Assembly: GCF_018881855.1 (NCBI RefSeq)
Contig: NZ_JACVPN010000005.1
Coordinates: forward strand, 186,001-250,000
Origin: Polynucleobacter sp. MWH-Berg-3C6
GTDB lineage: Bacteria; Pseudomonadota; Gammaproteobacteria; Burkholderiales; Burkholderiaceae
Reading direction: 5' to 3'
DNA: 64,000 nt
Shown here: positions 1 through 64,000 of the stretch, one piece after another
Position numbering within the stretch: the first letter of the stretch is position 1
Layout of the letters: each line of letters opens with the position of its first letter
Notes under the pieces: generated by a model
Database searches by the model: none
The model's input: only the letters and a program-made list of their open reading frames with translations
Told to the model about the DNA's origin: nothing
Translations under genes and position numbers: made by a program

Positions 1-1607
1 ACTGCACCAGCACAGCGACCAACCGCTTCCATTGCCATCGCACCGAACAAGTAAGGAATCATGCCGCCGATAAAGAGGCCGATGATGACCATGTGGTTCG
101 ATAGATCAAAGGAAACTTGCTGACCAATCGCCTCTAATGCATGGGTATAGTCAGCAAACAATACGAGTGAAGCCAATCCAGCAGAACCAATTGCATAGCC
201 TTTGGTAACTGCTTTTGTAGTGTTACCAACCGCATCCAATGGATCGGTAATGTCACGTACTGATTGCGGCAAACCAGCCATCTCCGCAATACCGCCAGCA
301 TTGTCTGTAATTGGGCCATAAGCATCGAGTGCAACCACAATACCTGCCATCGATAACATCGCGGTTGCTGCAATCGCAATGCCATACAAGCCGGCTAACC
401 AGTAAGCAGCAAAAATAGCAGCACAGACAAAGAGCACTGGATATGCAGTGGACTTCATGGAGATACCCAAGCCTGCAATGATGTTGGTACCGTGACCTTT
501 AGTAGAAGCCTCAGCAATATGTTGCACTGGCTTGAACTGAGTACCGGTGTAGTACTCGGTAATCCAAACCAAGCCTGCAGTCAGCAAGAGACCTACTACG
601 GTTGAGCCAAACAAACGCCATTGGCTACCTGGAATACCCAAAGCATCATCTGGCATGATGAAATTAGTCACAAAGTAGAACGCTACCAATGACAAACCAC
701 CGGCAATGATTAAGCCCTTATACAAAGCTGGCATTACATTCTTCATACCAGGCGTTGCTTTTACAAAGGAACAACCAATGATGGAAGCAATAATAGAAAC
801 ACCGCCAAGTACGAGCGGATAAACAATGGCTGCCACTGGTGCTCCAACCACCATCAATGAACCCAGCACCATAGTGGCAATCAGTGTCACAGCATAGGTT
901 TCAAATAAGTCTGCCGCCATACCGGCGCAGTCACCCACGTTATCACCGACGTTATCGGCAATCACTGCTGGGTTTCGTGGATCATCCTCTGGAATACCTG
1001 CTTCTACCTTGCCAACTAAGTCAGCACCAACGTCTGCACCTTTAGTAAAGATGCCACCGCCAAGACGCGCGAAGATAGAAATCAAAGATGAACCGAATGC
1101 CAAACCAATCAGCGGATGCAAAACAGAAGCCAGATCTTGTCCTGCACCAATCGATACCAGGAACATAAAGAAGAGGCCAACACCCAAGAGACCGAGACCA
1201 ACTACTAGCATGCCGGTAATCGCGCCACCCTTAAATGCAACATTGAGAGCCTCGTTCATACCCTTAGTAGCTGCTTCAGCTGTACGTACGTTTGCACGTA
1301 CCGAAACATTCATACCAATAAAACCGCATGCGCCAGACAGTACTGCGCCGATCACAAAACCGATAGCAGTTGCAAAGTCTAGAAAGAGCGCCATGAGGAT
1401 AGTGAGAACTACCCCAACTACAGCGATCGTTTTATATTGGCGCGATAAATAAGCGGCGGCGCCCTGCTGAATTGCCTCTGCAATTTCTTGCATTTTGGCA
1501 TTGCCCGTACTTTGCTTCAAAATCCAGCCGCGCATCACAAAACCGTAAATTACGGCTAGGACACCGCAAGCCAAGGCAAAATACAAGCCTAAAGTGACAT
1601 TACTCAT
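1..1607 (-). CDS. hppA: K+-independent membrane H+-translocating pyrophosphatase (partial, C-terminus off window)
   Basis: Integral-membrane proton pump that uses pyrophosphate hydrolysis to move H+ across the membrane. About 535 codons are visible from an ATG at 1607 and the frame runs open off the left edge; the family is usually near 680 residues, so roughly the last fifth is missing. The sequence shows many hydrophobic segments, the acidic pyrophosphate/Mg2+ site ([15 protein letters not shown] followed by [17 protein letters not shown]) and [10 protein letters not shown] further on. In that last motif Lys and Thr stand where K+-dependent enzymes have Ala and Gly/Ala, the established hallmark of the K+-independent class. 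It is divergent from the soluble pyrophosphatase gene, so two pyrophosphate-consuming enzymes share one intergenic region of 170 bp. Family assignment is near certain; the K+-independence call is inferred from the signature. Confidence 0.96.
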
Positions 1608-1777
1608 GCTTGACTCCCTAAAGTTGATCTTATTGTTTTGTATATCTAGCGCTTAGGTCGACCAGGTTTTAGAAAGCTTTAAACTAGGGTCTATAAGCTG
1701 TACCAGTATGTAACAGAATCACCCCTGTGCCTACCTGCTAGCATCAGGGTATTTACTAATCATTATTCGGAGTATTT

Positions 1778-2314
1778 ATGAGTCTCGACAACGTCAAGCC
1801 CGGCAAAAAGATCCCTGAGAGCTTCAACGTCATTATTGAAATCCCAATGAATGCGGATCCAATCAAGTATGAAGTCGATAAGGAAAGTGGCGCGATTTTT
1901 GTAGACCGTTTTATGGGCACTGCAATGCACTATCCATGTAACTATGGCTACATTAACAAAACGATTGCTGGTGACGGCGATCCTGTTGACGTTCTCGTAA
2001 TCACTCCATTCCCACTGATTCCAGGTGTGGTTGTTAGCTGCCGTGCAATTGGTGTTTTACAAATGGAAGATGAAGGTGGCCAAGACGCTAAGTTGTTGGC
2101 TGTTCCAGAAGACAAAATTTTGCCAATCTATACACACTGGCAAAAACCAGAAGACATCAACCCATTGCGCTTAAACCAAATCCAACACTTCTTCGAGCAC
2201 TATAAAGATCTCGAGCCAGGTAAGTGGGTCAAAGTTAAAGGCTGGGGTGGCGTTGCAGATGCCCATACAGAAATCATGGAAGGTATTGAGCGTTACAACA
2301 AAGAGCACAAATAA
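1778..2314 (+). CDS. ppa: Inorganic pyrophosphatase (family I)
   Basis: Soluble cytoplasmic enzyme that hydrolyses pyrophosphate to phosphate and pulls biosynthetic reactions forward. At 178 residues it has the normal length for a bacterial family I enzyme. The Mg2+-binding signature DGDPVDV is at residues 66-72, and conserved flanking blocks ([10 protein letters not shown] before, [12 protein letters not shown] after) are present. The start is an ATG with a GGAG-like ribosome binding site (cggagt) about 5 bases upstream. It is divergent from hppA and 40 bp upstream of nadE on the same strand. NAD synthetase releases pyrophosphate, so the neighbourhood makes metabolic sense, though co-transcription is only inferred. 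Confidence 0.97.
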
Positions 2315-2354
2315 TTTTTTATCTTCATTTTTAATAAAGGCTTTGTGAATCGGA

Positions 2355-3974
2355 GTGAGTGCCCAGAAAATTGCCCTAGTCCAAATGAACCCCTTACTCG
2401 GGGATCTGGCTGGCAACGCGCAACTGATTTACAAAGCCGCTCAGGATGCCTTTAAGCAAGGTGCCAAACTCGTAGTTACCCCCGAGCTTTCGCTCACCGG
2501 ATATCCTCCAGAAGACTTATTACTCCGCCCTGCTTTTATTGAAGCAGCGCAGCAGCAACTCGATCTCTTAATGAAAGAGTTAGCGCAGTATTCTGGCCTC
2601 ACTGTAGTAGTAGGCCATCCCAAAAAGACTGCGGCTGGCCTACAAAACTTTACCTCTGTTTTACAAAACGGCAAAGTGATTGCTGGCTATGCCAAACAAG
2701 AATTACCGAACCACGAAGTATTTGATGAAGTACGTTACTTCGTTCCCGGCAAAGAAGCCTGCGTATTTGAATGCGAAGGTATTCGTTACGGCTTAATACT
2801 CTGTGAAGATGCATGGCATACTGGCCCCGCTAAACAAGCACATACTGCTGGCGCACAAGTTTTACTGGTGCCCAATGCGTCACCCTATCACTTGAAAAAA
2901 GAAACTCTGCGTATTGAAGTACTGCGGGGACATATTGCGCAAACCAAAATGCCTTTGGTTTATGTCAATGCCGTTGGTGGTCAAGATGAATTGGTCTTTG
3001 ATGGTGGATCATTCGCATTAAATGGTCAGGGTGATGTCGTGATGGCAATGCCCCAGTTTGAAACTGGACTAGGCATCGTGGATATCAACTCATCGGGCCA
3101 ATTAGAAAAGGGGTTGATTACCCCACCCCAAAGTGTTGAGGCGCAAGCCTATCAAGCATTGGTTTTGGGTGTACGCGACTACGTGAACAAGAATCGCTTT
3201 CCTGGGGTCATTATTGGTTTATCGGGTGGCGTAGATTCTGCTTTGGTATTAGCGATTGCCGTAGACGCTCTCGGTGCTGATAAAGTTCGGGCCGTCATGA
3301 TGGCATCCCGCTACACGGCCGACATCTCTTGGATCGATGCGAGCGAGTTGGCGAAAAACCTGGGTGTGCAGTATGACGAAATTCCGATTAGCGGTCCGGT
3401 AGATGCCCTCGAAGCATCTTTGGCAGCGCAATTTAAAGGTTTAAAGGTAGATGCTACCGAAGAGAATATTCAGGCGCGTGTGCGCGGCACTCTTCTCATG
3501 GCACTCTCAAATAAAACAGGTCGCCTCGTTTTGACTACTGGTAACAAGAGTGAAATGGCTGTCGGCTATTGCACTCTGTATGGTGATATGGCTGGCGGAT
3601 TCGCAGTGATCAAAGATATCGCCAAGACTTTGGTCTATCGACTATGCGATTACCGCAATAGCATCAAGCCAGTAATTCCGGAGCGGATTCTGACTCGCGC
3701 CCCCTCTGCTGAATTACGTCCTGATCAAACTGATCAGGACAGTCTACCTTCGTATGAGGTATTAGATGGGATCGTTGAGCGCTATATGGAGCAGAACCAA
3801 TCCATAGCTCAAATCATTGCTGCGGGATTTGATGCTGAGAGCGTGGAAAAGGTCACCAGACTCATCAAATTAAATGAATACAAGCGCCGCCAAGCGCCTC
3901 CCGGGGTTCGCGTAACCACCCGTGCTTTTGGTCGGGATTGGCGCTACCCAATTACTTCACAATTTAGGGCCTAG
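2355..3974 (+). CDS. nadE: Glutamine-dependent NAD+ synthetase
   Basis: Converts nicotinic acid adenine dinucleotide to NAD+ using ATP and the amide of glutamine. It is a two-domain protein of 539 residues. The N-terminal nitrilase-type glutaminase domain (about 1-260) shows the Glu44-Lys114-Cys150 catalytic triad (TPELSLTGYP, GYAKQELPN, LILCEDAWH). The C-terminal synthetase domain carries the PP-loop SGGVDSA at 290-296 and TTGNKSEMAVGYCTLYGD. The start is GTG: an in-frame stop lies just upstream at 2346, and aaagg at 2336-2340 is a somewhat distant ribosome binding site. It is followed by glnB with 72 bp between, a common arrangement in betaproteobacteria. Confidence 0.96.
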   Translation: MSAQKIALVQMNPLLGDLAGNAQLIYKAAQDAFKQGAKLVVTPELSLTGYPPEDLLLRPAFIEAAQQQLDLLMKELAQYSGLTVVVGHPKKTAAGLQNFTSVLQNGKVIAGYAKQELPNHEVFDEVRYFVPGKEACVFECEGIRYGLILCEDAWHTGPAKQAHTAGAQVLLVPNASPYHLKKETLRIEVLRGHIAQTKMPLVYVNAVGGQDELVFDGGSFALNGQGDVVMAMPQFETGLGIVDINSSGQLEKGLITPPQSVEAQAYQALVLGVRDYVNKNRFPGVIIGLSGGVDSALVLAIAVDALGADKVRAVMMASRYTADISWIDASELAKNLGVQYDEIPISGPVDALEASLAAQFKGLKVDATEENIQARVRGTLLMALSNKTGRLVLTTGNKSEMAVGYCTLYGDMAGGFAVIKDIAKTLVYRLCDYRNSIKPVIPERILTRAPSAELRPDQTDQDSLPSYEVLDGIVERYMEQNQSIAQIIAAGFDAESVEKVTRLIKLNEYKRRQAPPGVRVTTRAFGRDWRYPITSQFRA

Positions 3975-3996
3975 AAACTTAAAAAGCTGTTTGTTT

Positions 3997-4026
3997 TTGA
4001 CGATATCTTCTAGTTCTAGGTATGAT
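3997..4026 (+). promoter_or_regulatory. Predicted sigma-70 promoter of glnB
   Basis: A -35 box TTGACG (3997-4002) and a -10 box TATGAT (4021-4026) are separated by 18 bp, starting 20 bp after the nadE stop codon. The predicted start site, near 4033, leaves a very short leader containing a strong aggggg ribosome binding site before the glnB ATG. This suggests glnB has its own promoter in addition to any read-through from nadE. Confidence 0.6.
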
Positions 4027-4046
4027 TACTGCATTAGGGGGAATAA

Positions 4047-4385
<339 letters not shown>

Positions 4386-4401
4386 TCTCTGTTAAAGCTA
4401 T

Positions 4402-4430
4402 ACAGATTCTCAGCGCAACTGAGAATCTGT
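4402..4430. terminator. Perfect 12-bp hairpin between convergent genes (likely shared terminator)
   Basis: Arms acagattctcag (4402-4413) and ctgagaatctgt (4419-4430) form a perfect 12-bp stem with a 5-base loop. The hairpin lies 16 bp after the glnB stop and overlaps the last codons of the convergent RodZ-like gene. There is no long T-run on either side, so termination strength is uncertain. It may instead stabilise 3' ends. Confidence 0.55.
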
Positions 4431-5399
4431 TATTGCTGCAGGCTGACTGATTTCAGCTGCCTCTAAAATAATCGTCTTGCCAGCATTACTTGTGCGCACC
4501 TTCGCGCCCTGGAAATACAAATCCACTTGATTTAAACCCAATGTAAGTACTTTAAAAGGTGGCTTTCCATAAATGCTTGCCCCTATACCCGACTCCAAAG
4601 TTTTAGTTTGGGTTTTGCCAGAGGCATCAATCACACAGATAGTTTGCGCTGTCTTCGATTGCGCGTATACCAAATCAGCAGCTTTTTTTGGCGCTTCAGG
4701 CTTATAGCTAGCGATTACTGCATCAGCTGCTGGGCATTCGGTAGAAACCGCTGCTGCCGGAGCTACCGCCTGGGGAGCTACAGCCGCTGGAGGTGCTGCA
4801 GGCTTAGCCTCCTCCACTGGGGCGGCTGGCGGAGCCTCTTGTACGACCTCTACTACGATCTCTTCTTTTGGCGGCTCAGGAAAAAATAATGGGCGTAAAT
4901 TAACAATTGAAAATATTAGTGCAGCAGCAATACATAATAGAACAAAGAGTTTCTTTTTTGGATTGCTTTGAACAGATGCTTTGCTGCCTTCTAATTGAGT
5001 CAGCGGCTCAGGATCTTTAATAACGACTTTGGGTGTCTCCTCCACTTGCTGTGGCTTGGATTTTTTTTCTGGGTCAGTTGCTTTTTCTGCTTTGGCAACT
5101 TTTTTTGCAACTACAGGCTCTGGTTCTTTTTCTGCAATGATTTTTGCTGGTGGTTGGACTCCCCCAAAATCAAAAGCATCCTCTTCTTTTAGCTTAAGTA
5201 AACCGGCAACTTTTTTGGCGGCAGTGACTTTAACTTGAGGTCCGTAAAAAGTACTAGACTCGCCATTTTCTATTTGTTCAATTTGACGAACAGAAAGACA
5301 GGCCATGCCAGATAATTCTTTCGTGCTTAAGCCAAGACTTTCTCTAGCCTTAGTGAAAGCCTCTTTACGAATCTCCGGTAACTTGGCTGACTGATTCAC
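4410..5399 (-). CDS. RodZ-like membrane protein with N-terminal HTH and C-terminal DUF4115-type domain
   Basis: A 329-residue protein with RodZ architecture. It has a Cro/CI-like helix-turn-helix (about 14-70), a charged Lys/Glu/Pro linker, one transmembrane helix (about 150-167, after SNPKKK), a Pro/Ala-rich periplasmic stretch (about 175-235), and a C-terminal beta domain (about 245-318) containing SGIGASIYGKPPFKVL. RodZ proteins link MreB to the cell-wall machinery. However, the canonical betaproteobacterial rodZ sits next to ispG, and this one lies between glnB and a response regulator, so it may be a second paralogue. The start is GTG preceded by gagacagg. It is convergent with glnB, its stop lying inside the shared hairpin. 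The architecture is clear; the cell-shape role is inference. Confidence 0.75.
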   Translation of the reverse strand: MNQSAKLPEIRKEAFTKARESLGLSTKELSGMACLSVRQIEQIENGESSTFYGPQVKVTAAKKVAGLLKLKEEDAFDFGGVQPPAKIIAEKEPEPVVAKKVAKAEKATDPEKKSKPQQVEETPKVVIKDPEPLTQLEGSKASVQSNPKKKLFVLLCIAAALIFSIVNLRPLFFPEPPKEEIVVEVVQEAPPAAPVEEAKPAAPPAAVAPQAVAPAAAVSTECPAADAVIASYKPEAPKKAADLVYAQSKTAQTICVIDASGKTQTKTLESGIGASIYGKPPFKVLTLGLNQVDLYFQGAKVRTSNAGKTIILEAAEISQPAAITDSQLR

Positions 5400-5477
5400 G
5401 ACTTATCGCCTGTCTCTTATAAAAATAATATAACTGATACTAACCCCAAAATGGTGCAGCAGTAATTAGCCATGTGG

Positions 5478-6107
5478 CTAACGATTTAAAGGGTGACTTT
5501 CCAAATCTGACTCGAGGTATTTCTTCACCAAAGTCTGAACTGAATCTGCATGCATCTTGTCCATCACTCTGGCTTTATGAACCTTAATTGTGGCATCGGT
5601 CGTACCCAATTTAACAGCAATATCTTTATTGAGGAGCCCTTTAACCAACCAGCCACAAACTTCACGCTCTCTTGGCGTTAGGCTGACGTAATCTCTGCGG
5701 GTTTCTACATCCAAAGAAACGCGCTTCAGCTGGCGACTGTCAAAATCAATAGCATCTGCCACAGCCTTGAGAAGCTCTTCCAAATTAAAGGGTTTGAACA
5801 GGAAATCAACCGCCCCCTTCTTGAGGCCTTGAACAATTTGATGAGGATGGCTTTGCCCGCTAACAAAAATAATCGGGGTCTTGCGACCCAATTTAAGCAA
5901 CTTTTCCTGCAGATCAAGACCCGTCATATCCGGCATCTGCATATCCAAGAGAATGACCGCTGGAGAGACTGGCACAGACTTTTCCAAGAAATTACTGGCT
6001 GAGGCGTAATCCTCGACCAAATAACCCAGTTCGCGCAACATTCTGGCCAAAGAGATACGCATCGATTCATCATCGTCAATTAAGTAGATATGGCCGACTT
6101 TAGTCAT
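5478..6107 (-). CDS. FixJ/NarL-type response regulator (orphan)
   Basis: Two-domain transcriptional regulator. The receiver domain (1-120) has the acidic pocket DDD at 11-13, phospho-acceptor Asp55 in ILLDMQMPD, and the conserved Lys in FLFKPFNLEE. The LuxR-type DNA-binding domain (about 140-195) contains LTPREREVCGWLVKG and DATIKVHKARVMDKM, a FixJ-like layout. I start at the ATG at 6107 (209 residues); a TTG three codons upstream at 6116 is possible, and neither has a good ribosome binding site. No histidine kinase gene is in the neighbourhood, so the partner and signal are unknown. It lies 78 bp upstream of the RodZ-like gene on the same strand. Confidence 0.88.
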   Translation of the reverse strand: MTKVGHIYLIDDDESMRISLARMLRELGYLVEDYASASNFLEKSVPVSPAVILLDMQMPDMTGLDLQEKLLKLGRKTPIIFVSGQSHPHQIVQGLKKGAVDFLFKPFNLEELLKAVADAIDFDSRQLKRVSLDVETRRDYVSLTPREREVCGWLVKGLLNKDIAVKLGTTDATIKVHKARVMDKMHADSVQTLVKKYLESDLESHPLNR

Positions 6108-6165
6108 TGAATTCAAAGGGAAAAGTGATAATTCGCCTAATTTACAGCAGTAAGTTGCAGCTAGC

Positions 6166-6185
6166 TATTAGCTTCATAGCTAATA
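6166..6185. repeat. 8-bp perfect inverted repeat between response regulator gene and ilvD
   Basis: Arms tattagct (6166-6173) and agctaata (6178-6185) are separated by tcat. The element is about 60 bp upstream of the response regulator start and about 150 bp upstream of ilvD, in the shared divergent control region. It could be an operator or a leader hairpin; I do not recognise the binding protein. Confidence 0.4.
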
Positions 6186-6338
6186 ATTGCCATCTATCTC
6201 AATGAATTTACTCACTTTTTCATATTGCATCGCAGCATGTTTAGAACGTCTCTTGCCTCACGATGAAACTCAGCTTTCAATCAGATCTCACGGCACAATA
6301 GAGCCTTTCGTCACCTACCTTTTCTGGAGTAATAAAGC

Positions 6339-8033
6339 ATGAAACGCCTTAATGAACGCTCGCGCATGGTCACCGAGGGAGTCGCTCGCGCACCTAACCG
6401 CTCGATGTATTACGCCATGGGTTACAAAGATACGGATTTCTCAAAGCCAATGGTTGGCGTTGCTAATGGTCACTCTACGATCACTCCTTGTAATAGTGGA
6501 TTACAGAAATTGGCAGATGCTGCTGTCGAGGCTTTAGAAGAAGCTGGTGCCAAGGCTCAATTGTTTGGCACCCCTACAGTTTCTGATGGAATTGGCATGG
6601 GTACTGAGGGCATGAAATATTCTCTCGTCTCACGCGAAGTGATTGCTGACAGTATTGAAGTTTGCGTCAATGGTCTTTGGCAAGACGGTGTTGTGGTCAT
6701 TGGTGGTTGCGACAAAAATATGCCAGGCGGCATGATGGCAATTGCGCGTACTAATGTTCCAGCAATCTATGTGTACGGCGGAACTATTAAACCTGGTCAT
6801 TACAAAGGTAAAGATCTCAACATTGTTTCTGCATTCGAAGCTGTTGGTGAATTTACTTCCGGTAGATTAAGCGCAGAAGATTTAAAAGGTGTTGAAGAGC
6901 ATGCTTGCCCAGGTAGCGGTTCATGTGGTGGCATGTATACCGCTAATACGATGAGCTCATCCTTTGAAGCACTCGGCATGAGCCTGCCCTACTCCTCAAC
7001 CATGGCTAACGTAGATGAAGAGAAAGTGGCAAGTGCAGCTGAGTCAGCCCGTGTTTTGGTTGAAGCCATCAAAAATAACCTGCGTCCACGCGACATCATT
7101 ACCAAAAAGTCCATTGAGAACGCTGTGAGCGTCATCATGGCTGTTGGTGGATCTACCAATGCGGTATTGCATTTCTTGGCCATTACTAGTGCCGCTGAAA
7201 TTGACTGGACGATTGATGACTTTGAACGTATTCGTCAGCGCGTTCCAGTCATCGCCGATATGAAACCATCAGGCACTTATTTAGCAACCGACTTACATCA
7301 GGCCGGTGGTATTCCACAAGTCATGAAGATTTTGCTCGATGGCGGATTACTGCATGGTGATTGCATGACTATTACTGGCAAAACGATTGCTGAAACATTG
7401 AAAGATATTCCGTCTGTGCCACGTGCAGATCAAAAAGTGATTCGCACTTTGGATAATCCGATTTACAAGCAAGGTCACTTAGCTATTCTGAAGGGCAATA
7501 TTTCTCCAGAAGGCTGTGTTGCCAAGATTACCGGCCTTAAGAACCCATCTATCACTGGTCCAGCCCGCGTCTTTGATTCTGAAGATGATGCTATGGCAGC
7601 CATCATGGCTCAAAAAATCAAGGATGGTGATGTTGTCATTATTCGCTACGAAGGTCCTAAAGGTGGTCCTGGTATGCGTGAGATGCTCGCACCTACCTCT
7701 GCTCTCGTCGGCCAGGGTTTAGGTGAGTCTGTAGGTCTTATCACTGATGGTCGCTTCTCTGGTGGCACCTGGGGTATGGTTGTAGGCCACGTAGCTCCAG
7801 AAGCCTATGTTGGTGGCGTCATTGCGCTCATCCACGAAGGTGACTCTGTGACCATCGATGCCCATAAGTTATTGATTCAGCTCAACGTCAGCGAAGAAGA
7901 AATTGCTAAGCGTCGTGCGGTTTGGAAACAGCCAAAGCCACGCTACACCCGCGGCTTGCTGGCTAAATATGCAAGCCTTGCAAGTAGCGCAAGCAAAGGC
8001 GCAGTAACAGATCAAAATTTAGACTTAACCTAA
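6339..8033 (+). CDS. ilvD: Dihydroxy-acid dehydratase
   Basis: Iron-sulfur enzyme of branched-chain amino acid and pantothenate synthesis; it dehydrates 2,3-dihydroxy-isovalerate and -methylvalerate to the 2-keto acids. At 564 residues it has family length. Expected cluster ligands are visible at Cys51 (TPCNSGL), Cys124 ([10 protein letters not shown]) and Cys196 ([12 protein letters not shown]). The C-terminal block [19 protein letters not shown] is intact. An ATG follows tctggagtaataaagc, giving a clear ribosome binding site. It is a monocistronic gene closed by a strong terminator at 8052. No other ilv gene is adjacent. Confidence 0.97.
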
Positions 8034-8051
8034 TCGGTAGAGATCTAAAAC

Positions 8052-8084
8052 AAAAGCCCCTAAGTAAAACTAGGGGCTTTTTTT
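8052..8084. terminator. Bidirectional rho-independent terminator between ilvD and the copper operon
   Basis: Stem aaaagccccta (8052-8062) and taggggctttt (8071-8081), 11 bp with an 8-base loop, is followed by more T on the plus strand. On the minus strand the same element ends in a T-rich run. It serves both ilvD and the convergent PCuAC gene. Confidence 0.9.
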
Positions 8085-8105
8085 GATCTATTTAAATATA
8101 ACAAT

Positions 8106-8573
8106 TTAGTGCTTCATTGCTCCGCCATGCTGGCCCATGGCATTCACTGGCATTTTGACTTCTACTTCGCCAGCCTTAGCAAACTTTAATTTCACTGGAA
8201 CAGTTTCACCAGCGGCTAAAGGTGCCTTGATATTCATAAACATGAGGTGTAAGCCACCTGGCTTTAACTCGACTTCACCTCCTGAAGGAACAGCGATATC
8301 TTTTACTTGGCGCATTTTCATGACGTTGCCTTCCATGGCCATCTCATGCAACTGCACTTCTCCGGCAACGGGTGAGCTCGCAGAAATCAATTGATCAGCA
8401 GCGCCACCTTTATTTTCAATCTTCATAAAGCCGCCGGCGGCCATCTGGCCAGGCACCGTAGAGCGGGTATAAGCTTTTTCAATCTTAATTGCACCCACTT
8501 TTGCCTCTTGCGCTTGAACAGAAAAACTCAAGCCTAAAGCTACAGCTAATAAAGCTAATGTATTGCGTTTCAT
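8106..8573 (-). CDS. Periplasmic copper chaperone, PCuAC family
   Basis: Exported Cu(I) chaperone that typically delivers copper to the CuA or CuB centre of cytochrome oxidase. The 155-residue protein starts with a signal peptide (about 1-21, cut after VQA). It contains the exact HX10MX21HXM metal motif: His76, Met87, His109 and Met111, with extra Met/His residues at the C-terminus (MGQHGGAMKH). It is the last gene of a minus-strand operon, 15 bp after the thioredoxin-like gene, and ends just before the bidirectional terminator. Pairing with a TlpA-like reductase fits the known cooperation of PCuAC with TlpA/Sco proteins in copper insertion. Confidence 0.93.
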   Translation of the reverse strand: MKRNTLALLAVALGLSFSVQAQEAKVGAIKIEKAYTRSTVPGQMAAGGFMKIENKGGAADQLISASSPVAGEVQLHEMAMEGNVMKMRQVKDIAVPSGGEVELKPGGLHLMFMNIKAPLAAGETVPVKLKFAKAGEVEVKMPVNAMGQHGGAMKH

Positions 8574-8588
8574 ATATATCCTTTTTAG

Positions 8589-9074
8589 TTAATTTTTCTC
8601 TCGGCCAGCAATCAAGCTGGACTGAAGCTGTTGAAAATTCATCAATCCCGTTTTACGGGTCGCTCTACCATGTTTATCGATCAATATAGTGGTTGGTGTC
8701 TCGCCATGCCACTTGGGATCTATTTCATAACGCAAGCGCTCATCGAAAGGCCCAACAACATAGTAATTATTAGCTTTTTCCAAACCAGCCTTATTCAACA
8801 TCTTTTGCATGCTCTCCGGGGTGACATCATCAACCTGAATAAAGATTACTTTTGCATTTTGATTGCTCTTCAAAAAGCCTCCCCAAAGTGGCATCTCTTT
8901 CACGCAAGCTGGGCAAGTAACTCCCCAAAAATGAATGGCTATTGGCGCACCATTGGCGCTCTTCACTAAACTAGACCATTCACCGCCCTGATAAGGTTTG
9001 AGATTTGACTTATCGGCAAATGCCAGATGAGAAATTCCCATAGCAAGTACAAATGTAAGTAGATATTTTTTCAT
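8589..9074 (-). CDS. TlpA-like periplasmic thioredoxin-fold protein
   Basis: A 161-residue exported protein with a signal peptide (about 1-20, ending AFA) and a thioredoxin fold. The active site is CPAC in FWGVTCPACVKEMPL, and the conserved cis-proline region is TPTTILID. TlpA-type proteins reduce disulfides in the periplasm, including the copper-binding cysteines of oxidase assembly factors. The ATG overlaps the stop of the upstream propeller gene as ATGA (9071-9074), implying translational coupling. The gene lies between the propeller and PCuAC genes, so I infer a role in keeping copper-handling thiols reduced. ResA/CcmG-like function is the alternative. Confidence 0.88.
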   Translation of the reverse strand: MKKYLLTFVLAMGISHLAFADKSNLKPYQGGEWSSLVKSANGAPIAIHFWGVTCPACVKEMPLWGGFLKSNQNAKVIFIQVDDVTPESMQKMLNKAGLEKANNYYVVGPFDERLRYEIDPKWHGETPTTILIDKHGRATRKTGLMNFQQLQSSLIAGREKN

Positions 9075-10336
9075 TGCTGTTGTCCAACCTTAATCAATTG
9101 ATACCCGTCAGCCCTTGTCAGCCATGACAAAAAGACTGCATCACCTTTATTTACCAATAAAGGATGGTCGCTATATCCATTTGTTTTAGAAATCATCTGC
9201 GCAGCACCCCACGTTTTTCCATCGTCAACAGATTGCTTAATGTAAACCAATGCATCAGTGCCATTGAATTCTTTCCAAGCCAACCAGACCTGCTGACCCA
9301 TTGCTAAAAGATAAGGTCGGGATACATTGGCGCCCTCGGATCCAACTCTGGTGGGGACAGAATAGCTAGCACCCTGATTGCTAGAGTTGGCATAAAAGAC
9401 GCCTGAGCGCTTGCTCCCCTGGGTATACCAGGCTACATGGAATTTTCCAGACCCAGAAACTGCAATTGATGGGCCATGGTGCGGGCATGCATCTGTCTTC
9501 CAATCATCATCTGCAACCCGACGAACTGGCTCAGCGCCTTTAGTGGTGATGACTTGAGTGGCCTGATCCCGAATGCCACCTGGAAATATTGCTCGATAAA
9601 CAATCACAGGCTGATTGTTTATATCTAGAGCTCCACCAATGCGGCAACACTCGCAACTACTCTCATTGGCAAATCGTTCAGCCTGAAATGTTTTTCCACC
9701 ATCATTTGAAAATGAGTAAGCAATTGATCCGCCTAAACGCTTTGCTCCCCCCTGCTTTGCGGCTGCCACCAGTCGCTTATCAATCCAGGAAATAAAAATA
9801 GAATTATCAGGCCTGATTAAGACTGAGGGGAAGCGCTGGCTAGAGCTATCTTGAACTAGAGATACTGGTGGACTGAATGTACTGCCACTATCCGTTGATC
9901 TTGTGGTGTTAATTTGCGCATTCCAATTGGCATCTTTGAAAAATGCATAAGCTAAAAAGATATTGCCTTGCTTATCGGCAACAATTTGAGGACGCGCATC
10001 ACTCCCAGTATCCAATGACTTACCATGCTCCGCAATGTTGACAGTGGACGTGAATGTTTTCCCAAAATCAGAAGACTGCCCTACTGATACCACTCCATTT
10101 GCAGTCCACGCCAGCAGTAATCTACCATCAGGAGCGAAATAAGGAGTGGCTGCATTAGCGCAATCAAGTCCAGTCCCAACACATGCACCTGATTTAGCCG
10201 GTGCAGCACTCATCATGTTTGATGAGTGCTGCATTTGAGCGTAACTAGAGCCGTAGGCTCCCAAAAGAAACAAACTAAATAGATAAGCTTTAAAAAAAAT
10301 CAAGCGGATTTCCCAGTAGTGTTTTGACAGTATCAA
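9071..10336 (-). CDS. Exported Asp-box (BNR/sialidase-like) beta-propeller with Cys/His-rich insert, in copper operon
   Basis: A 421-residue protein with a hydrophobic export signal (about 11-33, ending SYA) and at least four Asp-box repeats (SSDFGKTF at 88-95, STDSGSTF at 147-154, SNDGGKTF at 210-217, SVDDGKTW near 375), so a sialidase-type propeller. Automatic tools would probably call it a sialidase. However, it carries CECC at 228-231, CPHH at 284-287 and a Cys pair at 52 and 59, which suggest a metal or disulfide site. It starts with TTG overlapping the TonB receptor stop as TTGA and ends as ATGA with the thioredoxin gene, so it is tightly coupled. Copper binding is my inference from context and residues; I do not recognise a characterised homologue. 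Confidence 0.78.
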   Translation of the reverse strand: MILSKHYWEIRLIFFKAYLFSLFLLGAYGSSYAQMQHSSNMMSAAPAKSGACVGTGLDCANAATPYFAPDGRLLLAWTANGVVSVGQSSDFGKTFTSTVNIAEHGKSLDTGSDARPQIVADKQGNIFLAYAFFKDANWNAQINTTRSTDSGSTFSPPVSLVQDSSSQRFPSVLIRPDNSIFISWIDKRLVAAAKQGGAKRLGGSIAYSFSNDGGKTFQAERFANESSCECCRIGGALDINNQPVIVYRAIFPGGIRDQATQVITTKGAEPVRRVADDDWKTDACPHHGPSIAVSGSGKFHVAWYTQGSKRSGVFYANSSNQGASYSVPTRVGSEGANVSRPYLLAMGQQVWLAWKEFNGTDALVYIKQSVDDGKTWGAAQMISKTNGYSDHPLLVNKGDAVFLSWLTRADGYQLIKVGQQQ

Positions 10337-12525
10337 AATGTAATTTTTGCACCAAGATTAATTGATTGCGGTGTTCCCTGTGTATAGTCAACAGAAGTAG
10401 ATCCAGTACCAAATGTTATAAATTGCCGATTAAATAGGTTCACAATAGAAGCAAACATCACAACATTACTACTAATCTCATAATTTGCCCTAAGACTAAC
10501 GATTGTGTAACTTGGAACATATAAAGTATTGCGAGTGTTCATCCAAGAAGAGCCAACATATCTTAGTGTAGTGGTAATACTTGCTTTCGGAATTGGATAA
10601 TAAGTTAATCCAGCACCTGCAATATTGCGTGGAACTCCTCCTACTTGCTTGTTTGCAGGATCACTTGTAGCGCTCATTGTTAACTTTGTCTGGGTATACG
10701 CATAATTCAAATCAAGCGCCCAGTCAGGGTTAATGTCATGGTGATATTGAGTTTCAATACCTTGGCTTAATAAATTTTGTTTATTTGTATAGTAATTTAA
10801 ACTTTTAGCCCCATTACACACCCCGTATGAATCACTTGTTCCGGTCCAAGTTGCATTACTATTACATAAGCTTTGCGCCAACGCCTGATCGTTAGAGCTG
10901 TTTGGATTTAACTGATATCGTGCAACCGCATTTTGAATATAGTTATTGAAAAAGGTGAGCTGACTAAAGCCAGTTTTCCATCGATAATCAGTACCAAATT
11001 CATATCCAGTCATTGTCTCTGGTGTCAGGTTTGGATTGGCGAATGTCCAACCTCTGTCGCTTCCATATGTTCTAAGCGTGTTATTCATACCTGGCGCATG
11101 AAATGCACGATAAGCTGCAGAGCGAAGGTCCCAATTTTTACTAGCCTGGTATAACAATCCAAGTGTTGGATTAAGCATGGCCTTACTTTGATTTGGAACG
11201 GCTTGATTGGCGATTCCACTGGCCGTTTGGTTGTAATACGATGAAGTCTCGCTATTCCAATAATCCCATCGCGCCGATAAAGTTGCTTCTAATGGTATTG
11301 AGTTTGATTTTGATTTTATTTGACCCAAAAGCCCATAAAAATTTTGCTGTCCTTTAGCATAATTCGTCATTATGTTAGAACCAGTTGAACTAAAATTATT
11401 TGCTGAATTTGAACCGCTGATATTTCTTGCATCAAGGCCAACCACCACTTGGTCAATAACACTATTGAGATTCTTAATATACTGGGCACCACCACCAATC
11501 GTGCTGTAAGGGTTTTGGTACACCGCACTAATATATGGCTTTCCTGTAGCTGTTGGTGCCGCAGTTGATCCATTTTGTTTATTGAAAATTGTATTTTGGT
11601 AAAAAAAGTTTGTTTGCACATTTGAGCTGGAGTCAATCTGCGTATTTGTACCAGCCGCCATTTCGGTATCTTGCTTTAAATTCGTAGCAAATGAGTACCC
11701 ACTCGATAAATCAGCCATTGTGTGATAACCAAGTCTGAAGAATCCCGTTGTAGATGACGTTGGCTTGAAATAACTCTGTAAGCGCAAATTTGAATTACTC
11801 GAACTGGATGGCCCCTGACCGTTATAAATATTGCTCGGCGCTCCTGGGCTGATTGTCGCTACGTTTTGATATCCATCCGTCTTGAAATAGTCTGCGGAAA
11901 ATCGTAGTTGCATCTTATCTGAGGCAATTACATCCTTAGATGCAGCTATATTCCCAGTGCCAAATGAGCCATAACTTGCTGATACATCTTGCTGACTATT
12001 CTTTGGATTCTTTGTCTTAATGTTGATAACGCCGCCCATACCGTAGTTACCCCACAAGCTCGAAACTCCACCACGAATATATTCGACGCTATCAATTGCC
12101 GATAAGGGCACCAAATTCCACTGAACCGTTCCATAGAATGCATCGTTTGCAGGTGCTCCATCTATTAATACTAGTGTGCGAGCATTTCCCAGGCCTCTAG
12201 TGTTGATGCTTTGACTAGTGGGGTCTTTTTGGTAGTAAGGCTGATCATTCAATATGACCCCAGGAACATTCTTCAATATCTGGTCAATGGTCTGATCCGG
12301 TGATATTTCAATAGCCTCCTTTGTGAGAATGGTTGTATTTAGCGGAATTTCATCTAGCGGCGTGCCAGATCTTGTTGCATCAACAACTACGTCCCTTAAT
12401 TTTTGGTCATAGTCAGGTGGTGGCGCTATTTGAGCTTGAGTACCACCCACTATCAACATTGATCCAAATAACATACCAATGCATGTACTAATTTTATTTT
12501 TCTGAAACAAGATTTGCTTCTCCAC
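10333..12525 (-). CDS. TonB-dependent outer-membrane receptor (predicted copper uptake)
   Basis: Outer-membrane 22-strand receptor that imports a ligand using TonB energy. The 730-residue frame shows a signal sequence (ending TQA), a plug domain (TRSGTPLDEIPLNTTILTKE, VLIDGAPANDAFYG, IRGGVSSLWGNYGMGGVINI) and a beta-barrel ending in Phe (INLGAKITF). The annotated start is GTG at 12525. TTG at 12510 is plausible because a ggag lies 9 bases before it. It follows the DUF2946 gene by 60 bp and is coupled to the propeller gene. The ligand is inferred to be copper or a copper complex from the PCuAC, TlpA and DUF2946 neighbours; the sequence alone would also allow a siderophore receptor. Confidence 0.9.
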   Translation of the reverse strand: MEKQILFQKNKISTCIGMLFGSMLIVGGTQAQIAPPPDYDQKLRDVVVDATRSGTPLDEIPLNTTILTKEAIEISPDQTIDQILKNVPGVILNDQPYYQKDPTSQSINTRGLGNARTLVLIDGAPANDAFYGTVQWNLVPLSAIDSVEYIRGGVSSLWGNYGMGGVINIKTKNPKNSQQDVSASYGSFGTGNIAASKDVIASDKMQLRFSADYFKTDGYQNVATISPGAPSNIYNGQGPSSSSNSNLRLQSYFKPTSSTTGFFRLGYHTMADLSSGYSFATNLKQDTEMAAGTNTQIDSSSNVQTNFFYQNTIFNKQNGSTAAPTATGKPYISAVYQNPYSTIGGGAQYIKNLNSVIDQVVVGLDARNISGSNSANNFSSTGSNIMTNYAKGQQNFYGLLGQIKSKSNSIPLEATLSARWDYWNSETSSYYNQTASGIANQAVPNQSKAMLNPTLGLLYQASKNWDLRSAAYRAFHAPGMNNTLRTYGSDRGWTFANPNLTPETMTGYEFGTDYRWKTGFSQLTFFNNYIQNAVARYQLNPNSSNDQALAQSLCNSNATWTGTSDSYGVCNGAKSLNYYTNKQNLLSQGIETQYHHDINPDWALDLNYAYTQTKLTMSATSDPANKQVGGVPRNIAGAGLTYYPIPKASITTTLRYVGSSWMNTRNTLYVPSYTIVSLRANYEISSNVVMFASIVNLFNRQFITFGTGSTSVDYTQGTPQSINLGAKITF

Positions 12526-12585
12526 ACAACATTACGGCAACCGTATAGATGCCAACTACATAGCTAGGCTATGCCCTAAAAAGAT

Positions 12586-12957
12586 TTAGGTTTGTGTAGG
12601 AGGCGCTGCTGAGGGAGGAGTTACCCAAACAGCAAGCGGCTTGGGCGATTGATAGAAAAGTGCCGGCAGCAAAGCGAATGCTTGCGGTGCCTGGAATGTC
12701 AGGTTGGTATTAAAGGCTGGTGTGATGGTGTTTTGAGCAACGCAATATGGACATGGCTGAGCTTGCTCCGCTACTTCTTGCTCATCGCCTTGCACATTCA
12801 TTTGCATCTTATTGCCATCTGCAGAGCAAATCTCCATCGCAAAACCTTGACCATGCTGAGCAAGCGATACCGCTTGTGACATAGCTGGCGCCAATGCACT
12901 CATTGCAATTGCGACTGCAGCAATCCAGTGAACAAGGCGGTTTTTGTGGAGATTCAT
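12586..12957 (-). CDS. Small exported DUF2946-type protein, first gene of copper operon
   Basis: A 123-residue protein with an N-terminal hydrophobic segment (about 9-30) and the motif QPCPYCV around residues 67-73, typical of the DUF2946 family. That family is repeatedly found beside copper receptors and PCuAC proteins. Met/His/Cys residues (MEICSADGNKMQMNVQ) precede the CPYC motif and are suitable for Cu(I). The function is not established. The position at the head of the operon, 60 bp before the TonB receptor gene, supports a periplasmic copper role. The space between its ATG and the upstream terminator is only about 35 bp, so its promoter must lie in or near that terminator. Confidence 0.8.
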   Translation of the reverse strand: MNLHKNRLVHWIAAVAIAMSALAPAMSQAVSLAQHGQGFAMEICSADGNKMQMNVQGDEQEVAEQAQPCPYCVAQNTITPAFNTNLTFQAPQAFALLPALFYQSPKPLAVWVTPPSAAPPTQT

Positions 12958-12995
12958 GATGGTGGTATTTTATCGGAATTTTCTCTTTTCAATGA

Positions 12996-13020
12996 AAAAA
13001 GGGGGCTTGCGCCCCTTTTT
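12996..13020 (-). terminator. Rho-independent terminator after tctA
   Basis: On the minus strand the arms aaaaagggg and ccccctttttt enclose a short GC-rich centre with a terminal T-run. It sits 35 bp after the tctA stop and separates the tct operon from the copper operon on the same strand. Confidence 0.85.
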
Positions 13021-13054
13021 AACTAGATCAGACTGGCTTTTGACCAGTTAAGCT

Positions 13055-14554
13055 TTATGCAGCAGCGTCCTTTTTCTTACCAACAAACTTGCCAATTAAT
13101 GGCCAGAAGAGCAGGATTAATGCAAGAGATGTAATACCGCCAACCAATGGGTTAGAGAAGAAAATATCTAAGCTACCCTGGGAGAACAACATGGACTGAC
13201 GGAAAGAATCTTCTGCGCGGTCGCCCAATACCAAGGCCAAAACCATTGGCGCCATTGGATAATCGAGCTTCTTGAAGACATAGCCTAGAACACCGAAGCC
13301 CATCATCAACCAAACGTCAAACATGGCGTTGTGAACGGTATAAGCACCAACCGCACAAATCACAATAATGACTGGCGCAATAATGGAGAACGGAATTCTC
13401 AAGATGGAGGCAAACAGTGGCACGCAAGTTAATACAACAAACAAGCCGGCCAAGTTACCTAAGTACATACTAGCGATCAAGCCCCAAACAAAGTCTGGCT
13501 TCTCTACGAAAAGCAAAGGACCAGGTTGTAAGCCCCAGATCAACAAGCCACCGAGCAATACCGCTGCTGTTGGTGAGCCTGGAATACCGAGAGACAACAT
13601 TGGCAGAAGCGCCGCCGTACCAGCAGCGTGAGCTGCAGTTTCTGGAGCAACAATTCCCTCCATTTTGCCGGTACCAAATTTATCGCCCTCTTTGGATACA
13701 CGCTTAGCTACGCCGTAGGCCATGAAAGAAGCTGGTGTTGCGCCGCCTGGAGTAATACCCATCCAGCAACCAATCAAACAGCTGCGTAATGAAGTAGCCC
13801 AGTACTTTGGTAATTGCTTCCAGGTTTCCCAAACTACCTTAGCGCGAATCTTGGCAGCTGCACCTTTAAATGCAAGACCCTCTTCCATCGAAAGCAGAAT
13901 CTCACCGATACCGAACAAACCGATCACAGCGATCAAGAAGTCAAAGCCACGCATTAATTCTGGATTGCCGAATGTCAAACGTAACTGACCGGTGACTGTA
14001 TCCATACCAACAGTAGCCAAGGCAAAGCCCAGCATCATTGCGGAAATGGTCTTAAATGGCGATCCCTTATTCATGCCCACGAAACTACAGAAGGTAAGCA
14101 AGTACACCGAGAAGAATTCCGGAGGACCGAATTGGAGTGCAAACTTCGCAACCAACGGTGCCAAGAAGGTAATCATCACGATTGCAAAGAACGCGCCAAC
14201 GAAAGAAGATGTAAATGCAGCTGTTAGCGCCTCACCAGCTTTACCATTTCGGGCCATTGGATAACCGTCAAAGGTTGTCGCAACAGACCAGGGCTCGCCT
14301 GGAATATTAAAGAGCACTGATGTAATCGCTCCGCCGAACAACGCGCCCCAATAAATACAAGAGAGCATGATGATTGCGGATGTTGGCGGCATCGTGAATG
14401 TCAACGGCAACAGAATCGCAATGCCGTTTGCACCGCCTAGACCTGGTAACACACCGATGATCACACCGAGGGTTACACCAACCAACATTAACAGCAAGTT
14501 AAAGGGTGTCATTGCAACGGCAAAGCCATTGAATAGAGCGCTAATTTCTTCCAA
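13055..14554 (-). CDS. tctA: Tripartite tricarboxylate transporter, large membrane subunit
   Basis: Large 12-helix permease subunit of the TTT family, which uses ion gradients and a Bug-type binding protein to take up carboxylates. At 499 residues it matches the usual length. Family features include the glycine-rich GVIIGVLPGLGGANG near residue 30-45, PGEPWSVATTFDGYPMA, and the duplicate ITPGGATPASFMAYGVAKR in the second half. It is the last gene of tctC-tctB-tctA, with 39 bp to tctB, and is closed by a terminator at 12996-13020. The substrate cannot be read from the sequence; citrate is only the founding example. Confidence 0.95.
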   Translation of the reverse strand: MEEISALFNGFAVAMTPFNLLLMLVGVTLGVIIGVLPGLGGANGIAILLPLTFTMPPTSAIIMLSCIYWGALFGGAITSVLFNIPGEPWSVATTFDGYPMARNGKAGEALTAAFTSSFVGAFFAIVMITFLAPLVAKFALQFGPPEFFSVYLLTFCSFVGMNKGSPFKTISAMMLGFALATVGMDTVTGQLRLTFGNPELMRGFDFLIAVIGLFGIGEILLSMEEGLAFKGAAAKIRAKVVWETWKQLPKYWATSLRSCLIGCWMGITPGGATPASFMAYGVAKRVSKEGDKFGTGKMEGIVAPETAAHAAGTAALLPMLSLGIPGSPTAAVLLGGLLIWGLQPGPLLFVEKPDFVWGLIASMYLGNLAGLFVVLTCVPLFASILRIPFSIIAPVIIVICAVGAYTVHNAMFDVWLMMGFGVLGYVFKKLDYPMAPMVLALVLGDRAEDSFRQSMLFSQGSLDIFFSNPLVGGITSLALILLFWPLIGKFVGKKKDAAA

Positions 14555-14593
14555 CTTGAACTCCTTTTATCTAATCTTTTTTATTTATATTTA

Positions 14594-15121
14594 TTAGTTC
14601 ACACCAACAAACTCGAGCGGATTGAACCATGTGCCATGTGGCAGCGGAACTTGGAACCAGAACTCGAACATGAGGTAGAGGGCAACGCTTACCCCAACAG
14701 ATACTGCAATTGCTTTCCAAATTGGATATTTTCCTAGCCACACCATAAAGATTGCGATGTAGAGGGCTGAAGAAACGTAAATACCAATCAATTGAACGCC
14801 CAAGACAAAAACGATTGCCGGTAAAAGCACGGCCATAATTTGCTTTAGAGGCTCGCTATCGACAAATGACTCTGTTTTCTTTTTCTTATTAACGATTGCA
14901 GCCTGGTAAAGAGTGACTGTGCTTGAAAGCAAAATAATCAAACTGATATAGAAAGGGAAATATCCCGCCTCAGGACCATCAGCACCCCAACTGGCACCTA
15001 ACTTTAGGCTGCCAACCATCACAGTGATGCCAATCGCAAGGAAAACGATCGCAGTGATGATATCCATTGCTCTGACGCTGATCGCAGAATCTTGATTTGA
15101 ATTATTTGTATGTTCAGACAT
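14594..15121 (-). CDS. tctB: Tripartite tricarboxylate transporter, small membrane subunit
   Basis: A 175-residue protein with four predicted membrane helices, as expected for TctB. The first is near 20-38 and the second near 55-75 after DGPEAGYFPFYISL, a conserved family stretch. A Lys-rich cytoplasmic loop follows (NKKKKTE). It partners TctA in the membrane. It lies between tctC and tctA on the minus strand and is preceded by a terminator-like hairpin that may reduce its expression relative to tctC. Confidence 0.9.
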   Translation of the reverse strand: MSEHTNNSNQDSAISVRAMDIITAIVFLAIGITVMVGSLKLGASWGADGPEAGYFPFYISLIILLSSTVTLYQAAIVNKKKKTESFVDSEPLKQIMAVLLPAIVFVLGVQLIGIYVSSALYIAIFMVWLGKYPIWKAIAVSVGVSVALYLMFEFWFQVPLPHGTWFNPLEFVGVN

Positions 15122-15160
15122 TTGCTTTGTTTATCAATAAAGTTAATTAATACACTACTT

Positions 15161-15190
15161 AAAAAATAGGACCCCCTAGTGGAGGTCCTA
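15161..15190 (-). terminator. Terminator-like attenuator hairpin between tctC and tctB
   Basis: On the minus strand the arms taggacctcc and gggggtccta pair over 10 positions with one mismatch and a 4-base loop, followed by TTTTTT (15161-15166). It lies inside the operon, 17 bp after the tctC stop. Partial termination here would give much more binding protein than permease. Confidence 0.75.
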
Positions 15191-15206
15191 TCAGATTTCC
15201 TACAAA

Positions 15207-16211
15207 TTACTTGGCCAAGAAGCCAGCTTCGGTCATCAATTGCTTATGCAAAGCTTCATTCAATGTGAGCCAGTTTCTAAACTCTTTGCCGGTCATGAAG
15301 GTCTGATTAAATGCACCATCAGCCATGAACTTCTTCCACTCTGGCGTAGCGCGCACTTTCTTGAATACATCAACATAGTAATCAACCTGCTCTTGAGTTA
15401 CGCCTGGAGCCATAAAAATACCGCGCAACATGACATAGTCAGTTGGCACGCCTGCTTCTTTACAGGTTGGTACGTCATACCAAGACTGGGTATCAGTAAC
15501 CTTCTCTTTGTATGGCATACGTGTGTCATCAAATACGCACAATGCACGTAATTTATTTGCACGCCATTGAGCGACCGCTTCAATTGGGTTGTTTACAGAA
15601 GAATCAATGTGGTTACCTACGAGCTGAACAGCAACGTCGCCACCCCCTTTGAATGGGATGTAAGTGAACTTAGCACCAGTGGCTTTTTCAATTGCCACAG
15701 TAATGATTTGGTCTTCAGACTTAGAGCCTGTACCGCCCATTTTGAATTTACCTGGACCTGCTGCTTTAGCGGCATCGATATATTCCTTGGCAGTTTTGTA
15801 TGGCTTGTCAGCGTTATCCCACAAAACGAATTGGTCAAGCGCCAACATGGCTACCGGAGTAATGTCTTGCCAGTTAAAGGGGACGCCTGTTGCTAATGGA
15901 GTAGTAAACAAGTTTGAAAGCGTGATCACAATCTTATTTGGATCGCCTTTAGCTTCTTTCATTGCCAAGAAACCTTCAGCTCCAGCACCGGCTCCCTTGT
16001 TCACAGGGATCACTGCTTGCTTCATTAAATTGTTTTTGGTAATGATGCCTTGGATCATGCGCGCCATTTGGTCAGCGCCACCACCAGGACCAGCAGGAAT
16101 GATGAACTCAACAGGCTTAGTTGGTTCCCATGCAGCAAATGCAGGTGAAACGCCAGCGACACCGAGGGCTAGAGCGGTGGAAATCAATGCCCCTTTTAAC
16201 TTCATCTTCAT
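15207..16211 (-). CDS. tctC: Tripartite tricarboxylate transporter solute-binding protein (Bug family)
   Basis: Periplasmic receptor for the TctAB permease. I start at the ATG at 16211 (334 residues) because ggagga at 16221-16226 is an ideal ribosome binding site 8-9 bases upstream; the longer frame from TTG at 16226 would translate through that site. A signal peptide (about 1-26, ending AFA) is followed by PVEFIIPAGPGGGADQMARM, the typical Bug ligand-loop region, and GTGSKSEDQ further on. Polynucleobacter-type genomes usually hold several Bug proteins; this one is linked to its own permease. The substrate is unknown. Confidence 0.93.
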   Translation of the reverse strand: MKMKLKGALISTALALGVAGVSPAFAAWEPTKPVEFIIPAGPGGGADQMARMIQGIITKNNLMKQAVIPVNKGAGAGAEGFLAMKEAKGDPNKIVITLSNLFTTPLATGVPFNWQDITPVAMLALDQFVLWDNADKPYKTAKEYIDAAKAAGPGKFKMGGTGSKSEDQIITVAIEKATGAKFTYIPFKGGGDVAVQLVGNHIDSSVNNPIEAVAQWRANKLRALCVFDDTRMPYKEKVTDTQSWYDVPTCKEAGVPTDYVMLRGIFMAPGVTQEQVDYYVDVFKKVRATPEWKKFMADGAFNQTFMTGKEFRNWLTLNEALHKQLMTEAGFLAK

Positions 16212-16226
16212 GAACATCTCCTCCAA

Positions 16227-16525
16227 TAAATATGGTTTACCAATTGAATTTGGTTTATGTAATATGGATGTGATTTTTAATCAAAATGTCACAGTTAAAG
16301 TTGACTGACATCAATTATTTCAAAATCGTTACACGCAAGCTTACACAAGCTAGTAGAAACCCTGATACATTAAGCCAAAGACAGCCTTGAGTGTACTTAC
16401 ATCTTCTTTGAGAAACTGCATTTAATGCACAATAAATGCACATAATGAATATGGTTATTAGCTTGGAATGATGCAAAAGAGAGCTAGCTTAAAAAGTTAA
16501 GTATTTACCCTAGTGAATGAGGGGC
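16227..16525. promoter_or_regulatory. Upstream region of tctC with TGCATT/AATGCA half-sites
   Basis: About 300 bp without a gene, between tctC and the tRNA. It contains the perfect palindrome tgcatttaatgca (16417-16429) and a third half-site aatgca at 16435-16440, followed by AT-rich sequence. This resembles an operator cluster for tctC, but I cannot name the regulator. I see no other gene or RNA in it. Confidence 0.4.
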
Positions 16526-16601
16526 TGGTGCCGCTTGCCGGAATCGAACTGGCGACCTTTTCATTACGAATGAACTGCTCTACCAACTGAGCTAAAGCGG
16601 C
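16526..16601 (-). tRNA. tRNA-Thr (anticodon CGU)
   Basis: A 76-nt cloverleaf on the minus strand beginning GCCGCTTTAGCTCAGTTGG and ending GCGGCACCA with an encoded CCA. The 7-bp acceptor stem is perfect. The anticodon loop TTCGTAA gives CGU for the ACG threonine codon, and the T-loop is TTCGATT. The 27-43 G-A mismatch is, as I recall, also present in the E. coli counterpart. It lies 15 bp after the DUF1854 gene on the same strand. No integrase or att-like duplication is seen. Confidence 0.95.
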
Positions 16602-16616
16602 AAATCCGCTTTGATT

Positions 16617-17084
16617 CTAGCGGAAGCGATCTAGCAGCTTTTTGCTGACTTTATCCAACTGCGTGGAATCTTTGATCAAAAACTGCAGGCCATTGGAATC
16701 AGCAATCAGCAAAGTATTGCCTGCAATTCTGCGAATGTCTTCTTCACCCTTCAGGCGAATACGCGTTGGGCCACGATCCGTTTCTATATCCCAAATGCTT
16801 GGCGTCGCAAATGTAGACACCTTCGTAATTCTTTCAATGACCGGCATAAATTCGCGGGCCGCTAACTCTTCTTCAATCAGATTGAGCTCTGCCGATGGAA
16901 TCAGCGCAACATCTGGATACCAGCATACCTCTTTGCCTGACTGATTCATGATGCCAATACCAGAACTAGGGGCAGTAATTGGGAACGCACGAACTGGATA
17001 AACACCAATGTGCCGCTCGCCCTTTGCATCGATCAAAACTAAGCGGCCAAGTGAATCTCGTTCTAACTGATGGGTCTTATTCAT
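16617..17084 (-). CDS. Cyanophycin-locus DUF1854 family protein
   Basis: A 155-residue cytoplasmic-looking protein without signal or membrane segment. The sequence (LDRFR end, IWDIETDRGPTRIRLKGEED centre) matches the DUF1854 family, known for co-occurring with cyanophycin synthetases and a dedicated ABC protein. Its ATG overlaps the stop of the ABC transporter gene as ATGA (17081-17084), so the two are translationally coupled and probably work together. The biochemical function is unknown. Confidence 0.85.
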   Translation of the reverse strand: MNKTHQLERDSLGRLVLIDAKGERHIGVYPVRAFPITAPSSGIGIMNQSGKEVCWYPDVALIPSAELNLIEEELAAREFMPVIERITKVSTFATPSIWDIETDRGPTRIRLKGEEDIRRIAGNTLLIADSNGLQFLIKDSTQLDKVSKKLLDRFR

Positions 17085-19426
17085 ACACCACCCCCAATGT
17101 TCTTTGCAATCACTTCTAATTTTTCTTCTTGCTTCTCATCTTGGTACTCCTCAAGACTCTCGCCAATGGCGCCACCCTCAACCAACTCGGCCGCATGACG
17201 CAGTTGTGCCTGATACAAGGTGTAGTAAGCACCTTGAGCATCCATTAATTGTTCATGTGAACCAATCTCCACAATCTCGCCCTTATCGAGGACTACCAGG
17301 CGATCAGCTTTTCTAAGAGTCGATAAACGGTGAGCAATCGCAATCGTTGTGCGACCTTTCACCAAGTTATCTAAAGCGCGCTGAATCTCTTTTTCAGTAG
17401 TAGTGTCGACTGATGATGTTGCCTCATCCAAAATCAAAATACTTGGATTAATGAGGAGCGCACGTGCGATTGAGATACGCTGACGCTCGCCGCCCGATAA
17501 AGATTGTCCGCGCTCACCCACAAGAGAATCGTAACCAAGCGGAAGTCTCAGAATGAATTCATGGGCGTGAGCTGCACGAGCCGCCTCAATGATTTCTTCC
17601 CGAGTAGCATCAGGTTTTCCATAGGCAATATTTTCTGCAATCGTGCCAAAGAATAAGAATGGCTCCTGCAGCACTAAGCCAATACATTTACGGTAGTCAG
17701 CAATTCGAATGCTACGAATATCACGCCCATCCAATGCTACTGAACCAGCACTCACATCATAAAAACGGCAAATGAGATTTACTAGCGTGCTCTTACCTGA
17801 ACCGCTATGCCCTACTAAGCCGATCATTTCACCGGGAGCGATATCTAAATCAATGCCTTTGGATACTGCACGGTTGCCGTAGCGGAAACCCACACCCCGC
17901 AATGAAATGCGGCCCTGAACTGGCCCCAATGGTGCCGGGTTAATAGGCTCAGGAACGCTGGACACATGATCCAAAATATCAAAGATACGTTTAGCCCCTG
18001 CTGCGGCTTTTTGCGTATGAGAAACAATTCGACTCATCGAATCTAAGCGAATATAAAAACGTCCGATATAGGCCAAGAAAGCAATCAATACACCAACGGT
18101 TACTTTTTGGTGAGCAACTTGCCAAATACCAAAGCCCCATACAACCAACAATCCAGTTTCGGTAAGCAGGGTTACGGTTGGAGAAAACAAGCCCCAAACA
18201 CGATTCACGCGATCGTTAATTTGTAAATTGTGCTTATTTGAATCAACAAAGCGCTTTAGTTCACGATCTTCTTGAGCAAACGCTTTCACCACCCGAATTC
18301 CCGGAATGGTATCGGCCAAGATATTGGTCACTTCAGACCATATGCGATCAATCTTTTCAAAACCAAAGCGCAAGCGATCGCGCACCACATGAATCATCCA
18401 CACAATAAATGGCAAAGGCGCTAGGGTTACCAAGGCAAGTAAGGGATCAATCGATACCAAGATTGCCGCAGTCATGGTGATCATGAGTACATCAGTCGCA
18501 AAATCTAAGGCGTATAAGGATAAGAAAACGCAGATGCGATCAGTCTCTGCGCCAATACGTGCAATCAAGTCCCCCGTGCGTTTGCCGCCGAAATACTCTA
18601 AAGACAGTTTGAGCAGGTGTTCAAAAGTAGTGTTACGTAAATCAGCGCCAATGCGCTCGCTTACCAACGCCAGCAAGTAAGTCTTCCACCAACCAAGACC
18701 CCAAGCAACAATGGCTGCAGCAAATAAAGCAAGCAAATACATGCTCGCCAAATGAAAATCAATTGAGTTGCCACGCTCATACGGAATCAAAACATGATCC
18801 ATCAATGGCATCGTGAGATAAGGTGGAATCAGTGTTGCCCCGGTGGACAATAAGGTGAGCACAAAACCCAATGCAAGTTGTTTTTTATATGGCTTTGCAA
18901 AACGCCATAACTTAAAAAGCGTCCATGTAGAGGGTGGTGCATCATCCTCTGGATCGCACGTTGGACAGGAATCAGAATTGGCTGGCTTTGGACTTAAGCA
19001 AACTGGGCAAACTTGTTTATCGTACTCACTGGATTCTGGATTACTTTGCTCTTCACCTTTAGTGAGTTGTTTAAAACTCGATTGAAGACGCAATACTTGT
19101 GGATTGACTGCCAGAGTGAAATACCAAGTACGGAGCAAACTATCCGGAGTTTCGAGCCTTAAATGCCCTACTCCTGCATGGTCACCATGGGTTAAATGCC
19201 CTCCCTGGCCAATGGACCAAGACTCAAATTGCTTGCCATCGGTCCAATACAGACCGTCTTCATTGAGGAAAAGCAGGCTTTTCTCGAAGCGCAGCTCTGC
19301 ATCTAAATCCAACTCTACCCATGCCAGCAGAGCGTCTGGACTAGGGACTGGGGATTTTTCGCCCTGCAAAATAGGTTGCCAATAGCTTGGCAAAGCGGGG
19401 GCAAAAGGTAGGATTTCTGGCTTCAT
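17081..19426 (-). CDS. Cyanophycin-associated ABC exporter with N-terminal zinc-ribbon
   Basis: A 781-residue half-transporter fused to an unusual N-terminal region. Residues 1-135 form a soluble domain. Cys140, Cys143, Cys154 and Cys157 (CPVC and CPTC) make a zinc-ribbon-like knuckle. A six-helix exporter domain spans about 180-480. The nucleotide-binding domain has Walker A GHSGSGKST (about 537-545), signature LSGGERQRIS and Walker B ILILDEATSS. It is coupled to the DUF1854 gene and divergent from the cyanophycin synthetases, a conserved association in cyanophycin-making proteobacteria. The substrate is unknown; export or sensing of Asp/Arg-derived material is speculation. General family resemblance is to MsbA-type exporters. 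Confidence 0.9.
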   Translation of the reverse strand: MKPEILPFAPALPSYWQPILQGEKSPVPSPDALLAWVELDLDAELRFEKSLLFLNEDGLYWTDGKQFESWSIGQGGHLTHGDHAGVGHLRLETPDSLLRTWYFTLAVNPQVLRLQSSFKQLTKGEEQSNPESSEYDKQVCPVCLSPKPANSDSCPTCDPEDDAPPSTWTLFKLWRFAKPYKKQLALGFVLTLLSTGATLIPPYLTMPLMDHVLIPYERGNSIDFHLASMYLLALFAAAIVAWGLGWWKTYLLALVSERIGADLRNTTFEHLLKLSLEYFGGKRTGDLIARIGAETDRICVFLSLYALDFATDVLMITMTAAILVSIDPLLALVTLAPLPFIVWMIHVVRDRLRFGFEKIDRIWSEVTNILADTIPGIRVVKAFAQEDRELKRFVDSNKHNLQINDRVNRVWGLFSPTVTLLTETGLLVVWGFGIWQVAHQKVTVGVLIAFLAYIGRFYIRLDSMSRIVSHTQKAAAGAKRIFDILDHVSSVPEPINPAPLGPVQGRISLRGVGFRYGNRAVSKGIDLDIAPGEMIGLVGHSGSGKSTLVNLICRFYDVSAGSVALDGRDIRSIRIADYRKCIGLVLQEPFLFFGTIAENIAYGKPDATREEIIEAARAAHAHEFILRLPLGYDSLVGERGQSLSGGERQRISIARALLINPSILILDEATSSVDTTTEKEIQRALDNLVKGRTTIAIAHRLSTLRKADRLVVLDKGEIVEIGSHEQLMDAQGAYYTLYQAQLRHAAELVEGGAIGESLEEYQDEKQEEKLEVIAKNIGGGV

Positions 19427-19629
19427 CGACTCTAAAAGTATAGTGGAGCTAGATTTTTTAGATTTATAGCTACTGTCAACTTTAGCGCCCTAAAAACGTT
19501 AAATTAGATAAGTAGGCCTTTTTGTGTATTTTTGCTAATTTTGTGAGCTTTAAATAAAAACTAGAAATAGAGAGACTGTCTGACGCGCCATAGCCAAACC
19601 ATGGCCCCGCCACTCGCAACACCCCAAAC

Positions 19630-21822
19630 ATGCCCCAATTACTCGACAAATCCATTGAGATCCTGAGCGTTAAGCATCTCCGTGGCCCCAATATGTGGAC
19701 CTACCACCCTGTTATTGAGGTTTGGCTGGATATTGGCGATTTAGAGGACTACCCCTCTAACCTCATCCCTGGTTTTTATGAGCGTCTTGTTAAGGCCCTC
19801 CCTAGTCTTGTTGAGCACCGTTGCAGCTACGGAGAAACCGGTGGCTTCTTAAAGCGCGTTGAAGAAGGCACTTGGCCAGCACATATCCTGGAACACCTCA
19901 CACTCGAGCTACAAAATCTAGCTGGTATTCCGGGTGGCTTTGGTAAAGCACGTGATGGTGATCGACGCGGCGTATACAAAGTGATGGTCAGCGCCATTAA
20001 TGAAGAAGTCACATTAACCGCTCTCAAATATGCACGTGATTTGTACTTAGCATTAGCGCAAGACAACAAAGATTGTGTTGCGCTTGTCAGTGACATTATC
20101 GAAAAACTGCGTGACATTGGTGACGATCTTTTACTTGGACCAAGTACAGCTTGTATTGTGAATGCTGCTGAAGAACGCGGCATTCCCTCAATTCGCTTAT
20201 CTGAAGGTAACTTGGTGCAATTGGGTTACGGCGCTAAACAACGCCGTATCTGGACTGCAGAGACTGATCAAACTAGCGCGATTGCTGAAACTATTTCTAG
20301 AGATAAAGATTTAACGAAGAGTTTATTGCGCAGCGCTGGTGTACCCACTCCTGAAGGTAGAACCGTTACCAGCCCGGATGATGCCTGGGAAGCCGCTCAA
20401 GACATTGGCTTACCTGTCGTAGTGAAACCCATTGATGGTAATCACGGTCGCGGCGTATTCATTAACCTCTATACCCAACAAGAGATTGAAGCTGCTTATG
20501 CAGTTGCAATTGATGAAGGCAGTGAAGTACTCGTTGAACGGCACGTTGTTGGCGATGAACATCGCCTGCTTGTCGTTGGCAACAAAGTGGTTGCTGCAGC
20601 AAAAGGTGAAACTGTTTGGGTTACTGGTGATGGCAAGCACACTGTTCGTGAACTCATTCAAATACAAATTAATTCCGATCCACGTCGCGGAACTACAGAA
20701 GAGCATCCACTGAATCCTGTACGTATTGATTCGGCAGTAGAGCTAGAGCTGGCAAGACAGCAGCTCACTGGCGATAGCATTCCTGGTATTGATCACAAGG
20801 TGCTGATTCAGAGCAATGGCAACGTTGCTTTTGATGTTACTGATCTGATTCATCCGGATGTGGCGCACCAAGTCGCCCTAGCTGCACGCGTAGTTGGATT
20901 GGAGATTGCTGGTGTTGATCTGGTTGCGCAAGATATTGGCCGTCCATTGGCAGAACAAAATGCTGCCATTGTGGAAGTCAATGCTGGTCCTGGCCTACTC
21001 ATGCATTTAAAGCCAGCCAGCGGTAAACCTCAACCCGTAGGTAAAGAAATTGCCAATCACCTCTTCCCTCCGGGTTCGGACTTCCGTATCCCAGTGGTAG
21101 GTATTTGTGGTGAAAATGGCAAAACACCGGTTGCAGAAATGGTTGCGCACTTTTTACGCCTGACAAATGTCTATGTTGGCCTTTCATGCAGTAAAGGTTT
21201 GTTCTTCGGTAATCGCGCAATCCCAAATACCAATGCCTCCAACTGGGAAAATGCACGCCGCACCTTACTCAATCGTGCCGTAGAAGCTGTCGTCATTGAA
21301 AACAATCATCTCTCAATGCTGATTGAGGGCTTGGCTTACGATCGCTGCCAGGTTGGGGTCGTGCTTAACGTCAATCCAAAAGCCAACTTCCCGCAATACG
21401 CAATTTACGATGAAGACCAAGTTTTTAGTATTGTGCGGACTCAGATTGATGTTGTCTTACCAACTGGTATTGGCGTTCTCAACGCTGATGATCCAATGTG
21501 CGTTCAGATGGCAGAACTCTGCGATGGTCAAGTCATCTTCTTTAGTGAAGATCCAAATTCTGAAGTAATTAAAAACCATTTAGAAAACGGTGGGCGTGTA
21601 GTGCTGGTTGGCAAACAACAAATCACCCTTAAGTCTGGCAAATTAGATCAAAAATCGATTCCAGTACCACGCCACTCAGAATCAGATGCTTCGGCTCCAT
21701 GGAAGGGCATGAACCTCGGCGCAGCGATTGCTGCTGCCTGGGCACTAGATATACCATTTAACGTGATTGAAGCTGGCGCAGAAACATTCGTGCCAGACCT
21801 TACTACTGCAACAGGGGCTTAA
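19630..21822 (+). CDS. Cyanophycin synthetase-like protein (CphA-prime) with degenerate ligase P-loop
   Basis: A 730-residue paralogue of cyanophycin synthetase, shorter than the 856-residue gene next to it. The N-terminal domain and ATP-grasp domain look intact (VVVKPIDGNHGRGVFINL, EVNAGPGLLMHLKPASGKP). The Mur-ligase-like half is altered: at about 490-500 it reads CGENGKTPVA where active enzymes have TGTNGKTTT, the ARGGMLREGL block is replaced by IENNHLSMLIEGL, and the C-terminal domain is short. It probably retains one amino-acid ligase activity, or none on its own. It abuts cphA with no gap. Two-synthetase loci are known in betaproteobacteria, but the division of labour is not settled. 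Confidence 0.85.
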   Translation: MPQLLDKSIEILSVKHLRGPNMWTYHPVIEVWLDIGDLEDYPSNLIPGFYERLVKALPSLVEHRCSYGETGGFLKRVEEGTWPAHILEHLTLELQNLAGIPGGFGKARDGDRRGVYKVMVSAINEEVTLTALKYARDLYLALAQDNKDCVALVSDIIEKLRDIGDDLLLGPSTACIVNAAEERGIPSIRLSEGNLVQLGYGAKQRRIWTAETDQTSAIAETISRDKDLTKSLLRSAGVPTPEGRTVTSPDDAWEAAQDIGLPVVVKPIDGNHGRGVFINLYTQQEIEAAYAVAIDEGSEVLVERHVVGDEHRLLVVGNKVVAAAKGETVWVTGDGKHTVRELIQIQINSDPRRGTTEEHPLNPVRIDSAVELELARQQLTGDSIPGIDHKVLIQSNGNVAFDVTDLIHPDVAHQVALAARVVGLEIAGVDLVAQDIGRPLAEQNAAIVEVNAGPGLLMHLKPASGKPQPVGKEIANHLFPPGSDFRIPVVGICGENGKTPVAEMVAHFLRLTNVYVGLSCSKGLFFGNRAIPNTNASNWENARRTLLNRAVEAVVIENNHLSMLIEGLAYDRCQVGVVLNVNPKANFPQYAIYDEDQVFSIVRTQIDVVLPTGIGVLNADDPMCVQMAELCDGQVIFFSEDPNSEVIKNHLENGGRVVLVGKQQITLKSGKLDQKSIPVPRHSESDASAPWKGMNLGAAIAAAWALDIPFNVIEAGAETFVPDLTTATGA

Positions 21823-24393
21823 TTGGAAATCACCCGTATTCGTATGCTGCGCGGCCCCAATTTATGGAGCCGTCACACTGCGCTAGAAGCCATTGTTTCT
21901 TGCGACGCATCTGAGCGCTCAATCGACTCTATTCCCCAATTTGAAAACAAGATTCGTGAACGCTTTCCGCAGCTAGGTAGCATGCGTCGTGGTGGTCACA
22001 ATGAAGTCCTCTCACTTGCCCATGCCTTAGAACACGCTGCACTTGGCTTACAAGCGCAGGCAGGTTGCCCTGTTACTTTTAGTCGCACAGTTCAAACGAT
22101 CGACGTTGGTGTTTATCAAGTAGTCGTGGAATATACCGAAGAGGTCGTTGGTCGCATGGCCTTTGACTTTGCATTTGCTCTCATTCAGGCGACATTGAAT
22201 GATGCGCCGTTTGATCTTGCTGCTGCGCTCTCTGAACTTGAGGCTTTGTATGAAGATGTTCGCCTAGGCCCCAGCACTGGATCTATTGTGGATGCAGCTG
22301 TCCAGCGCAACATCCCCTATCGCCGCATGACTGAAGGCAGCATGGTTCAGTTTGGTTGGGGTAGCAAACAAAAACGTATTCAAGCGGCTGAGACCAGCGA
22401 CACCAGTGCAATTGCTGAGGCTATTGCACAAGATAAAGAGCTCACTAAGAACTTACTTGCAGCTGCAGGTGTATCAGTACCGATTGGCGAAGTCGTCACG
22501 ACCGCTGATGATGCTTGGCGTGCCGCGCAAAAAATTGGCGGCCCAATTGTTCTCAAGCCCAAAGATGGCAATCAAGGTAAGGGTGTTGTTGCCAATATTC
22601 AAACGGAAGAAGATATTCGTGCTGGATTTATAGTGACCCAAGGTTTTGGTCGTGAAACTATTGTTGAGCGCTACCTACCTGGTGCCGACTATCGTCTTCT
22701 AGTCGTTGGTAATCGCCTCTCAGCAGCCGCTCGTCGCGAACCCGCTCAAGTTGTTGGTGATGGTACGCATACCGTTACCCAATTAGTTGAAATGGAAAAT
22801 AAGAATCCATTGCGCGGTGATGGTCATGCAACTGCCCTGACGAAAATACGCTTTGACGATATTGCTTTAGCCCATCTAGCCAGCAATGGACTCACCCCTC
22901 AACACGTTCCTAAAACTGGTGAACGCGTATTACTCCGTAATAACGCTAATTTAAGTACTGGTGGCACCGCTACCGATGTCACTGATGATGTCCATCCTGA
23001 TGTTGCTGCAAGTGCAGTAGCTGCCGCACAAATGATTGGGCTGGATATTGCTGGCGTTGATATTTTGTGTGAGTCTATCTATAAGCCATTAGAGCAGCAA
23101 GGGGGCGGCATCGTTGAAGTCAATGCTGCACCTGGCTTGCGTATGCACCTTAAGCCCTCCTATGGCAAAGGCCGCCCTGTTGGTGAAGACATCATTAATA
23201 TGATGTTCCCCCCTGGAGATGATGGTCGCATTCCAGTTGTTGCAGTCACTGGAACCAACGGCAAAACAACTACCGTACGTTTAATTGCACATCTATTAGA
23301 TGAGACCGGTCTTCGTGTTGGAATGACTACAACTGATGGCGTTTATATTAATCATCGCTTGATTGACTCTGGTGATTGTAGTGGGCCTAAGAGCGCTCGT
23401 AATGTATTAATGCATCCTGACGTAGATGCCGCAGTACTGGAAACAGCCCGCGGTGGCATGCTACGCGAAGGACTTGGTTTTGATCGTTGTGAAGTGGCTG
23501 TAGTTACCAATATTGGTGAAGGTGACCACCTCGGCCTGAACTACATCACTAGCGTCGAAGATTTAGCAATTCTCAAACGCGTCATCGTACAAAACGTTGC
23601 CCCAACTGGCGCCGCTGTTCTGAATGCCGCAGACCCTATCGTAGTGAAAATGGGCGATAAATGTTCCGGTCGGGTCATTTTCTTTGCCCAGAATCAGCAC
23701 CATCCAGTCATTGCTGCGCATCGTGCCAAGAATAAGAAGGTAATTTACTTTGATGGCACCTACATTGTTGCCTCAAAGGGCTCAAGAATTATTTATCGCT
23801 TCCCTGTCAGTGAAATCCCAATCACCCAAAATGGGGTACTCGGTTTCCAGGTAGAAAATGCGATGGCCGCAATCGGTGCTGCCTGGGCTCTCGGATTAGA
23901 TGCTGAGAAAATTGCTCGCGCCCTCTACAGTTTCGAGAGTGATGCAAACTCAGTTCCAGGTCGTTTCAATCAGTTCCAGCACAACGGTGCAACCGTGATT
24001 GCTGACTATGGTCATAATCCAGATGCAATGCGCGCTCTAGCGAGTGCCATTCAGGCGATGAAGCCCAAGAAAAGTCACGTTGTGATTAGCGGTGCTGGCG
24101 ATCGACGTGATGAAGATATTCGTGACCTAACCCGTATTTTGGGTAATTCATTTGATAACGTGATCTTGTATCAAGATGCTTGCCAACGTGGGCGCGAAGA
24201 TGGCGAAGTACTGAAGCTTTTACAAGAAGGTTTGGTAGGTGCAACTAAAGCCAAGCAAGTGAAAGAAATTCATGGAGAATTTAAGGCGATTGATACTGCT
24301 TTAGAGGATATCTCTGCTGGAGATATCTGCCTCATTCTGATTGATCAAGTAGAAGAGTCGCTCGCCTACCTCAAAGCAAAAGTAAAGCCCTAA
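21823..24393 (+). CDS. cphA: Cyanophycin synthetase
   Basis: Makes multi-L-arginyl-poly-L-aspartate, a nitrogen/carbon storage polymer, without ribosomes. The 856-residue protein has an N-terminal domain, an ATP-grasp domain (about 200-440; IVLKPKDGNQGKGVVANI, EVNAAPGLRMHLKP) and a Mur-ligase-like domain with P-loop TGTNGKTTTVRL (about 475-486), LETARGGMLREGLGFDRC and NPDAMRAL. The start is TTG directly after the preceding stop (taattg), with aggggc as ribosome binding site; the next ATG is codon 8. It is co-transcribed with the CphA-prime gene. No cyanophycinase is visible in this window. Confidence 0.96.
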   Translation: MEITRIRMLRGPNLWSRHTALEAIVSCDASERSIDSIPQFENKIRERFPQLGSMRRGGHNEVLSLAHALEHAALGLQAQAGCPVTFSRTVQTIDVGVYQVVVEYTEEVVGRMAFDFAFALIQATLNDAPFDLAAALSELEALYEDVRLGPSTGSIVDAAVQRNIPYRRMTEGSMVQFGWGSKQKRIQAAETSDTSAIAEAIAQDKELTKNLLAAAGVSVPIGEVVTTADDAWRAAQKIGGPIVLKPKDGNQGKGVVANIQTEEDIRAGFIVTQGFGRETIVERYLPGADYRLLVVGNRLSAAARREPAQVVGDGTHTVTQLVEMENKNPLRGDGHATALTKIRFDDIALAHLASNGLTPQHVPKTGERVLLRNNANLSTGGTATDVTDDVHPDVAASAVAAAQMIGLDIAGVDILCESIYKPLEQQGGGIVEVNAAPGLRMHLKPSYGKGRPVGEDIINMMFPPGDDGRIPVVAVTGTNGKTTTVRLIAHLLDETGLRVGMTTTDGVYINHRLIDSGDCSGPKSARNVLMHPDVDAAVLETARGGMLREGLGFDRCEVAVVTNIGEGDHLGLNYITSVEDLAILKRVIVQNVAPTGAAVLNAADPIVVKMGDKCSGRVIFFAQNQHHPVIAAHRAKNKKVIYFDGTYIVASKGSRIIYRFPVSEIPITQNGVLGFQVENAMAAIGAAWALGLDAEKIARALYSFESDANSVPGRFNQFQHNGATVIADYGHNPDAMRALASAIQAMKPKKSHVVISGAGDRRDEDIRDLTRILGNSFDNVILYQDACQRGREDGEVLKLLQEGLVGATKAKQVKEIHGEFKAIDTALEDISAGDICLILIDQVEESLAYLKAKVKP

Positions 24394-24413
24394 GATCAAA
24401 CTTGGGCTATCGC

Positions 24414-25412
24414 TTACGAATGGTATTGCCGTAAACGATCAATTTCTTCTTTAGACCCCAACATCACTGAGACACGCTCATGCAAGCCCGTTGGCTGGAG
24501 ATCCATAATGGTCTGAGTGCCATTAATGGAAGCGCCGCCAGCCTGCTCTACCAAGAAGCTCATTGGATTAGCTTCATACATTAAGCGCAACTTCCCGGCC
24601 TTTTTTGGATCACGCTTATCCCAAGGGTACATAAATACGCCGCCACGGGATAAAACACGATGTACATCAGCCACCATTGAGGCAATCCAGCGCATATTGA
24701 AATCTTTATCACGTGCACCAGTAGTGCCAGCTAAACATTCTTCAACATAACGGCGTACTGGATCAGCCCAGTGACGCATATTAGACATATTGATTGCGAA
24801 CTCTTTGGTAGCAGGCGATATAGTCACAGCATCTTTAATTAATAAGAATTCGCCAGTCTCTTTATTTAAGGTAAACATCACTACGCCATCACCCAAGGTA
24901 AGGGCCATTGTGGTTTGTGGACCATAAACTACATAGCCAGCAGCTACTTGATGACGTCCCGATAACAAGAAATCAGAAGTTTGCAATGGAGCATTGGGAT
25001 CTTGCTTCTTCAGGATAGAAAAAATAGTGCCAATGGAAACATTCACATCAATATTAGATGAGCCATCAAGCGGATCAAACAAGAGAAGGTAATCACCAGT
25101 GCCCTGTACTGGTACAGGCAATTCCATTTCTTCGGAGGCAAGACCAGCAAGTGATTTACACCCTTTGACGCCATCCATCAATTGATCATTAGCAATGATG
25201 TCGAGTTTTTGCTGCACTTCACCCTGTACGTTGCCGCTACCAGCAGAACCAAGCAAACCAATCAAGGCGCCCTGTGCTACTTCATGACTTAAGGTCGAGC
25301 AAGTATTGACTACCGCGAGTAATAAATCTTGCAGACCGGCAGGAATAGCGGCGCCTTTAGGTTTAGCGCTTACTAAATATTGCTTGAAGTTGGTATTGGT
25401 ACTTGAGGACAA
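24414..25412 (-). CDS. fbp: Fructose-1,6-bisphosphatase class I
   Basis: Gluconeogenic phosphatase converting fructose-1,6-bisphosphate to fructose-6-phosphate. The 332-residue protein carries the metal-binding signature [12 protein letters not shown] near residue 110-122 and the C-terminal substrate block [20 protein letters not shown]. It begins with ATG and is convergent with cphA at only 20 bp. A small hairpin (24386-24408, agccc/gggct) overlaps the cphA end but has no T-run. It is single-copy and monocistronic in this context. Confidence 0.96.
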
Positions 25413-25560
25413 AGGCGATTCTCCAAAGTGCTATTGAGATTAGGGTCTATTTTGCCCTTTTCCTGCCATCAACTCTAAAAAGAGCCTCAATCCTAAAAAA
25501 ATTAGGTGTTTAATCATTTCAAGTCGAGGTAAGGCTATCTTTTGATGTTAATTTAGATGA

Positions 25561-25576
25561 TATAATGCATCATTAT
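25561..25576 (+). promoter_or_regulatory. -10 box overlapped by palindromic operator of the toxin-antitoxin pair
   Basis: tataat (25561-25566) is a consensus -10 box. Overlapping it, ataatg (25562-25567) and cattat (25571-25576) form an inverted repeat around cat, 16 bp before the antitoxin ATG. The layout fits autorepression by the antitoxin-toxin complex. No good -35 box is visible. Confidence 0.55.
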
Positions 25577-25591
25577 TGATGAGGATTAAAT

Positions 25592-25798
25592 ATGAGAACA
25601 ACCGTAACCATTGATGACGACCTTTATCAAAGGGGATTAGATCTCGCCGACCCAGAGATGGATAAAGCCGACCTTTTTCGTGAAGCTATTAATGTTTTTA
25701 TAAGGGTTCAGGTCGCAAAACGGCTAGCTTCTCTAGGTGGCAAATCTCCTCAAATGAAAAGCATTCCCCGTCGTAGATCAAAGGTCGGGCAGCAATAA
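25592..25798 (+). CDS. vapB: VapB-type antitoxin
   Basis: A 68-residue protein beginning [12 protein letters not shown], a ribbon-helix-helix DNA-binding N-terminus of the VapB/DUF2191 type, with a basic C-terminal tail (PRRRSK) that would wrap the toxin. The ribosome binding site gagg lies 8 bases before the ATG. The stop overlaps the toxin start by one base (taatg). It is predicted to neutralise the PIN toxin and repress the shared promoter. The pair lies between fbp and pepN without any mobile element nearby. Confidence 0.88.
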
Positions 25799-26181
25799 TG
25801 ACGATGGTTCTAGTTGATACTTCAGTATGGGTTTCGCACTTTAGAAAATCGAATGCATCTTTTGAGACACTATTAGCAAATGATCAGATCCTCTGTCATC
25901 CATTAGTCTTAATAGAATTAGCATGTGGATCACCGCCATCCCCAAGATCTAAAACGTTGGGATACCTAAAAAAATTGCAGCAAGCAACCGTTGCAACGCC
26001 GAATGAAACTCTCGACTTTATAGAAAAACATCAACTCTATGAATCGGGCTGTGGCGCTGTTGACGTATCACTTCTGGCCTCTACCTTACTATCGGATAAT
26101 GCACTGATATGGACCCTAGACAAGCACTTGGAGGGTCTTGCAACTAAATTAGGTATTTCCTATAGTAATCAGTTGCACTAA
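25798..26181 (+). CDS. vapC: VapC-type PIN-domain toxin ribonuclease
   Basis: A 127-residue PIN-domain protein. The acidic active-site set is visible as Asp7 (VDTSVWV), Glu40 (LIELACG), Asp89 (CGAVDVSLLAS) and Asp108 (TLDKHLEGLA), so it looks catalytically intact. VapC toxins are Mg2+-dependent RNases, often cutting initiator tRNA or rRNA. It is translationally coupled to vapB and convergent with pepN (7 bp apart). The target is not predictable from sequence. Confidence 0.9.
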   Translation: MTMVLVDTSVWVSHFRKSNASFETLLANDQILCHPLVLIELACGSPPSPRSKTLGYLKKLQQATVATPNETLDFIEKHQLYESGCGAVDVSLLASTLLSDNALIWTLDKHLEGLATKLGISYSNQLH

Positions 26182-26188
26182 CAAAAGA

Positions 26189-28798
26189 CTAGTTACCCAA
26201 AGCCTTACCAACCACTTCTCGCGTATCTGGAGAAAGGGTTGAGCATGCTGCCACGCGCTCTAGAGCTGCTTTCATCTTATCTTGATAGGGCTGGGCAAAT
26301 AGACGCCAGCGATCCAAGGCCCTTGCCAAGCGTGCTGCAACCTGAGGGTTAATTGGATCCAAAGCTAAAACGCTATCAGCCCAAAACTCATAACCACTGC
26401 CATCCACCTGATGAAAGCTTGCAGGGTTATTGGAGCAGAAGGCATGAATCACACTACGGACTCGATTCGGGTTATTCATCTTAAATGCAGGATGCTCACG
26501 TAATTTCTTGACATCACTCAAGGTGGGCTCAAGACCATCAACAGGTGGGCGACTTGATTGCAATCCAAACCACTTATCAATGACCAAAGCATCATTTGCA
26601 AAGCGTTCATAGAAATCAATTAAGCAGTCTTTTGATTCCTTCGCCCCATGAATCACTAAGCCGGCTAAAGCAGCATAGCGATCAGTCATATTGTCGGCAA
26701 CGCGGTATTGGTTTACTGCCATAGGCGCCCAAACATCCTTGTTGGCTTCGAGCAACATACTGAGGGCCAAGTTCTTGAGGGCACGCTTACCTGAATCGAC
26801 TGCATCAGACTTAAATGGCCCAGGTGTTTGCATTTGCTGATAAAGTGCAGCCCACTCTAATTGCAACTGCTTCGCAATTTCCCTGCGGAAGGCACGGCGG
26901 GCGGCAAAAATTTTCTGCGGATCTACGCTAGCGCACTGTTCGTAAAGATAGGATTCTGCAGGTAAGGTCAAGGCCAGTTCTTTAAAAGCTGGGTCTAGCT
27001 TGGGATCAAGCAATAGCTCACGATAGGCGCTAATTAATCTCTCATCAGGCAAGCGATTGTTCAAAATCATTTGCATCGCTAGTCTCTGAGCAGCCTCCCA
27101 GCGATTAAAAGGATCATCATCAGATGAGAACAGTGTTAAAAGATCGGCTTCACTTTGCTCAAAGTCTAAATGAATCGGGGCTGAGAAGTTTCGATTTATT
27201 GACAGCACCGGGCGCTCAACAATATTGTCAAAAGTCCAGGTTTGATTAGCTTGCGTCAACTCCAATAACTGCTCTACTTGATGATTGTCTTTAGTAATCA
27301 GGCACATTTTCAGCGGAATATGAAAAGGCTTCTTCTCAGGCTGGCCAGTACTTGGGGCACAGCTTTGAGTCAATGTAATTTGATATTGTTTTTTACTTGA
27401 ATCGTAATGCTCTTGAATCTTCACCCGCGGAGTGCCTGCTTGGCTATACCAATTTCTAAATTGGGTAAGGTCTCTACCATTAGCATCCGCCATTGCCATT
27501 AAGAAATCATCGCAGGTGACCGCCTGACCATCATGGCGCTTGAAATACAAATCCATACCCTTACGGAACCCCTCTTTACCGAGTAAGGCCTGATACATAC
27601 GAACTACTTCTGAGCCCTTTTCATACACAGTCACGGTATAGAAGTTACTTATCTCCTGGTATTCATCTGGGCGAATGGGGTGAGCCATCGGACCTGCATC
27701 TTCAGGAAACTGAAGCTGACGTAGCAAGCGGACATCCTCTATGCGCTTTACTGCCCTCCCAGATTCACTACCCATTTGATCGGCAGAAAACTCTTGGTCT
27801 CTAAATACCGTTAGGCCTTCTTTAAGGGATAACTGAAACCAATCTTGGCAAGTGACTCGATTACCAGTCCAATTATGGAAATACTCATGCGCAACAACAC
27901 TTTCAATGTTGGCAAAGTCTGCATCGGTTGCGGTTTCGGGTTGCGCGAGCACAAACTTGGTATTGAAAATATTCAACCCCTTGTTCTCCATCGCTCCCAT
28001 ATTGAAATCACCTACCGCCACAATCATGAAGCGCTCTAAATCCAACTCTAGGCCAAAACGTTTTTCATCCCAATGAATGGAGGCGATCAAGGAATCCATG
28101 GCGTGACGCGTTTTCTTCAGATCATGGGGCTCCACCCAGATCTGCAATAACTTCTTGGCGCCACTACTAGTGGTAATAGTCTCCTCAATACATTCCAACT
28201 TACCAGCGACCAGTGCAAACAGGTAGGATGGCTTTGGAAATGGGTCTTCCCAAGTGGCGCTATGCCAACCATTTGGCAATTTCTCTGTGTTCAAGAGATT
28301 GCCATTGGATAAGAGAACCGGGCACTCAGCTTCACGCGCTCGCAATGTCACGCGATAACGCGCCATCACATCAGGACGATCTAGAAAGTAAGTAATCTTT
28401 CTGAAGCCCTCAGCCTCGCATTGCGTAAAGAAGTTTCCATTCGAAACATACAAGCCCATGAGAGAAGTATTTTTTTCTGGGACACAAACGCAAATGATTT
28501 CAACAATGAATTTATCCCTACCCTCATTTGGCAAGGAATGGATGGTTAAAAATTCAGGGGTAAGCTCAAGGTGACGATGGGCCTCTCCATTAATCCGCAA
28601 ACTCACAAACTCTAATTCTTGGCCCACTAAAACCAAGGGCGCCCCAGCTTCAAAACTCTTGCCTGGCAAGACCTCAATCCGACTTTTCACAATCGTGCGT
28701 GCAGGATCCAAGGCAATATCAAGCTCTACTTGATCAAAGGTGTAAACGGGGGGACGGTATTCGAGCCGACGAAAGCTCTGGGGCAGATCAGTTTTCAT
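26189..28798 (-). CDS. pepN: Aminopeptidase N
   Basis: Zinc metallopeptidase of the M1 family that removes N-terminal residues from peptides in the cytoplasm. The full-length 869-residue protein has the exopeptidase motif GAMEN (around 270) and the zinc site HEYFHNWTGNR (around 303), with the second zinc Glu about 19 residues later in KEGLTVFRDQEF. The long alpha-helical C-terminal region is intact to the stop. The ATG is at 28798. It is convergent with the toxin-antitoxin pair and lies 50 bp downstream of the GDT1-type gene on the same strand. Confidence 0.97.
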   Translation of the reverse strand: MKTDLPQSFRRLEYRPPVYTFDQVELDIALDPARTIVKSRIEVLPGKSFEAGAPLVLVGQELEFVSLRINGEAHRHLELTPEFLTIHSLPNEGRDKFIVEIICVCVPEKNTSLMGLYVSNGNFFTQCEAEGFRKITYFLDRPDVMARYRVTLRAREAECPVLLSNGNLLNTEKLPNGWHSATWEDPFPKPSYLFALVAGKLECIEETITTSSGAKKLLQIWVEPHDLKKTRHAMDSLIASIHWDEKRFGLELDLERFMIVAVGDFNMGAMENKGLNIFNTKFVLAQPETATDADFANIESVVAHEYFHNWTGNRVTCQDWFQLSLKEGLTVFRDQEFSADQMGSESGRAVKRIEDVRLLRQLQFPEDAGPMAHPIRPDEYQEISNFYTVTVYEKGSEVVRMYQALLGKEGFRKGMDLYFKRHDGQAVTCDDFLMAMADANGRDLTQFRNWYSQAGTPRVKIQEHYDSSKKQYQITLTQSCAPSTGQPEKKPFHIPLKMCLITKDNHQVEQLLELTQANQTWTFDNIVERPVLSINRNFSAPIHLDFEQSEADLLTLFSSDDDPFNRWEAAQRLAMQMILNNRLPDERLISAYRELLLDPKLDPAFKELALTLPAESYLYEQCASVDPQKIFAARRAFRREIAKQLQLEWAALYQQMQTPGPFKSDAVDSGKRALKNLALSMLLEANKDVWAPMAVNQYRVADNMTDRYAALAGLVIHGAKESKDCLIDFYERFANDALVIDKWFGLQSSRPPVDGLEPTLSDVKKLREHPAFKMNNPNRVRSVIHAFCSNNPASFHQVDGSGYEFWADSVLALDPINPQVAARLARALDRWRLFAQPYQDKMKAALERVAACSTLSPDTREVVGKALGN

Positions 28799-28848
28799 AG
28801 GTTTATTTTAAGCCTTGGCTAGACTCGCTGCAGGCCGGTCATAGGCCA

Positions 28849-29424
28849 CTAACCCCAGATTAGCGTGGCAATACCAATCGCAATAAAGGTAGCAGCAGCA
28901 ACGGCATGCACCCACTTAATGGGCATACGCTTGGTAAATTTTTGACCAATCCAGACTGCTGGAGCATTTGCCAACATCATCCCCAAGGTGGTGCCAACCG
29001 TTACAGAAAAAACATCTTCATAACGTGCACCTAGAGCAATCGTTGCAATTTGGGTCTTATCCCCCATCTCCGCTAAAAAGAATAGGCCAACGGTTAGCAG
29101 AAATACTTGCCATGCACGATCGGCTACTTTTGATCCGGCCGCATCATCAATATGATCTGGGACAAGGAGCCATAGACCGATACCTAAGAAGCTCAAACCT
29201 AAAATCCATCGCATTTCATCTGGAGAAACTAAAGTGGTTAGCCAGTGCCCCAGTAAAGCTGCACAGGCATGGTTGGCAATGGTGGCAATCAAGATGCCCG
29301 CAATAATTGCTAAGGCTTGTTTGGGGTAGCGTGCAGCCAACATCAAAGAGAGAAGCTGGGTTTTGTCACCCATCTCCGCTAAAGCAACAACACCAGTAGA
29401 AAGAGCTAGAGCAGAAAAATCCAT
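28849..29424 (-). CDS. GDT1/TMEM165 (UPF0016) family cation transporter
   Basis: A 191-residue membrane protein with about six helices in two homologous halves. Each half carries the family motif: ALAEMGDKTQLLSL near residue 15-28 and FLAEMGDKTQIATI near 117-130. Characterised members exchange Mn2+ or Ca2+ for H+, and bacterial ones (MneA type) export manganese. The 106-bp upstream region was searched by eye for a yybP-ykoY manganese riboswitch and none was convincing. It lies on the same strand as ald and pepN. The manganese export role is inferred from the family. Confidence 0.87.
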   Translation of the reverse strand: MDFSALALSTGVVALAEMGDKTQLLSLMLAARYPKQALAIIAGILIATIANHACAALLGHWLTTLVSPDEMRWILGLSFLGIGLWLLVPDHIDDAAGSKVADRAWQVFLLTVGLFFLAEMGDKTQIATIALGARYEDVFSVTVGTTLGMMLANAPAVWIGQKFTKRMPIKWVHAVAAATFIAIGIATLIWG

Positions 29425-29530
29425 AAATCAAGAGAGCCTAGTAAGGGGTCATTAAATAGTGCGCTGAGATCAGTTTAAATCCCTCGGCGGAGTATCTTCT
29501 AGGATCACTCACTAGGCATATGGGATGTGG

Positions 29531-30649
29531 CTAGGCCATAAAGAGCTCCTCAGCCAAGGCAAACTCCAAACCCTGGGCTTGAGCCACGGGCTTGGAGGTC
29601 AATACACCCTTATGCACGCTCAAGCCATTCCGCAAGTGATGATCAAGCGATAACGCTTTCATAACACCTCGATTGGCTAAGGCCTCTATAAACGGATAGG
29701 TAGCGTTTGTTAATGCAAAGGTAGAAGTTCTTGCAACCGCACCAGGCATATTGGCAACACAATAATGCAATACACCATCAACTAAGAAAGTGGGATCAGC
29801 ATGGGTAGTAGGTCTGGAAGTTTCAAAGCACCCGCCCTGATCAATCGCCACATCCACCACTACTGATCCTGGCTTCATCTTTTTCACCATCTCATGTGTC
29901 ACCAACTTTGGTGCTGCACCACCAGGTAGCAGCACTGCACCAATCACTACATCCGCCTCACAAACTTCTTGTTCTATTAATAAGCTATCAGAATAAAAGG
30001 TTCTTACTCGATTGCCGTAAAGCATATCAATCTGACGTAAGCGATCGATGTCACGATCAAAGATACATATATCAGCGCCCATACCGACAGCCATTTGTAA
30101 AGCATTGCGTCCAACAACCCCAGCCCCCAAAATCACAATCTTGGCTGGTGATACACCAGGCACGCCTGCCATCAGTACGCCTAGGCCGCCATGCGTTTTT
30201 TCTAAATGGGAGGCCGCCGCCTGAATCGACATGCGACCAGCCACCTCGCTCATCGGCGCCAATAGTGGCAGAGCCCCATTCATGGCTGTTACCGTTTCAT
30301 AGGCAATACAAGTAGCGCCAGAATCAAGCAATGCCTTGGTCTGGTTTGGATCTGGTGCCAAATGCAGATAAGTGAATAAAATTTGATCCTCGCGGAGCAT
30401 GGCGCATTCTTGTGCTTGAGGCTCCTTGACCTTCACAATCATCCCGGCCTTCTGGAATACTTCTGCCGCACTGTTAATCAGCGAAGCTCCAGCAATTCGA
30501 TAAGACTCATCTGTTAGACCAATCTGCTCACCTGCGCCACGCTGAACTAGGACAGTATGACCTTGTTTGCAAAGCCCGCTGACATTGCCCGGAGTTAACC
30601 CAACCCGGAACTCATTGTTTTTAACTTCTTGAGGCACACCAATAATCAT
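29531..30649 (-). CDS. ald: Alanine dehydrogenase
   Basis: NAD-dependent enzyme interconverting L-alanine with pyruvate and ammonia. The 372-residue protein has the N-terminal family start MIIGVPQEVKNNEFRVGLTP, the catalytic-region block FTYLHLAPD, and a Rossmann fold with ILGAGVVGRNALQMAVGMGA (around 172-191). It is 12 bp downstream of an amino-acid permease gene, so the two probably form a catabolic operon in which imported alanine is deaminated. Regulation by an Lrp/AsnC-type protein is suggested by the palindrome at 32207-32225. Confidence 0.96.
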   Translation of the reverse strand: MIIGVPQEVKNNEFRVGLTPGNVSGLCKQGHTVLVQRGAGEQIGLTDESYRIAGASLINSAAEVFQKAGMIVKVKEPQAQECAMLREDQILFTYLHLAPDPNQTKALLDSGATCIAYETVTAMNGALPLLAPMSEVAGRMSIQAAASHLEKTHGGLGVLMAGVPGVSPAKIVILGAGVVGRNALQMAVGMGADICIFDRDIDRLRQIDMLYGNRVRTFYSDSLLIEQEVCEADVVIGAVLLPGGAAPKLVTHEMVKKMKPGSVVVDVAIDQGGCFETSRPTTHADPTFLVDGVLHYCVANMPGAVARTSTFALTNATYPFIEALANRGVMKALSLDHHLRNGLSVHKGVLTSKPVAQAQGLEFALAEELFMA

Positions 30650-30661
30650 TGCTATCTCCCT

Positions 30662-32044
30662 TTACTTAAATTCACGATTATTTTTTGTTTTATGGTGTAA
30701 GCCAACGATATAAAACATCGCTAGATACACCGCTAATAGGCACGGCCCCAATAACAAAGCGATCCGCGCATCCTCATGAAAACCCATCAGCACAACTACC
30801 AAGAAAATGAATGCCAGAGCAAACCATGAGGAATACGGATACCAAGGGGTGCGATACGCAAGATCAGCTGCTTGAGCTTGAGTTAATGAGCGACGAAATT
30901 GGAGTTGCGTAAACAAAATTGCAATCCATACCATTAAACCCACAAAGGTCACTGCAGCCATGATGTATTGGAATGCCTTATCAGGTACAAAGTAGTTCAA
31001 GACAACGCCTGTCATACAAACTGCAACAGTGACGATCACTGCCCGATGGGGGACGCCGTACTTGGATAGCTTTGCAAACGGGGCTGGAGCATAGCCATTG
31101 CTAGAGAGCGAGTACAAAATTCGACCACCGCTGAAGATCCCAGCGTTGCATGATGAGAGCGCCGCAGTAATCACCACAAAGTTGATCAAGCCGGCCGCTT
31201 CCCGTAAACCGATACGCTCAAACATCACTACAAAGGGGCTACCCTGCTGCCCCACTTCATTCCACGGGAAAATCGCCAGAATGACCAAGATCGCGCCCAT
31301 ATAAAAAATTAAGATGCGCCACGCTAGTGAATCGATCGCCATGGGGATTGTTTTGCGCGGGTTCTCGGCCTCACCAGCAGATAAGCCAATCATCTCAATA
31401 CCAACGTAGGCAAATAAAACCATCTGCAGTGAGAGCAACATACCGCTGATGCCATTCGGAAAAAAGCCGCCGTGTTGCCACAGATTACTTAAACCAATCG
31501 GCTGCCAATCATTGGTAAAACCAAACAAAATCACTGATCCACCGAGAGCAATCATGGCAATAATCGCAACCACTTTAATCAGAGCAAACCAGAATTCAAA
31601 TTCACCGAATACTTTGACAGCAATGAGATTAATTAAGCCCATCATCACAATCGATGACAGCGCCCAAACCCACTGTGGCGTCTCTGGGAACCAAATAGCC
31701 ATATAAATGCCGACCGCAGTGACCTCGGCAATGCCAACCACAACCCAATACGTCCAATAACCCCAGCCGACCATATAGCCTGCCAATGGACCAACATAGT
31801 TATTGGCATAAGCGGCGAAGGATCCAGCGACAGGCTCATGTACCGCCATTTCACCAAGTGCGCGCAATACGATGAAGGCGACAATTCCTGCCAGTAGATA
31901 ACCCAAGAGAATCGACGGTCCAGCAATTTTGATTGCACTTGCTGACCCTAGAAATAAACCAACGCCAATCGTTGACCCTAATGCCATCAAGCGAATGTGT
32001 CTTACTTTGAGATGGCGTTTTAAGCCAGTGTGTTCAGTCTGCAA
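30662..32044 (-). CDS. Amino-acid permease (APC family), probably for alanine
   Basis: A 460-residue, 12-helix transporter of the amino acid/polyamine/organocation family. The first helix has the hallmark GSTIGVGLFLGSASAI, followed by PSILLGYLLAGIV and ALGEMAVHEPVAGSFA. It resembles the CycA/ProY/AnsP group. The immediate partnership with ald points to alanine (L-, D- or both) as substrate; this is inference. A ribosome binding site of the gagg type (minus strand gaaaggaggtct) lies just before the ATG. It is the first gene of the operon, after a 246-bp control region. Confidence 0.9.
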   Translation of the reverse strand: MQTEHTGLKRHLKVRHIRLMALGSTIGVGLFLGSASAIKIAGPSILLGYLLAGIVAFIVLRALGEMAVHEPVAGSFAAYANNYVGPLAGYMVGWGYWTYWVVVGIAEVTAVGIYMAIWFPETPQWVWALSSIVMMGLINLIAVKVFGEFEFWFALIKVVAIIAMIALGGSVILFGFTNDWQPIGLSNLWQHGGFFPNGISGMLLSLQMVLFAYVGIEMIGLSAGEAENPRKTIPMAIDSLAWRILIFYMGAILVILAIFPWNEVGQQGSPFVVMFERIGLREAAGLINFVVITAALSSCNAGIFSGGRILYSLSSNGYAPAPFAKLSKYGVPHRAVIVTVAVCMTGVVLNYFVPDKAFQYIMAAVTFVGLMVWIAILFTQLQFRRSLTQAQAADLAYRTPWYPYSSWFALAFIFLVVVLMGFHEDARIALLLGPCLLAVYLAMFYIVGLHHKTKNNREFK

Positions 32045-32206
32045 AAGAGACCTCCTTTCGATTTGTAGTTGGCTGAGTTACCAACGAGGCAAAGTCTAGG
32101 GAGTGCCTGGCAGATGTACTAGGGGATAAAAATATCTAAAGTGATTAAATATATAAAAGGGGGAATGCTTAAATGAGAAATGTCTTTCAAATCAAGACTA
32201 ATGAAG

Positions 32207-32225
32207 GTCAGAAATTATTTCTGAC
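32207..32225. promoter_or_regulatory. Lrp/AsnC-like palindrome upstream of permease-ald operon
   Basis: gtcagaaat and atttctgac form perfect 9-bp arms around a single central base. The inner 15 bases, cagaaattatttctg, match the E. coli Lrp consensus YAGHAWATTWTDCTR at 13 of 15 positions. It is about 165 bp upstream of the permease ATG. Alanine dehydrogenases are commonly regulated by Lrp/AsnC-family proteins, so an operator is plausible. Confidence 0.55.
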
Positions 32226-32290
32226 TGCAAAAGAATCAGTAATTTCCTACAGGGAATCCCCTTAAGGAATTAGTGCAAACAAAGCTGTAA

Positions 32291-33043
32291 TTAGGCTTGA
32301 GCGGCGATGAGATTCAAAATTTCAGCAGCAGCAGCAAGGCCGCAGGCTGCAGTCACCATCACGGTGGAGCCATAACCAGAGCATGCCAAGCCACCATTAG
32401 CAGCACCAGCTCTAGGCTCATGTGAGTAAACCGCACGAATCCCAATTTTTTTCTTTAGGTTTCTGGAGAGGCCATGATCTTGCCTCAGTCCTTGCCTTAC
32501 TTTTGCCAATAAGGCATCTTGCTCGGTTCGAGAGAGATCATCGCAACGTACCGACGTTGGATCGGATTTACCGCCCGCCGCTCCACACATGACTAAGGCA
32601 CGATTATTTTTGTTTGCCCATACCGATAAAGCAATTTTGGTTTGCACTGAGTCGGTAGCATCCAATACCAGCGCATCATGCGGTATGAGTACATCTAAAT
32701 TTTCTGAAGTTAAAAATTCATCGCAAGGAGTTAATTTGATCTCTGGATTAATTTGCAAAATACGCTGCGTCATCGCTTCGACTTTAGCTTTACCGTACTG
32801 ACCTTCAAGAGCATGCAATTGGCGATTGGTATTACTCTCTGCAATGTGATCAAAGTCCACCAAGACTAGGTGCCCAATTCCAGTTCGAGCTAGTGCCTCA
32901 GCCGCCCAGGAACCGACCCCACCTAATCCAGCTACCAGCACCGTAGCATTGCGAAAACGTTCACGCAGCTCTGGGCCATAGAGCCTAGAGACCCCACCAA
33001 AACGGCGATCTTCCGTACTTTCTTCTATCTTGTCTTCTGCCAT
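32291..33043 (-). CDS. tcdA: tRNA threonylcarbamoyladenosine dehydratase
   Basis: E1-like ATP-dependent enzyme that cyclises t6A37 of ANN-decoding tRNAs to ct6A. I place the start at the ATG at 33043 (250 residues, MAEDKIEE), because the longer frame would overlap pdxH and the family begins shortly before RRFGGVSRLYG. Visible features are the nucleotide-binding loop VAGLGGVGSWAAEALAR, the conserved DFDHIAESNTNRQ, and the C-terminal GGLACSGYGSTVMVTAACG. The gene is divergent from pdxH with only 20 bp between the two start codons. Confidence 0.92.
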   Translation of the reverse strand: MAEDKIEESTEDRRFGGVSRLYGPELRERFRNATVLVAGLGGVGSWAAEALARTGIGHLVLVDFDHIAESNTNRQLHALEGQYGKAKVEAMTQRILQINPEIKLTPCDEFLTSENLDVLIPHDALVLDATDSVQTKIALSVWANKNNRALVMCGAAGGKSDPTSVRCDDLSRTEQDALLAKVRQGLRQDHGLSRNLKKKIGIRAVYSHEPRAGAANGGLACSGYGSTVMVTAACGLAAAAEILNLIAAQA

Positions 33044-33063
33044 AGCTTCTTTATACTGAAAAA

Positions 33064-33699
33064 ATGGACTCCATTGCTCAACTTCGCAAAAACTATACCT
33101 TTGGCCAGCTTTCAGAAACTGATGTTCCAGGCAATCCACTTCCGCTTTTCCAACTTTGGTTTGACCAAGCGGTAAGAGCAGAGTGCCCTGAACCCAATTC
33201 CATGACTTTGGCTACTGCCGATAAAGCCGGAAATCCATCAGCACGTATTGTCTTACTAAAAGGCGCAGACCAAAATGGTTTCACCTTTTTTACCAACTAT
33301 GAGAGCCAAAAAGGCAAAGAATTAGCGATCCGACCTCAAGCTGCACTCCTTTTTCATTGGCATGAATTAGAGCGCCAAGTACGAATTCAAGGAGTTGTAG
33401 AGCGCGTGAGCGCCGCAGAAAGTGATGAATACTTCCATTCTCGTCCTGCAGCATCAAGAATTGGCGCTTGGGCCTCCCCGCAAAGTTCGGCTATTCCAAA
33501 TCGCGAATTTCTAGAAGAAGCTGAGAAACAGTTCAAAGCAGAATTCGGGGATGCCCCACCGCGGCCCGAGCATTGGGGTGGATATCGCTTACGCCCAACT
33601 GAAATTGAATTCTGGCAAGGTCGCCCTTCCAGATTGCATGATCGTATTCACTATAAGTTGAATGGATCGAGCTGGCAGATAAACCGCCTAGCGCCTTAG
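33064..33699 (+). CDS. pdxH: Pyridoxamine 5'-phosphate oxidase
   Basis: FMN enzyme that oxidises pyridoxine- or pyridoxamine-phosphate to pyridoxal 5'-phosphate. The 211-residue protein has [21 protein letters not shown] (FMN region), [14 protein letters not shown] and the C-terminal signature [20 protein letters not shown], all characteristic. The ATG at 33064 has no recognisable ribosome binding site (gaaaaa precedes it), so the transcript may be leaderless or very short. The stop overlaps msrA's stop by 4 bp in convergent orientation. Confidence 0.96.
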
Positions 33700-34268
33700 G
33701 AATACTGGGGCGATATCAGTGATTTAAATTTCGCTCTGAACTTGGCTAATTTAGGTGCAACGACTGCCCTGCAATAACCTTGATTGGGATGTTGCACAAA
33801 GTAATTCTGGTGATAGTCCTCAGCAGGAAAAATCGTTGGTGCCACATCAATTTGTGTCACTACAGGTCTAGAATAAATTTTAGAATCATCAAGCTCTTTG
33901 ACGACCTCATGCGCAATGTTGGATTGCTCATCGCTATGCGTAAAGATGACTGATCGATATTGAGTGCCATGGTCATTGCCTTGATAGTTCAATGTGGTGG
34001 GATCATGAATTACAAAAAAGATCTCCAATAGATCTCTGAAAGAGATGACCTGGGGATCAAACATAATGTCCACAATCTCTGCGTGTCCAGTAACGCCAGT
34101 GCAAATCGCTTCATACGTAGGGTTCGGTCTAGCACCTCCAGCATATCCAGAAACGACTGATTTAACCCCTGAAATTTGCTGGTAAACAGCCTCAAGGCAC
34201 CAAAAACAGCCGCCGCCCAAGGTGGCACGCTCTAAAGTAGTTTGGTTTTTATCAAAAGTTTCGTTCAT
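33696..34268 (-). CDS. msrA: Peptide methionine sulfoxide reductase A
   Basis: Repairs oxidised methionine (S-sulfoxide) in proteins using thioredoxin. The 190-residue protein has the active site [11 protein letters not shown] with catalytic Cys21, [17 protein letters not shown], and a C-terminal tail after [11 protein letters not shown] that holds a candidate resolving Cys. It starts with ATG at 34268, divergent from the aldehyde dehydrogenase gene. The 3' end is convergent with and overlaps pdxH by 4 bp. Confidence 0.95.
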
Positions 34269-34316
34269 GGCTTTATCCTAATGCCTTATTTCAATATCTG
34301 CCAACTATCTAAAACT

Positions 34317-35714
34317 ATGAATCGCTTCACCATCCAACTTGATGAGATCAAGGCAGCCTATGCTGCTGAACCAAACCCTAGCCTTGAGGTCAGACTGGAG
34401 CGTATTGGCCGCATCGAGAAGATGATTGAGGCTAATGAAGAGAAGATCTGCAAAGTGCTAACAGCAGACTTTGGGGTTCGTCACCCCATTGAAACGCGCC
34501 TTGCTGAATTTCAGATGGTGTATCAGGCCTGCAAGTACACCCGCAAACATCTCAAAGAATGGATGAAGCCCGTACAGGTAGAAATTCCTTCCTATATGGG
34601 CTCCTCAGATGCATGGGTGCAAAGCCAATCTATTGGTGTTGTTGGAATCATGAGCCCCTGGAACTACCCAGTTCAATTAGCCCTAGTTCCTGCCATTGCT
34701 GCACTTGCTGCAGGCAATCGAGTTTGGCTCAAGCCGTCTGATCGCAGCTCTCGTACTTCCGGATTTTTAGCGGGTTTGATTCAAGAATATTTTCACTCTA
34801 GTGAATTTTGCGTTAGCACGGGCGAGGCTGACGTTGCAGAACAATTCGCTGCGCTTGCGTTTGACCACCTCCTGTTCACCGGCTCAGAAGCCGTTGGTAA
34901 AAAAGTGATGCGCGCTGCTGCCGAAAACCTCACTCCAGTAACACTAGAGCTTGGTGGTAAAACACCGGCGATCATTGATCCAAGCGCCAAACTTCAAGAT
35001 GCGGCCGCTTCTATTGTTTACGGCAAACTACTAAATAGTGGTCAAACTTGCATTGCCCCAGATTACATACTGATGGAGCAAGCTAATCAAACTGCCTTTA
35101 TTCAAGAACTGCAGTCTGCAGCCCAAACTCAATTTAGCAATCCAGAAGAGCTCACAGGCCCAATTGATGACGCCCAGTTGGAATACTGGCAACACTTAGT
35201 TAGCGATGCGGTAGATCGTGGCGCAAGAACTATTCCATTACTCAATAATCCATCTGCAGGTGCAAGACGGTTTGAGCCTGTTGCGCTTGTTGATGTATCA
35301 CCTCAAGCTCGCGTTCTACATGAAGAAATCTTTGGGCCGATTCTTCCAATAGTGACCATTGCAGATACTGCTGCAGCCATTGCTTATGTTAATCATGGAC
35401 CGCGTCCTCTAGCACTCTACTGGTTTGGTAAAGATAAAAAGAATATGCAGCGCGTTCTAGAGGAAACTCACTCTGGTGGCGTCACCATTAATGACACCTT
35501 ATTACACGCCACTGTAGAGACACTGCCATTTGGTGGAATTGGGGCCAGCGGCATGGGCTCGTATCACGGCAAAACAGGCTTTGACACCTTTAGTCATGCA
35601 AAACCCATTTTGGAAGTACGTGGCTTATTGGGCAGCAATCTTCTCAAGGGCACCAAACCAGCTCACCCGCCCTACGGCAAGAAGGTTGAGCGTCTAATAC
35701 GCAGACTAAAGTAA
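34317..35714 (+). CDS. Coniferyl-aldehyde-dehydrogenase-like NAD(P)+ aldehyde dehydrogenase
   Basis: Oxidises an aldehyde to the acid. From the ATG at 34317 it has 465 residues, the size of class-3/coniferyl aldehyde dehydrogenases that lack the long N-terminus. The cofactor/catalytic blocks are SPWNYPVQLALVPAIAALAA, TPVTLELGGKTPAII (catalytic Glu) and LNSGQTCIAPDY (nucleophile Cys245). Upstream in-frame starts at 34242 and 34281 add unconserved residues and lack ribosome binding sites. The substrate is undetermined; membrane-derived or lignin-derived aldehydes are typical for the family. It is monocistronic. Confidence 0.88.
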   Translation: MNRFTIQLDEIKAAYAAEPNPSLEVRLERIGRIEKMIEANEEKICKVLTADFGVRHPIETRLAEFQMVYQACKYTRKHLKEWMKPVQVEIPSYMGSSDAWVQSQSIGVVGIMSPWNYPVQLALVPAIAALAAGNRVWLKPSDRSSRTSGFLAGLIQEYFHSSEFCVSTGEADVAEQFAALAFDHLLFTGSEAVGKKVMRAAAENLTPVTLELGGKTPAIIDPSAKLQDAAASIVYGKLLNSGQTCIAPDYILMEQANQTAFIQELQSAAQTQFSNPEELTGPIDDAQLEYWQHLVSDAVDRGARTIPLLNNPSAGARRFEPVALVDVSPQARVLHEEIFGPILPIVTIADTAAAIAYVNHGPRPLALYWFGKDKKNMQRVLEETHSGGVTINDTLLHATVETLPFGGIGASGMGSYHGKTGFDTFSHAKPILEVRGLLGSNLLKGTKPAHPPYGKKVERLIRRLK

Positions 35715-35866
35715 TTAATTCGGGAAAACCCTTGTAATCACCCTCTCAAACTGTCATAATGGGAGGCTTTTTAAAGCAATTTGATTCATCGCCCCCCAGC
35801 TATATTTCAGCGCTCCGTTTAGAAGTCATAAACACCGAAGTTCATAAAACGCGCTGCCGCCTGTCT

Positions 35867-35943
35867 GATGGTCGATGCCTTTGACCATCGCATCCTATAA
35901 AACCATGGATGCAACATACGGAGACATCCCTTTCAGGGGATGT
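35867..35943 (+). promoter_or_regulatory. Two-hairpin 5' leader of the DEAD-box helicase gene
   Basis: The first inverted repeat is gatggtc (35867-35873) and gaccatc (35883-35889). The second is acatccc (35924-35930) and gggatgt (35937-35943), with a 6-base loop. The second hairpin contains the agggg that would serve as ribosome binding site, so pairing could mask translation. The region upstream to 35715 is otherwise free of genes. Confidence 0.5.
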
Positions 35944-35951
35944 GTAATAGC

Positions 35952-37469
35952 ATGACTTTTTCTAAAGAAACTAAACACGAGTCGAAAGACTCAAAAAGCG
36001 CTGGAAATGAATTCCAGAATTTCGCCCTAGCGGCATCACTCCTTAAAAACGTTGCTGAACTGGGTTTTACCCAAGCCACTTCCGTGCAGGCTCAGGTTAT
36101 TCCTGCTGCTTTAGCTGGTGGTGACTTATTGGTCAGCAGCCAAACCGGTAGCGGCAAAACCGCAGCCTTTTTATTGCCTTTGATTAATCAACTCATCGAA
36201 GACAACCCGAACAATTCACCTGTACCAGGTCGCGCACAACCTAAAGTGTTAGTACTTTGCCCTACTCGTGAATTAGCTCAACAGGTTGCCGCCGATGCAG
36301 TGAACTTAGTTCGTGGCATGAAAGGGATCCGCATTGCAACCGTCATGGGTGGTATGCCTTATGGCAAACAAATTCAAGCCCTCAAAGGCGCCTTGTTAGT
36401 TGTTGCAACCCCAGGTCGTTTGCTCGACTTGTGCGATAGCAAAGCAATTCGCTTAGATGATGTAAAACAACTCGTGATTGATGAAGCTGATCGCATGCTC
36501 GACATGGGATTTGCTGATGACCTCGAGGCCATTGATAAGCGCTGTGCAGGCCGCAATCAAACTTTGATGTTCTCTGCAACCTTTGCCCCAAAGATTATGT
36601 CTTTAGCAAATGCATTAACTACAGATGCGAAACGTATTGAACTTGCTCACGCAGGTGAAAAGCATGCCAACATCGAGCAGAAGTTGCATTGGGCTGACAG
36701 CATGTCACACAAGCATAAGTTGCTTGAGCACATTTTGGCTGATGCCACTTTGGATCAAGCAGTTGTGTTTGCAAGCACCCAAGTTGAAAGCGAAAAAATC
36801 GCTGATACCCTGCGTGCCAATGGCTACGAAGCAAGCGCCTTACATGGTGCAATGCCTCAAGCTGTTCGTATGCGTCGTCTTGAGTCTTTACGTAAAGGTC
36901 ATACCAAGATTTTGGTGGCGACTGACGTAGCAGCTCGCGGTATTGATGTACCCCGCATTAGTCACGTGATTAACTTTGGCTTGCCAATGAAACCTGAAGA
37001 CTATACGCACCGCATTGGTCGTACCGGTCGCGCTGGTCGCAATGGTGTAGCAATCACTTTAGTTGAACATCGTGATCGCGCTAAGATTCGCAATATTGAG
37101 CGTTTTACACAGCAAGATATCGTGGCATCTGTCATCGCTGGTCTAGAGCCACAAGCAAAGCCTAGCTTTGGTGGTGGCGGTCGTCCTGGCGGCCGCTCTG
37201 GTGGCGGTGGTGGTCGTTCTGGCGGCGGCGGTGGACGTTATGGCTCAGGCGCACGCTCTGAATCACGTTTCGGTGGTGGCGGTGGCGGTGGTAATCGTTC
37301 AGGCAATCATTTCGAAGCACGTTCGAATGGTTCTGCCGATTCACGTCCAGCACGCTCTGCTGACTCACGCCCTGCTCGTTCCGCTGACTCACGTCCGGCG
37401 CGTCCTGCAGGTCCACGTTTTGCTAAACCAAAGTCTGGCGGTCAACGTCGGAACTTTAGTGGTAGCTAA
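35952..37469 (+). CDS. rhlE: DEAD-box RNA helicase (RhlE-like) with glycine/arginine-rich tail
   Basis: ATP-dependent RNA-remodelling enzyme. I start at the ATG at 35952 (505 residues), since the ATG at 35940 directly abuts the agggg. Motifs are visible in order: SQTGSGKTAAF (about 63-72), PTRELAQQ, TPGRLLDL, VIDEADRMLDMGF (about 175-187), MFSATF, DVAARGID and HRIGRTGRAGR. From about residue 400 the tail is low-complexity: GGG/RSGG repeats and then three near-identical SRPARSAD units, a disordered RNA-binding extension. It is followed by ubiC 2 bp later. A structured leader suggests post-transcriptional or cold regulation. Confidence 0.94.
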   Translation: MTFSKETKHESKDSKSAGNEFQNFALAASLLKNVAELGFTQATSVQAQVIPAALAGGDLLVSSQTGSGKTAAFLLPLINQLIEDNPNNSPVPGRAQPKVLVLCPTRELAQQVAADAVNLVRGMKGIRIATVMGGMPYGKQIQALKGALLVVATPGRLLDLCDSKAIRLDDVKQLVIDEADRMLDMGFADDLEAIDKRCAGRNQTLMFSATFAPKIMSLANALTTDAKRIELAHAGEKHANIEQKLHWADSMSHKHKLLEHILADATLDQAVVFASTQVESEKIADTLRANGYEASALHGAMPQAVRMRRLESLRKGHTKILVATDVAARGIDVPRISHVINFGLPMKPEDYTHRIGRTGRAGRNGVAITLVEHRDRAKIRNIERFTQQDIVASVIAGLEPQAKPSFGGGGRPGGRSGGGGGRSGGGGGRYGSGARSESRFGGGGGGGNRSGNHFEARSNGSADSRPARSADSRPARSADSRPARPAGPRFAKPKSGGQRRNFSGS

Positions 37470-37471
37470 AA

Positions 37472-38044
37472 ATGATTCGCCGTAATCGTCTCCGTTCTGC
37501 ATGGAATCGAGTCGGTTCCGGTGAAATTCATCGGGCGCCACGAAAGTGGCAACCTTGGCTTAGCGATACTGGGTCACTCACCCAAAAAATTGAGAAAGCA
37601 GTTGGTCAAAAACTCGAAGTTCACGTTTTGCGAGACTGCCCTCAATCACTCAATAGCGACGAGAGTCGCTATTTCCATTTCAAGATTAGACGCTGCAGAG
37701 TACGTGAAGTACTATTGTGCGCAAATAATATTCCCCTAGTGATGGCGCATAGCGTTATTCCCACCCTAAGCTCTAGTGGTAGCAATCATGCTGTGCTGCG
37801 GCTGGGTAGCAAGCCTTTAGGCGCAGTACTCTTTGCCAAAACGCGTAAGCACTCTAAAGCAAAACCGCCACGAGATATTGCACGCTTAGATAAAAGTAGT
37901 GCTTTGTGGAAACGGTGTTCCAAGAATTACCCTAAATTGAGTTCGCCCTTATGGGCTCGTCGCACCCTCTATCAACTCAAGGGGCATCCAATACTAGTAA
38001 ATGAAATTTTCTTGCCAGCTTTGCTTCAATACTCAAAAGCTTAG
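37472..38044 (+). CDS. ubiC: Chorismate--pyruvate lyase
   Basis: Removes pyruvate from chorismate to give 4-hydroxybenzoate, the first committed step of ubiquinone synthesis. The 190-residue protein shows family blocks: the N-terminal WLSDTGSLTQKIEKAV, the core RVREVLLCANNIPLVMAHSVIP, and the C-terminal WARRTLYQLKGHPILVNEIFLPAL with the conserved Glu. The ATG is 2 bp after the helicase stop, so it is probably co-transcribed. It converges on hemD with a 4-bp overlap. Sequence divergence from the E. coli enzyme is large, but the motif order is clear. Confidence 0.88.
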   Translation: MIRRNRLRSAWNRVGSGEIHRAPRKWQPWLSDTGSLTQKIEKAVGQKLEVHVLRDCPQSLNSDESRYFHFKIRRCRVREVLLCANNIPLVMAHSVIPTLSSSGSNHAVLRLGSKPLGAVLFAKTRKHSKAKPPRDIARLDKSSALWKRCSKNYPKLSSPLWARRTLYQLKGHPILVNEIFLPALLQYSKA

Positions 38045-38865
38045 ATTGTTAGCCAGGCTAAACTGGCTTTAATGAGAGCTTCATCACCAGGATCGGTGGT
38101 GAATACTTCACCAAATCCAATTTTCTCTGCCGCATCTGCAATATTGTGATGTGAGCATAAGGCACTTGCATTTTGTAGGCCTTGCGGAAATTGATCCTTT
38201 ACTGCTTGACCTAAATAACGCACCGCTTCGGATGAAGTCAGCAACCACAGTGATTTTGAAAAATCCATCTCATGGATCGCATGCCAAGCAGGGTTATCAA
38301 GGTCTAAAGGTACACGAGTATATGTAGAAATCGCATCTACTGTTGCCCCAGCCTTTGTAAGTGTGTCAGCCAACCAATCTCGACCGCCCTCGCCTTTAAA
38401 GATAATGACTTTCTTCTTGCTCCAGTCCCAGCCAAGAGCCTGTAACTCCTGCCATAAGCCCTCTGAATCCCACTGCTCATTATTCTGAGGAATGATTACG
38501 GGGGTAGGATTTTTTTCTTCGCCAATACCATGATTTTGTAGTGCTAATTTGCTACTGCCACCCATCACTCCAACGGGAATAATCTTCTTGGAAAATTCTT
38601 GCCAATCACGCTCCAATAAACGCATGACACACTCAATGGCATTGGGACTAACGAAGATTGCAAGATCTGTATCGGTTAAAGCGGTAGCAATATGATCTGC
38701 AAGATGATCATCCGCCTTAGGAACAATTGTGAGCAATGGCAATGAAACGATTTCTGGAAGACTGCGCTTAGCAACGCCACTTTGCTCGATAGCATTCGTG
38801 AGCATCTCGATGAGCTGACGACCTTGACCGCTAGGCCTGGTGACGATGATGGTGTTAGTACTCAT
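38041..38865 (-). CDS. hemD: Uroporphyrinogen-III synthase
   Basis: Cyclises hydroxymethylbilane with inversion of ring D to uroporphyrinogen III, the branch point to haem, sirohaem and B12. The 274-residue protein is poorly conserved, as usual for HemD, but shows the typical start TIIVTRPSGQGRQLIEML, the FVSPNAIE block around residue 90-100, and a late LLTSSEAVRYL. It follows hemC by 14 bp, the standard bacterial order, which supports the assignment. The ATG is at 38865. Confidence 0.9.
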   Translation of the reverse strand: MSTNTIIVTRPSGQGRQLIEMLTNAIEQSGVAKRSLPEIVSLPLLTIVPKADDHLADHIATALTDTDLAIFVSPNAIECVMRLLERDWQEFSKKIIPVGVMGGSSKLALQNHGIGEEKNPTPVIIPQNNEQWDSEGLWQELQALGWDWSKKKVIIFKGEGGRDWLADTLTKAGATVDAISTYTRVPLDLDNPAWHAIHEMDFSKSLWLLTSSEAVRYLGQAVKDQFPQGLQNASALCSHHNIADAAEKIGFGEVFTTDPGDEALIKASLAWLTI

Positions 38866-38879
38866 CGCTACTAATATTA

Positions 38880-39854
38880 TTATTTAGCAATCTTCGGAAT
38901 CAAATCCGCCGCACCTTGCGCGAGTAAGTCTTGGGCAACAGCTAAGCCTAGTGCTTCTGCATCAGCAAGCGATTGCACCACTCCTTTGCCATGGGCGAGG
39001 CAAATGGCTTTGCCATCGGTACTAGCCACAAAAGAGCGGATTTGTAGTTGGTTTTGATCCCAAGTAGCGTGAGCAGCTAAGGGCACTTCACAAGATCCAC
39101 CTAACTGGCGAGAGACCATCCGCTCGGCAGACACTGCCAACAGCGTTGGCATGTCATTTAAGGGGGCCAACCAGTCTTTGATATGCGGGTGGGCAGTAAG
39201 AGTCTCAATACCTAGGGCGCCTTGGCCAGCAGCTGGGGTATAGGGATCGTACGGCAAGAAGGCTCTAATGCGAGAGGCAAGGCCTAAACGCTTTAAGCCA
39301 GCTGCTGCCAAAATAATGGCTTGGTACTCACCACGATCTAGCTTACCCATGCGGGTATCTAAATTACCGCGTAGTGGCTCAATCACTAGATGGGGAAACT
39401 TTGCTCGCAGCACTGACTCACGGCGCAGACTCGATGTCCCCACAATGGCACCTTTTGGAAGATCTTCAAGACTGGCATAGTCATTAGAAACAAAGGCGTC
39501 CCTGGCATCTTCTCTAGCCATCACGCACGTTAAATCAAAACCGTCTGGCATGACCATGGGTACATCTTTTAAGGAATGGACTGCCAAATCCGCTCTGCCG
39601 TCTTCTAGGGCAGTTTCGAGCTCTTTGACAAACAGACCCTTACCACCCACTTTAGATAAGGCCTTATCCAAAATCTGGTCCCCCCGGGTGGTCATCCCCA
39701 AAATCTGGACATCACAGCCTGGATAGAGCTTTTGCAGGCAGGCTTGCAGGTGCTGGGCCTGCCACATGGCTAGGCGGCTTTCGCGAGAGGCAATCACTAG
39801 GCGCTTGGGGGCCGCAGGGGTAGTACCAGAGGGGGAATTTAGGGTTTGGGACAT
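38880..39854 (-). CDS. hemC: Porphobilinogen deaminase (hydroxymethylbilane synthase)
   Basis: Polymerises four porphobilinogens to hydroxymethylbilane using a dipyrromethane cofactor. From the ATG at 39854 (324 residues) the protein has [20 protein letters not shown], the catalytic [11 protein letters not shown] region, and [12 protein letters not shown] with the cofactor-binding Cys. The upstream in-frame extension to 39929 is unconserved and would overlap argH's leader. The gene is divergent from argH with 43 bp between start codons. Confidence 0.96.
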
Positions 39855-39897
39855 AGCATTTAAAATAATTAAAGACCTACACCAATATACTGTGTTT

Positions 39898-41316
39898 ATG
39901 AGCTCATCTAAAAATTCCTTAGCCAACAAAGCCCAAGCTTGGTCGGCCCGTTTTGCCGAACCAGTGGACGAACTTGTCCAGCGCTATACCGCCTCTATTG
40001 GCTTTGATCAACGTTTTGCCATGGTCGATATTGCCGGCTCCCTGGCCCACGCCCAAATGTTGGCAGCCCAAAAGATCATTAGCGCTCAAGATTTAGCTGA
40101 TATTGAAAAGGGTATGGCTCAAATTAAAAGTGAGATTGAATCTGGCCAGTTTAATTGGCAGCTAGCACTAGAAGATGTGCACCTCAATATTGAAGCACGC
40201 CTTACTGAATTGGTTGGCGATGCAGGAAAGCGTTTGCATACTGGTCGTTCACGCAATGACCAAGTCGCTACTGATTTACGTTTATGGTTGCGTGGCAGCG
40301 TTGATGAAATTTCCGCTACTCTCAAAACCTTGCGTACTGCGCTATTAGATTTAGCAGAAAAACATGCTGGCACTATCATGCCTGGTCATACTCATTTGCA
40401 AGTTGCGCAGCCTATTACTTTTGGCCATCACCTTATGGCCTATTACGAAATGTTTAGTCGTGATGCCAGTCGCTTGACTGATCTGCGCGCACGCTTTAAT
40501 CGCCTTCCTTTAGGTGCAGCCGCTTTAGCTGGTACCACCTACCCAATTGATCGGGAACAGGTAGCCAAGACTCTCGGCTTTGATGGCATTTGCAATAACT
40601 CATTAGATGCAGTCTCGGATAGAGACTTTGCGATTGAGTTCTGCGCCTTTGCTTCCATTCTGATGATGCATGTGTCACGCCTCTCCGAAGAACTTGTGCT
40701 TTGGCTTAGTCCACGTTTTGGCTTTATTGATCTGCCGGATCGCTTCTGCACTGGTAGCTCCATCATGCCGCAGAAAAAGAATCCTGACGTTCCTGAATTA
40801 GCGCGCGGCAAGACTGGTCGCGTTTATGGTGATCTCATGTCTTTATTGACGCTAATGAAGAGTCAACCGCTTGCCTACAACAAAGATAATCAAGAGGACA
40901 AAGAGCCTTTATTTGATGCAGTAGATACCGTACAAGATACCTTGCGTATTTTTGCTGATATGGTCCCGCATATCGATGTTAAGGCTGATGTCATGAAAGC
41001 AGCTGCTGAAGAAGGTTTTGCCACAGCAACTGACCTGGCTGATTACTTGGTTAAAAAAGGCCTCGCATTCCGTGATGCACACGAAGCCGTTGCTCATGCA
41101 GTTAAAGCATGTGTTGGCAGAAACTGCATGCTTACTGACTTGAGTTTGTCGGAATTACGCTTTGCTTGTGGCCTCGATAATCGCCCTGAACTTATCGGTG
41201 ATGACGTCTTTGCCTTGCTCACCGTCGATGGTTCTGTGCAATCACGCCAGCATGCTGGAGGCACAGCCCCTTCTCAAGTACTTGCCGCCATCAAACGGGG
41301 TCGTGCAGACCTCTAG
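39898..41316 (+). CDS. argH: Argininosuccinate lyase
   Basis: Last step of arginine synthesis, splitting argininosuccinate to arginine and fumarate. From the ATG at 39898 it has 472 residues; the longer open frame back to 39766 runs through the hemC gene and is spurious. The superfamily signature [12 protein letters not shown] is at about 286-297, and [18 protein letters not shown] and [14 protein letters not shown] are present. It is followed 5 bp later by TRAP permease genes, an unusual partnership. Arginine made here could feed cyanophycin synthesis, but that is not specific to this locus. Confidence 0.97.
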
Positions 41317-41321
41317 ATCGC

Positions 41322-41873
41322 ATGGGGTTTTGGTCCAAGCTATCTGCGGGTATTGATCGCGTAAACCAACTGCTGGGCAAAGCGGCCAGCATCATGATCC
41401 TACTGTCTTGCGTGGTATCAGCAGCTAATGCCCTGCTTCGCTATGGCTTAGATATCAGCAATAACTGGCCTCTTGAGCTGCAATGGTATTTATTTAGTGC
41501 CGCAGTCATGTTAGGCACAGCCTACACACTCAAACGCAATGAGCATGTCCGAGTAGATTTAATTTACTCACGTCTGTCAGATCGTGGTCGTATTTGGGTA
41601 GATTTATTTGGCTTTATTTTGTTCTTAATGCCAGCTTGTATTTTATTTACCTGGCTCTCCTGGACGACTCTTTTTTATCCATCCTGGTTAGTCATGGAAC
41701 ACTCTTCCAATTCTGGCGGCTTAGCGCGTTACCCCATCAAATTTGTTGTACCGTTTGGTTTTTTCATGCTGAGCTTGCAAGGCCTCTCAGAAATCATCAA
41801 ACGAATTGGCGCACTCAAAGGCGAAATGACTTTGCCCGCTGAAGATCTTCGTTACGAAAAGCCAATGCAATGA
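41322..41873 (+). CDS. TRAP transporter small permease (DctQ family)
   Basis: A 183-residue, four-helix membrane protein of a tripartite ATP-independent periplasmic transporter. Helices are visible near 22-42, 52-74, 92-115 and 135-158. It contains the family block WPLELQWYLFSAAVMLGTAYTL followed by NEHVRVDL. It begins 5 bp after argH and overlaps the large subunit gene as ATGA (41870-41873). The length suggests the subgroup that partners large carboxylate-type DctM proteins. No DctP receptor gene is adjacent, so the substrate is unknown. Confidence 0.92.
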   Translation: MGFWSKLSAGIDRVNQLLGKAASIMILLSCVVSAANALLRYGLDISNNWPLELQWYLFSAAVMLGTAYTLKRNEHVRVDLIYSRLSDRGRIWVDLFGFILFLMPACILFTWLSWTTLFYPSWLVMEHSSNSGGLARYPIKFVVPFGFFMLSLQGLSEIIKRIGALKGEMTLPAEDLRYEKPMQ

Positions 41874-43399
41874 TTTCATTGGAGTGGATGCCTCCCCTGA
41901 TGTTTGGCGGCCTGATCGTCTTTATGCTGATTGGCTTCCCCGTAGCTTTCTCCTTAATGGCTACTGCCTTATTCTTCTCAGTCATTGCTATCAGCGAAGG
42001 CTTTTTTGGTATGCCATTTTTGCAAGCCATTCCGCAGCGCATCTTTGGCAGCGTTCTAGCAAATGATCTACTTCTGGCGATTCCATTCTTCACTTTTATG
42101 GGCGCCATTCTTGAACGCTGCGGCCTTGCTGAAGAGATGCTGGACTCCATGGGTCAACTCTTTGGCAGAATTCGAGGTGGTCTAGGCTATTCCGTCATCA
42201 TTGTTGGGTTTATTCTCGGTGCTATTACTGGCACCGTGGCTGCTCAGGTCATTGCTATGGCAATGATTGCTCTTCCAGTCATGATGCGCTATGGCTACAA
42301 CATGCGCTATGCCACAGGTGTTCTAGCAGCCTCTGGCACGATTACCCAATTAGTGCCGCCATCTCTTGTTCTCATTGTGTTGGCAGATCAACTCAAGACT
42401 CAAAGTGGTAGCGCTGATGTGGGCAGTATGTATCTTGGTGCTTGGGGACCATCACTACTCCAGATCGCCCTCTTTGCCCTCTATACATTTCTCTTAAGCC
42501 GTATTCGACCAGACTATTTGCCAGCAGTTCCTGAAAGCGAACTGACTCTCAAGGGGTGGGCACTCTGGAAAAAATGTCTGATGGGAATCATTCCCTCTGC
42601 AGTGCTCATCTTTTTAGTCCTTGGTACCATCATGACTGGTATTGCAACCCCAACAGAATCTGGTGCCATGGGTGCAATGGGCGCCCTCCTTTTAGCTTGG
42701 CTGCGCAGAGCCAGTATTCCGAACCTGAGAGGGTTAATTCAGGAGGCTTATCAAAACACGATGCGCATTACTGCGATGGTGGTCTTTATTTTGATTGGCT
42801 CAACTTGTTTCTCAGTAGTGTTTCAGGGGGTAGATGGTGGGCAATGGGTTGAGGCACTCTTTGCGGATTTGTCTGGTGGCTGGGTTGGCTTCTTAATTAT
42901 CGTTAACCTCTTCGTCTTTTTCTTGGCATTCTTCTTAGACTTCTTTGAAATCGCCTTCATCATCGTGCCAATGCTTGCGCCAGTAGCTGTGAAATTACTG
43001 TCACCCGTTCTACTGGATACTATGAATGGAAATCCACAGGCTGCAGCTAGTGCCGCACTTGTCTGGTTTGGCGTGATGCTCTGCGTCAACATGCAAACCT
43101 CATTCATGCACCCTCCATTTGGTTTTGCTCTTTTCTACCTTAGGGGTGTAGCACCAAAAGAGGTGAAGAGCAGCGATATCTATTGGGGAGCATTGCCATG
43201 GGTGGGATTGCAGCTCATCATGGTGGCAGTGGTGATTGCCTTCCCTGCACTGGTGACCACACTACTGGATAAACCGGCAGCCGTTGTTCAAAGCCAGGAC
43301 TTTAACTTTACAGACACTGAAGAATCCAAATCAGAGTCGCCCAGCAAGGTAGATGAAGATGCGCCGGTGAGCTTTCAGCTTGATAAGCCAGTTAAATAA
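41870..43399 (+). CDS. TRAP transporter large permease (DctM family)
   Basis: A 509-residue membrane subunit with about twelve helices, the ion-coupled translocator of a TRAP system. Family blocks include LLAIPFFTFMGAILER, GAITGTVAAQVIAMAMIALP, TPTESGAMGAMGALL and a late MQTSFMHPPFGFALFYLRGVAP. A hydrophilic acidic C-terminal tail (about 465-509) is unusual for DctM. It is translationally coupled to the DctQ gene and closed by a strong terminator at 43398. A DctP receptor must be encoded elsewhere. Confidence 0.94.
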   Translation: MISLEWMPPLMFGGLIVFMLIGFPVAFSLMATALFFSVIAISEGFFGMPFLQAIPQRIFGSVLANDLLLAIPFFTFMGAILERCGLAEEMLDSMGQLFGRIRGGLGYSVIIVGFILGAITGTVAAQVIAMAMIALPVMMRYGYNMRYATGVLAASGTITQLVPPSLVLIVLADQLKTQSGSADVGSMYLGAWGPSLLQIALFALYTFLLSRIRPDYLPAVPESELTLKGWALWKKCLMGIIPSAVLIFLVLGTIMTGIATPTESGAMGAMGALLLAWLRRASIPNLRGLIQEAYQNTMRITAMVVFILIGSTCFSVVFQGVDGGQWVEALFADLSGGWVGFLIIVNLFVFFLAFFLDFFEIAFIIVPMLAPVAVKLLSPVLLDTMNGNPQAAASAALVWFGVMLCVNMQTSFMHPPFGFALFYLRGVAPKEVKSSDIYWGALPWVGLQLIMVAVVIAFPALVTTLLDKPAAVVQSQDFNFTDTEESKSESPSKVDEDAPVSFQLDKPVK

Positions 43400-43427
43400 A
43401 AATGCCCCGCTTCTGCAGGGCATTTTT
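43398..43427. terminator. Rho-independent terminator after the TRAP genes
   Basis: aaaaatgccc (43398-43407) pairs with gggcattttt (43418-43427) around a 10-base loop. The A-run and T-run make it functional in both directions, so it also serves the convergent decarboxylase gene ending at 43448. Confidence 0.88.
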
Positions 43428-43447
43428 CACTCAAGCCTCAAGAAACT

Positions 43448-45715
43448 TTAAAGCGTAATATCGCGCTCTTGTCTGACGCAATCGACGTAGTATTCACTGC
43501 GTCCATCGACATCCACCTTCACTAGGCCATGAATATCGGTTTCAAAGCCTGGGAACTTCTCATTGAAGTCTCTTGCGAAGTAGAGATAGTCAACGATGCG
43601 CTTATTAAAACGCTCACCAGGGATCAGTAGTGGAATACCTGGCGGGTATGGCGTTACCAGCATTGCAGTTACGCGCCCCTCTAACTTATCAAGCGGCACA
43701 CGATCAACTTCTTTATGCGCCATCTTGGCCCAAGCTTCTGAAGGCATCATGGCTGGGACCATATCGGAGGTATACATTTCAGTAGTCATGCGAGCTACAT
43801 CACGGCCCTTATAGAACTCATGGATCTGCTGACAAATATCTTTCAGGCCGACGCGCTCATAGCGTGGGTGCTTCGCAACAAACTCGGGAAGCACTTTCCA
43901 CAAAGGCGCATTCTTATCAAAGTGATCTTTGAATTGCTGCAGTTCAGTTACGAGCGTATTCCAACGACCCTTAGTAATGCCGATCGTAAACATAATGAAG
44001 AAAGAGTACAGACCGCACTTCTCAACAATCACTCCATGTTCAGCAAGATACTTAGTCACAATGCTTGCAGGGATACCCATTGAACCAAAGTGGCCCTCGA
44101 TATCCAATCCCGGCGTAACTACCGTAGCCTTAATTGGATCCAGCATATTGAAGTCTTTAGCTAACTTACCAAAATCGTGCCATGAGGCATTGGGCTCTAA
44201 AATCCAGTCTGAACGTTCGCCAATACCCTCTTCCGCCAAATGATCTGGGCCCCAAACTTTGAACCACCAATCGGCGCCAAACTTGTCATCTACCTCACGC
44301 ATCGCACGACGGAAGTCCATTGCTTCTGCAATCGACTCTTCCACCAAAGTAGTACCACCAGGTGATTCCATCATGGCAGCAGAAACGTCACAGGAAGCAA
44401 TAATGGCGTACTGTGGGCTAGTAGAGGTGTGCATTAAATACGCTTCGTTGAAACAATCGCGATCCAACTTCGTCTCTTCAGCGTCTTGAACCAATACCTG
44501 TGAAGCTTGTGACAGACCAGCTAAGAGCTTATGGGTCGACTGGGTCGCAAACATCAAACTCTTCTGGGTACGTTTGCGATCAGAGCCAATGGCATGCATG
44601 TCTTTATAGAAAGGATGGAATGCAGCATGCGGCAACCAGGCTTCGTCAAAATGCAATGAGTCAACTTTGCCATCCAGCATCTCTTTGATCATCTCGACGT
44701 TATAGACAATACCGTCATAGGTACTCTGAGTTAGCGTCATTACGCGCGGCACTACATTTTTATTCTTAATAAATGGATTTGCATCAATCTTCTTCTTGAT
44801 ATTGGCCCACTCAAACTCTTCTTTCGGAATAGGGCCAATAATGCCAAGGTGATTACGAGTTGGCATTAAGAAAATCGGAATCGCGCCCATCATGGTGATC
44901 GAATGAATCACCGATTTATGGCAATTGCGATCTACCAGCACTACGTCGCCAGGAGCAACTGTAGAGTGCCAAACAATTTTGTTAGATGTAGATGTGCCAT
45001 TAGTAACAAAGAACAAATGGTCGGCATTAAAGATGCGGGCAGCATTGCGCTCGCTCTGTAGTACTGGGCCAGTATGGTCTAGCAGCTGACCAAGCTCCTC
45101 TACAGCATTACAAACGTCAGCCCGTAGCATGTTCTCACCAAAGAACTGATGGAACATTCGGCCTACTGGACTCTTTAAGAAGGCAACACCACCTGAGTGA
45201 CCGGGGCAATGCCAGGAATAAGACCCTTCAGAGGCGTAATTCGTTAATGCGCGAAAGAATGGTGGCGCCAAAGAATCAAGATATACCTTTGCTTCACGAA
45301 TAATGTGGCGCGCTACAAATTCTGGGGTGTCTTCATTCATATGAATGAAACCGTGCAACTCACGCAAGATGTCATTTGGCATATGACGTGAGGTACGAGT
45401 CTCGCCGTATAAGAAGATTGGAATGTCTTCATTCCGTTTACGTACTTCAGTAATAAAAGCGCGTAAATTATTCAGGGCCGGCAAATCATGATCTTCAGAA
45501 TCAGAGTCAAATTCTTCATCATCAATCGAAACGATGAACGAGGACGCGCGGGAAGCCTGTTGCGCAAAAGAGGTCAGGTCGCCATAGCTTGTTAAGCCAA
45601 TGACTTCCATGCCTTCCTGCTCAATTGCCTCGGCAAGGTCGCGAATACCCGAACCCGAAATATTTTCGGAACGAAAGTCCTCATCAATGATGATGATTGG
45701 GAAACGAAATTTCAT
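43448..45715 (-). CDS. Orn/Lys/Arg decarboxylase (PLP, class with N-terminal wing domain)
   Basis: PLP enzyme that decarboxylates a basic amino acid to a polyamine or diamine while consuming a proton. I use the ATG at 45715 (755 residues), preceded by a perfect aggggag site; the GTG at 45757 is only an upstream extension. The protein has an N-terminal receiver-like wing (1-125), the PLP domain with SYSWHCPGHSGG, the internal aldimine lysine in STHKLLAGLSQAS (about 393), and FDEAWLPHA. The architecture is that of inducible AdiA/LdcI-type enzymes. Arginine is the most likely substrate, but lysine or ornithine cannot be excluded. Its start overlaps the KirBac channel stop as ATGA. Confidence 0.9.
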   Translation of the reverse strand: MKFRFPIIIIDEDFRSENISGSGIRDLAEAIEQEGMEVIGLTSYGDLTSFAQQASRASSFIVSIDDEEFDSDSEDHDLPALNNLRAFITEVRKRNEDIPIFLYGETRTSRHMPNDILRELHGFIHMNEDTPEFVARHIIREAKVYLDSLAPPFFRALTNYASEGSYSWHCPGHSGGVAFLKSPVGRMFHQFFGENMLRADVCNAVEELGQLLDHTGPVLQSERNAARIFNADHLFFVTNGTSTSNKIVWHSTVAPGDVVLVDRNCHKSVIHSITMMGAIPIFLMPTRNHLGIIGPIPKEEFEWANIKKKIDANPFIKNKNVVPRVMTLTQSTYDGIVYNVEMIKEMLDGKVDSLHFDEAWLPHAAFHPFYKDMHAIGSDRKRTQKSLMFATQSTHKLLAGLSQASQVLVQDAEETKLDRDCFNEAYLMHTSTSPQYAIIASCDVSAAMMESPGGTTLVEESIAEAMDFRRAMREVDDKFGADWWFKVWGPDHLAEEGIGERSDWILEPNASWHDFGKLAKDFNMLDPIKATVVTPGLDIEGHFGSMGIPASIVTKYLAEHGVIVEKCGLYSFFIMFTIGITKGRWNTLVTELQQFKDHFDKNAPLWKVLPEFVAKHPRYERVGLKDICQQIHEFYKGRDVARMTTEMYTSDMVPAMMPSEAWAKMAHKEVDRVPLDKLEGRVTAMLVTPYPPGIPLLIPGERFNKRIVDYLYFARDFNEKFPGFETDIHGLVKVDVDGRSEYYVDCVRQERDITL

Positions 45716-46626
45716 AAAAACTCCCCTGCTATACGGTCCGATGCATTCGGAACCCACTTCTCAAAATTGGTAAGGTCAATTACCCGACCTCCATCCGGCG
45801 AAACCGTGACTATATCGACAAATGTCGCATTTTGCTGGACATCTCCAGGTAAGTAAACATGGCGGGCATAAACCTGGTTTGCAAGGCTCTCATGGTAGCC
45901 AGTAAAGGTAATCAATAGGTGCCAATTGCCATTGAGGGCACTATTACCCAAATAGTCATTTAGCGCGCTGGTCTCATCAATGCTATGCATCGCCATCCAG
46001 GTCAAAGAAAAGACCGGACTTTCAGAGCGATGTAAGGGTAGCTCCACTGATCGACGATAGCGCTCGCCCTCTGAGGTCATACTCTCAGCAATGAGCCACA
46101 GTCGAAGTTGGGCCTCAACAATATGAGAGCTACGATCATTGGCAACCCTGAACTTCAATGTCTTAATACCATCGTGATTGCCCACTACCGCCACCTTAGA
46201 GAAACGTACTCCAGCAGTAGGCCTTGTAAAGCGCGCGAAGGCTAAACCCGTTGTTAAAGCAGAATAGACAATTCCGAAAAATGCCTCGAAGGTCACAATC
46301 GCGTTTGGCCAAGAACCCACTGGTGTCATCCGACCATAACCAATCGTTGCCATGGTTTGCACACTAAAGAAAAAAACATCCAAGAGCGAGCCAGGCTGAG
46401 CATGAGTAATTGCGCCATCACCACAAGCGAGATAGGCGAATGCAAATAAAAGATTGGCGCCTAGATAGACCGCGATGACCAGCAGCAAGAAGCTAGCCCA
46501 GCTTGTACCTAAAAGCCAGTGGTAGAAATTGTTTTCTGGGCGCGCTACTTCAGATCGCGTAAGGGTTGCGCGGTATTCATCTAAGTCAATACGCGCAGGG
46601 CGGCGATTGATAAGAAATTTACGCAC
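45712..46626 (-). CDS. Inward-rectifier K+ channel (KirBac family)
   Basis: Prokaryotic Kir channel of 304 residues. It has an outer helix (about 44-66), the selectivity filter TIGYG at 94-98 in TMATIGYGRMTP, an inner helix (about 108-130), and a large cytoplasmic immunoglobulin-like domain (about 140-290) containing LKFRVANDRSSHIVEA. The start is GTG with a weak ribosome binding site, 13 bp after dcd. The end overlaps the decarboxylase start by 4 bp, implying coordinated synthesis. KirBac channels pass K+ and are gated by lipids and polyvalent cations, polyamines among them, which makes the pairing with a decarboxylase interesting. Confidence 0.94.
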   Translation of the reverse strand: MRKFLINRRPARIDLDEYRATLTRSEVARPENNFYHWLLGTSWASFLLLVIAVYLGANLLFAFAYLACGDGAITHAQPGSLLDVFFFSVQTMATIGYGRMTPVGSWPNAIVTFEAFFGIVYSALTTGLAFARFTRPTAGVRFSKVAVVGNHDGIKTLKFRVANDRSSHIVEAQLRLWLIAESMTSEGERYRRSVELPLHRSESPVFSLTWMAMHSIDETSALNDYLGNSALNGNWHLLITFTGYHESLANQVYARHVYLPGDVQQNATFVDIVTVSPDGGRVIDLTNFEKWVPNASDRIAGEFL

Positions 46627-46639
46627 TACCGTGAATAAC

Positions 46640-47206
46640 TTAGGTCTTGGGCAGGGTTACGCCCCGCTGACCTTGATACTTACCGCCGCGATCTTTATAT
46701 GATGTGCCACAGACCTCATCGCTCTCAAAGAAGAGAACTTGCGCACATCCCTCGCCCGCATAAATCTTTGCCGGCAATGGTGTGGTGTTAGAAAACTCTA
46801 AAGTGACATAACCTTCCCACTCGGGCTCGAATGGAGTGACGTTCACAATAATGCCGCAACGCGCATACGTACTCTTACCAACGCAAACAGTTAATACGCT
46901 GCGTGGAATCTTGAAATACTCTACGGTTCTGGCCAAGGCAAATGAATTTGGCGGAATGATGCAAACATCACCCTTGAAATCAACAAAGGATTGTTCATCG
47001 AAATTCTTTGGATCAACAATCGTGCTGTTGATGTTCGTAAAAATCTTGAATTCATCTGCGCAACGAATGTCATAGCCATAGCTTGATGTGCCATAACTAA
47101 CAATTTTGTTGCCAGTAGCGTCTTGTCGAATTTGTCCAGGCTCGAACGGGCTGATCATGCCTTGTTCGCCCATGCGGCGGATCCAGTGGTCAGATTTAAT
47201 AGTCAT
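46640..47206 (-). CDS. dcd: dCTP deaminase
   Basis: Deaminates dCTP to dUTP for thymidylate synthesis. The 188-residue protein has [13 protein letters not shown], the catalytic-site stretch [20 protein letters not shown] with its conserved Glu, and the C-terminal [13 protein letters not shown] closing segment. It is a normal-length trimeric enzyme. The ATG is at 47206, 62 bp downstream of fdhD on the same strand. It is likely the first gene of the dcd-KirBac-decarboxylase unit. Confidence 0.97.
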
Positions 47207-47268
47207 GGGCGAATTGTAAAACCTTCGCCAACCTAAGCCACCATTTATCGGGGCCTAAGACCTAAAAA

Positions 47269-48108
47269 TTAGCTGTTTTGGGTAAAAATCACCCGCTCAG
47301 GGGCATTGTAGATCTCAAAGTGTTTTCCGGAGCAGCGGGACAGGATGGTGAGATTGGTTTTACGGGCCAGCTCTAACCCCATCAGGGTGACTCCTGAGCG
47401 GGTCAGCAGAAAGGGAACGCCCATCTGAGCCCCCTTAATCACCATCTCCGAAGTTAAGCGGCCAGTAGTAAAAAAGATCAAATCTTTGCCGGGCTTATTG
47501 GCTAGCCACATCAAACCAGAAATTGAGTCGACTGCATTGTGGCGACCAACATCCTCGATGAAGTGGAGGAGTCGAACTCCATCATTGCCCTCTCTCTCAA
47601 ATACCGCGCAGGCATGAACAGAGCCGGACTTTTTATAGATTGAATCGTGAACCCGGATCGCGTCAATCAAGGCAACAATTGCCTCTTGGGATAACTTGGG
47701 TCCATCTGGCAAACGAATCTCAGACATTTCTTCCATAAGGCCACCAAACATGGTGCCCTGGCCGCAACCGGTAGTGACCACCCTCTTGCTGGTCAGGGCC
47801 TCAATATCAACAGTGCTCCGGCGAGTCTTGACTGCTGCAGAGTCGGTCTCCCAGTCAACCTGAATACTTTCAATATCGTCCGGCGACTCAACCAAACGCT
47901 GATTACGTAAATACCCAAGCACCAAGGCCTCAGGAGCACTTCCTAGGGTCATTAAAGTAACGACCTCACGCTTGTCCAAGTAGATGGTCAATGAGCGCTC
48001 ACCAGGGATATGGCTCAGCTTTTTCCTGCCCGCCTCATCCAATATCTCCACCTCATGCACCAATGGCACGGAGGCACTAGACATCTGAATATTGGGTTTT
48101 ACGGCCAT
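47269..48108 (-). CDS. fdhD: Formate dehydrogenase accessory sulfurtransferase FdhD (CxxG variant)
   Basis: Transfers sulfur to the molybdenum cofactor of formate dehydrogenase; it is needed for activity. The 279-residue protein has the N-terminal IYLDKREVVTLMTLGSAPE, the catalytic loop VVTTGCGQGTMF with Cys115, and the C-terminal GVPFLLTRSGVTLMGLELA. E. coli FdhD has a CxxC motif in this loop; here the second Cys is Gly118. Formate is the end product of the oxalate locus in this window, but no formate dehydrogenase gene is present, so its client lies elsewhere. Divergent from metG. Confidence 0.92.
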   Translation of the reverse strand: MAVKPNIQMSSASVPLVHEVEILDEAGRKKLSHIPGERSLTIYLDKREVVTLMTLGSAPEALVLGYLRNQRLVESPDDIESIQVDWETDSAAVKTRRSTVDIEALTSKRVVTTGCGQGTMFGGLMEEMSEIRLPDGPKLSQEAIVALIDAIRVHDSIYKKSGSVHACAVFEREGNDGVRLLHFIEDVGRHNAVDSISGLMWLANKPGKDLIFFTTGRLTSEMVIKGAQMGVPFLLTRSGVTLMGLELARKTNLTILSRCSGKHFEIYNAPERVIFTQNS

Positions 48109-48260
48109 GAAACGCTTTCTGAATCGAGTAGAAATTGGAGTTTAGCGAGATTTACGGGAACTTCGCGGTGTTTACTTTAACCGCAGACTAAAATCACTGC
48201 ACAAGCTTGCATAATTGCGTATTACCCCTAATTTAACCTTCTTATTTAAGTCCGTATTAC

Positions 48261-49931
48261 ATGAGCAGCTCCCAGCGTCGCCTTCTTGTCACCTCAGCCC
48301 TACCTTATGCCAATGGTCAAATTCATATCGGCCATTTGGTGGAGTACGTGCAAACCGATATTTGGGTACGCTTTCAACGGATGCGTGGTCATGAGGTTCA
48401 TTACGTTGGTGCAGATGACACCCATGGCACCCCAATCATGTTACGCGCTGAAAAAGAAGGTATTACCCCAAAGGAATTAATCGCCAATGTTTGGAAAGAA
48501 CATAAGCGCGACTTTGACAACTTCCTGATTTCTTTTGATAACTACTACACCACCGATAGCCCTGAGAACGAAAAACTGGCTCAGAGCATTTACCTCAAGT
48601 TACGCGATGCCGGACTGATTGAGAAGCGTGCGATTGAACAGGCTTATGATCCCGTCAAAGAAATGTTTTTGCCGGACCGCTTCATTAAAGGTGAATGTCC
48701 TAAGTGCGGCGCTAAAGATCAATACGGTGACAACTGTGAAAAATGTGGCGCTACTTACTCGCCCACTGATTTAAAGAACCCCTTTTCTGTAGTAAGCGGT
48801 GCGACGCCGATCAAAAAGATTTCTGATCACTATTTCTTTAAATTATCTGATCCACGCTGCGAGGAATTTTTGCGCGAATGGACTCAAGTTAAAACGCCTT
48901 TGCAACCGGAAGCCCGCAATAAGATGAAAGAGTGGGTTGGCCAGCCAGGCGAAAGCAAGCTGGGCGACTGGGATATCTCCCGTGATGCCCCCTATTTCGG
49001 CTTTGAGATCCCCGACGCCCCAGGCAAGTACTTCTATGTCTGGCTTGATGCCCCCATTGGTTACTACGCTAGCTTTCTCAATTACTGCCAGGCTAAAGGT
49101 CTCAATTTTGATGAGTGGGTTAAGCCAGATACGACTACTGAGCAATACCATTTCATTGGCAAAGATATTTTGTATTTCCACACTTTATTCTGGCCAGCAA
49201 CCTTGAAGTTTTCTGGCTACCGCACTCCTACCAATGTATTTGCACATGGCTTCTTAACGGTTGATGGCGAGAAGATGAGTAAATCACGCGGCACATTAAT
49301 ATCCGCGAATAGTGTGATTGAGTGCGGCTTCAACCCTGAGTGGTTCCGCTATTACTTCGCTACTAAGCTCAATGACAGCATGGAAGATTTAGATTTAAAT
49401 CTGCAAGACTTTGTTGCGCGAGTAAATAGTGATTTGTTAGGCAAGTACATCAATATTGCTAGCCGCAGTGCTGGCTTCTTGGTAAAACGTTTTGGTGGTG
49501 TTGTATCTGACGAAGCGATGAACACACCTCTACTCAAAGAAATTGCTGCATCCAGTGAAAAAATTGCAGAGCTCTATGAAGGGCGTGAATATGCCAAGGC
49601 ATTACGCAACATCATGGAGCTTGCTGATAAGGTCAATGGCTTTGTAGATGAGAATAAGCCTTGGGAAATCGCTAAAGATCCTGAGCGTGAGGCCGACTTG
49701 CAACGAGTTTGCAGCGTTACCTTAGAAGCATTCCGCATGCTCAGCCTTTATCTCAAACCAGTGATTCCACAAGTTGCTACTGGCGTAGAAGAATTTCTGT
49801 CGTTGCCGCCACAATCCTGGGGCGATATCAATCAGCCGCTTTCGAGTAAAAACCCAATCAAGGCATATAAGCACCTCATGACCCGGGTAGAAGCTCCTCA
49901 AATTGAGGCTTTACTAGCCGCAAACTTGTAA
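48261..49931 (+). CDS. metG: Methionyl-tRNA synthetase (short form)
   Basis: Charges tRNA-Met. The 556-residue protein has the class I signature HIGH in [13 protein letters not shown] (15-24 region), KMSKS in [10 protein letters not shown] (about 338-342), and a four-Cys zinc knuckle in [19 protein letters not shown]. coli and many betaproteobacterial enzymes carry an extra C-terminal EMAPII/Trbp111 tRNA-binding domain of about 110 residues; here the protein ends just after the anticodon-binding helical domain. The stop is clean and no remnant of the domain is visible in the following 100 bp. Confidence 0.96.
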
Positions 49932-50035
49932 AAATAGCCCTGAAAAGCACCTATAATGGTGGTCGTAGTCCATAGATGACTTTTGGCATTAATCTCCATA
50001 AGTTGTTGAATTTATTGAGTATTTTAGGAAATACC

Positions 50036-50216
50036 ATGGCAAGATATCAATCTGAATTCACCCAGTTCTTAAATGAGCTCAAATCTGAGAAGCCTAATCT
50101 CGAGGCAGAGCAGCAGGCTGGTCGCGCCCTCCTGTGGGACAAAGAGCCATTAAGCGTTGAAGATCAGCGTCGCGCTAAAGCTGCCAAATTAAAACAACGC
50201 GCTTATGTTTATTCGA

Positions 50217-50224
<8 letters not shown>
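50036..50224 (+). CDS. Small DUF3460 family protein
   Basis: A 62-residue soluble protein (MARYQSEFTQFL start) rich in charged residues and predicted helical. It matches the DUF3460 family, short proteins of betaproteobacteria found upstream of scpA/panC. A taggaa ribosome binding site precedes the ATG at 50036; the longer frame from 49976 is not supported. Its 3' end overlaps the scpA start by 8 bp. Function unknown. Confidence 0.82.
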
Positions 50225-51928
<1,704 letters not shown>

Positions 51929-51947
51929 TTTCTAGGCTAGTCGGGGC

Positions 51948-52160
51948 TTACTCATCCCAAGGAAATCGTTGGCGAGATAATTCTTCCATAATTTCACGCT
52001 TACTAAGTCCAGATCTTCTGGTGTTGTTGGCTGCGCTCCCAGTGAGAGCCTCAGAGTCAGAAATCATTTCAGCTTGATCTTCTTTTACACCCTCTACTTG
52101 AGGGGATGGCGTTCCAGACTGTACCTCGCCCGCACACTCTGATATGGATTTATTAGTCAT
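51948..52160 (-). CDS. Small hypothetical protein with acidic linker and basic C-terminal helix
   Basis: A 70-codon frame from the ATG at 52160. The N-terminal two thirds is polar and probably disordered. The C-terminus, RRSGLSKREIMEELSRQRFPWDE, looks like a conserved amphipathic helix with a DEAD/ParD-like flavour, but I do not recognise the family. It lies 32 bp after the formyltransferase gene on the same strand and could be the last gene of that operon. No ribosome binding site is obvious, so its reality is uncertain. Confidence 0.5.
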   Translation of the reverse strand: MTNKSISECAGEVQSGTPSPQVEGVKEDQAEMISDSEALTGSAANNTRRSGLSKREIMEELSRQRFPWDE

Positions 52161-52192
52161 TACTAGATTAAGCAAGCACTCTAGAAGAAGAT

Positions 52193-53125
52193 CTACAGCG
52201 TAAAGAACTGGCCTACTTGTAGACTCAGTTCTTTAGCCAACTCGGCACCAGAGACTTTGCCTGCAGCACCTTTAGCCTTGAGGACCTCAATCTGCCCACC
52301 ATGGCAGGCGATGAAGAATGAATCTAAAGTGATCTGAGTTACTTCACCCGGCTTGCCTTTGACAGCTCCAAAAGTCGCAACCACATGCTTATGACAATCA
52401 TAGATCTGTACTTTTTGTTCACCGAACTTGGTCCATGCACCAGGGGCTGGATTACAAGCGCGGATGAGGTTGTAGATTTGGGTGATATGTGTCGCCCAAT
52501 GAATCTGTGCAGCATTTGCATCAAACCAACCTTCATAGTTTGCTAGCGATTCATCTTGAACAACCTCTTGATGCTTGCCAGCAACCACTAAGTCAGCAGC
52601 CTCTAGTAATGCTTTTACACCAATTGGGAAAAGATGATCAAAGTAGATTTTTCCTAATGTGTCATCAGGTCCGATAGCGACCTCTTTTTGCAAAATCACT
52701 TCGCCTTCATCCAAACCATCAGATGGACGGAAGATCGTTAAACCTGTTTTCTCTTCGCCTAAAGCAATCGCCCAATTAATGGCGCTAGGGCCGCGATATT
52801 TTGGCAAGAGTGATGGGTGATACTGGATCGTGCCGTGCTTTGGTATTTTGCAAAGCTCTTGAGGCACAAACTGCAATACATAAGCCATGACACAGATATC
52901 AGCACCGCTATCAATCATGGCTTGAGCGGCGTCAGGGCCCTTCAGAGAGGAGAACTGCAAAGGAGTTAAGCCCTTTGCAAGCGCTGCCTCTTTAAGGACT
53001 TCTGGCTTAGTTGATTTGGGATTGTCTGGCGGACAAAAAACCGCTACGACCTCATCGCCACGCTCTAAAAAAGCTTCTAATGCAGCCTTGCCAAAATCAG
53101 CACTCCCAATCAACGCAACCCGCAT
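52193..53125 (-). CDS. Formyltransferase/10-formyl-THF hydrolase-like protein in oxalate locus
   Basis: A 310-residue protein with an N-terminal formyltransferase domain and a C-terminal Fmt-C-like domain. It is not an ordinary methionyl-tRNA formyltransferase. The active-site stretch reads QYHPSLLPKYRGPSAINWAI, where Fmt has an Asn-x-His, and this and DGLDEGEVILQKE resemble the hydrolase domain of 10-formyltetrahydrofolate dehydrogenase (ALDH1L1). The expected His and Asp are present. It begins 1 bp after the second frc gene, so it is surely co-transcribed. Inferred role: moving or releasing formyl groups downstream of formyl-CoA. The substrate is untested. Confidence 0.8.
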   Translation of the reverse strand: MRVALIGSADFGKAALEAFLERGDEVVAVFCPPDNPKSTKPEVLKEAALAKGLTPLQFSSLKGPDAAQAMIDSGADICVMAYVLQFVPQELCKIPKHGTIQYHPSLLPKYRGPSAINWAIALGEEKTGLTIFRPSDGLDEGEVILQKEVAIGPDDTLGKIYFDHLFPIGVKALLEAADLVVAGKHQEVVQDESLANYEGWFDANAAQIHWATHITQIYNLIRACNPAPGAWTKFGEQKVQIYDCHKHVVATFGAVKGKPGEVTQITLDSFFIACHGGQIEVLKAKGAAGKVSGAELAKELSLQVGQFFTL

Positions 53126-53126
53126 G

Positions 53127-54374
53127 TTAGATAACCTTATCGTGACGGAGAGAAATCAACTCATCAGTGGAATAACCTAACTCACTGAGAATCTCATCGG
53201 TATGTTCGCCAAGCAATGGTGATCGTGTCACTTCAGTTGGGCTATCCGACATCTTGATTGGGTTTCCAACAGTCAGGTACTTGCCACGAATTGGGTGGTC
53301 TACCTCAACCACTGTACCTGTAGCGCGCAGCGCAGGCTCCTCAGCGATTTCTTTCATGGATAAAATTGGGCCACATGGAACGTCATACTTATTCAAGATG
53401 TCCATTACTTCGAACTTACTCTTGGTCATTGTCCATTTCTCAATTTCACCGAAGATCTCCATGAGGTGCGGCAAGCGCGCCATTGGAGATGCGAAACGCA
53501 CATCAGTAATCCAATCTTCATGGCCGATCACTTTGCAAATCGCCTCCCACACTGGGGCTTGAACTACTACATATATGTAGGCATTTGGATCGGTTTCCCA
53601 GCCTTTGCATTTCACAATCCAACCAGGCTGACCACCACCAGAGGCATTACCAGCTCGTGGTACAGACTCACCGAACTCACCGTTCGGAAACTGAGGGTAC
53701 TCTTGCATGATGCCATTGCGCTCTAAGCGTTGTTGATCGCGTAACTTCACGCGGCATAAGTTCAATACAGCATCTTGCATTGCTGCCAAGACCTTTTGAC
53801 CGCGGCCAGAGTGAGTACGCTGATAAAGAGCTGTAACGATACCTAATGCCAAATGTAAACCAGTACCGCTGTCACCGATTTGTGCGCCAGTAACCATGGG
53901 AGGACCATCATCAAAACCAGTGGTAGATGCGGAACCACCAGCACATTGGGCAACGTTCTCATACACTTTGCAATCTTCGTATGGGCCAGGACCAAAGCCC
54001 TTCACAGATGCCATGATCATCATGGGATTGAGCTCTTGAATCCGCTCCCAAGAAAAGCCCATACGATCCAATGCGCCTGGTGCGAAGTTCTCAACCAATA
54101 CGTCACACTCTTTAATGAGGCGCTCTAGAATTTCTTTACCCTTTTGAGTCTTGGTATTGACAGTGATGGAACGCTTGTTGTGATTCAGCATAGTGAAATA
54201 CAAGCTATCGGCATCTGGAATGTCGCGCAGTTGACCGCGGGTTGCATCCCCTTCGCCAGATTTTTCTACCTTAATAACGTCTGCACCAAACCAAGCAAGT
54301 AACTGTGTACAGGTTGGTCCCGATTGAACGTGCGTAAAGTCGAGGATTTTGACCCCTTCTAGTGCTTTTGCCAT
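53127..54374 (-). CDS. frc: Formyl-CoA:oxalate CoA-transferase, second paralogue
   Basis: Class III CoA-transferase of 415 residues, paralogous to the gene at 55004. It has [14 protein letters not shown] with Gln17, the catalytic Asp in [14 protein letters not shown] (about 168-170), and a glycine loop reading [10 protein letters not shown], in which the first Gly of the GGGGQ loop is Ser. Position 48 is Gln (TRGQLRD), not the Trp of the Oxalobacter enzyme. It sits directly before the formyltransferase-like gene. The preferred acceptor acid could differ from oxalate; the family makes similar-looking enzymes for succinate, mesaconate and others. Confidence 0.88.
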
Positions 54375-54503
54375 GGTTTAAGTCCTAATAAGAATGAAAA
54401 TTTTGAATTGGGACAATTTTACCAGCGGGGAATTTAGCAAAATGGTCTATGCCCAATTTTTGGGCACTACCTGCTTTGAAGCTTATTTAAATGCTATTTG
54501 AGC

Positions 54504-54932
54504 CTAAGAATGGGAGTTTTCAAGTTCTAGGATGCGCTTTTTCAAGGCCCTTTCTTCGGCAAAACGCTCTGTTTCATCCCTAATTACGGCAACAATCCCG
54601 CTCACCTTTTGATGCTCATCAAACAGCATCCCGACCGTAAAAGCGATTGAGAGCATGCTGCCATTCTGATGAAGCGCCGGCACTTTTAATAGCGATGTGC
54701 CGTAACGCGTGATCCCGGTTTCCATTGACTTACGGCAGCCCTCATTGTGTCTATGACGTTGGCGCTCTGGAACAATCAAATCCAAGGTGTTACCTAAAGC
54801 ATCTGCTTCTGAATACCCAAAGATACGAGTAGCTGCGGGATTCCACATCACAATTTTTTCATGTGCATCGACAACAATGATCGCATCACCCACGCACTCT
54901 ACCAATTGGCTTAAGTCAATATTCTTATTCAT
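54504..54932 (-). CDS. Stand-alone PAS domain protein
   Basis: A 142-residue soluble protein that is essentially one PAS fold: VGDAIIVVDAHEKIVMWNPAATRIFGY, DLIVPERQRHRHNEG, and FTVGMLFDEHQKVSGIVAVIRDETERF, ending in a short coiled helix. There is no kinase, cyclase or DNA-binding domain. The block WNPAATRIFGYSEAD with the RHRHNEG helix resembles small PAS proteins found beside oxalate genes. It lies between the two frc paralogues, just after the terminator of the oxc-frc unit. It probably senses redox, haem or a small ligand for a partner encoded elsewhere. Confidence 0.88.
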   Translation of the reverse strand: MNKNIDLSQLVECVGDAIIVVDAHEKIVMWNPAATRIFGYSEADALGNTLDLIVPERQRHRHNEGCRKSMETGITRYGTSLLKVPALHQNGSMLSIAFTVGMLFDEHQKVSGIVAVIRDETERFAEERALKKRILELENSHS

Positions 54933-54949
54933 AGATGCAATCTAAAGAT

Positions 54950-54976
54950 AAAAAAGGCGCTCACAAGGAGCGCCTT
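54950..54976 (-). terminator. Terminator after the oxc-frc unit
   Basis: On the minus strand aaggcgctc and gagcgcctt (9 bp, 5-base loop) are followed by TTTTT. It lies 28 bp after the first frc stop and only about 18 bp before the PAS start, so the PAS-frc-formyltransferase genes depend on read-through or on a promoter embedded here. Confidence 0.85.
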
Positions 54977-55003
54977 AAAGATAGTGCTAATTAATTATCG
55001 TTC

Positions 55004-56254
55004 TTAAACTGCTTTAGCTGTATGCAGCTTAGCGATGTCATCAGCGCTATAGCCAAGGTCAGCCAACACTTCATCAGTATGCTCACCCAATACTGGTGAT
55101 GGACCAACTTCGATTTCCAAATCAGAGAACTTGATTGGGCTACCGATAGTCAAATACTTACCGCGTACTTTGTGATCCACTTCAACGATTGAACCGCTCT
55201 TACGCAGGTCAGGTGAAGCAGCCAATTCTTTCATTGAGAGAACTGGAGCACATGGAATATCGAACTTGCGGAGGATATCCACAGCTTCGTACTTAGTCTT
55301 GTCTTTGAGCCAATCTTCAATGGTTGCGAAGATGTCAAAAATCTTGTCTTGACGAGCTTCAGCAGTCATATAGGCTGGATCTGTTGCCCACTCTGGTTTA
55401 CCCAAAGCTTTAGTAATTGGCTCCCAAGCATGGCCTTGAATAGTGAAGTAGATATATGCGTTTGGATCTGTTTCCCAACCCTTACACTTCAACACCCAAC
55501 CTGGCTGACCACCGCCACCAGCGTTACCACCACGTGGAACTACGTCAGTGAATGAACCATGTGGGTACTGTGGATACTCTTCCAAGTAACCAACTTTGTC
55601 CAAACGTTGTTGATCGCGCAACTTGACGCGGCACAAGTTCAATACAGCATCTTGCATTGAGCAAGAAACTTTTTGACCTTTGCCAGTTTTTTGACGCTGC
55701 ATCAATGCTGTCAAGATGCCGATTGCCAAGTGCATACCAGTATTAGAGTCACCCAAAGCAGCAGCAGAAACAGTAGGAGGACCGTCCCAGAAACCTGTTG
55801 TAGAGGCGGCACCACCAGCACACTGAGCAACGTTCTCATACACTTTTAAGTCTTCGTATGAGTGGCCATCGCTAAAGCCTTTTACAGAAGCCATGATCAT
55901 TTTTGGGTTCAATTCTTGAATACGCTTCCAAGAGAAGCCCATACGATCTAACGCGCCTGGACCAAAGTTCTCAACCATCACATCAGAGGTTTTGATCATC
56001 TTCTCTAAAACTTCTTTACCTTCTTGAGTCTTAGTATCGAGAGTCAAAGAACGCTTGTTACCGTTGAGCATAGTGAAGTACAAAGCATCCGCACCTGGAA
56101 TATCGCGCAATTGGCTACGAGTTACGTCGCCAGAACCTGGACGCTCTACTTTGATAACGTCAGCGCCGTACCATGCCAACAACTGAGTACATGCAGGACC
56201 TGCTTGTACGTGTGTGAAGTCAATAATGCGAATACCGTCTAATGGTTTAGTCAT
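55004..56254 (-). CDS. frc: Formyl-CoA:oxalate CoA-transferase
   Basis: Transfers CoA from formyl-CoA to oxalate, releasing formate and oxalyl-CoA for the decarboxylase. The 416-residue protein closely follows the characterised Oxalobacter enzyme: [20 protein letters not shown] with Gln17, catalytic Asp169 in [12 protein letters not shown], and the intact tetraglycine loop [10 protein letters not shown]. Residue 48 is Gln where Oxalobacter FRC has Trp. The stop is followed by a terminator, and the start lies 80 bp after oxc, so the two form one transcription unit. Confidence 0.93.
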
Positions 56255-56334
56255 GTTTGTTTCTCCTTAAGTGTTTCTTATTTGCTGCTTAATTTAGTCC
56301 AAAAATATTAACTTTTTATTACTACTTCTAATAC

Positions 56335-58044
56335 TTATTTCTTAGCTCCTGCTGTAGATGGGTTCAAGTTCGTCAAACGTCCACTCTCAGTACCTGCAGT
56401 TTCATCAATAACCGCATTGATCAGAGCTGGTTTACCGGCAGCGATTGCTTCGGTTAACGCTGCTTCCAATTCTGCTGGGGTCGTTACGTAGTAACCAACA
56501 CCTCCAAACGCTTCAATCATCTTGTCGTAGCGCGCATCCTTAACGAAAACCGTCGGAGCAACATCAGCGCCGCCAGTTGGATTGACATCAGTACCACGGT
56601 ATACGCCATTGTTGTTAAACACAACGGTTGTAATTGGCAGGTTGTAACGGCAAACGGTTTCGAGCTCCATACCGCTAAAGCCAAATGCGCTATCGCCTTC
56701 TACTGCAACTGTTGGCAAGCCACTCGTTACAGCAGCGCCAATGGCATAACCCATGCCAATACCCATAATTCCCCAAGTACCTGAGTCAAAGCGCTTACGT
56801 GGCTTGTACATATCCACGATCGCACGGCAGTAATCCAAGGTGTTTGCACCTTCGTTTACCAAATTGACATCTGGGTTCTTCTTAATCACATCACGAATCA
56901 CACGCAATGCGCCATGGAAGTTCATTGGGTTGGCTTCTTTTGCCAACGTCTCAGCCATCTTGGCAGTGTTCTTATCTTTCTTCTCAGTGATTGCAGCAAT
57001 CCACTCAGCGCTTGGCTTAGGAACTGCAGAAATACCTTTTAAGAGTTCGCTAACGCATGAACCAATATCACCAATTAATGGGGCAGCAATTTGTACGTTG
57101 CTATCCACTTCGTTTGCTTGAATATCGATCTGAATAAATTTCTTAGGATCTTTACCCCAAGTCTTACCCTTACCGTGAGCTAGCAACCAGTTCAAACGTG
57201 CACCAACCAACATCACCGCATCAGCTTCAGCCAATACAAATGAGCGTGCTGCAGAAGCGGATTGTGGATGGTTATCAGGTAATAAACCTTTAGCCATCGA
57301 CATTGGCAAGTAAGGGATGCCAGATTTTTCGATCAAATCACGAATCTCTTTATCAGCTTGTGCATAAGCAGCACCTTTGCCCAAGAGAATCAATGGACGC
57401 TTAGCACCCTTCAATACATCTAAAGCACGTGCCACTGCATCAGCAGCAGGAATTTGACGTGGAACTGGATCGATTACTTTGAAAATCGATTTCTTGGCTT
57501 CATCAGCAGGCATTGTTTGAGCAAGCAACTGTGCTGGCAAGTCTAAGTACACGCCGCCTGGACGACCAGACACTGCTGCACGAATTGCACGAGCAAAACC
57601 AATGCCGATATCTTCAATGTGATTAATACGATATGCAGCTTTGCAATATGGCTTAGCAGCATTGAGCTGATCCATCTCTTCGTAGTCACCCTGCTGCAAG
57701 TCAACGATCTCACGCTCGCTTGAACCAGAAATCAAAATCATTGGGAAACAGTTCACAGTTGCATTTGCCAGAGCTGTTAAACCATTCAAGAAACCTGGGG
57801 CAGAAACAGTCATGCAAATACCAGGCTTTTGTGTCATGTAACCAGCAATCGCTGCAGCGTTACCAGCATGCTGCTCATGACGGAAACCGATAAAGCGCAA
57901 GCCTTCAGCTTGAGCCAAACGACAGAGGTCGGTAATTGGAATACCAACTAAGCCAAAAATTGTATCGAGGTCATTTGCTTTTAAAGCGTCAATGACGAGA
58001 TGGAAGCCATCAGTTAGTTGTGTGTTTTGGTTATCTGTAGTCAT
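56335..58044 (-). CDS. oxc: Oxalyl-CoA decarboxylase
   Basis: Thiamine-diphosphate enzyme that decarboxylates oxalyl-CoA to formyl-CoA and CO2. I start at the ATG at 58044 (569 residues) because the N-terminus [20 protein letters not shown] then aligns with the Oxalobacter enzyme of similar size; a GTG at 58089 would add unrelated residues. Other blocks are [17 protein letters not shown] with the catalytic Glu, [20 protein letters not shown], and the ThDP/Mg motif [15 protein letters not shown] through FNNNGVYRG. It heads the oxc-frc unit, downstream of an Fnr-type palindrome. Confidence 0.96.
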
Positions 58045-58196
58045 AGATTTTTTTATGAATTGCAAGTCATCACTAAGTGATAGTTCCACGCAATTTAGCT
58101 TTCGCTAGTGTCTCCAATGAAGTTATTAATCGCACTACGGGTATTAGTCCCCGCTTAGGCAGAAATGAATATTAGGCTCGGGGTGAGGGTTCATCA

Positions 58197-58210
58197 TTGA
58201 CTTCGGTCAA
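58197..58210. promoter_or_regulatory. Fnr-type operator between oxc and the Crp/Fnr-family regulator
   Basis: ttgac-ttcg-gtcaa is a perfect 5-4-5 palindrome, one base per arm different from the FNR consensus TTGAT-N4-ATCAA. It lies 46 bp after the regulator stop and about 153 bp upstream of the oxc ATG. The regulator's recognition helix has the E-x-x-S-R residues that read TTGA in FNR, so it probably binds here. Confidence 0.6.
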
Positions 58211-58255
58211 TTTCCCCTGAATTCAGGCCCCTAAAGGAGCGCAAACCCATAAAAC

Positions 58256-58873
58256 TTAGATAAATAGCTCTTTATGCTTCGTTTTAAGGCGGCTCAAGGT
58301 CTCGGGGGAGAGGTTGAGATAGGCAGCCAACTCCTTTTTAGGGAGCAGCTCAAATAAGTCCTCGTATTTACGCAGAAAACGCTCTACCCGGCCTGGGGCA
58401 TCGAGCATATGCAAGGTAATGGTGTGAGCCATGATCTCGCTCATCAGGCGCATCACTTCGAACTCAAAGCTCTCTTTAAGGGACCTATGCTGATCCAAGA
58501 ATTCTGCCCACTTCTTGAGGGGCATCCGAGCCACTCGAGCCTTGGTTACAGAGGCAATACTGTAGGGTGCAGCGGTCTTGAGACGCCAAGCAGCATAACT
58601 GGTTTCAATATCTTTTTCGATAGCAAAACGCAGAATCATCTCTTTGGCATCGGCACTAGAAACAATGCGCTTCAAAATGCCATCTAAAACAAAGTATTGT
58701 TCCATCTGATGATCGCCCTGATGGAGCAAAATCTCTGATTTTTTGAGATCGGAAATCTCTAAATGCCGCTCTAATTCAGCCATCGCATCCTGATTCAAGC
58801 TTTTTAAGACAGAGTTTTGACTTAACTGGAGACGAATCAGGTTTTTTTCGGGGTGCTTATCTAATGCTGTCAT
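58256..58873 (-). CDS. Crp/Fnr-family transcriptional regulator of the oxalate locus
   Basis: A 205-residue regulator. It has an N-terminal cyclic-nucleotide-binding-type beta barrel (about 20-120), a dimerisation helix (about 120-150) and a C-terminal winged HTH with LPKKELAAYLNLSPETLSRLKTK. The recognition helix has ETLSR, as in FNR (E-T-I-S-R). There is no N-terminal Cys cluster, so it is not an oxygen-sensing Fe-S protein; the effector is unknown and might be oxalyl- or formyl-CoA related. It is upstream of oxc on the same strand and divergent from the cobalamin riboswitch. Confidence 0.9.
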   Translation of the reverse strand: MTALDKHPEKNLIRLQLSQNSVLKSLNQDAMAELERHLEISDLKKSEILLHQGDHQMEQYFVLDGILKRIVSSADAKEMILRFAIEKDIETSYAAWRLKTAAPYSIASVTKARVARMPLKKWAEFLDQHRSLKESFEFEVMRLMSEIMAHTITLHMLDAPGRVERFLRKYEDLFELLPKKELAAYLNLSPETLSRLKTKHKELFI

Positions 58874-58964
58874 GAATCCTTAATCCTAGACTCTCCATTG
58901 TAGGCTTTTTTACCCTCCAAATTAGATAAAAACCCTAATACGGACTGTAGTTAGGCTAGAATCA

Positions 58965-59160
58965 ACTGGTCGTGGTGCTCTTTTGCATTGCAATCGAGTT
59001 AAACGGGAAACACTAAACGTGTGCTGCCCCCGCAACGGTAGGTAAATACGCCTTTTGCTCATTTTTTAGGCGTCAGGAATCTGACAAAGCCACTGTGCGC
59101 GTCAATCGCATGGGAAGGCCAGATTCTGATATTTACTAGCCCGGATACCGGCCAAGACAG
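58965..59160 (+). ncRNA. Adenosylcobalamin riboswitch upstream of btuB-like gene
   Basis: The leader contains the hallmark elements in order: ttaaacgggaaacactaaacgtgtg, ctgcccccgcaacggta, then gccactg and catgggaaggcc, and finally the B12 box agcccggataccggcc at 59138-59153. These match the cobalamin riboswitch class on the plus strand. The expression platform (59160-59310) is GC-rich, with possible pairing of ggacc (59179-59183) to ggtcc (59207-59211), but I could not resolve the switching helix. It controls the receptor gene starting at 59315: high cobalamin is expected to turn it off. Confidence 0.93.
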
Positions 59161-59314
59161 GTGGAATTTCGCGGACGGGGACCTTCGCGCGCCGATGACA
59201 GCGCCTGGTCCTAAGATCTTGCGCCCAATTGACGCCCGAACCCCTGCACATGAAATTCTGTTCGACCCAGCTTACGGGGAAGTGAGCTAGGCATTCGATA
59301 ACAGGAAGCATGTC

Positions 59315-61450
59315 ATGAAACAGCAGTTCAGCAAGAAAAAGATCGCCTTATTCTGCGGCGCATTCTTTACCATCAGTAGTCCATCTTTAGCATTTGCCCA
59401 AAGTTCACAGTCCACTGTTGTTGTGACCGGCTCGCGCTTCGAAGAAAACCTGAATGAAGTTCCCGCGAATGTGAAAGTGATTACGCGTGATGAGATATCC
59501 AGTTCAACATCAAACAATATTCCCGATGTTCTCTCTCAAATTGGCGGCCTCAATGTCCGCAATATCAATGGTGGGGGTCAACTTAACCTAGATGCCACAG
59601 TTGATATGGGTGGCTACGGAATGACCGCTGGAAGCACCACTCTGATATTGATTGATGGGCAAAGAATTAACCCAATTGATTCATCATCGGTTATGTGGGA
59701 GTCCATTCCGATAGATTCGATTGAGCGGATTGAGGTCCTACAAGGAGGCGCCAGCGTTCAATATGGTAACGGTGCAGTCGGTGGCGTGATTAATATCATC
59801 ACCAATGGAAATACCTCTAAGCTTAATCAAGCCAGCACAAGCTATGGCAGTTACAACACTCTCATTAACAATGCGATTCTTCGCGATACATATCGAGATA
59901 CCACCTATCAACTGACTGCTAATAGCTCCAATACCAATGGATGGAGACAAAATTCAGCAGCCAATGCTTATGCATTCGATGCGAAAGTTATTCAGAAATT
60001 TGGTGGGATAGACAAAATCTATACGGACGTCTTTTATGGCTATACAAATCAACAGCTTCCTGGCGCAGTCATTGGACAAGTGGGGAGCGGAAATCCGCAA
60101 TCGGCTTATTTCAAAAATATTGGCGCAAATAATACCGTCAATAACTTGGGATTTCGTTTTGGCGGAACCAAAGAATTATCCAAGGGATACATCGGGGAAC
60201 TAGACACTTCATATACCAATAAAACTTCGTTTAATTACTACCCCTTTTATGACACGACAGCAGCCATCAATACCACTAGCGGTTTTCCAGTATGGTCAAA
60301 CACCAACAATACGCTTTCTGGCTGGCAACTCAATCTTTCGCCTCGGGTGAAGGCTGACTTTGGCCCCCTGGGCACAACGATTGTGGGGTATGAGTTTAAT
60401 AAAGCTGGACAGGGATCTGTTGGCTCCTATGGCTCAAATCAATTAAATAGCTACATGATTCCACAAGGCTACATTACCAATCCAAGCGGTCAAACCAATA
60501 ACATTCAAAACGCTGCCCTATTGAATCAGTCGGTATATGGACTAATCAAGGTTCCAATTGCTAAAGGTATCAGCTTTGCAGGTGGCGCAAGACGCCAAAC
60601 ACAGCAAGCAAATACCTATTACTCTGCCGTCGGCTCAACTGATGGCCCCTCGAATGCAAACCAAACTTTTTCAGCCAATGCTGGAGATGCCGCATTTAAT
60701 TTCAATTACGCAAAGAATCAAAATCTCTACATAAAATGGAATCAATCGTATCGCTTTCCTAATATTGATGAATTTTGGGGCTCTGACCCAACCACAGGTG
60801 TGCAAGTTTTTAATGGCATCTTGAGACCTCAAACTGCCCAGACCTATGAGCTTGGAGGCAATTGGTTGCTCCAAAGTCTAAAAGTAAATGGCTCCATATT
60901 CTCTTCTGTTTCTCAAAATGAAATTACTTACAACCCCATAACGGGGGCTAACTACAACTCCCCGAATAACATCAATCGACGGGGTGTGGTGATTGATTCA
61001 TCTGTCAATCTCACCAATCGCATTAGTGTGGCGGGCGGCGGGAAGTTTCAGCGCTCATACTATGCTGATGGAATATATACGGGGCAATCAATTGCAGTCA
61101 CCCCCGATTTACTCTTGAATGCAAGAGCTAGCTATTTAATCGACCAAAGTTGGTCAATTGGTGGCATTGTCAACTACGTTAGTACTCAGCATTACGATGC
61201 CGGAACCAACACTACCGTTTATAACTCTCTAGCATTGATGCCCTCCTACACTGTCGGTGACGTGTACTTAAATTACAAAACAGGGGGATGGGATACTAAG
61301 TTCACAATCAAGAATGTCGGCAATGCTTTGTATGCAACTTACGGGGGTTATACCTCTACCCAGGGCGCAAGTGGATCATTTTCTAACAATTACTACTACT
61401 ACCCTAGTGACCGCAGAGCGTACTACTTAACAGCCAGATATACCTTTTGA
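59315..61450 (+). CDS. btuB: TonB-dependent vitamin B12 receptor (BtuB-like)
   Basis: A 711-residue outer-membrane receptor. It has a signal peptide (about 1-28, ending AFA), a TonB box region (SSQSTVVVTGSRFEENL), a plug (LILIDGQRINPIDSSS, IEVLQGGASVQYGNGAVGGVINI) and a barrel ending AYYLTARYTF with the required terminal Phe. An aggaag ribosome binding site precedes the ATG. Control by the upstream cobalamin riboswitch fixes the likely substrate as cobalamin or another corrinoid. No btuCDF genes are nearby. Many aquatic betaproteobacteria rely on scavenged B12. Confidence 0.93.
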   Translation: MKQQFSKKKIALFCGAFFTISSPSLAFAQSSQSTVVVTGSRFEENLNEVPANVKVITRDEISSSTSNNIPDVLSQIGGLNVRNINGGGQLNLDATVDMGGYGMTAGSTTLILIDGQRINPIDSSSVMWESIPIDSIERIEVLQGGASVQYGNGAVGGVINIITNGNTSKLNQASTSYGSYNTLINNAILRDTYRDTTYQLTANSSNTNGWRQNSAANAYAFDAKVIQKFGGIDKIYTDVFYGYTNQQLPGAVIGQVGSGNPQSAYFKNIGANNTVNNLGFRFGGTKELSKGYIGELDTSYTNKTSFNYYPFYDTTAAINTTSGFPVWSNTNNTLSGWQLNLSPRVKADFGPLGTTIVGYEFNKAGQGSVGSYGSNQLNSYMIPQGYITNPSGQTNNIQNAALLNQSVYGLIKVPIAKGISFAGGARRQTQQANTYYSAVGSTDGPSNANQTFSANAGDAAFNFNYAKNQNLYIKWNQSYRFPNIDEFWGSDPTTGVQVFNGILRPQTAQTYELGGNWLLQSLKVNGSIFSSVSQNEITYNPITGANYNSPNNINRRGVVIDSSVNLTNRISVAGGGKFQRSYYADGIYTGQSIAVTPDLLLNARASYLIDQSWSIGGIVNYVSTQHYDAGTNTTVYNSLALMPSYTVGDVYLNYKTGGWDTKFTIKNVGNALYATYGGYTSTQGASGSFSNNYYYYPSDRRAYYLTARYTF

Positions 61451-61521
61451 GACTACTGGCCATAATCAAGGGCCCTCGGGCGAGTTTTCACAAGGCTTGA
61501 TCAAAAAGCTACAATGGTGGA

Positions 61522-61803
61522 ATGTATGAGCCAAACCCTCTTTCCTCTGGCGATGTAGGTCTAGATGCCCTCAGTGCATCTATTCAACGCCTGTCTGAAA
61601 AGATTGCCTTAGTTTCTGATGCAGTAAAAAACCTATCGCAGAACCGGGTTCATCTTGAAGGAAAAATTGAGGGTGCACAGAAGCGCATTCAACATATCTT
61701 GAGTCGCCTACCAGAGCAAAGTGATGGTCGCCAACTGAACTTACTTGGCGAAGCTATTCCACCTACCAACGCAGAGGATGATAGTGAGCCAACAACGCAT
61801 TGA
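61522..61803 (+). CDS. Small coiled-coil protein upstream of zapA (ZapB/TIGR02449-like)
   Basis: A 93-residue protein predicted to be largely coiled-coil between residues 15 and 60 (LSASIQRLSEKIALVSDAVKN and IEGAQKRIQHILSRL), with a polar tail. Small coiled-coil proteins of the TIGR02449 type are encoded immediately before zapA in many proteobacteria and are thought to act at the division site; I assign it by position and shape, not by firm homology. A ggtgg site precedes the ATG. The 3' end overlaps zapA by 20 bp. Confidence 0.75.
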   Translation: MYEPNPLSSGDVGLDALSASIQRLSEKIALVSDAVKNLSQNRVHLEGKIEGAQKRIQHILSRLPEQSDGRQLNLLGEAIPPTNAEDDSEPTTH

Positions 61804-62134
61804 AGTAACCCTAGCTGGGCAAAAAATTACTCTCGCTACGAGCGTAGAGCACGAGCCTTTACTTCGTGCTGCTTGCGTCTTGGTTGATGAGCAAATTCAA
61901 CTGGCTATTAGCGGTGGCAATCGTAGCATTGAACGCGCCAGCATGATGGCTGCACTTAAAATTGCTGGCGACCTGATTAAGCTACAAAAAGAATCGCAGC
62001 AAAGCCCTTCTTCTAATGTGAGCTCTGATGAAGTTGCAAGACTGCAAGCAGAGATCCACACCCTTGAAGATCAGGTTGATGCTTTGATGCAAACCCTTTC
62101 CCTGCCTGGTTCGCCAAGGCCAATAGTTCCTTGA
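61784..62134 (+). CDS. zapA: Cell division protein ZapA
   Basis: Stabilises FtsZ filaments at the division ring. I choose the GTG at 61784 (116 residues, MSQQRIEVTLAGQKITL) because gagg lies 6 bases upstream and the ZapA family begins just before this beta strand. It contains the ZapA core (VEHEPLLRAACVLVDEQIQLA, SIERASMMAALKIAGDLIKLQ) and a C-terminal coiled-coil (VARLQAEIHTLEDQVDALM). It overlaps the coiled-coil gene upstream and is followed within 25 bp by 6S RNA, a conserved arrangement. Confidence 0.9.
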   Translation: MSQQRIEVTLAGQKITLATSVEHEPLLRAACVLVDEQIQLAISGGNRSIERASMMAALKIAGDLIKLQKESQQSPSSNVSSDEVARLQAEIHTLEDQVDALMQTLSLPGSPRPIVP

Positions 62135-62155
62135 ACCGATGCGCATGCATCCGGA

Positions 62156-62314
62156 ACGATCTTTACCTTGTGGGCGTGAGCGTTTTGCTGATTCACAGTG
62201 CCAACTTAGACTTGGTTACTCCCTGAAACACTTAATGCACCCGAAACAGAGTAGCCGTTCCACCTTGAACCTTAGGGTTCAGGATGACGGCCTAGCGGCC
62301 AAGGCGGGGAATCC
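62156..62314 (+). ncRNA. ssrS: 6S RNA
   Basis: Global regulator RNA that binds sigma-70 RNA polymerase by mimicking an open promoter. The 3' half matches E. coli 6S closely: ccaccttgaaccttagggttcagg followed by gacggcctagcggccaagg and ending ggggaatcc. The 5' strand (gatctttaccttg) can pair with the 3' end (caaggcggggaatc) with bulges to close the rod. Position directly after zapA is the classic 6S locus. The 5' and 3' ends are estimates within about 10 bases. The usual ygfA (5-formyl-THF cyclo-ligase) gene is not the next gene here. Confidence 0.85.
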
Positions 62315-63133
62315 ATGTTACTAACTGATATTGCAATGCTCATGCTGTGCGGTAGCATCGCTGGTTTTCTGGCGGGGCTTCTTGGCATCGGTGGAGGCAT
62401 GATCCTCGTGCCCTTCATGATCTTGGTATTTAACCACCTCAATTTTGATCAAAGCGTCATCGTGCATATGGCAATTGCCACAGGGATGGCAACCATTCTC
62501 TTTACGACAACCTCTGCCATTTGGGCGCATCACAAACATGGCTCCATTGATTGGAAATTGGTTGCAGCATTTAGCCCTGGATTGGTTGCAGGAAGCCTCA
62601 TTGGTGGTAGTGAAATTTTTGAGGCACTCAACACCTCATGGCTATCACTCTTTTTTGCGATCTTTATTGTCTACACATCTATTCAGATGATTCTGAATAA
62701 GAAACCTGGCGCCGGCCGTGAGTTACCTGGCGCCCTAGGATTATTTTCATTCGGGGGCTTTGCAGGCTGTCTAGCTAGCCTAGTTGGTGCAGGTGGCGCA
62801 TTTATTACAGTGCCATTTATGCTCTGGTGCAATGTCAAACCCCATGTCGCCATGGCAAGCTCTTCTGGCTTAGGATTTCCGATTGCAGCAGCTGCAACCA
62901 TTGGCTATATGTATGGCAGCTGGGACTACCCCAATCTACCTGCAGGATCTTTAGGTTTTGTATATGTGCCAGCGGTTGCCTGCATCGTGGCAGTCAGCAT
63001 TTTTACTGCTCCGCTGGGAGCCAAGATGGCGCGTAAGCTCAATGTTGCTCAGCTCAAGCGTATCTTCGGTGTCATGTTGTTTTTCCTTGCAGCCTTCATG
63101 TTCAATGAAAGCCGCAAGGCATTTGGCTTCTAA
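62315..63133 (+). CDS. TauE/SafE family anion (sulfite) exporter
   Basis: A 272-residue permease with about eight helices in two repeats. Each repeat begins with the family motif: GSIAGFLAGLLGIGGGMILVP (about 13-33) and GGFAGCLASLVGAGGAFITVP (about 147-167). Family members export sulfite, sulfoacetate or related organosulfur anions. The first ATG at 62315 abuts the 6S RNA 3' end and has no ribosome binding site of its own; an ATG at 62339 is possible but also without an obvious site. Substrate unknown. Confidence 0.9.
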   Translation: MLLTDIAMLMLCGSIAGFLAGLLGIGGGMILVPFMILVFNHLNFDQSVIVHMAIATGMATILFTTTSAIWAHHKHGSIDWKLVAAFSPGLVAGSLIGGSEIFEALNTSWLSLFFAIFIVYTSIQMILNKKPGAGRELPGALGLFSFGGFAGCLASLVGAGGAFITVPFMLWCNVKPHVAMASSSGLGFPIAAAATIGYMYGSWDYPNLPAGSLGFVYVPAVACIVAVSIFTAPLGAKMARKLNVAQLKRIFGVMLFFLAAFMFNESRKAFGF

Positions 63134-64000
63134 TTACTGCGTGTACTGCTGACGCAAAATATTCTTTTGCACTTTACCCATTGCATTACGCGGTAAGTCA
63201 GCAACAATTTCTAAGCGCTTGGGAATCTTAAAGTTAGCAATCTGAGTTTTAAGCGTTGCAATCATTGCCTCGGCATTTAACTTCACACCCGCTTTAGGAA
63301 CTACTACCGCCATCACAGCTTCGCCAAAGTCTGGATGCGGAATGCCGATCACGGCACTCTCATCTACACCATCCATATCGTCGATAAAGCCTTCGATCTC
63401 TTTTGGATACACGTTGTAGCCGCCAGAAATAATGAGGTCTTTACTACGGCCAACAATGCATAAGTAGTCTTTTGGAGCTTTGCCACCATTGGCATCACCA
63501 CCCCAACGTCCAACGTCGCCCGTCTTGAACCAACCGTCTTTAGTAAATTCTTCTGCGGTCTTCTCCGGCATGCGCCAGTAGCCTTTAAATATATTTGGGC
63601 CTTTAACCTGGATGCTACCGATTTCATCAACGCCGCATGGCTTATTGCTTTCATTCACGACGCGCACCTTAACGCCAGGCAATGGCAAGCCAACAGAACC
63701 GCCAACGCGAGCACCTTTATACGGATTAGAAACTAACATCACTGTTTCACTCATACCGTAGCGCTCTAGGATTGGCTGACCAATCACTTGCTTGAAAGTA
63801 TTAAATGTTTCTGTCAACAATGGTGCTGAACCAGAAATGAACAAGCGCATATTACGCGCCACCTTCTTATTAAAGCCTTTATCAGCCAACAAACGTACAT
63901 AGAAGGTAGGTACGCCCATCATCACGGTAGATTGAGGCATGTGCTTAATCAATTGAGCCGTATCTAAACGTGGCAGCCAAATCATTTTGCTACCGTTAAT
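63134..64000 (-). CDS. matB: Malonyl-CoA synthetase (MatB-like), partial
   Basis: AMP-forming acyl-CoA ligase. The frame runs open through the right edge of the window (ING-SKMIWLP), so the N-terminal half with the ATP P-loop lies outside. The visible 289 codons contain MRLFISGSAPLLTETF, ERYGMSETVMLVSNPY, VKGPNIFKGYWRMPEKT, FKTGDVGRW, GRSKDLIISGGYNVYPKEIE and the catalytic Lys in RNAMGKVQKN. The ISGSAPLL and SNPY stretches match MatB malonyl/methylmalonyl-CoA synthetases better than generic acyl-CoA ligases. The substrate is inferred. Confidence 0.87.
   Translation of the reverse strand: MNGSKMIWLPRLDTAQLIKHMPQSTVMMGVPTFYVRLLADKGFNKKVARNMRLFISGSAPLLTETFNTFKQVIGQPILERYGMSETVMLVSNPYKGARVGGSVGLPLPGVKVRVVNESNKPCGVDEIGSIQVKGPNIFKGYWRMPEKTAEEFTKDGWFKTGDVGRWGGDANGGKAPKDYLCIVGRSKDLIISGGYNVYPKEIEGFIDDMDGVDESAVIGIPHPDFGEAVMAVVVPKAGVKLNAEAMIATLKTQIANFKIPKRLEIVADLPRNAMGKVQKNILRQQYTQ

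Follow-up and report, generated by a model that had tools for sequence, protein, structure and literature searches.

Formate enters the folate pool through Fhs, an ATP-dependent enzyme. The N domain of 10-formyl-THF dehydrogenase (FDH, ALDH1L1) hands the formyl group of 10-formyl-THF to the 4'-phosphopantetheine arm of a carrier domain, and the same domain in isolation hydrolyses 10-formyl-THF in vitro (PMC8748788, accessible part). For the N domain of HypX (HoxX) a formyl transfer to CoA was proposed (PMC6802093, accessible part), and this domain is said to have been shown to form formyl-CoA from 10-formyl-THF and CoA in the accessible part of a review (PMC12134894). Oxalate catabolism by oxalyl-CoA decarboxylase (Oxc) and formyl-CoA transferase (Frc) ends at formate in the surveys, as far as their accessible text goes (PMC10192776, PMC12927642), and in the latter, a 2026 genome survey of oxalate pathways, the words "formyltransferase" and "folate" are absent from the main text. 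Among the open-licence literature matches listed, none describes formyl-CoA:THF transfer in oxalate metabolism or a function for the protein family treated here; this agrees with the earlier note on this DNA, which knew of no description of such a link.

The gene in question, here called FT, lies in a window of 64,000 nucleotides (the window being the whole stretch of DNA that was analysed) from a Polynucleobacter genome of 1.99 Mb. Its cluster reads, in the order of transcription on the minus strand, CRP-type regulator, oxc, frc2, hairpin, PAS gene, frc1 and FT:

58256 to 58873, minus strand: CRP/FNR-type regulator, with a relative present in 30 of 41 FT neighbourhoods
56335 to 58089, minus strand: oxc, oxalyl-CoA decarboxylase (TIGR03254, 990.2 bits)
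55004 to 56254, minus strand: frc2, second formyl-CoA transferase (TIGR03253, 725.8 bits)
54954 to 54976, minus strand: hairpin with T run, terminator-like, in the frc2-PAS intergenic space, from a scan that found 10 sites against 7.2 expected from shuffles
54504 to 54932, minus strand: PAS-domain protein within the cluster, single domain, 142 aa
53127 to 54374, minus strand: frc1, formyl-CoA transferase (TIGR03253, 732.6 bits), 1 bp upstream of FT
52193 to 53125, minus strand: FT, predicted stand-alone formyl transfer protein resembling the FDH N domain, 310 aa, ORF with ATG start
52790 to 52825, minus strand: QYHPSLLPKYRG block of FT, residues 101-112, with Gln101 in the place of the transferase Asn, the predicted catalytic His103 and the SLLP turn
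52682 to 52720, minus strand: DGLDEGEVILQKE block of FT, residues 136-148, with the predicted catalytic Asp139
52532 to 52537, minus strand: Tyr197-Glu198 of FT (FDH Tyr200-Glu201), invariant in 45 of 45 FT proteins and below pLDDT 50 in the model

We propose, at a probability that we put slightly under one half, that FT is a formyl-CoA:tetrahydrofolate formyltransferase that would feed oxalate carbon to the folate pool; what the analysis shows is its family, residues, operon and co-occurrence, while its substrates, direction and physiology we infer.

The earlier note had placed the gene in an oxalate cluster, and this stands, with Frc and Oxc above the TIGR03253 and TIGR03254 cut-offs and the coupling kept well beyond the genus. 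Its wording "fused in operon with frc" is right for a tight gene pair, the frc1 stop codon (53127-53129) and the FT ATG (53123-53125) being 1 bp apart on a shared strand, and wrong if taken to mean a fused protein. The arrangement could be followed in 80 Polynucleobacter-type loci, with proteins 76-95% identical to FT, which belong to Polynucleobacter or to MAGs filed as betaproteobacteria, Burkholderiaceae and, once, Ferrovum. Wherever at least 1400 bp of upstream DNA was available, frc was directly upstream of FT, with 0-1 bp from stop to start, in 74 of 75 loci. The sole exception (L085, 8001-8921, 76% identical) is the MAG filed as Ferrovum, with neither oxc nor frc in its 13 kb. Two differing frc copies per cluster (here 53127-54374 and 55004-56254) are kept in 56 of 57 testable loci of this type, and these copies may use different CoA donors. 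The lone-PAS protein of 142 aa (54504-54932) follows the hairpin (54976-54954), with a PAS match in 48 of the 57 loci. Elsewhere in the window, at 17081-24393, a cyanophycin synthetase (21823-24393) lies near a cyanophycin-associated ABC transporter (17081-19426).

FT matches both formyltransferase domains of Pfam (Formyl_trans_N, 100.9 bits, E 9e-29; Formyl_trans_C, 58.2 bits) and is therefore no chance ORF. The genome has five Formyl_trans_N genes. Besides FT these are PurN, Fmt, PurU and a PRK06988 formyltransferase, all four scoring over their respective cut-offs, so that the genome's own Fmt, PurN and PurU already provide for initiation of translation, synthesis of purines and hydrolysis of 10-formyl-THF. 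FT is under every NCBIfam cut-off matched (fmt, TIGR00460, 154.1 vs 201.5; PRK06988, 142 vs 316; ArnA, 133 vs 777); five further members score 132-170 on TIGR00460, and the genome's own Fmt 250.9. PurU shares the catalytic domain superfamily and a possible hydrolysis of 10-formyl-THF with FT, but it is a separate gene in this genome, and FT reaches only 23.1 bits on the PurU model PRK06027 (cut-off 223). The best PDB relatives of the window protein are FDH hydrolase domains (1s3i, 2bw0, 4qpd), at 173 bits vs 128 for the best Fmt, and a distant member from Paracoccaceae gives 185 bits for FDH and 123 for the best Fmt.

The earlier note had assigned the protein to FDH and not to Fmt, and the phylogeny, run with Fmt, ArnA, PurU and FDH rows, bears this out. 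In a 44-row tree, FT, FDH and HypX share one branch (99/99) with Fmt and ArnA apart, and FT forms a single clade (88/73) with FDH outside it; the HypX branch amounts to 6.74 changes per column and its position is for that reason not trusted. A reduced tree, with HypX, PurU, PurN, the Ensifer protein L183 and a haloarchaeal protein taken out as long or distant rows, unites FT and FDH (100/99), again apart from Fmt and ArnA, and places FDH weakly (84/56) inside FT, beside six FT rows from other orders (L086, L154, L155, L170-L172). A topology holding FT and Fmt together without FDH and ArnA was rejected on this reduced tree (p-AU 0.0016), the test having been chosen after the first tree and long branches meeting in the tree used. 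FDH is represented in these trees by two rows, rat and zebrafish, both vertebrate. On the most far-reaching reading, the first domain of vertebrate FDH may come from FT-like enzymes.

The residues were compared in 45 FT proteins, 11 rows of Fmt or ArnA type (9 of them Fmt) and 2 FDH rows. H103, S105-P108, D139, Y197 and E198 (FDH His106, Ser108-Pro111, Asp142, Tyr200 and Glu201) are invariant across the 45 FT proteins. Two residues before the catalytic His, FT has Gln (42/45) or Cys (3/45) and never Asn (0/45), whereas Asn is found in all 11 Fmt and ArnA-type rows (9/9 for Fmt) and Ile104 in both FDH rows. This Asn is crucial in transferases, and changing Ile104 to Asn cuts the hydrolase activity of FDH to less than 10%, according to the accessible part of PMC4388273, which also names, in the same part, the folate-contact side chains of zebrafish FDH. 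About half of these are kept in FT: Phe89 as F86 (44/45), and Phe135, Leu141, Asp142 and Tyr200 as F132, L138, D139 and Y197 (45/45). Others are altered: Met80 stands for Leu83, Gln or Cys for Ile104, Pro134 for Ala137 and Glu140 for Thr143 (the last in 42/45), and at the positions of Met92 and Ile95 the FT proteins differ from one another. The Fmt rows have Ile or Leu at the Phe89 place, Met at the Phe135 place, and YA where FT has Tyr-Glu (Y197-E198). Among the aligned rows, P104, S114, Y161 and E198 are common to FT and FDH alone, positions including M80, A81, V83, P134 and F162 are conserved only in FT, and Pro226 is Fmt-like.

Fmt thus resembles FT in its two-domain layout, SLLP motif and His plus Asp, and differs in having Asn-x-His for the Gln/Cys-x-His of FT, in its cut-off and in its branch; tree, Asn motif and cut-off together rule out that FT is an Fmt paralogue. 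We consider it very improbable that FT formylates another amine or thiol, or acts as a spare Fmt. The retained Formyl_trans_C domain, the Fmt-like Pro226 and the label fmt_2 given to FT in the record of the Paracoccaceae plasmid La 6 would suit such a role, which is opposed by the tree, by the lack of Asn in all 45 proteins and by the presence of a proper Fmt above the cut-off that FT itself does not reach.

The AlphaFold model of FT, built from 30 close rows (pLDDT 77.8, pTM 0.62, with residues 196-209 and 222-230 below 50), confirms the predicted fold, which by itself does not separate transferase from hydrolase function or locate a CoA site. With VIA-align, the N domain of the model finds FDH 4qpd first (Z 28.4, rmsd 1.8 A over 196), followed by Fmt 1fmt (Z 27.0); in Foldseek, chains of ArnA and Fmt come out ahead of FDH by a narrow margin.

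The likeness to FDH (nearest branch of the tree, 173-185 bits, the His, Ser and Asp, and some folate contacts) raises the question of whether FT is a plain 10-formyl-THF hydrolase, tuning folate pools under a high flow of formate or formyl-CoA. This is the main rival chemistry, and we regard it as quite unlikely. It would fit the fact that, among solved structures, FDH hydrolase domains come closest in sequence, that the isolated FDH domain has this activity (PMC8748788, accessible part), and that the transferase Asn is replaced in FT and FDH alike. Such a hydrolase, however, would duplicate the PurU that is above cut-off in the genome, would make a futile cycle when next to Fhs, and would leave the tie to two kinds of formyl-CoA-making enzymes (see below) unexplained; FDH moreover has Ile104 where FT has Gln or Cys. 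Unlike FDH, FT is a bacterial stand-alone protein in formyl-CoA gene clusters, with neither carrier nor aldehyde dehydrogenase domain (310 aa, Formyl_trans_N and Formyl_trans_C only). The earlier description of FT as hydrolase-like is thus correct as to kinship with the FDH hydrolase domain; "hydrolase" is probably the wrong name, because N domains of FDH and HypX type load a phosphopantetheine thiol and formyl-CoA is the partner that is conserved in this case.

To determine the distribution of FT, the window protein was searched against 399 genomes of its order, Burkholderiales: 79 genomes, from 30 of 158 genera, matched at E <= 1e-50, and no match was weaker than 7e-91. At class level, 8 of 274 genomes passed 1e-40; three of them reached 3e-85 or better, and the other five lay between 5e-44 and 9e-41. 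These five weaker matches carry Asn-x-His and fall with Fmt in the tree, which leaves a clear gap between FT and other matches. With the Paracoccaceae FT as query, 10 of 398 phylum-level genomes passed 1e-50. Oxc (E <= 1e-150) was present in 75 of the 399 genomes of the order: 66 genomes have both proteins, 13 have FT without Oxc, 9 have Oxc without FT and 311 have neither (Fisher p 8e-52, a value that ignores relatedness). Oxalate breakdown does not need FT, since 9 of the 75 Oxc-bearing genomes lack it, and the idea that FT strictly accompanies oxalate genes was discarded in view of the 13 of 79 FT genomes without Oxc.

Forty-one FT neighbourhoods were compared, from 40 genomes and the La 6 plasmid. 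Frc is encoded on the same strand within 300 bp upstream of FT in 35 of the 41 and somewhere in the stretch in 37, Oxc or an Oxc-like TPP enzyme in 35 (4 on the opposite strand, 2 downstream), and one or both of these partners in 39. The exceptions are L165, where Oxc lies 165 kb from FT, and L172, where fhs adjoins FT; L165, L172 and L085 have neither frc nor oxc within the stretch examined around FT. As separate observations, the oxc ORFs of two genomes of the window's genus (G665 and G304) have 1 and 3 internal TAA codons, which may come from the match running upstream of the start. In L158, the genes before oxc encode Fhs, a TerC protein, an MFS carrier and a PanE-like protein, and those downstream of FT (10875-18245) are CHASE2-kinase-, PP2C-, FHA-, CHASE2-cyclase- and phosphodiesterase-like; some other loci have ORFs of comparable size after FT. 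PanE-like proteins can be oxalyl-CoA reductases, as Schneider et al. reportedly found in 2012.

In 10 of the 41 neighbourhoods the place of Oxc beside FT-frc is taken by a TPP enzyme that shares no more than 25-28% identity with Oxc (L145, L146, L134, L141, L142, L151, L152, L154, L155 and L164). The solved structure nearest to the L145 enzyme is a 2-hydroxyacyl-CoA lyase (282.7 bits vs 165.6 for the Oxc structure 2c31). That these enzymes are canonical Oxc can be dismissed, the two scanned scoring 242 and 266 vs the PRK09259 cut-off of 557; the same two score 350 and 380 vs the NCBIfam lyase cut-off of 600, and their top model is acetolactate synthase, also below its cut-off. From sequence, the TPP enzyme beside FT is likely to be a 2-hydroxyacyl-CoA lyase. 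A relative of the L145-type enzyme (57-100% identical) occurs in 11 of the 13 FT genomes without Oxc, in all 11 on the contig of FT with a gap of 1.2-1.7 kb; in the other two (G374 and G561) neither Oxc nor the lyase-like enzyme was matched. Some other genomes have the enzyme as well: 3 of the 7 further FT genomes included, 1 of the 9 with Oxc but no FT, and 1 of a sample of 31 without an FT match, of which 11 are not named in the Oxc output. Hydroxyacyl-CoA lyases release formyl-CoA, according to the accessible text of the literature matches listed. Since Oxc and lyase-type enzymes both yield formyl-CoA, what FT clusters share is formyl-CoA and not oxalate, and the FT family is not special to oxalate, some clusters having exchanged Oxc for a hydroxyacyl-CoA-lyase-like enzyme.

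These neighbours would also suit FT if it were formyl-CoA hydrolase (EC 3.1.2.10), which is listed without a gene in the accessible part of a 2023 survey (PMC10192776). We find this distinctly improbable. The replaced transferase Asn and the several altered FDH folate-contact positions are compatible with it; the retention of Phe89, Phe135, Leu141, Asp142 and Tyr200, which a pure thioesterase would not need, speaks against it, and Frc already releases formate with the CoA bond saved.

The reaction formyl-CoA + THF <-> 10-formyl-THF + CoA seems to us the best fit, because an FDH-like protein with neither carrier nor dehydrogenase adjoins enzymes that make formyl-CoA. In the proposed mechanism, Frc would put CoA on oxalate, Oxc would decarboxylate oxalyl-CoA to formyl-CoA, and FT would transfer the formyl from the thiol of CoA onto THF at N10, so that 10-formyl-THF and free CoA arise with no ATP spent. 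The transfer would be carried out by His103 and Asp139 (FDH His106 and Asp142), with Gln101 standing where amine formyltransferases need Asn. In the window's genus, where Fhs was not matched, this would open a direct route for oxalate carbon to purines, serine and methionine. The points against our proposal include the altered FDH folate contacts, the 9 of 75 Oxc genomes without FT, the FT genes of L165, L172 and L085 with no frc or oxc nearby, the hydrolysis of 10-formyl-THF by the isolated FDH domain, and the formate-to-folate route that Fhs already offers in 66 of 79 FT genomes.

By analogy, the proposed reaction is that of the HypX N domain read backwards. HypX, which shares about 20% identity with FT by structure alignment and groups with FDH and FT on a very long branch, differs in being fused to a decarbonylase domain, in its hydrogenase context and in lacking the Ser (PMC6802093, accessible part). 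FT has no enoyl-CoA-hydratase-like C domain, and its context is oxalate, not hydrogenase. The precedent for the reaction is thus HypX.

The direction of transfer can be discussed in the light of Fhs, which would make the same product, 10-formyl-THF, but is unrelated and ATP-dependent. A search with PF01268 and controls covered 79 of 84 FT genomes (five were left out) and found Fhs in 66; the 13 without a match comprise all 7 of the window's genus, the window genome included, and 6 others. Fhs is on the FT contig, at most 15 kb away, in 35 of the 66 Fhs-bearing genomes (in G321 as a fragment at a contig end). The gene order on the La 6 plasmid is oxc-frc-FT-fhs, fhs adjoins FT in L154, L155 and L172, and an FT-fhs pair is also found in L086; such pairs would suit either direction of transfer. 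As to other genes examined, a serine-cycle malate thiokinase beside FT was considered and rejected, the sucCD-like genes of L086 and L166 being above the succinate-CoA ligase and below the malate-CoA ligase cut-offs. The window genome has a formate dehydrogenase alpha subunit above cut-off (723.7 bits), so formate can leave without folate; separately, an FdhD-like protein at 47269-48108 of the window is below both NCBIfam FdhD cut-offs (126.6 of 269; 124.7 of 140.9).

FT might, then, run in the opposite net direction, making formyl-CoA from 10-formyl-THF and CoA and so priming or refilling the Frc/Oxc cycle; with an adjacent Fhs, the two enzymes together would amount to a formyl-CoA synthetase driven by ATP. 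We judge this unlikely. In its favour are the direction reported for HypX, the CoA donor that Frc requires to start, the La 6 order and the fhs genes beside FT in L154, L155 and L172. Against it, there is no Fhs match in 13 of 79 FT genomes, including 7 of 7 from the window's genus, and FT is absent from 9 of 75 Oxc genomes. As the thioester holds more energy, this direction would be uphill; for the same reason net flow should run towards folate, unless FT serves to prime Frc/Oxc. Transfer towards folate, which we prefer, has its own cost: draining formyl-CoA from the Frc/Oxc cycle costs a CoA donor, and another donor is therefore needed, which, as a guess, the two frc genes might supply.

FT is an overlooked enzyme inside the oxalate cluster of many bacteria. 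If it has the proposed activity, direct transfer from formyl-CoA to folate would save the ATP of Fhs and give bacteria without Fhs a route for oxalate carbon. Metabolic engineers would gain an enzyme for exchange between one-carbon pathways based on formyl-CoA and those based on folate. Under the rival reading of FT as a formyl-CoA hydrolase, it would be the gene candidate for that activity. The fmt_2 annotation of one record (La 6) is corrected. Slightly more tentatively than for FT itself, we suggest that FT is the first of a family of stand-alone formyl-CoA:THF formyltransferases that is widespread in bacteria, which would form an ATP-free one-carbon bridge between CoA and folate for both oxalate decarboxylation and hydroxyacyl-CoA lysis.
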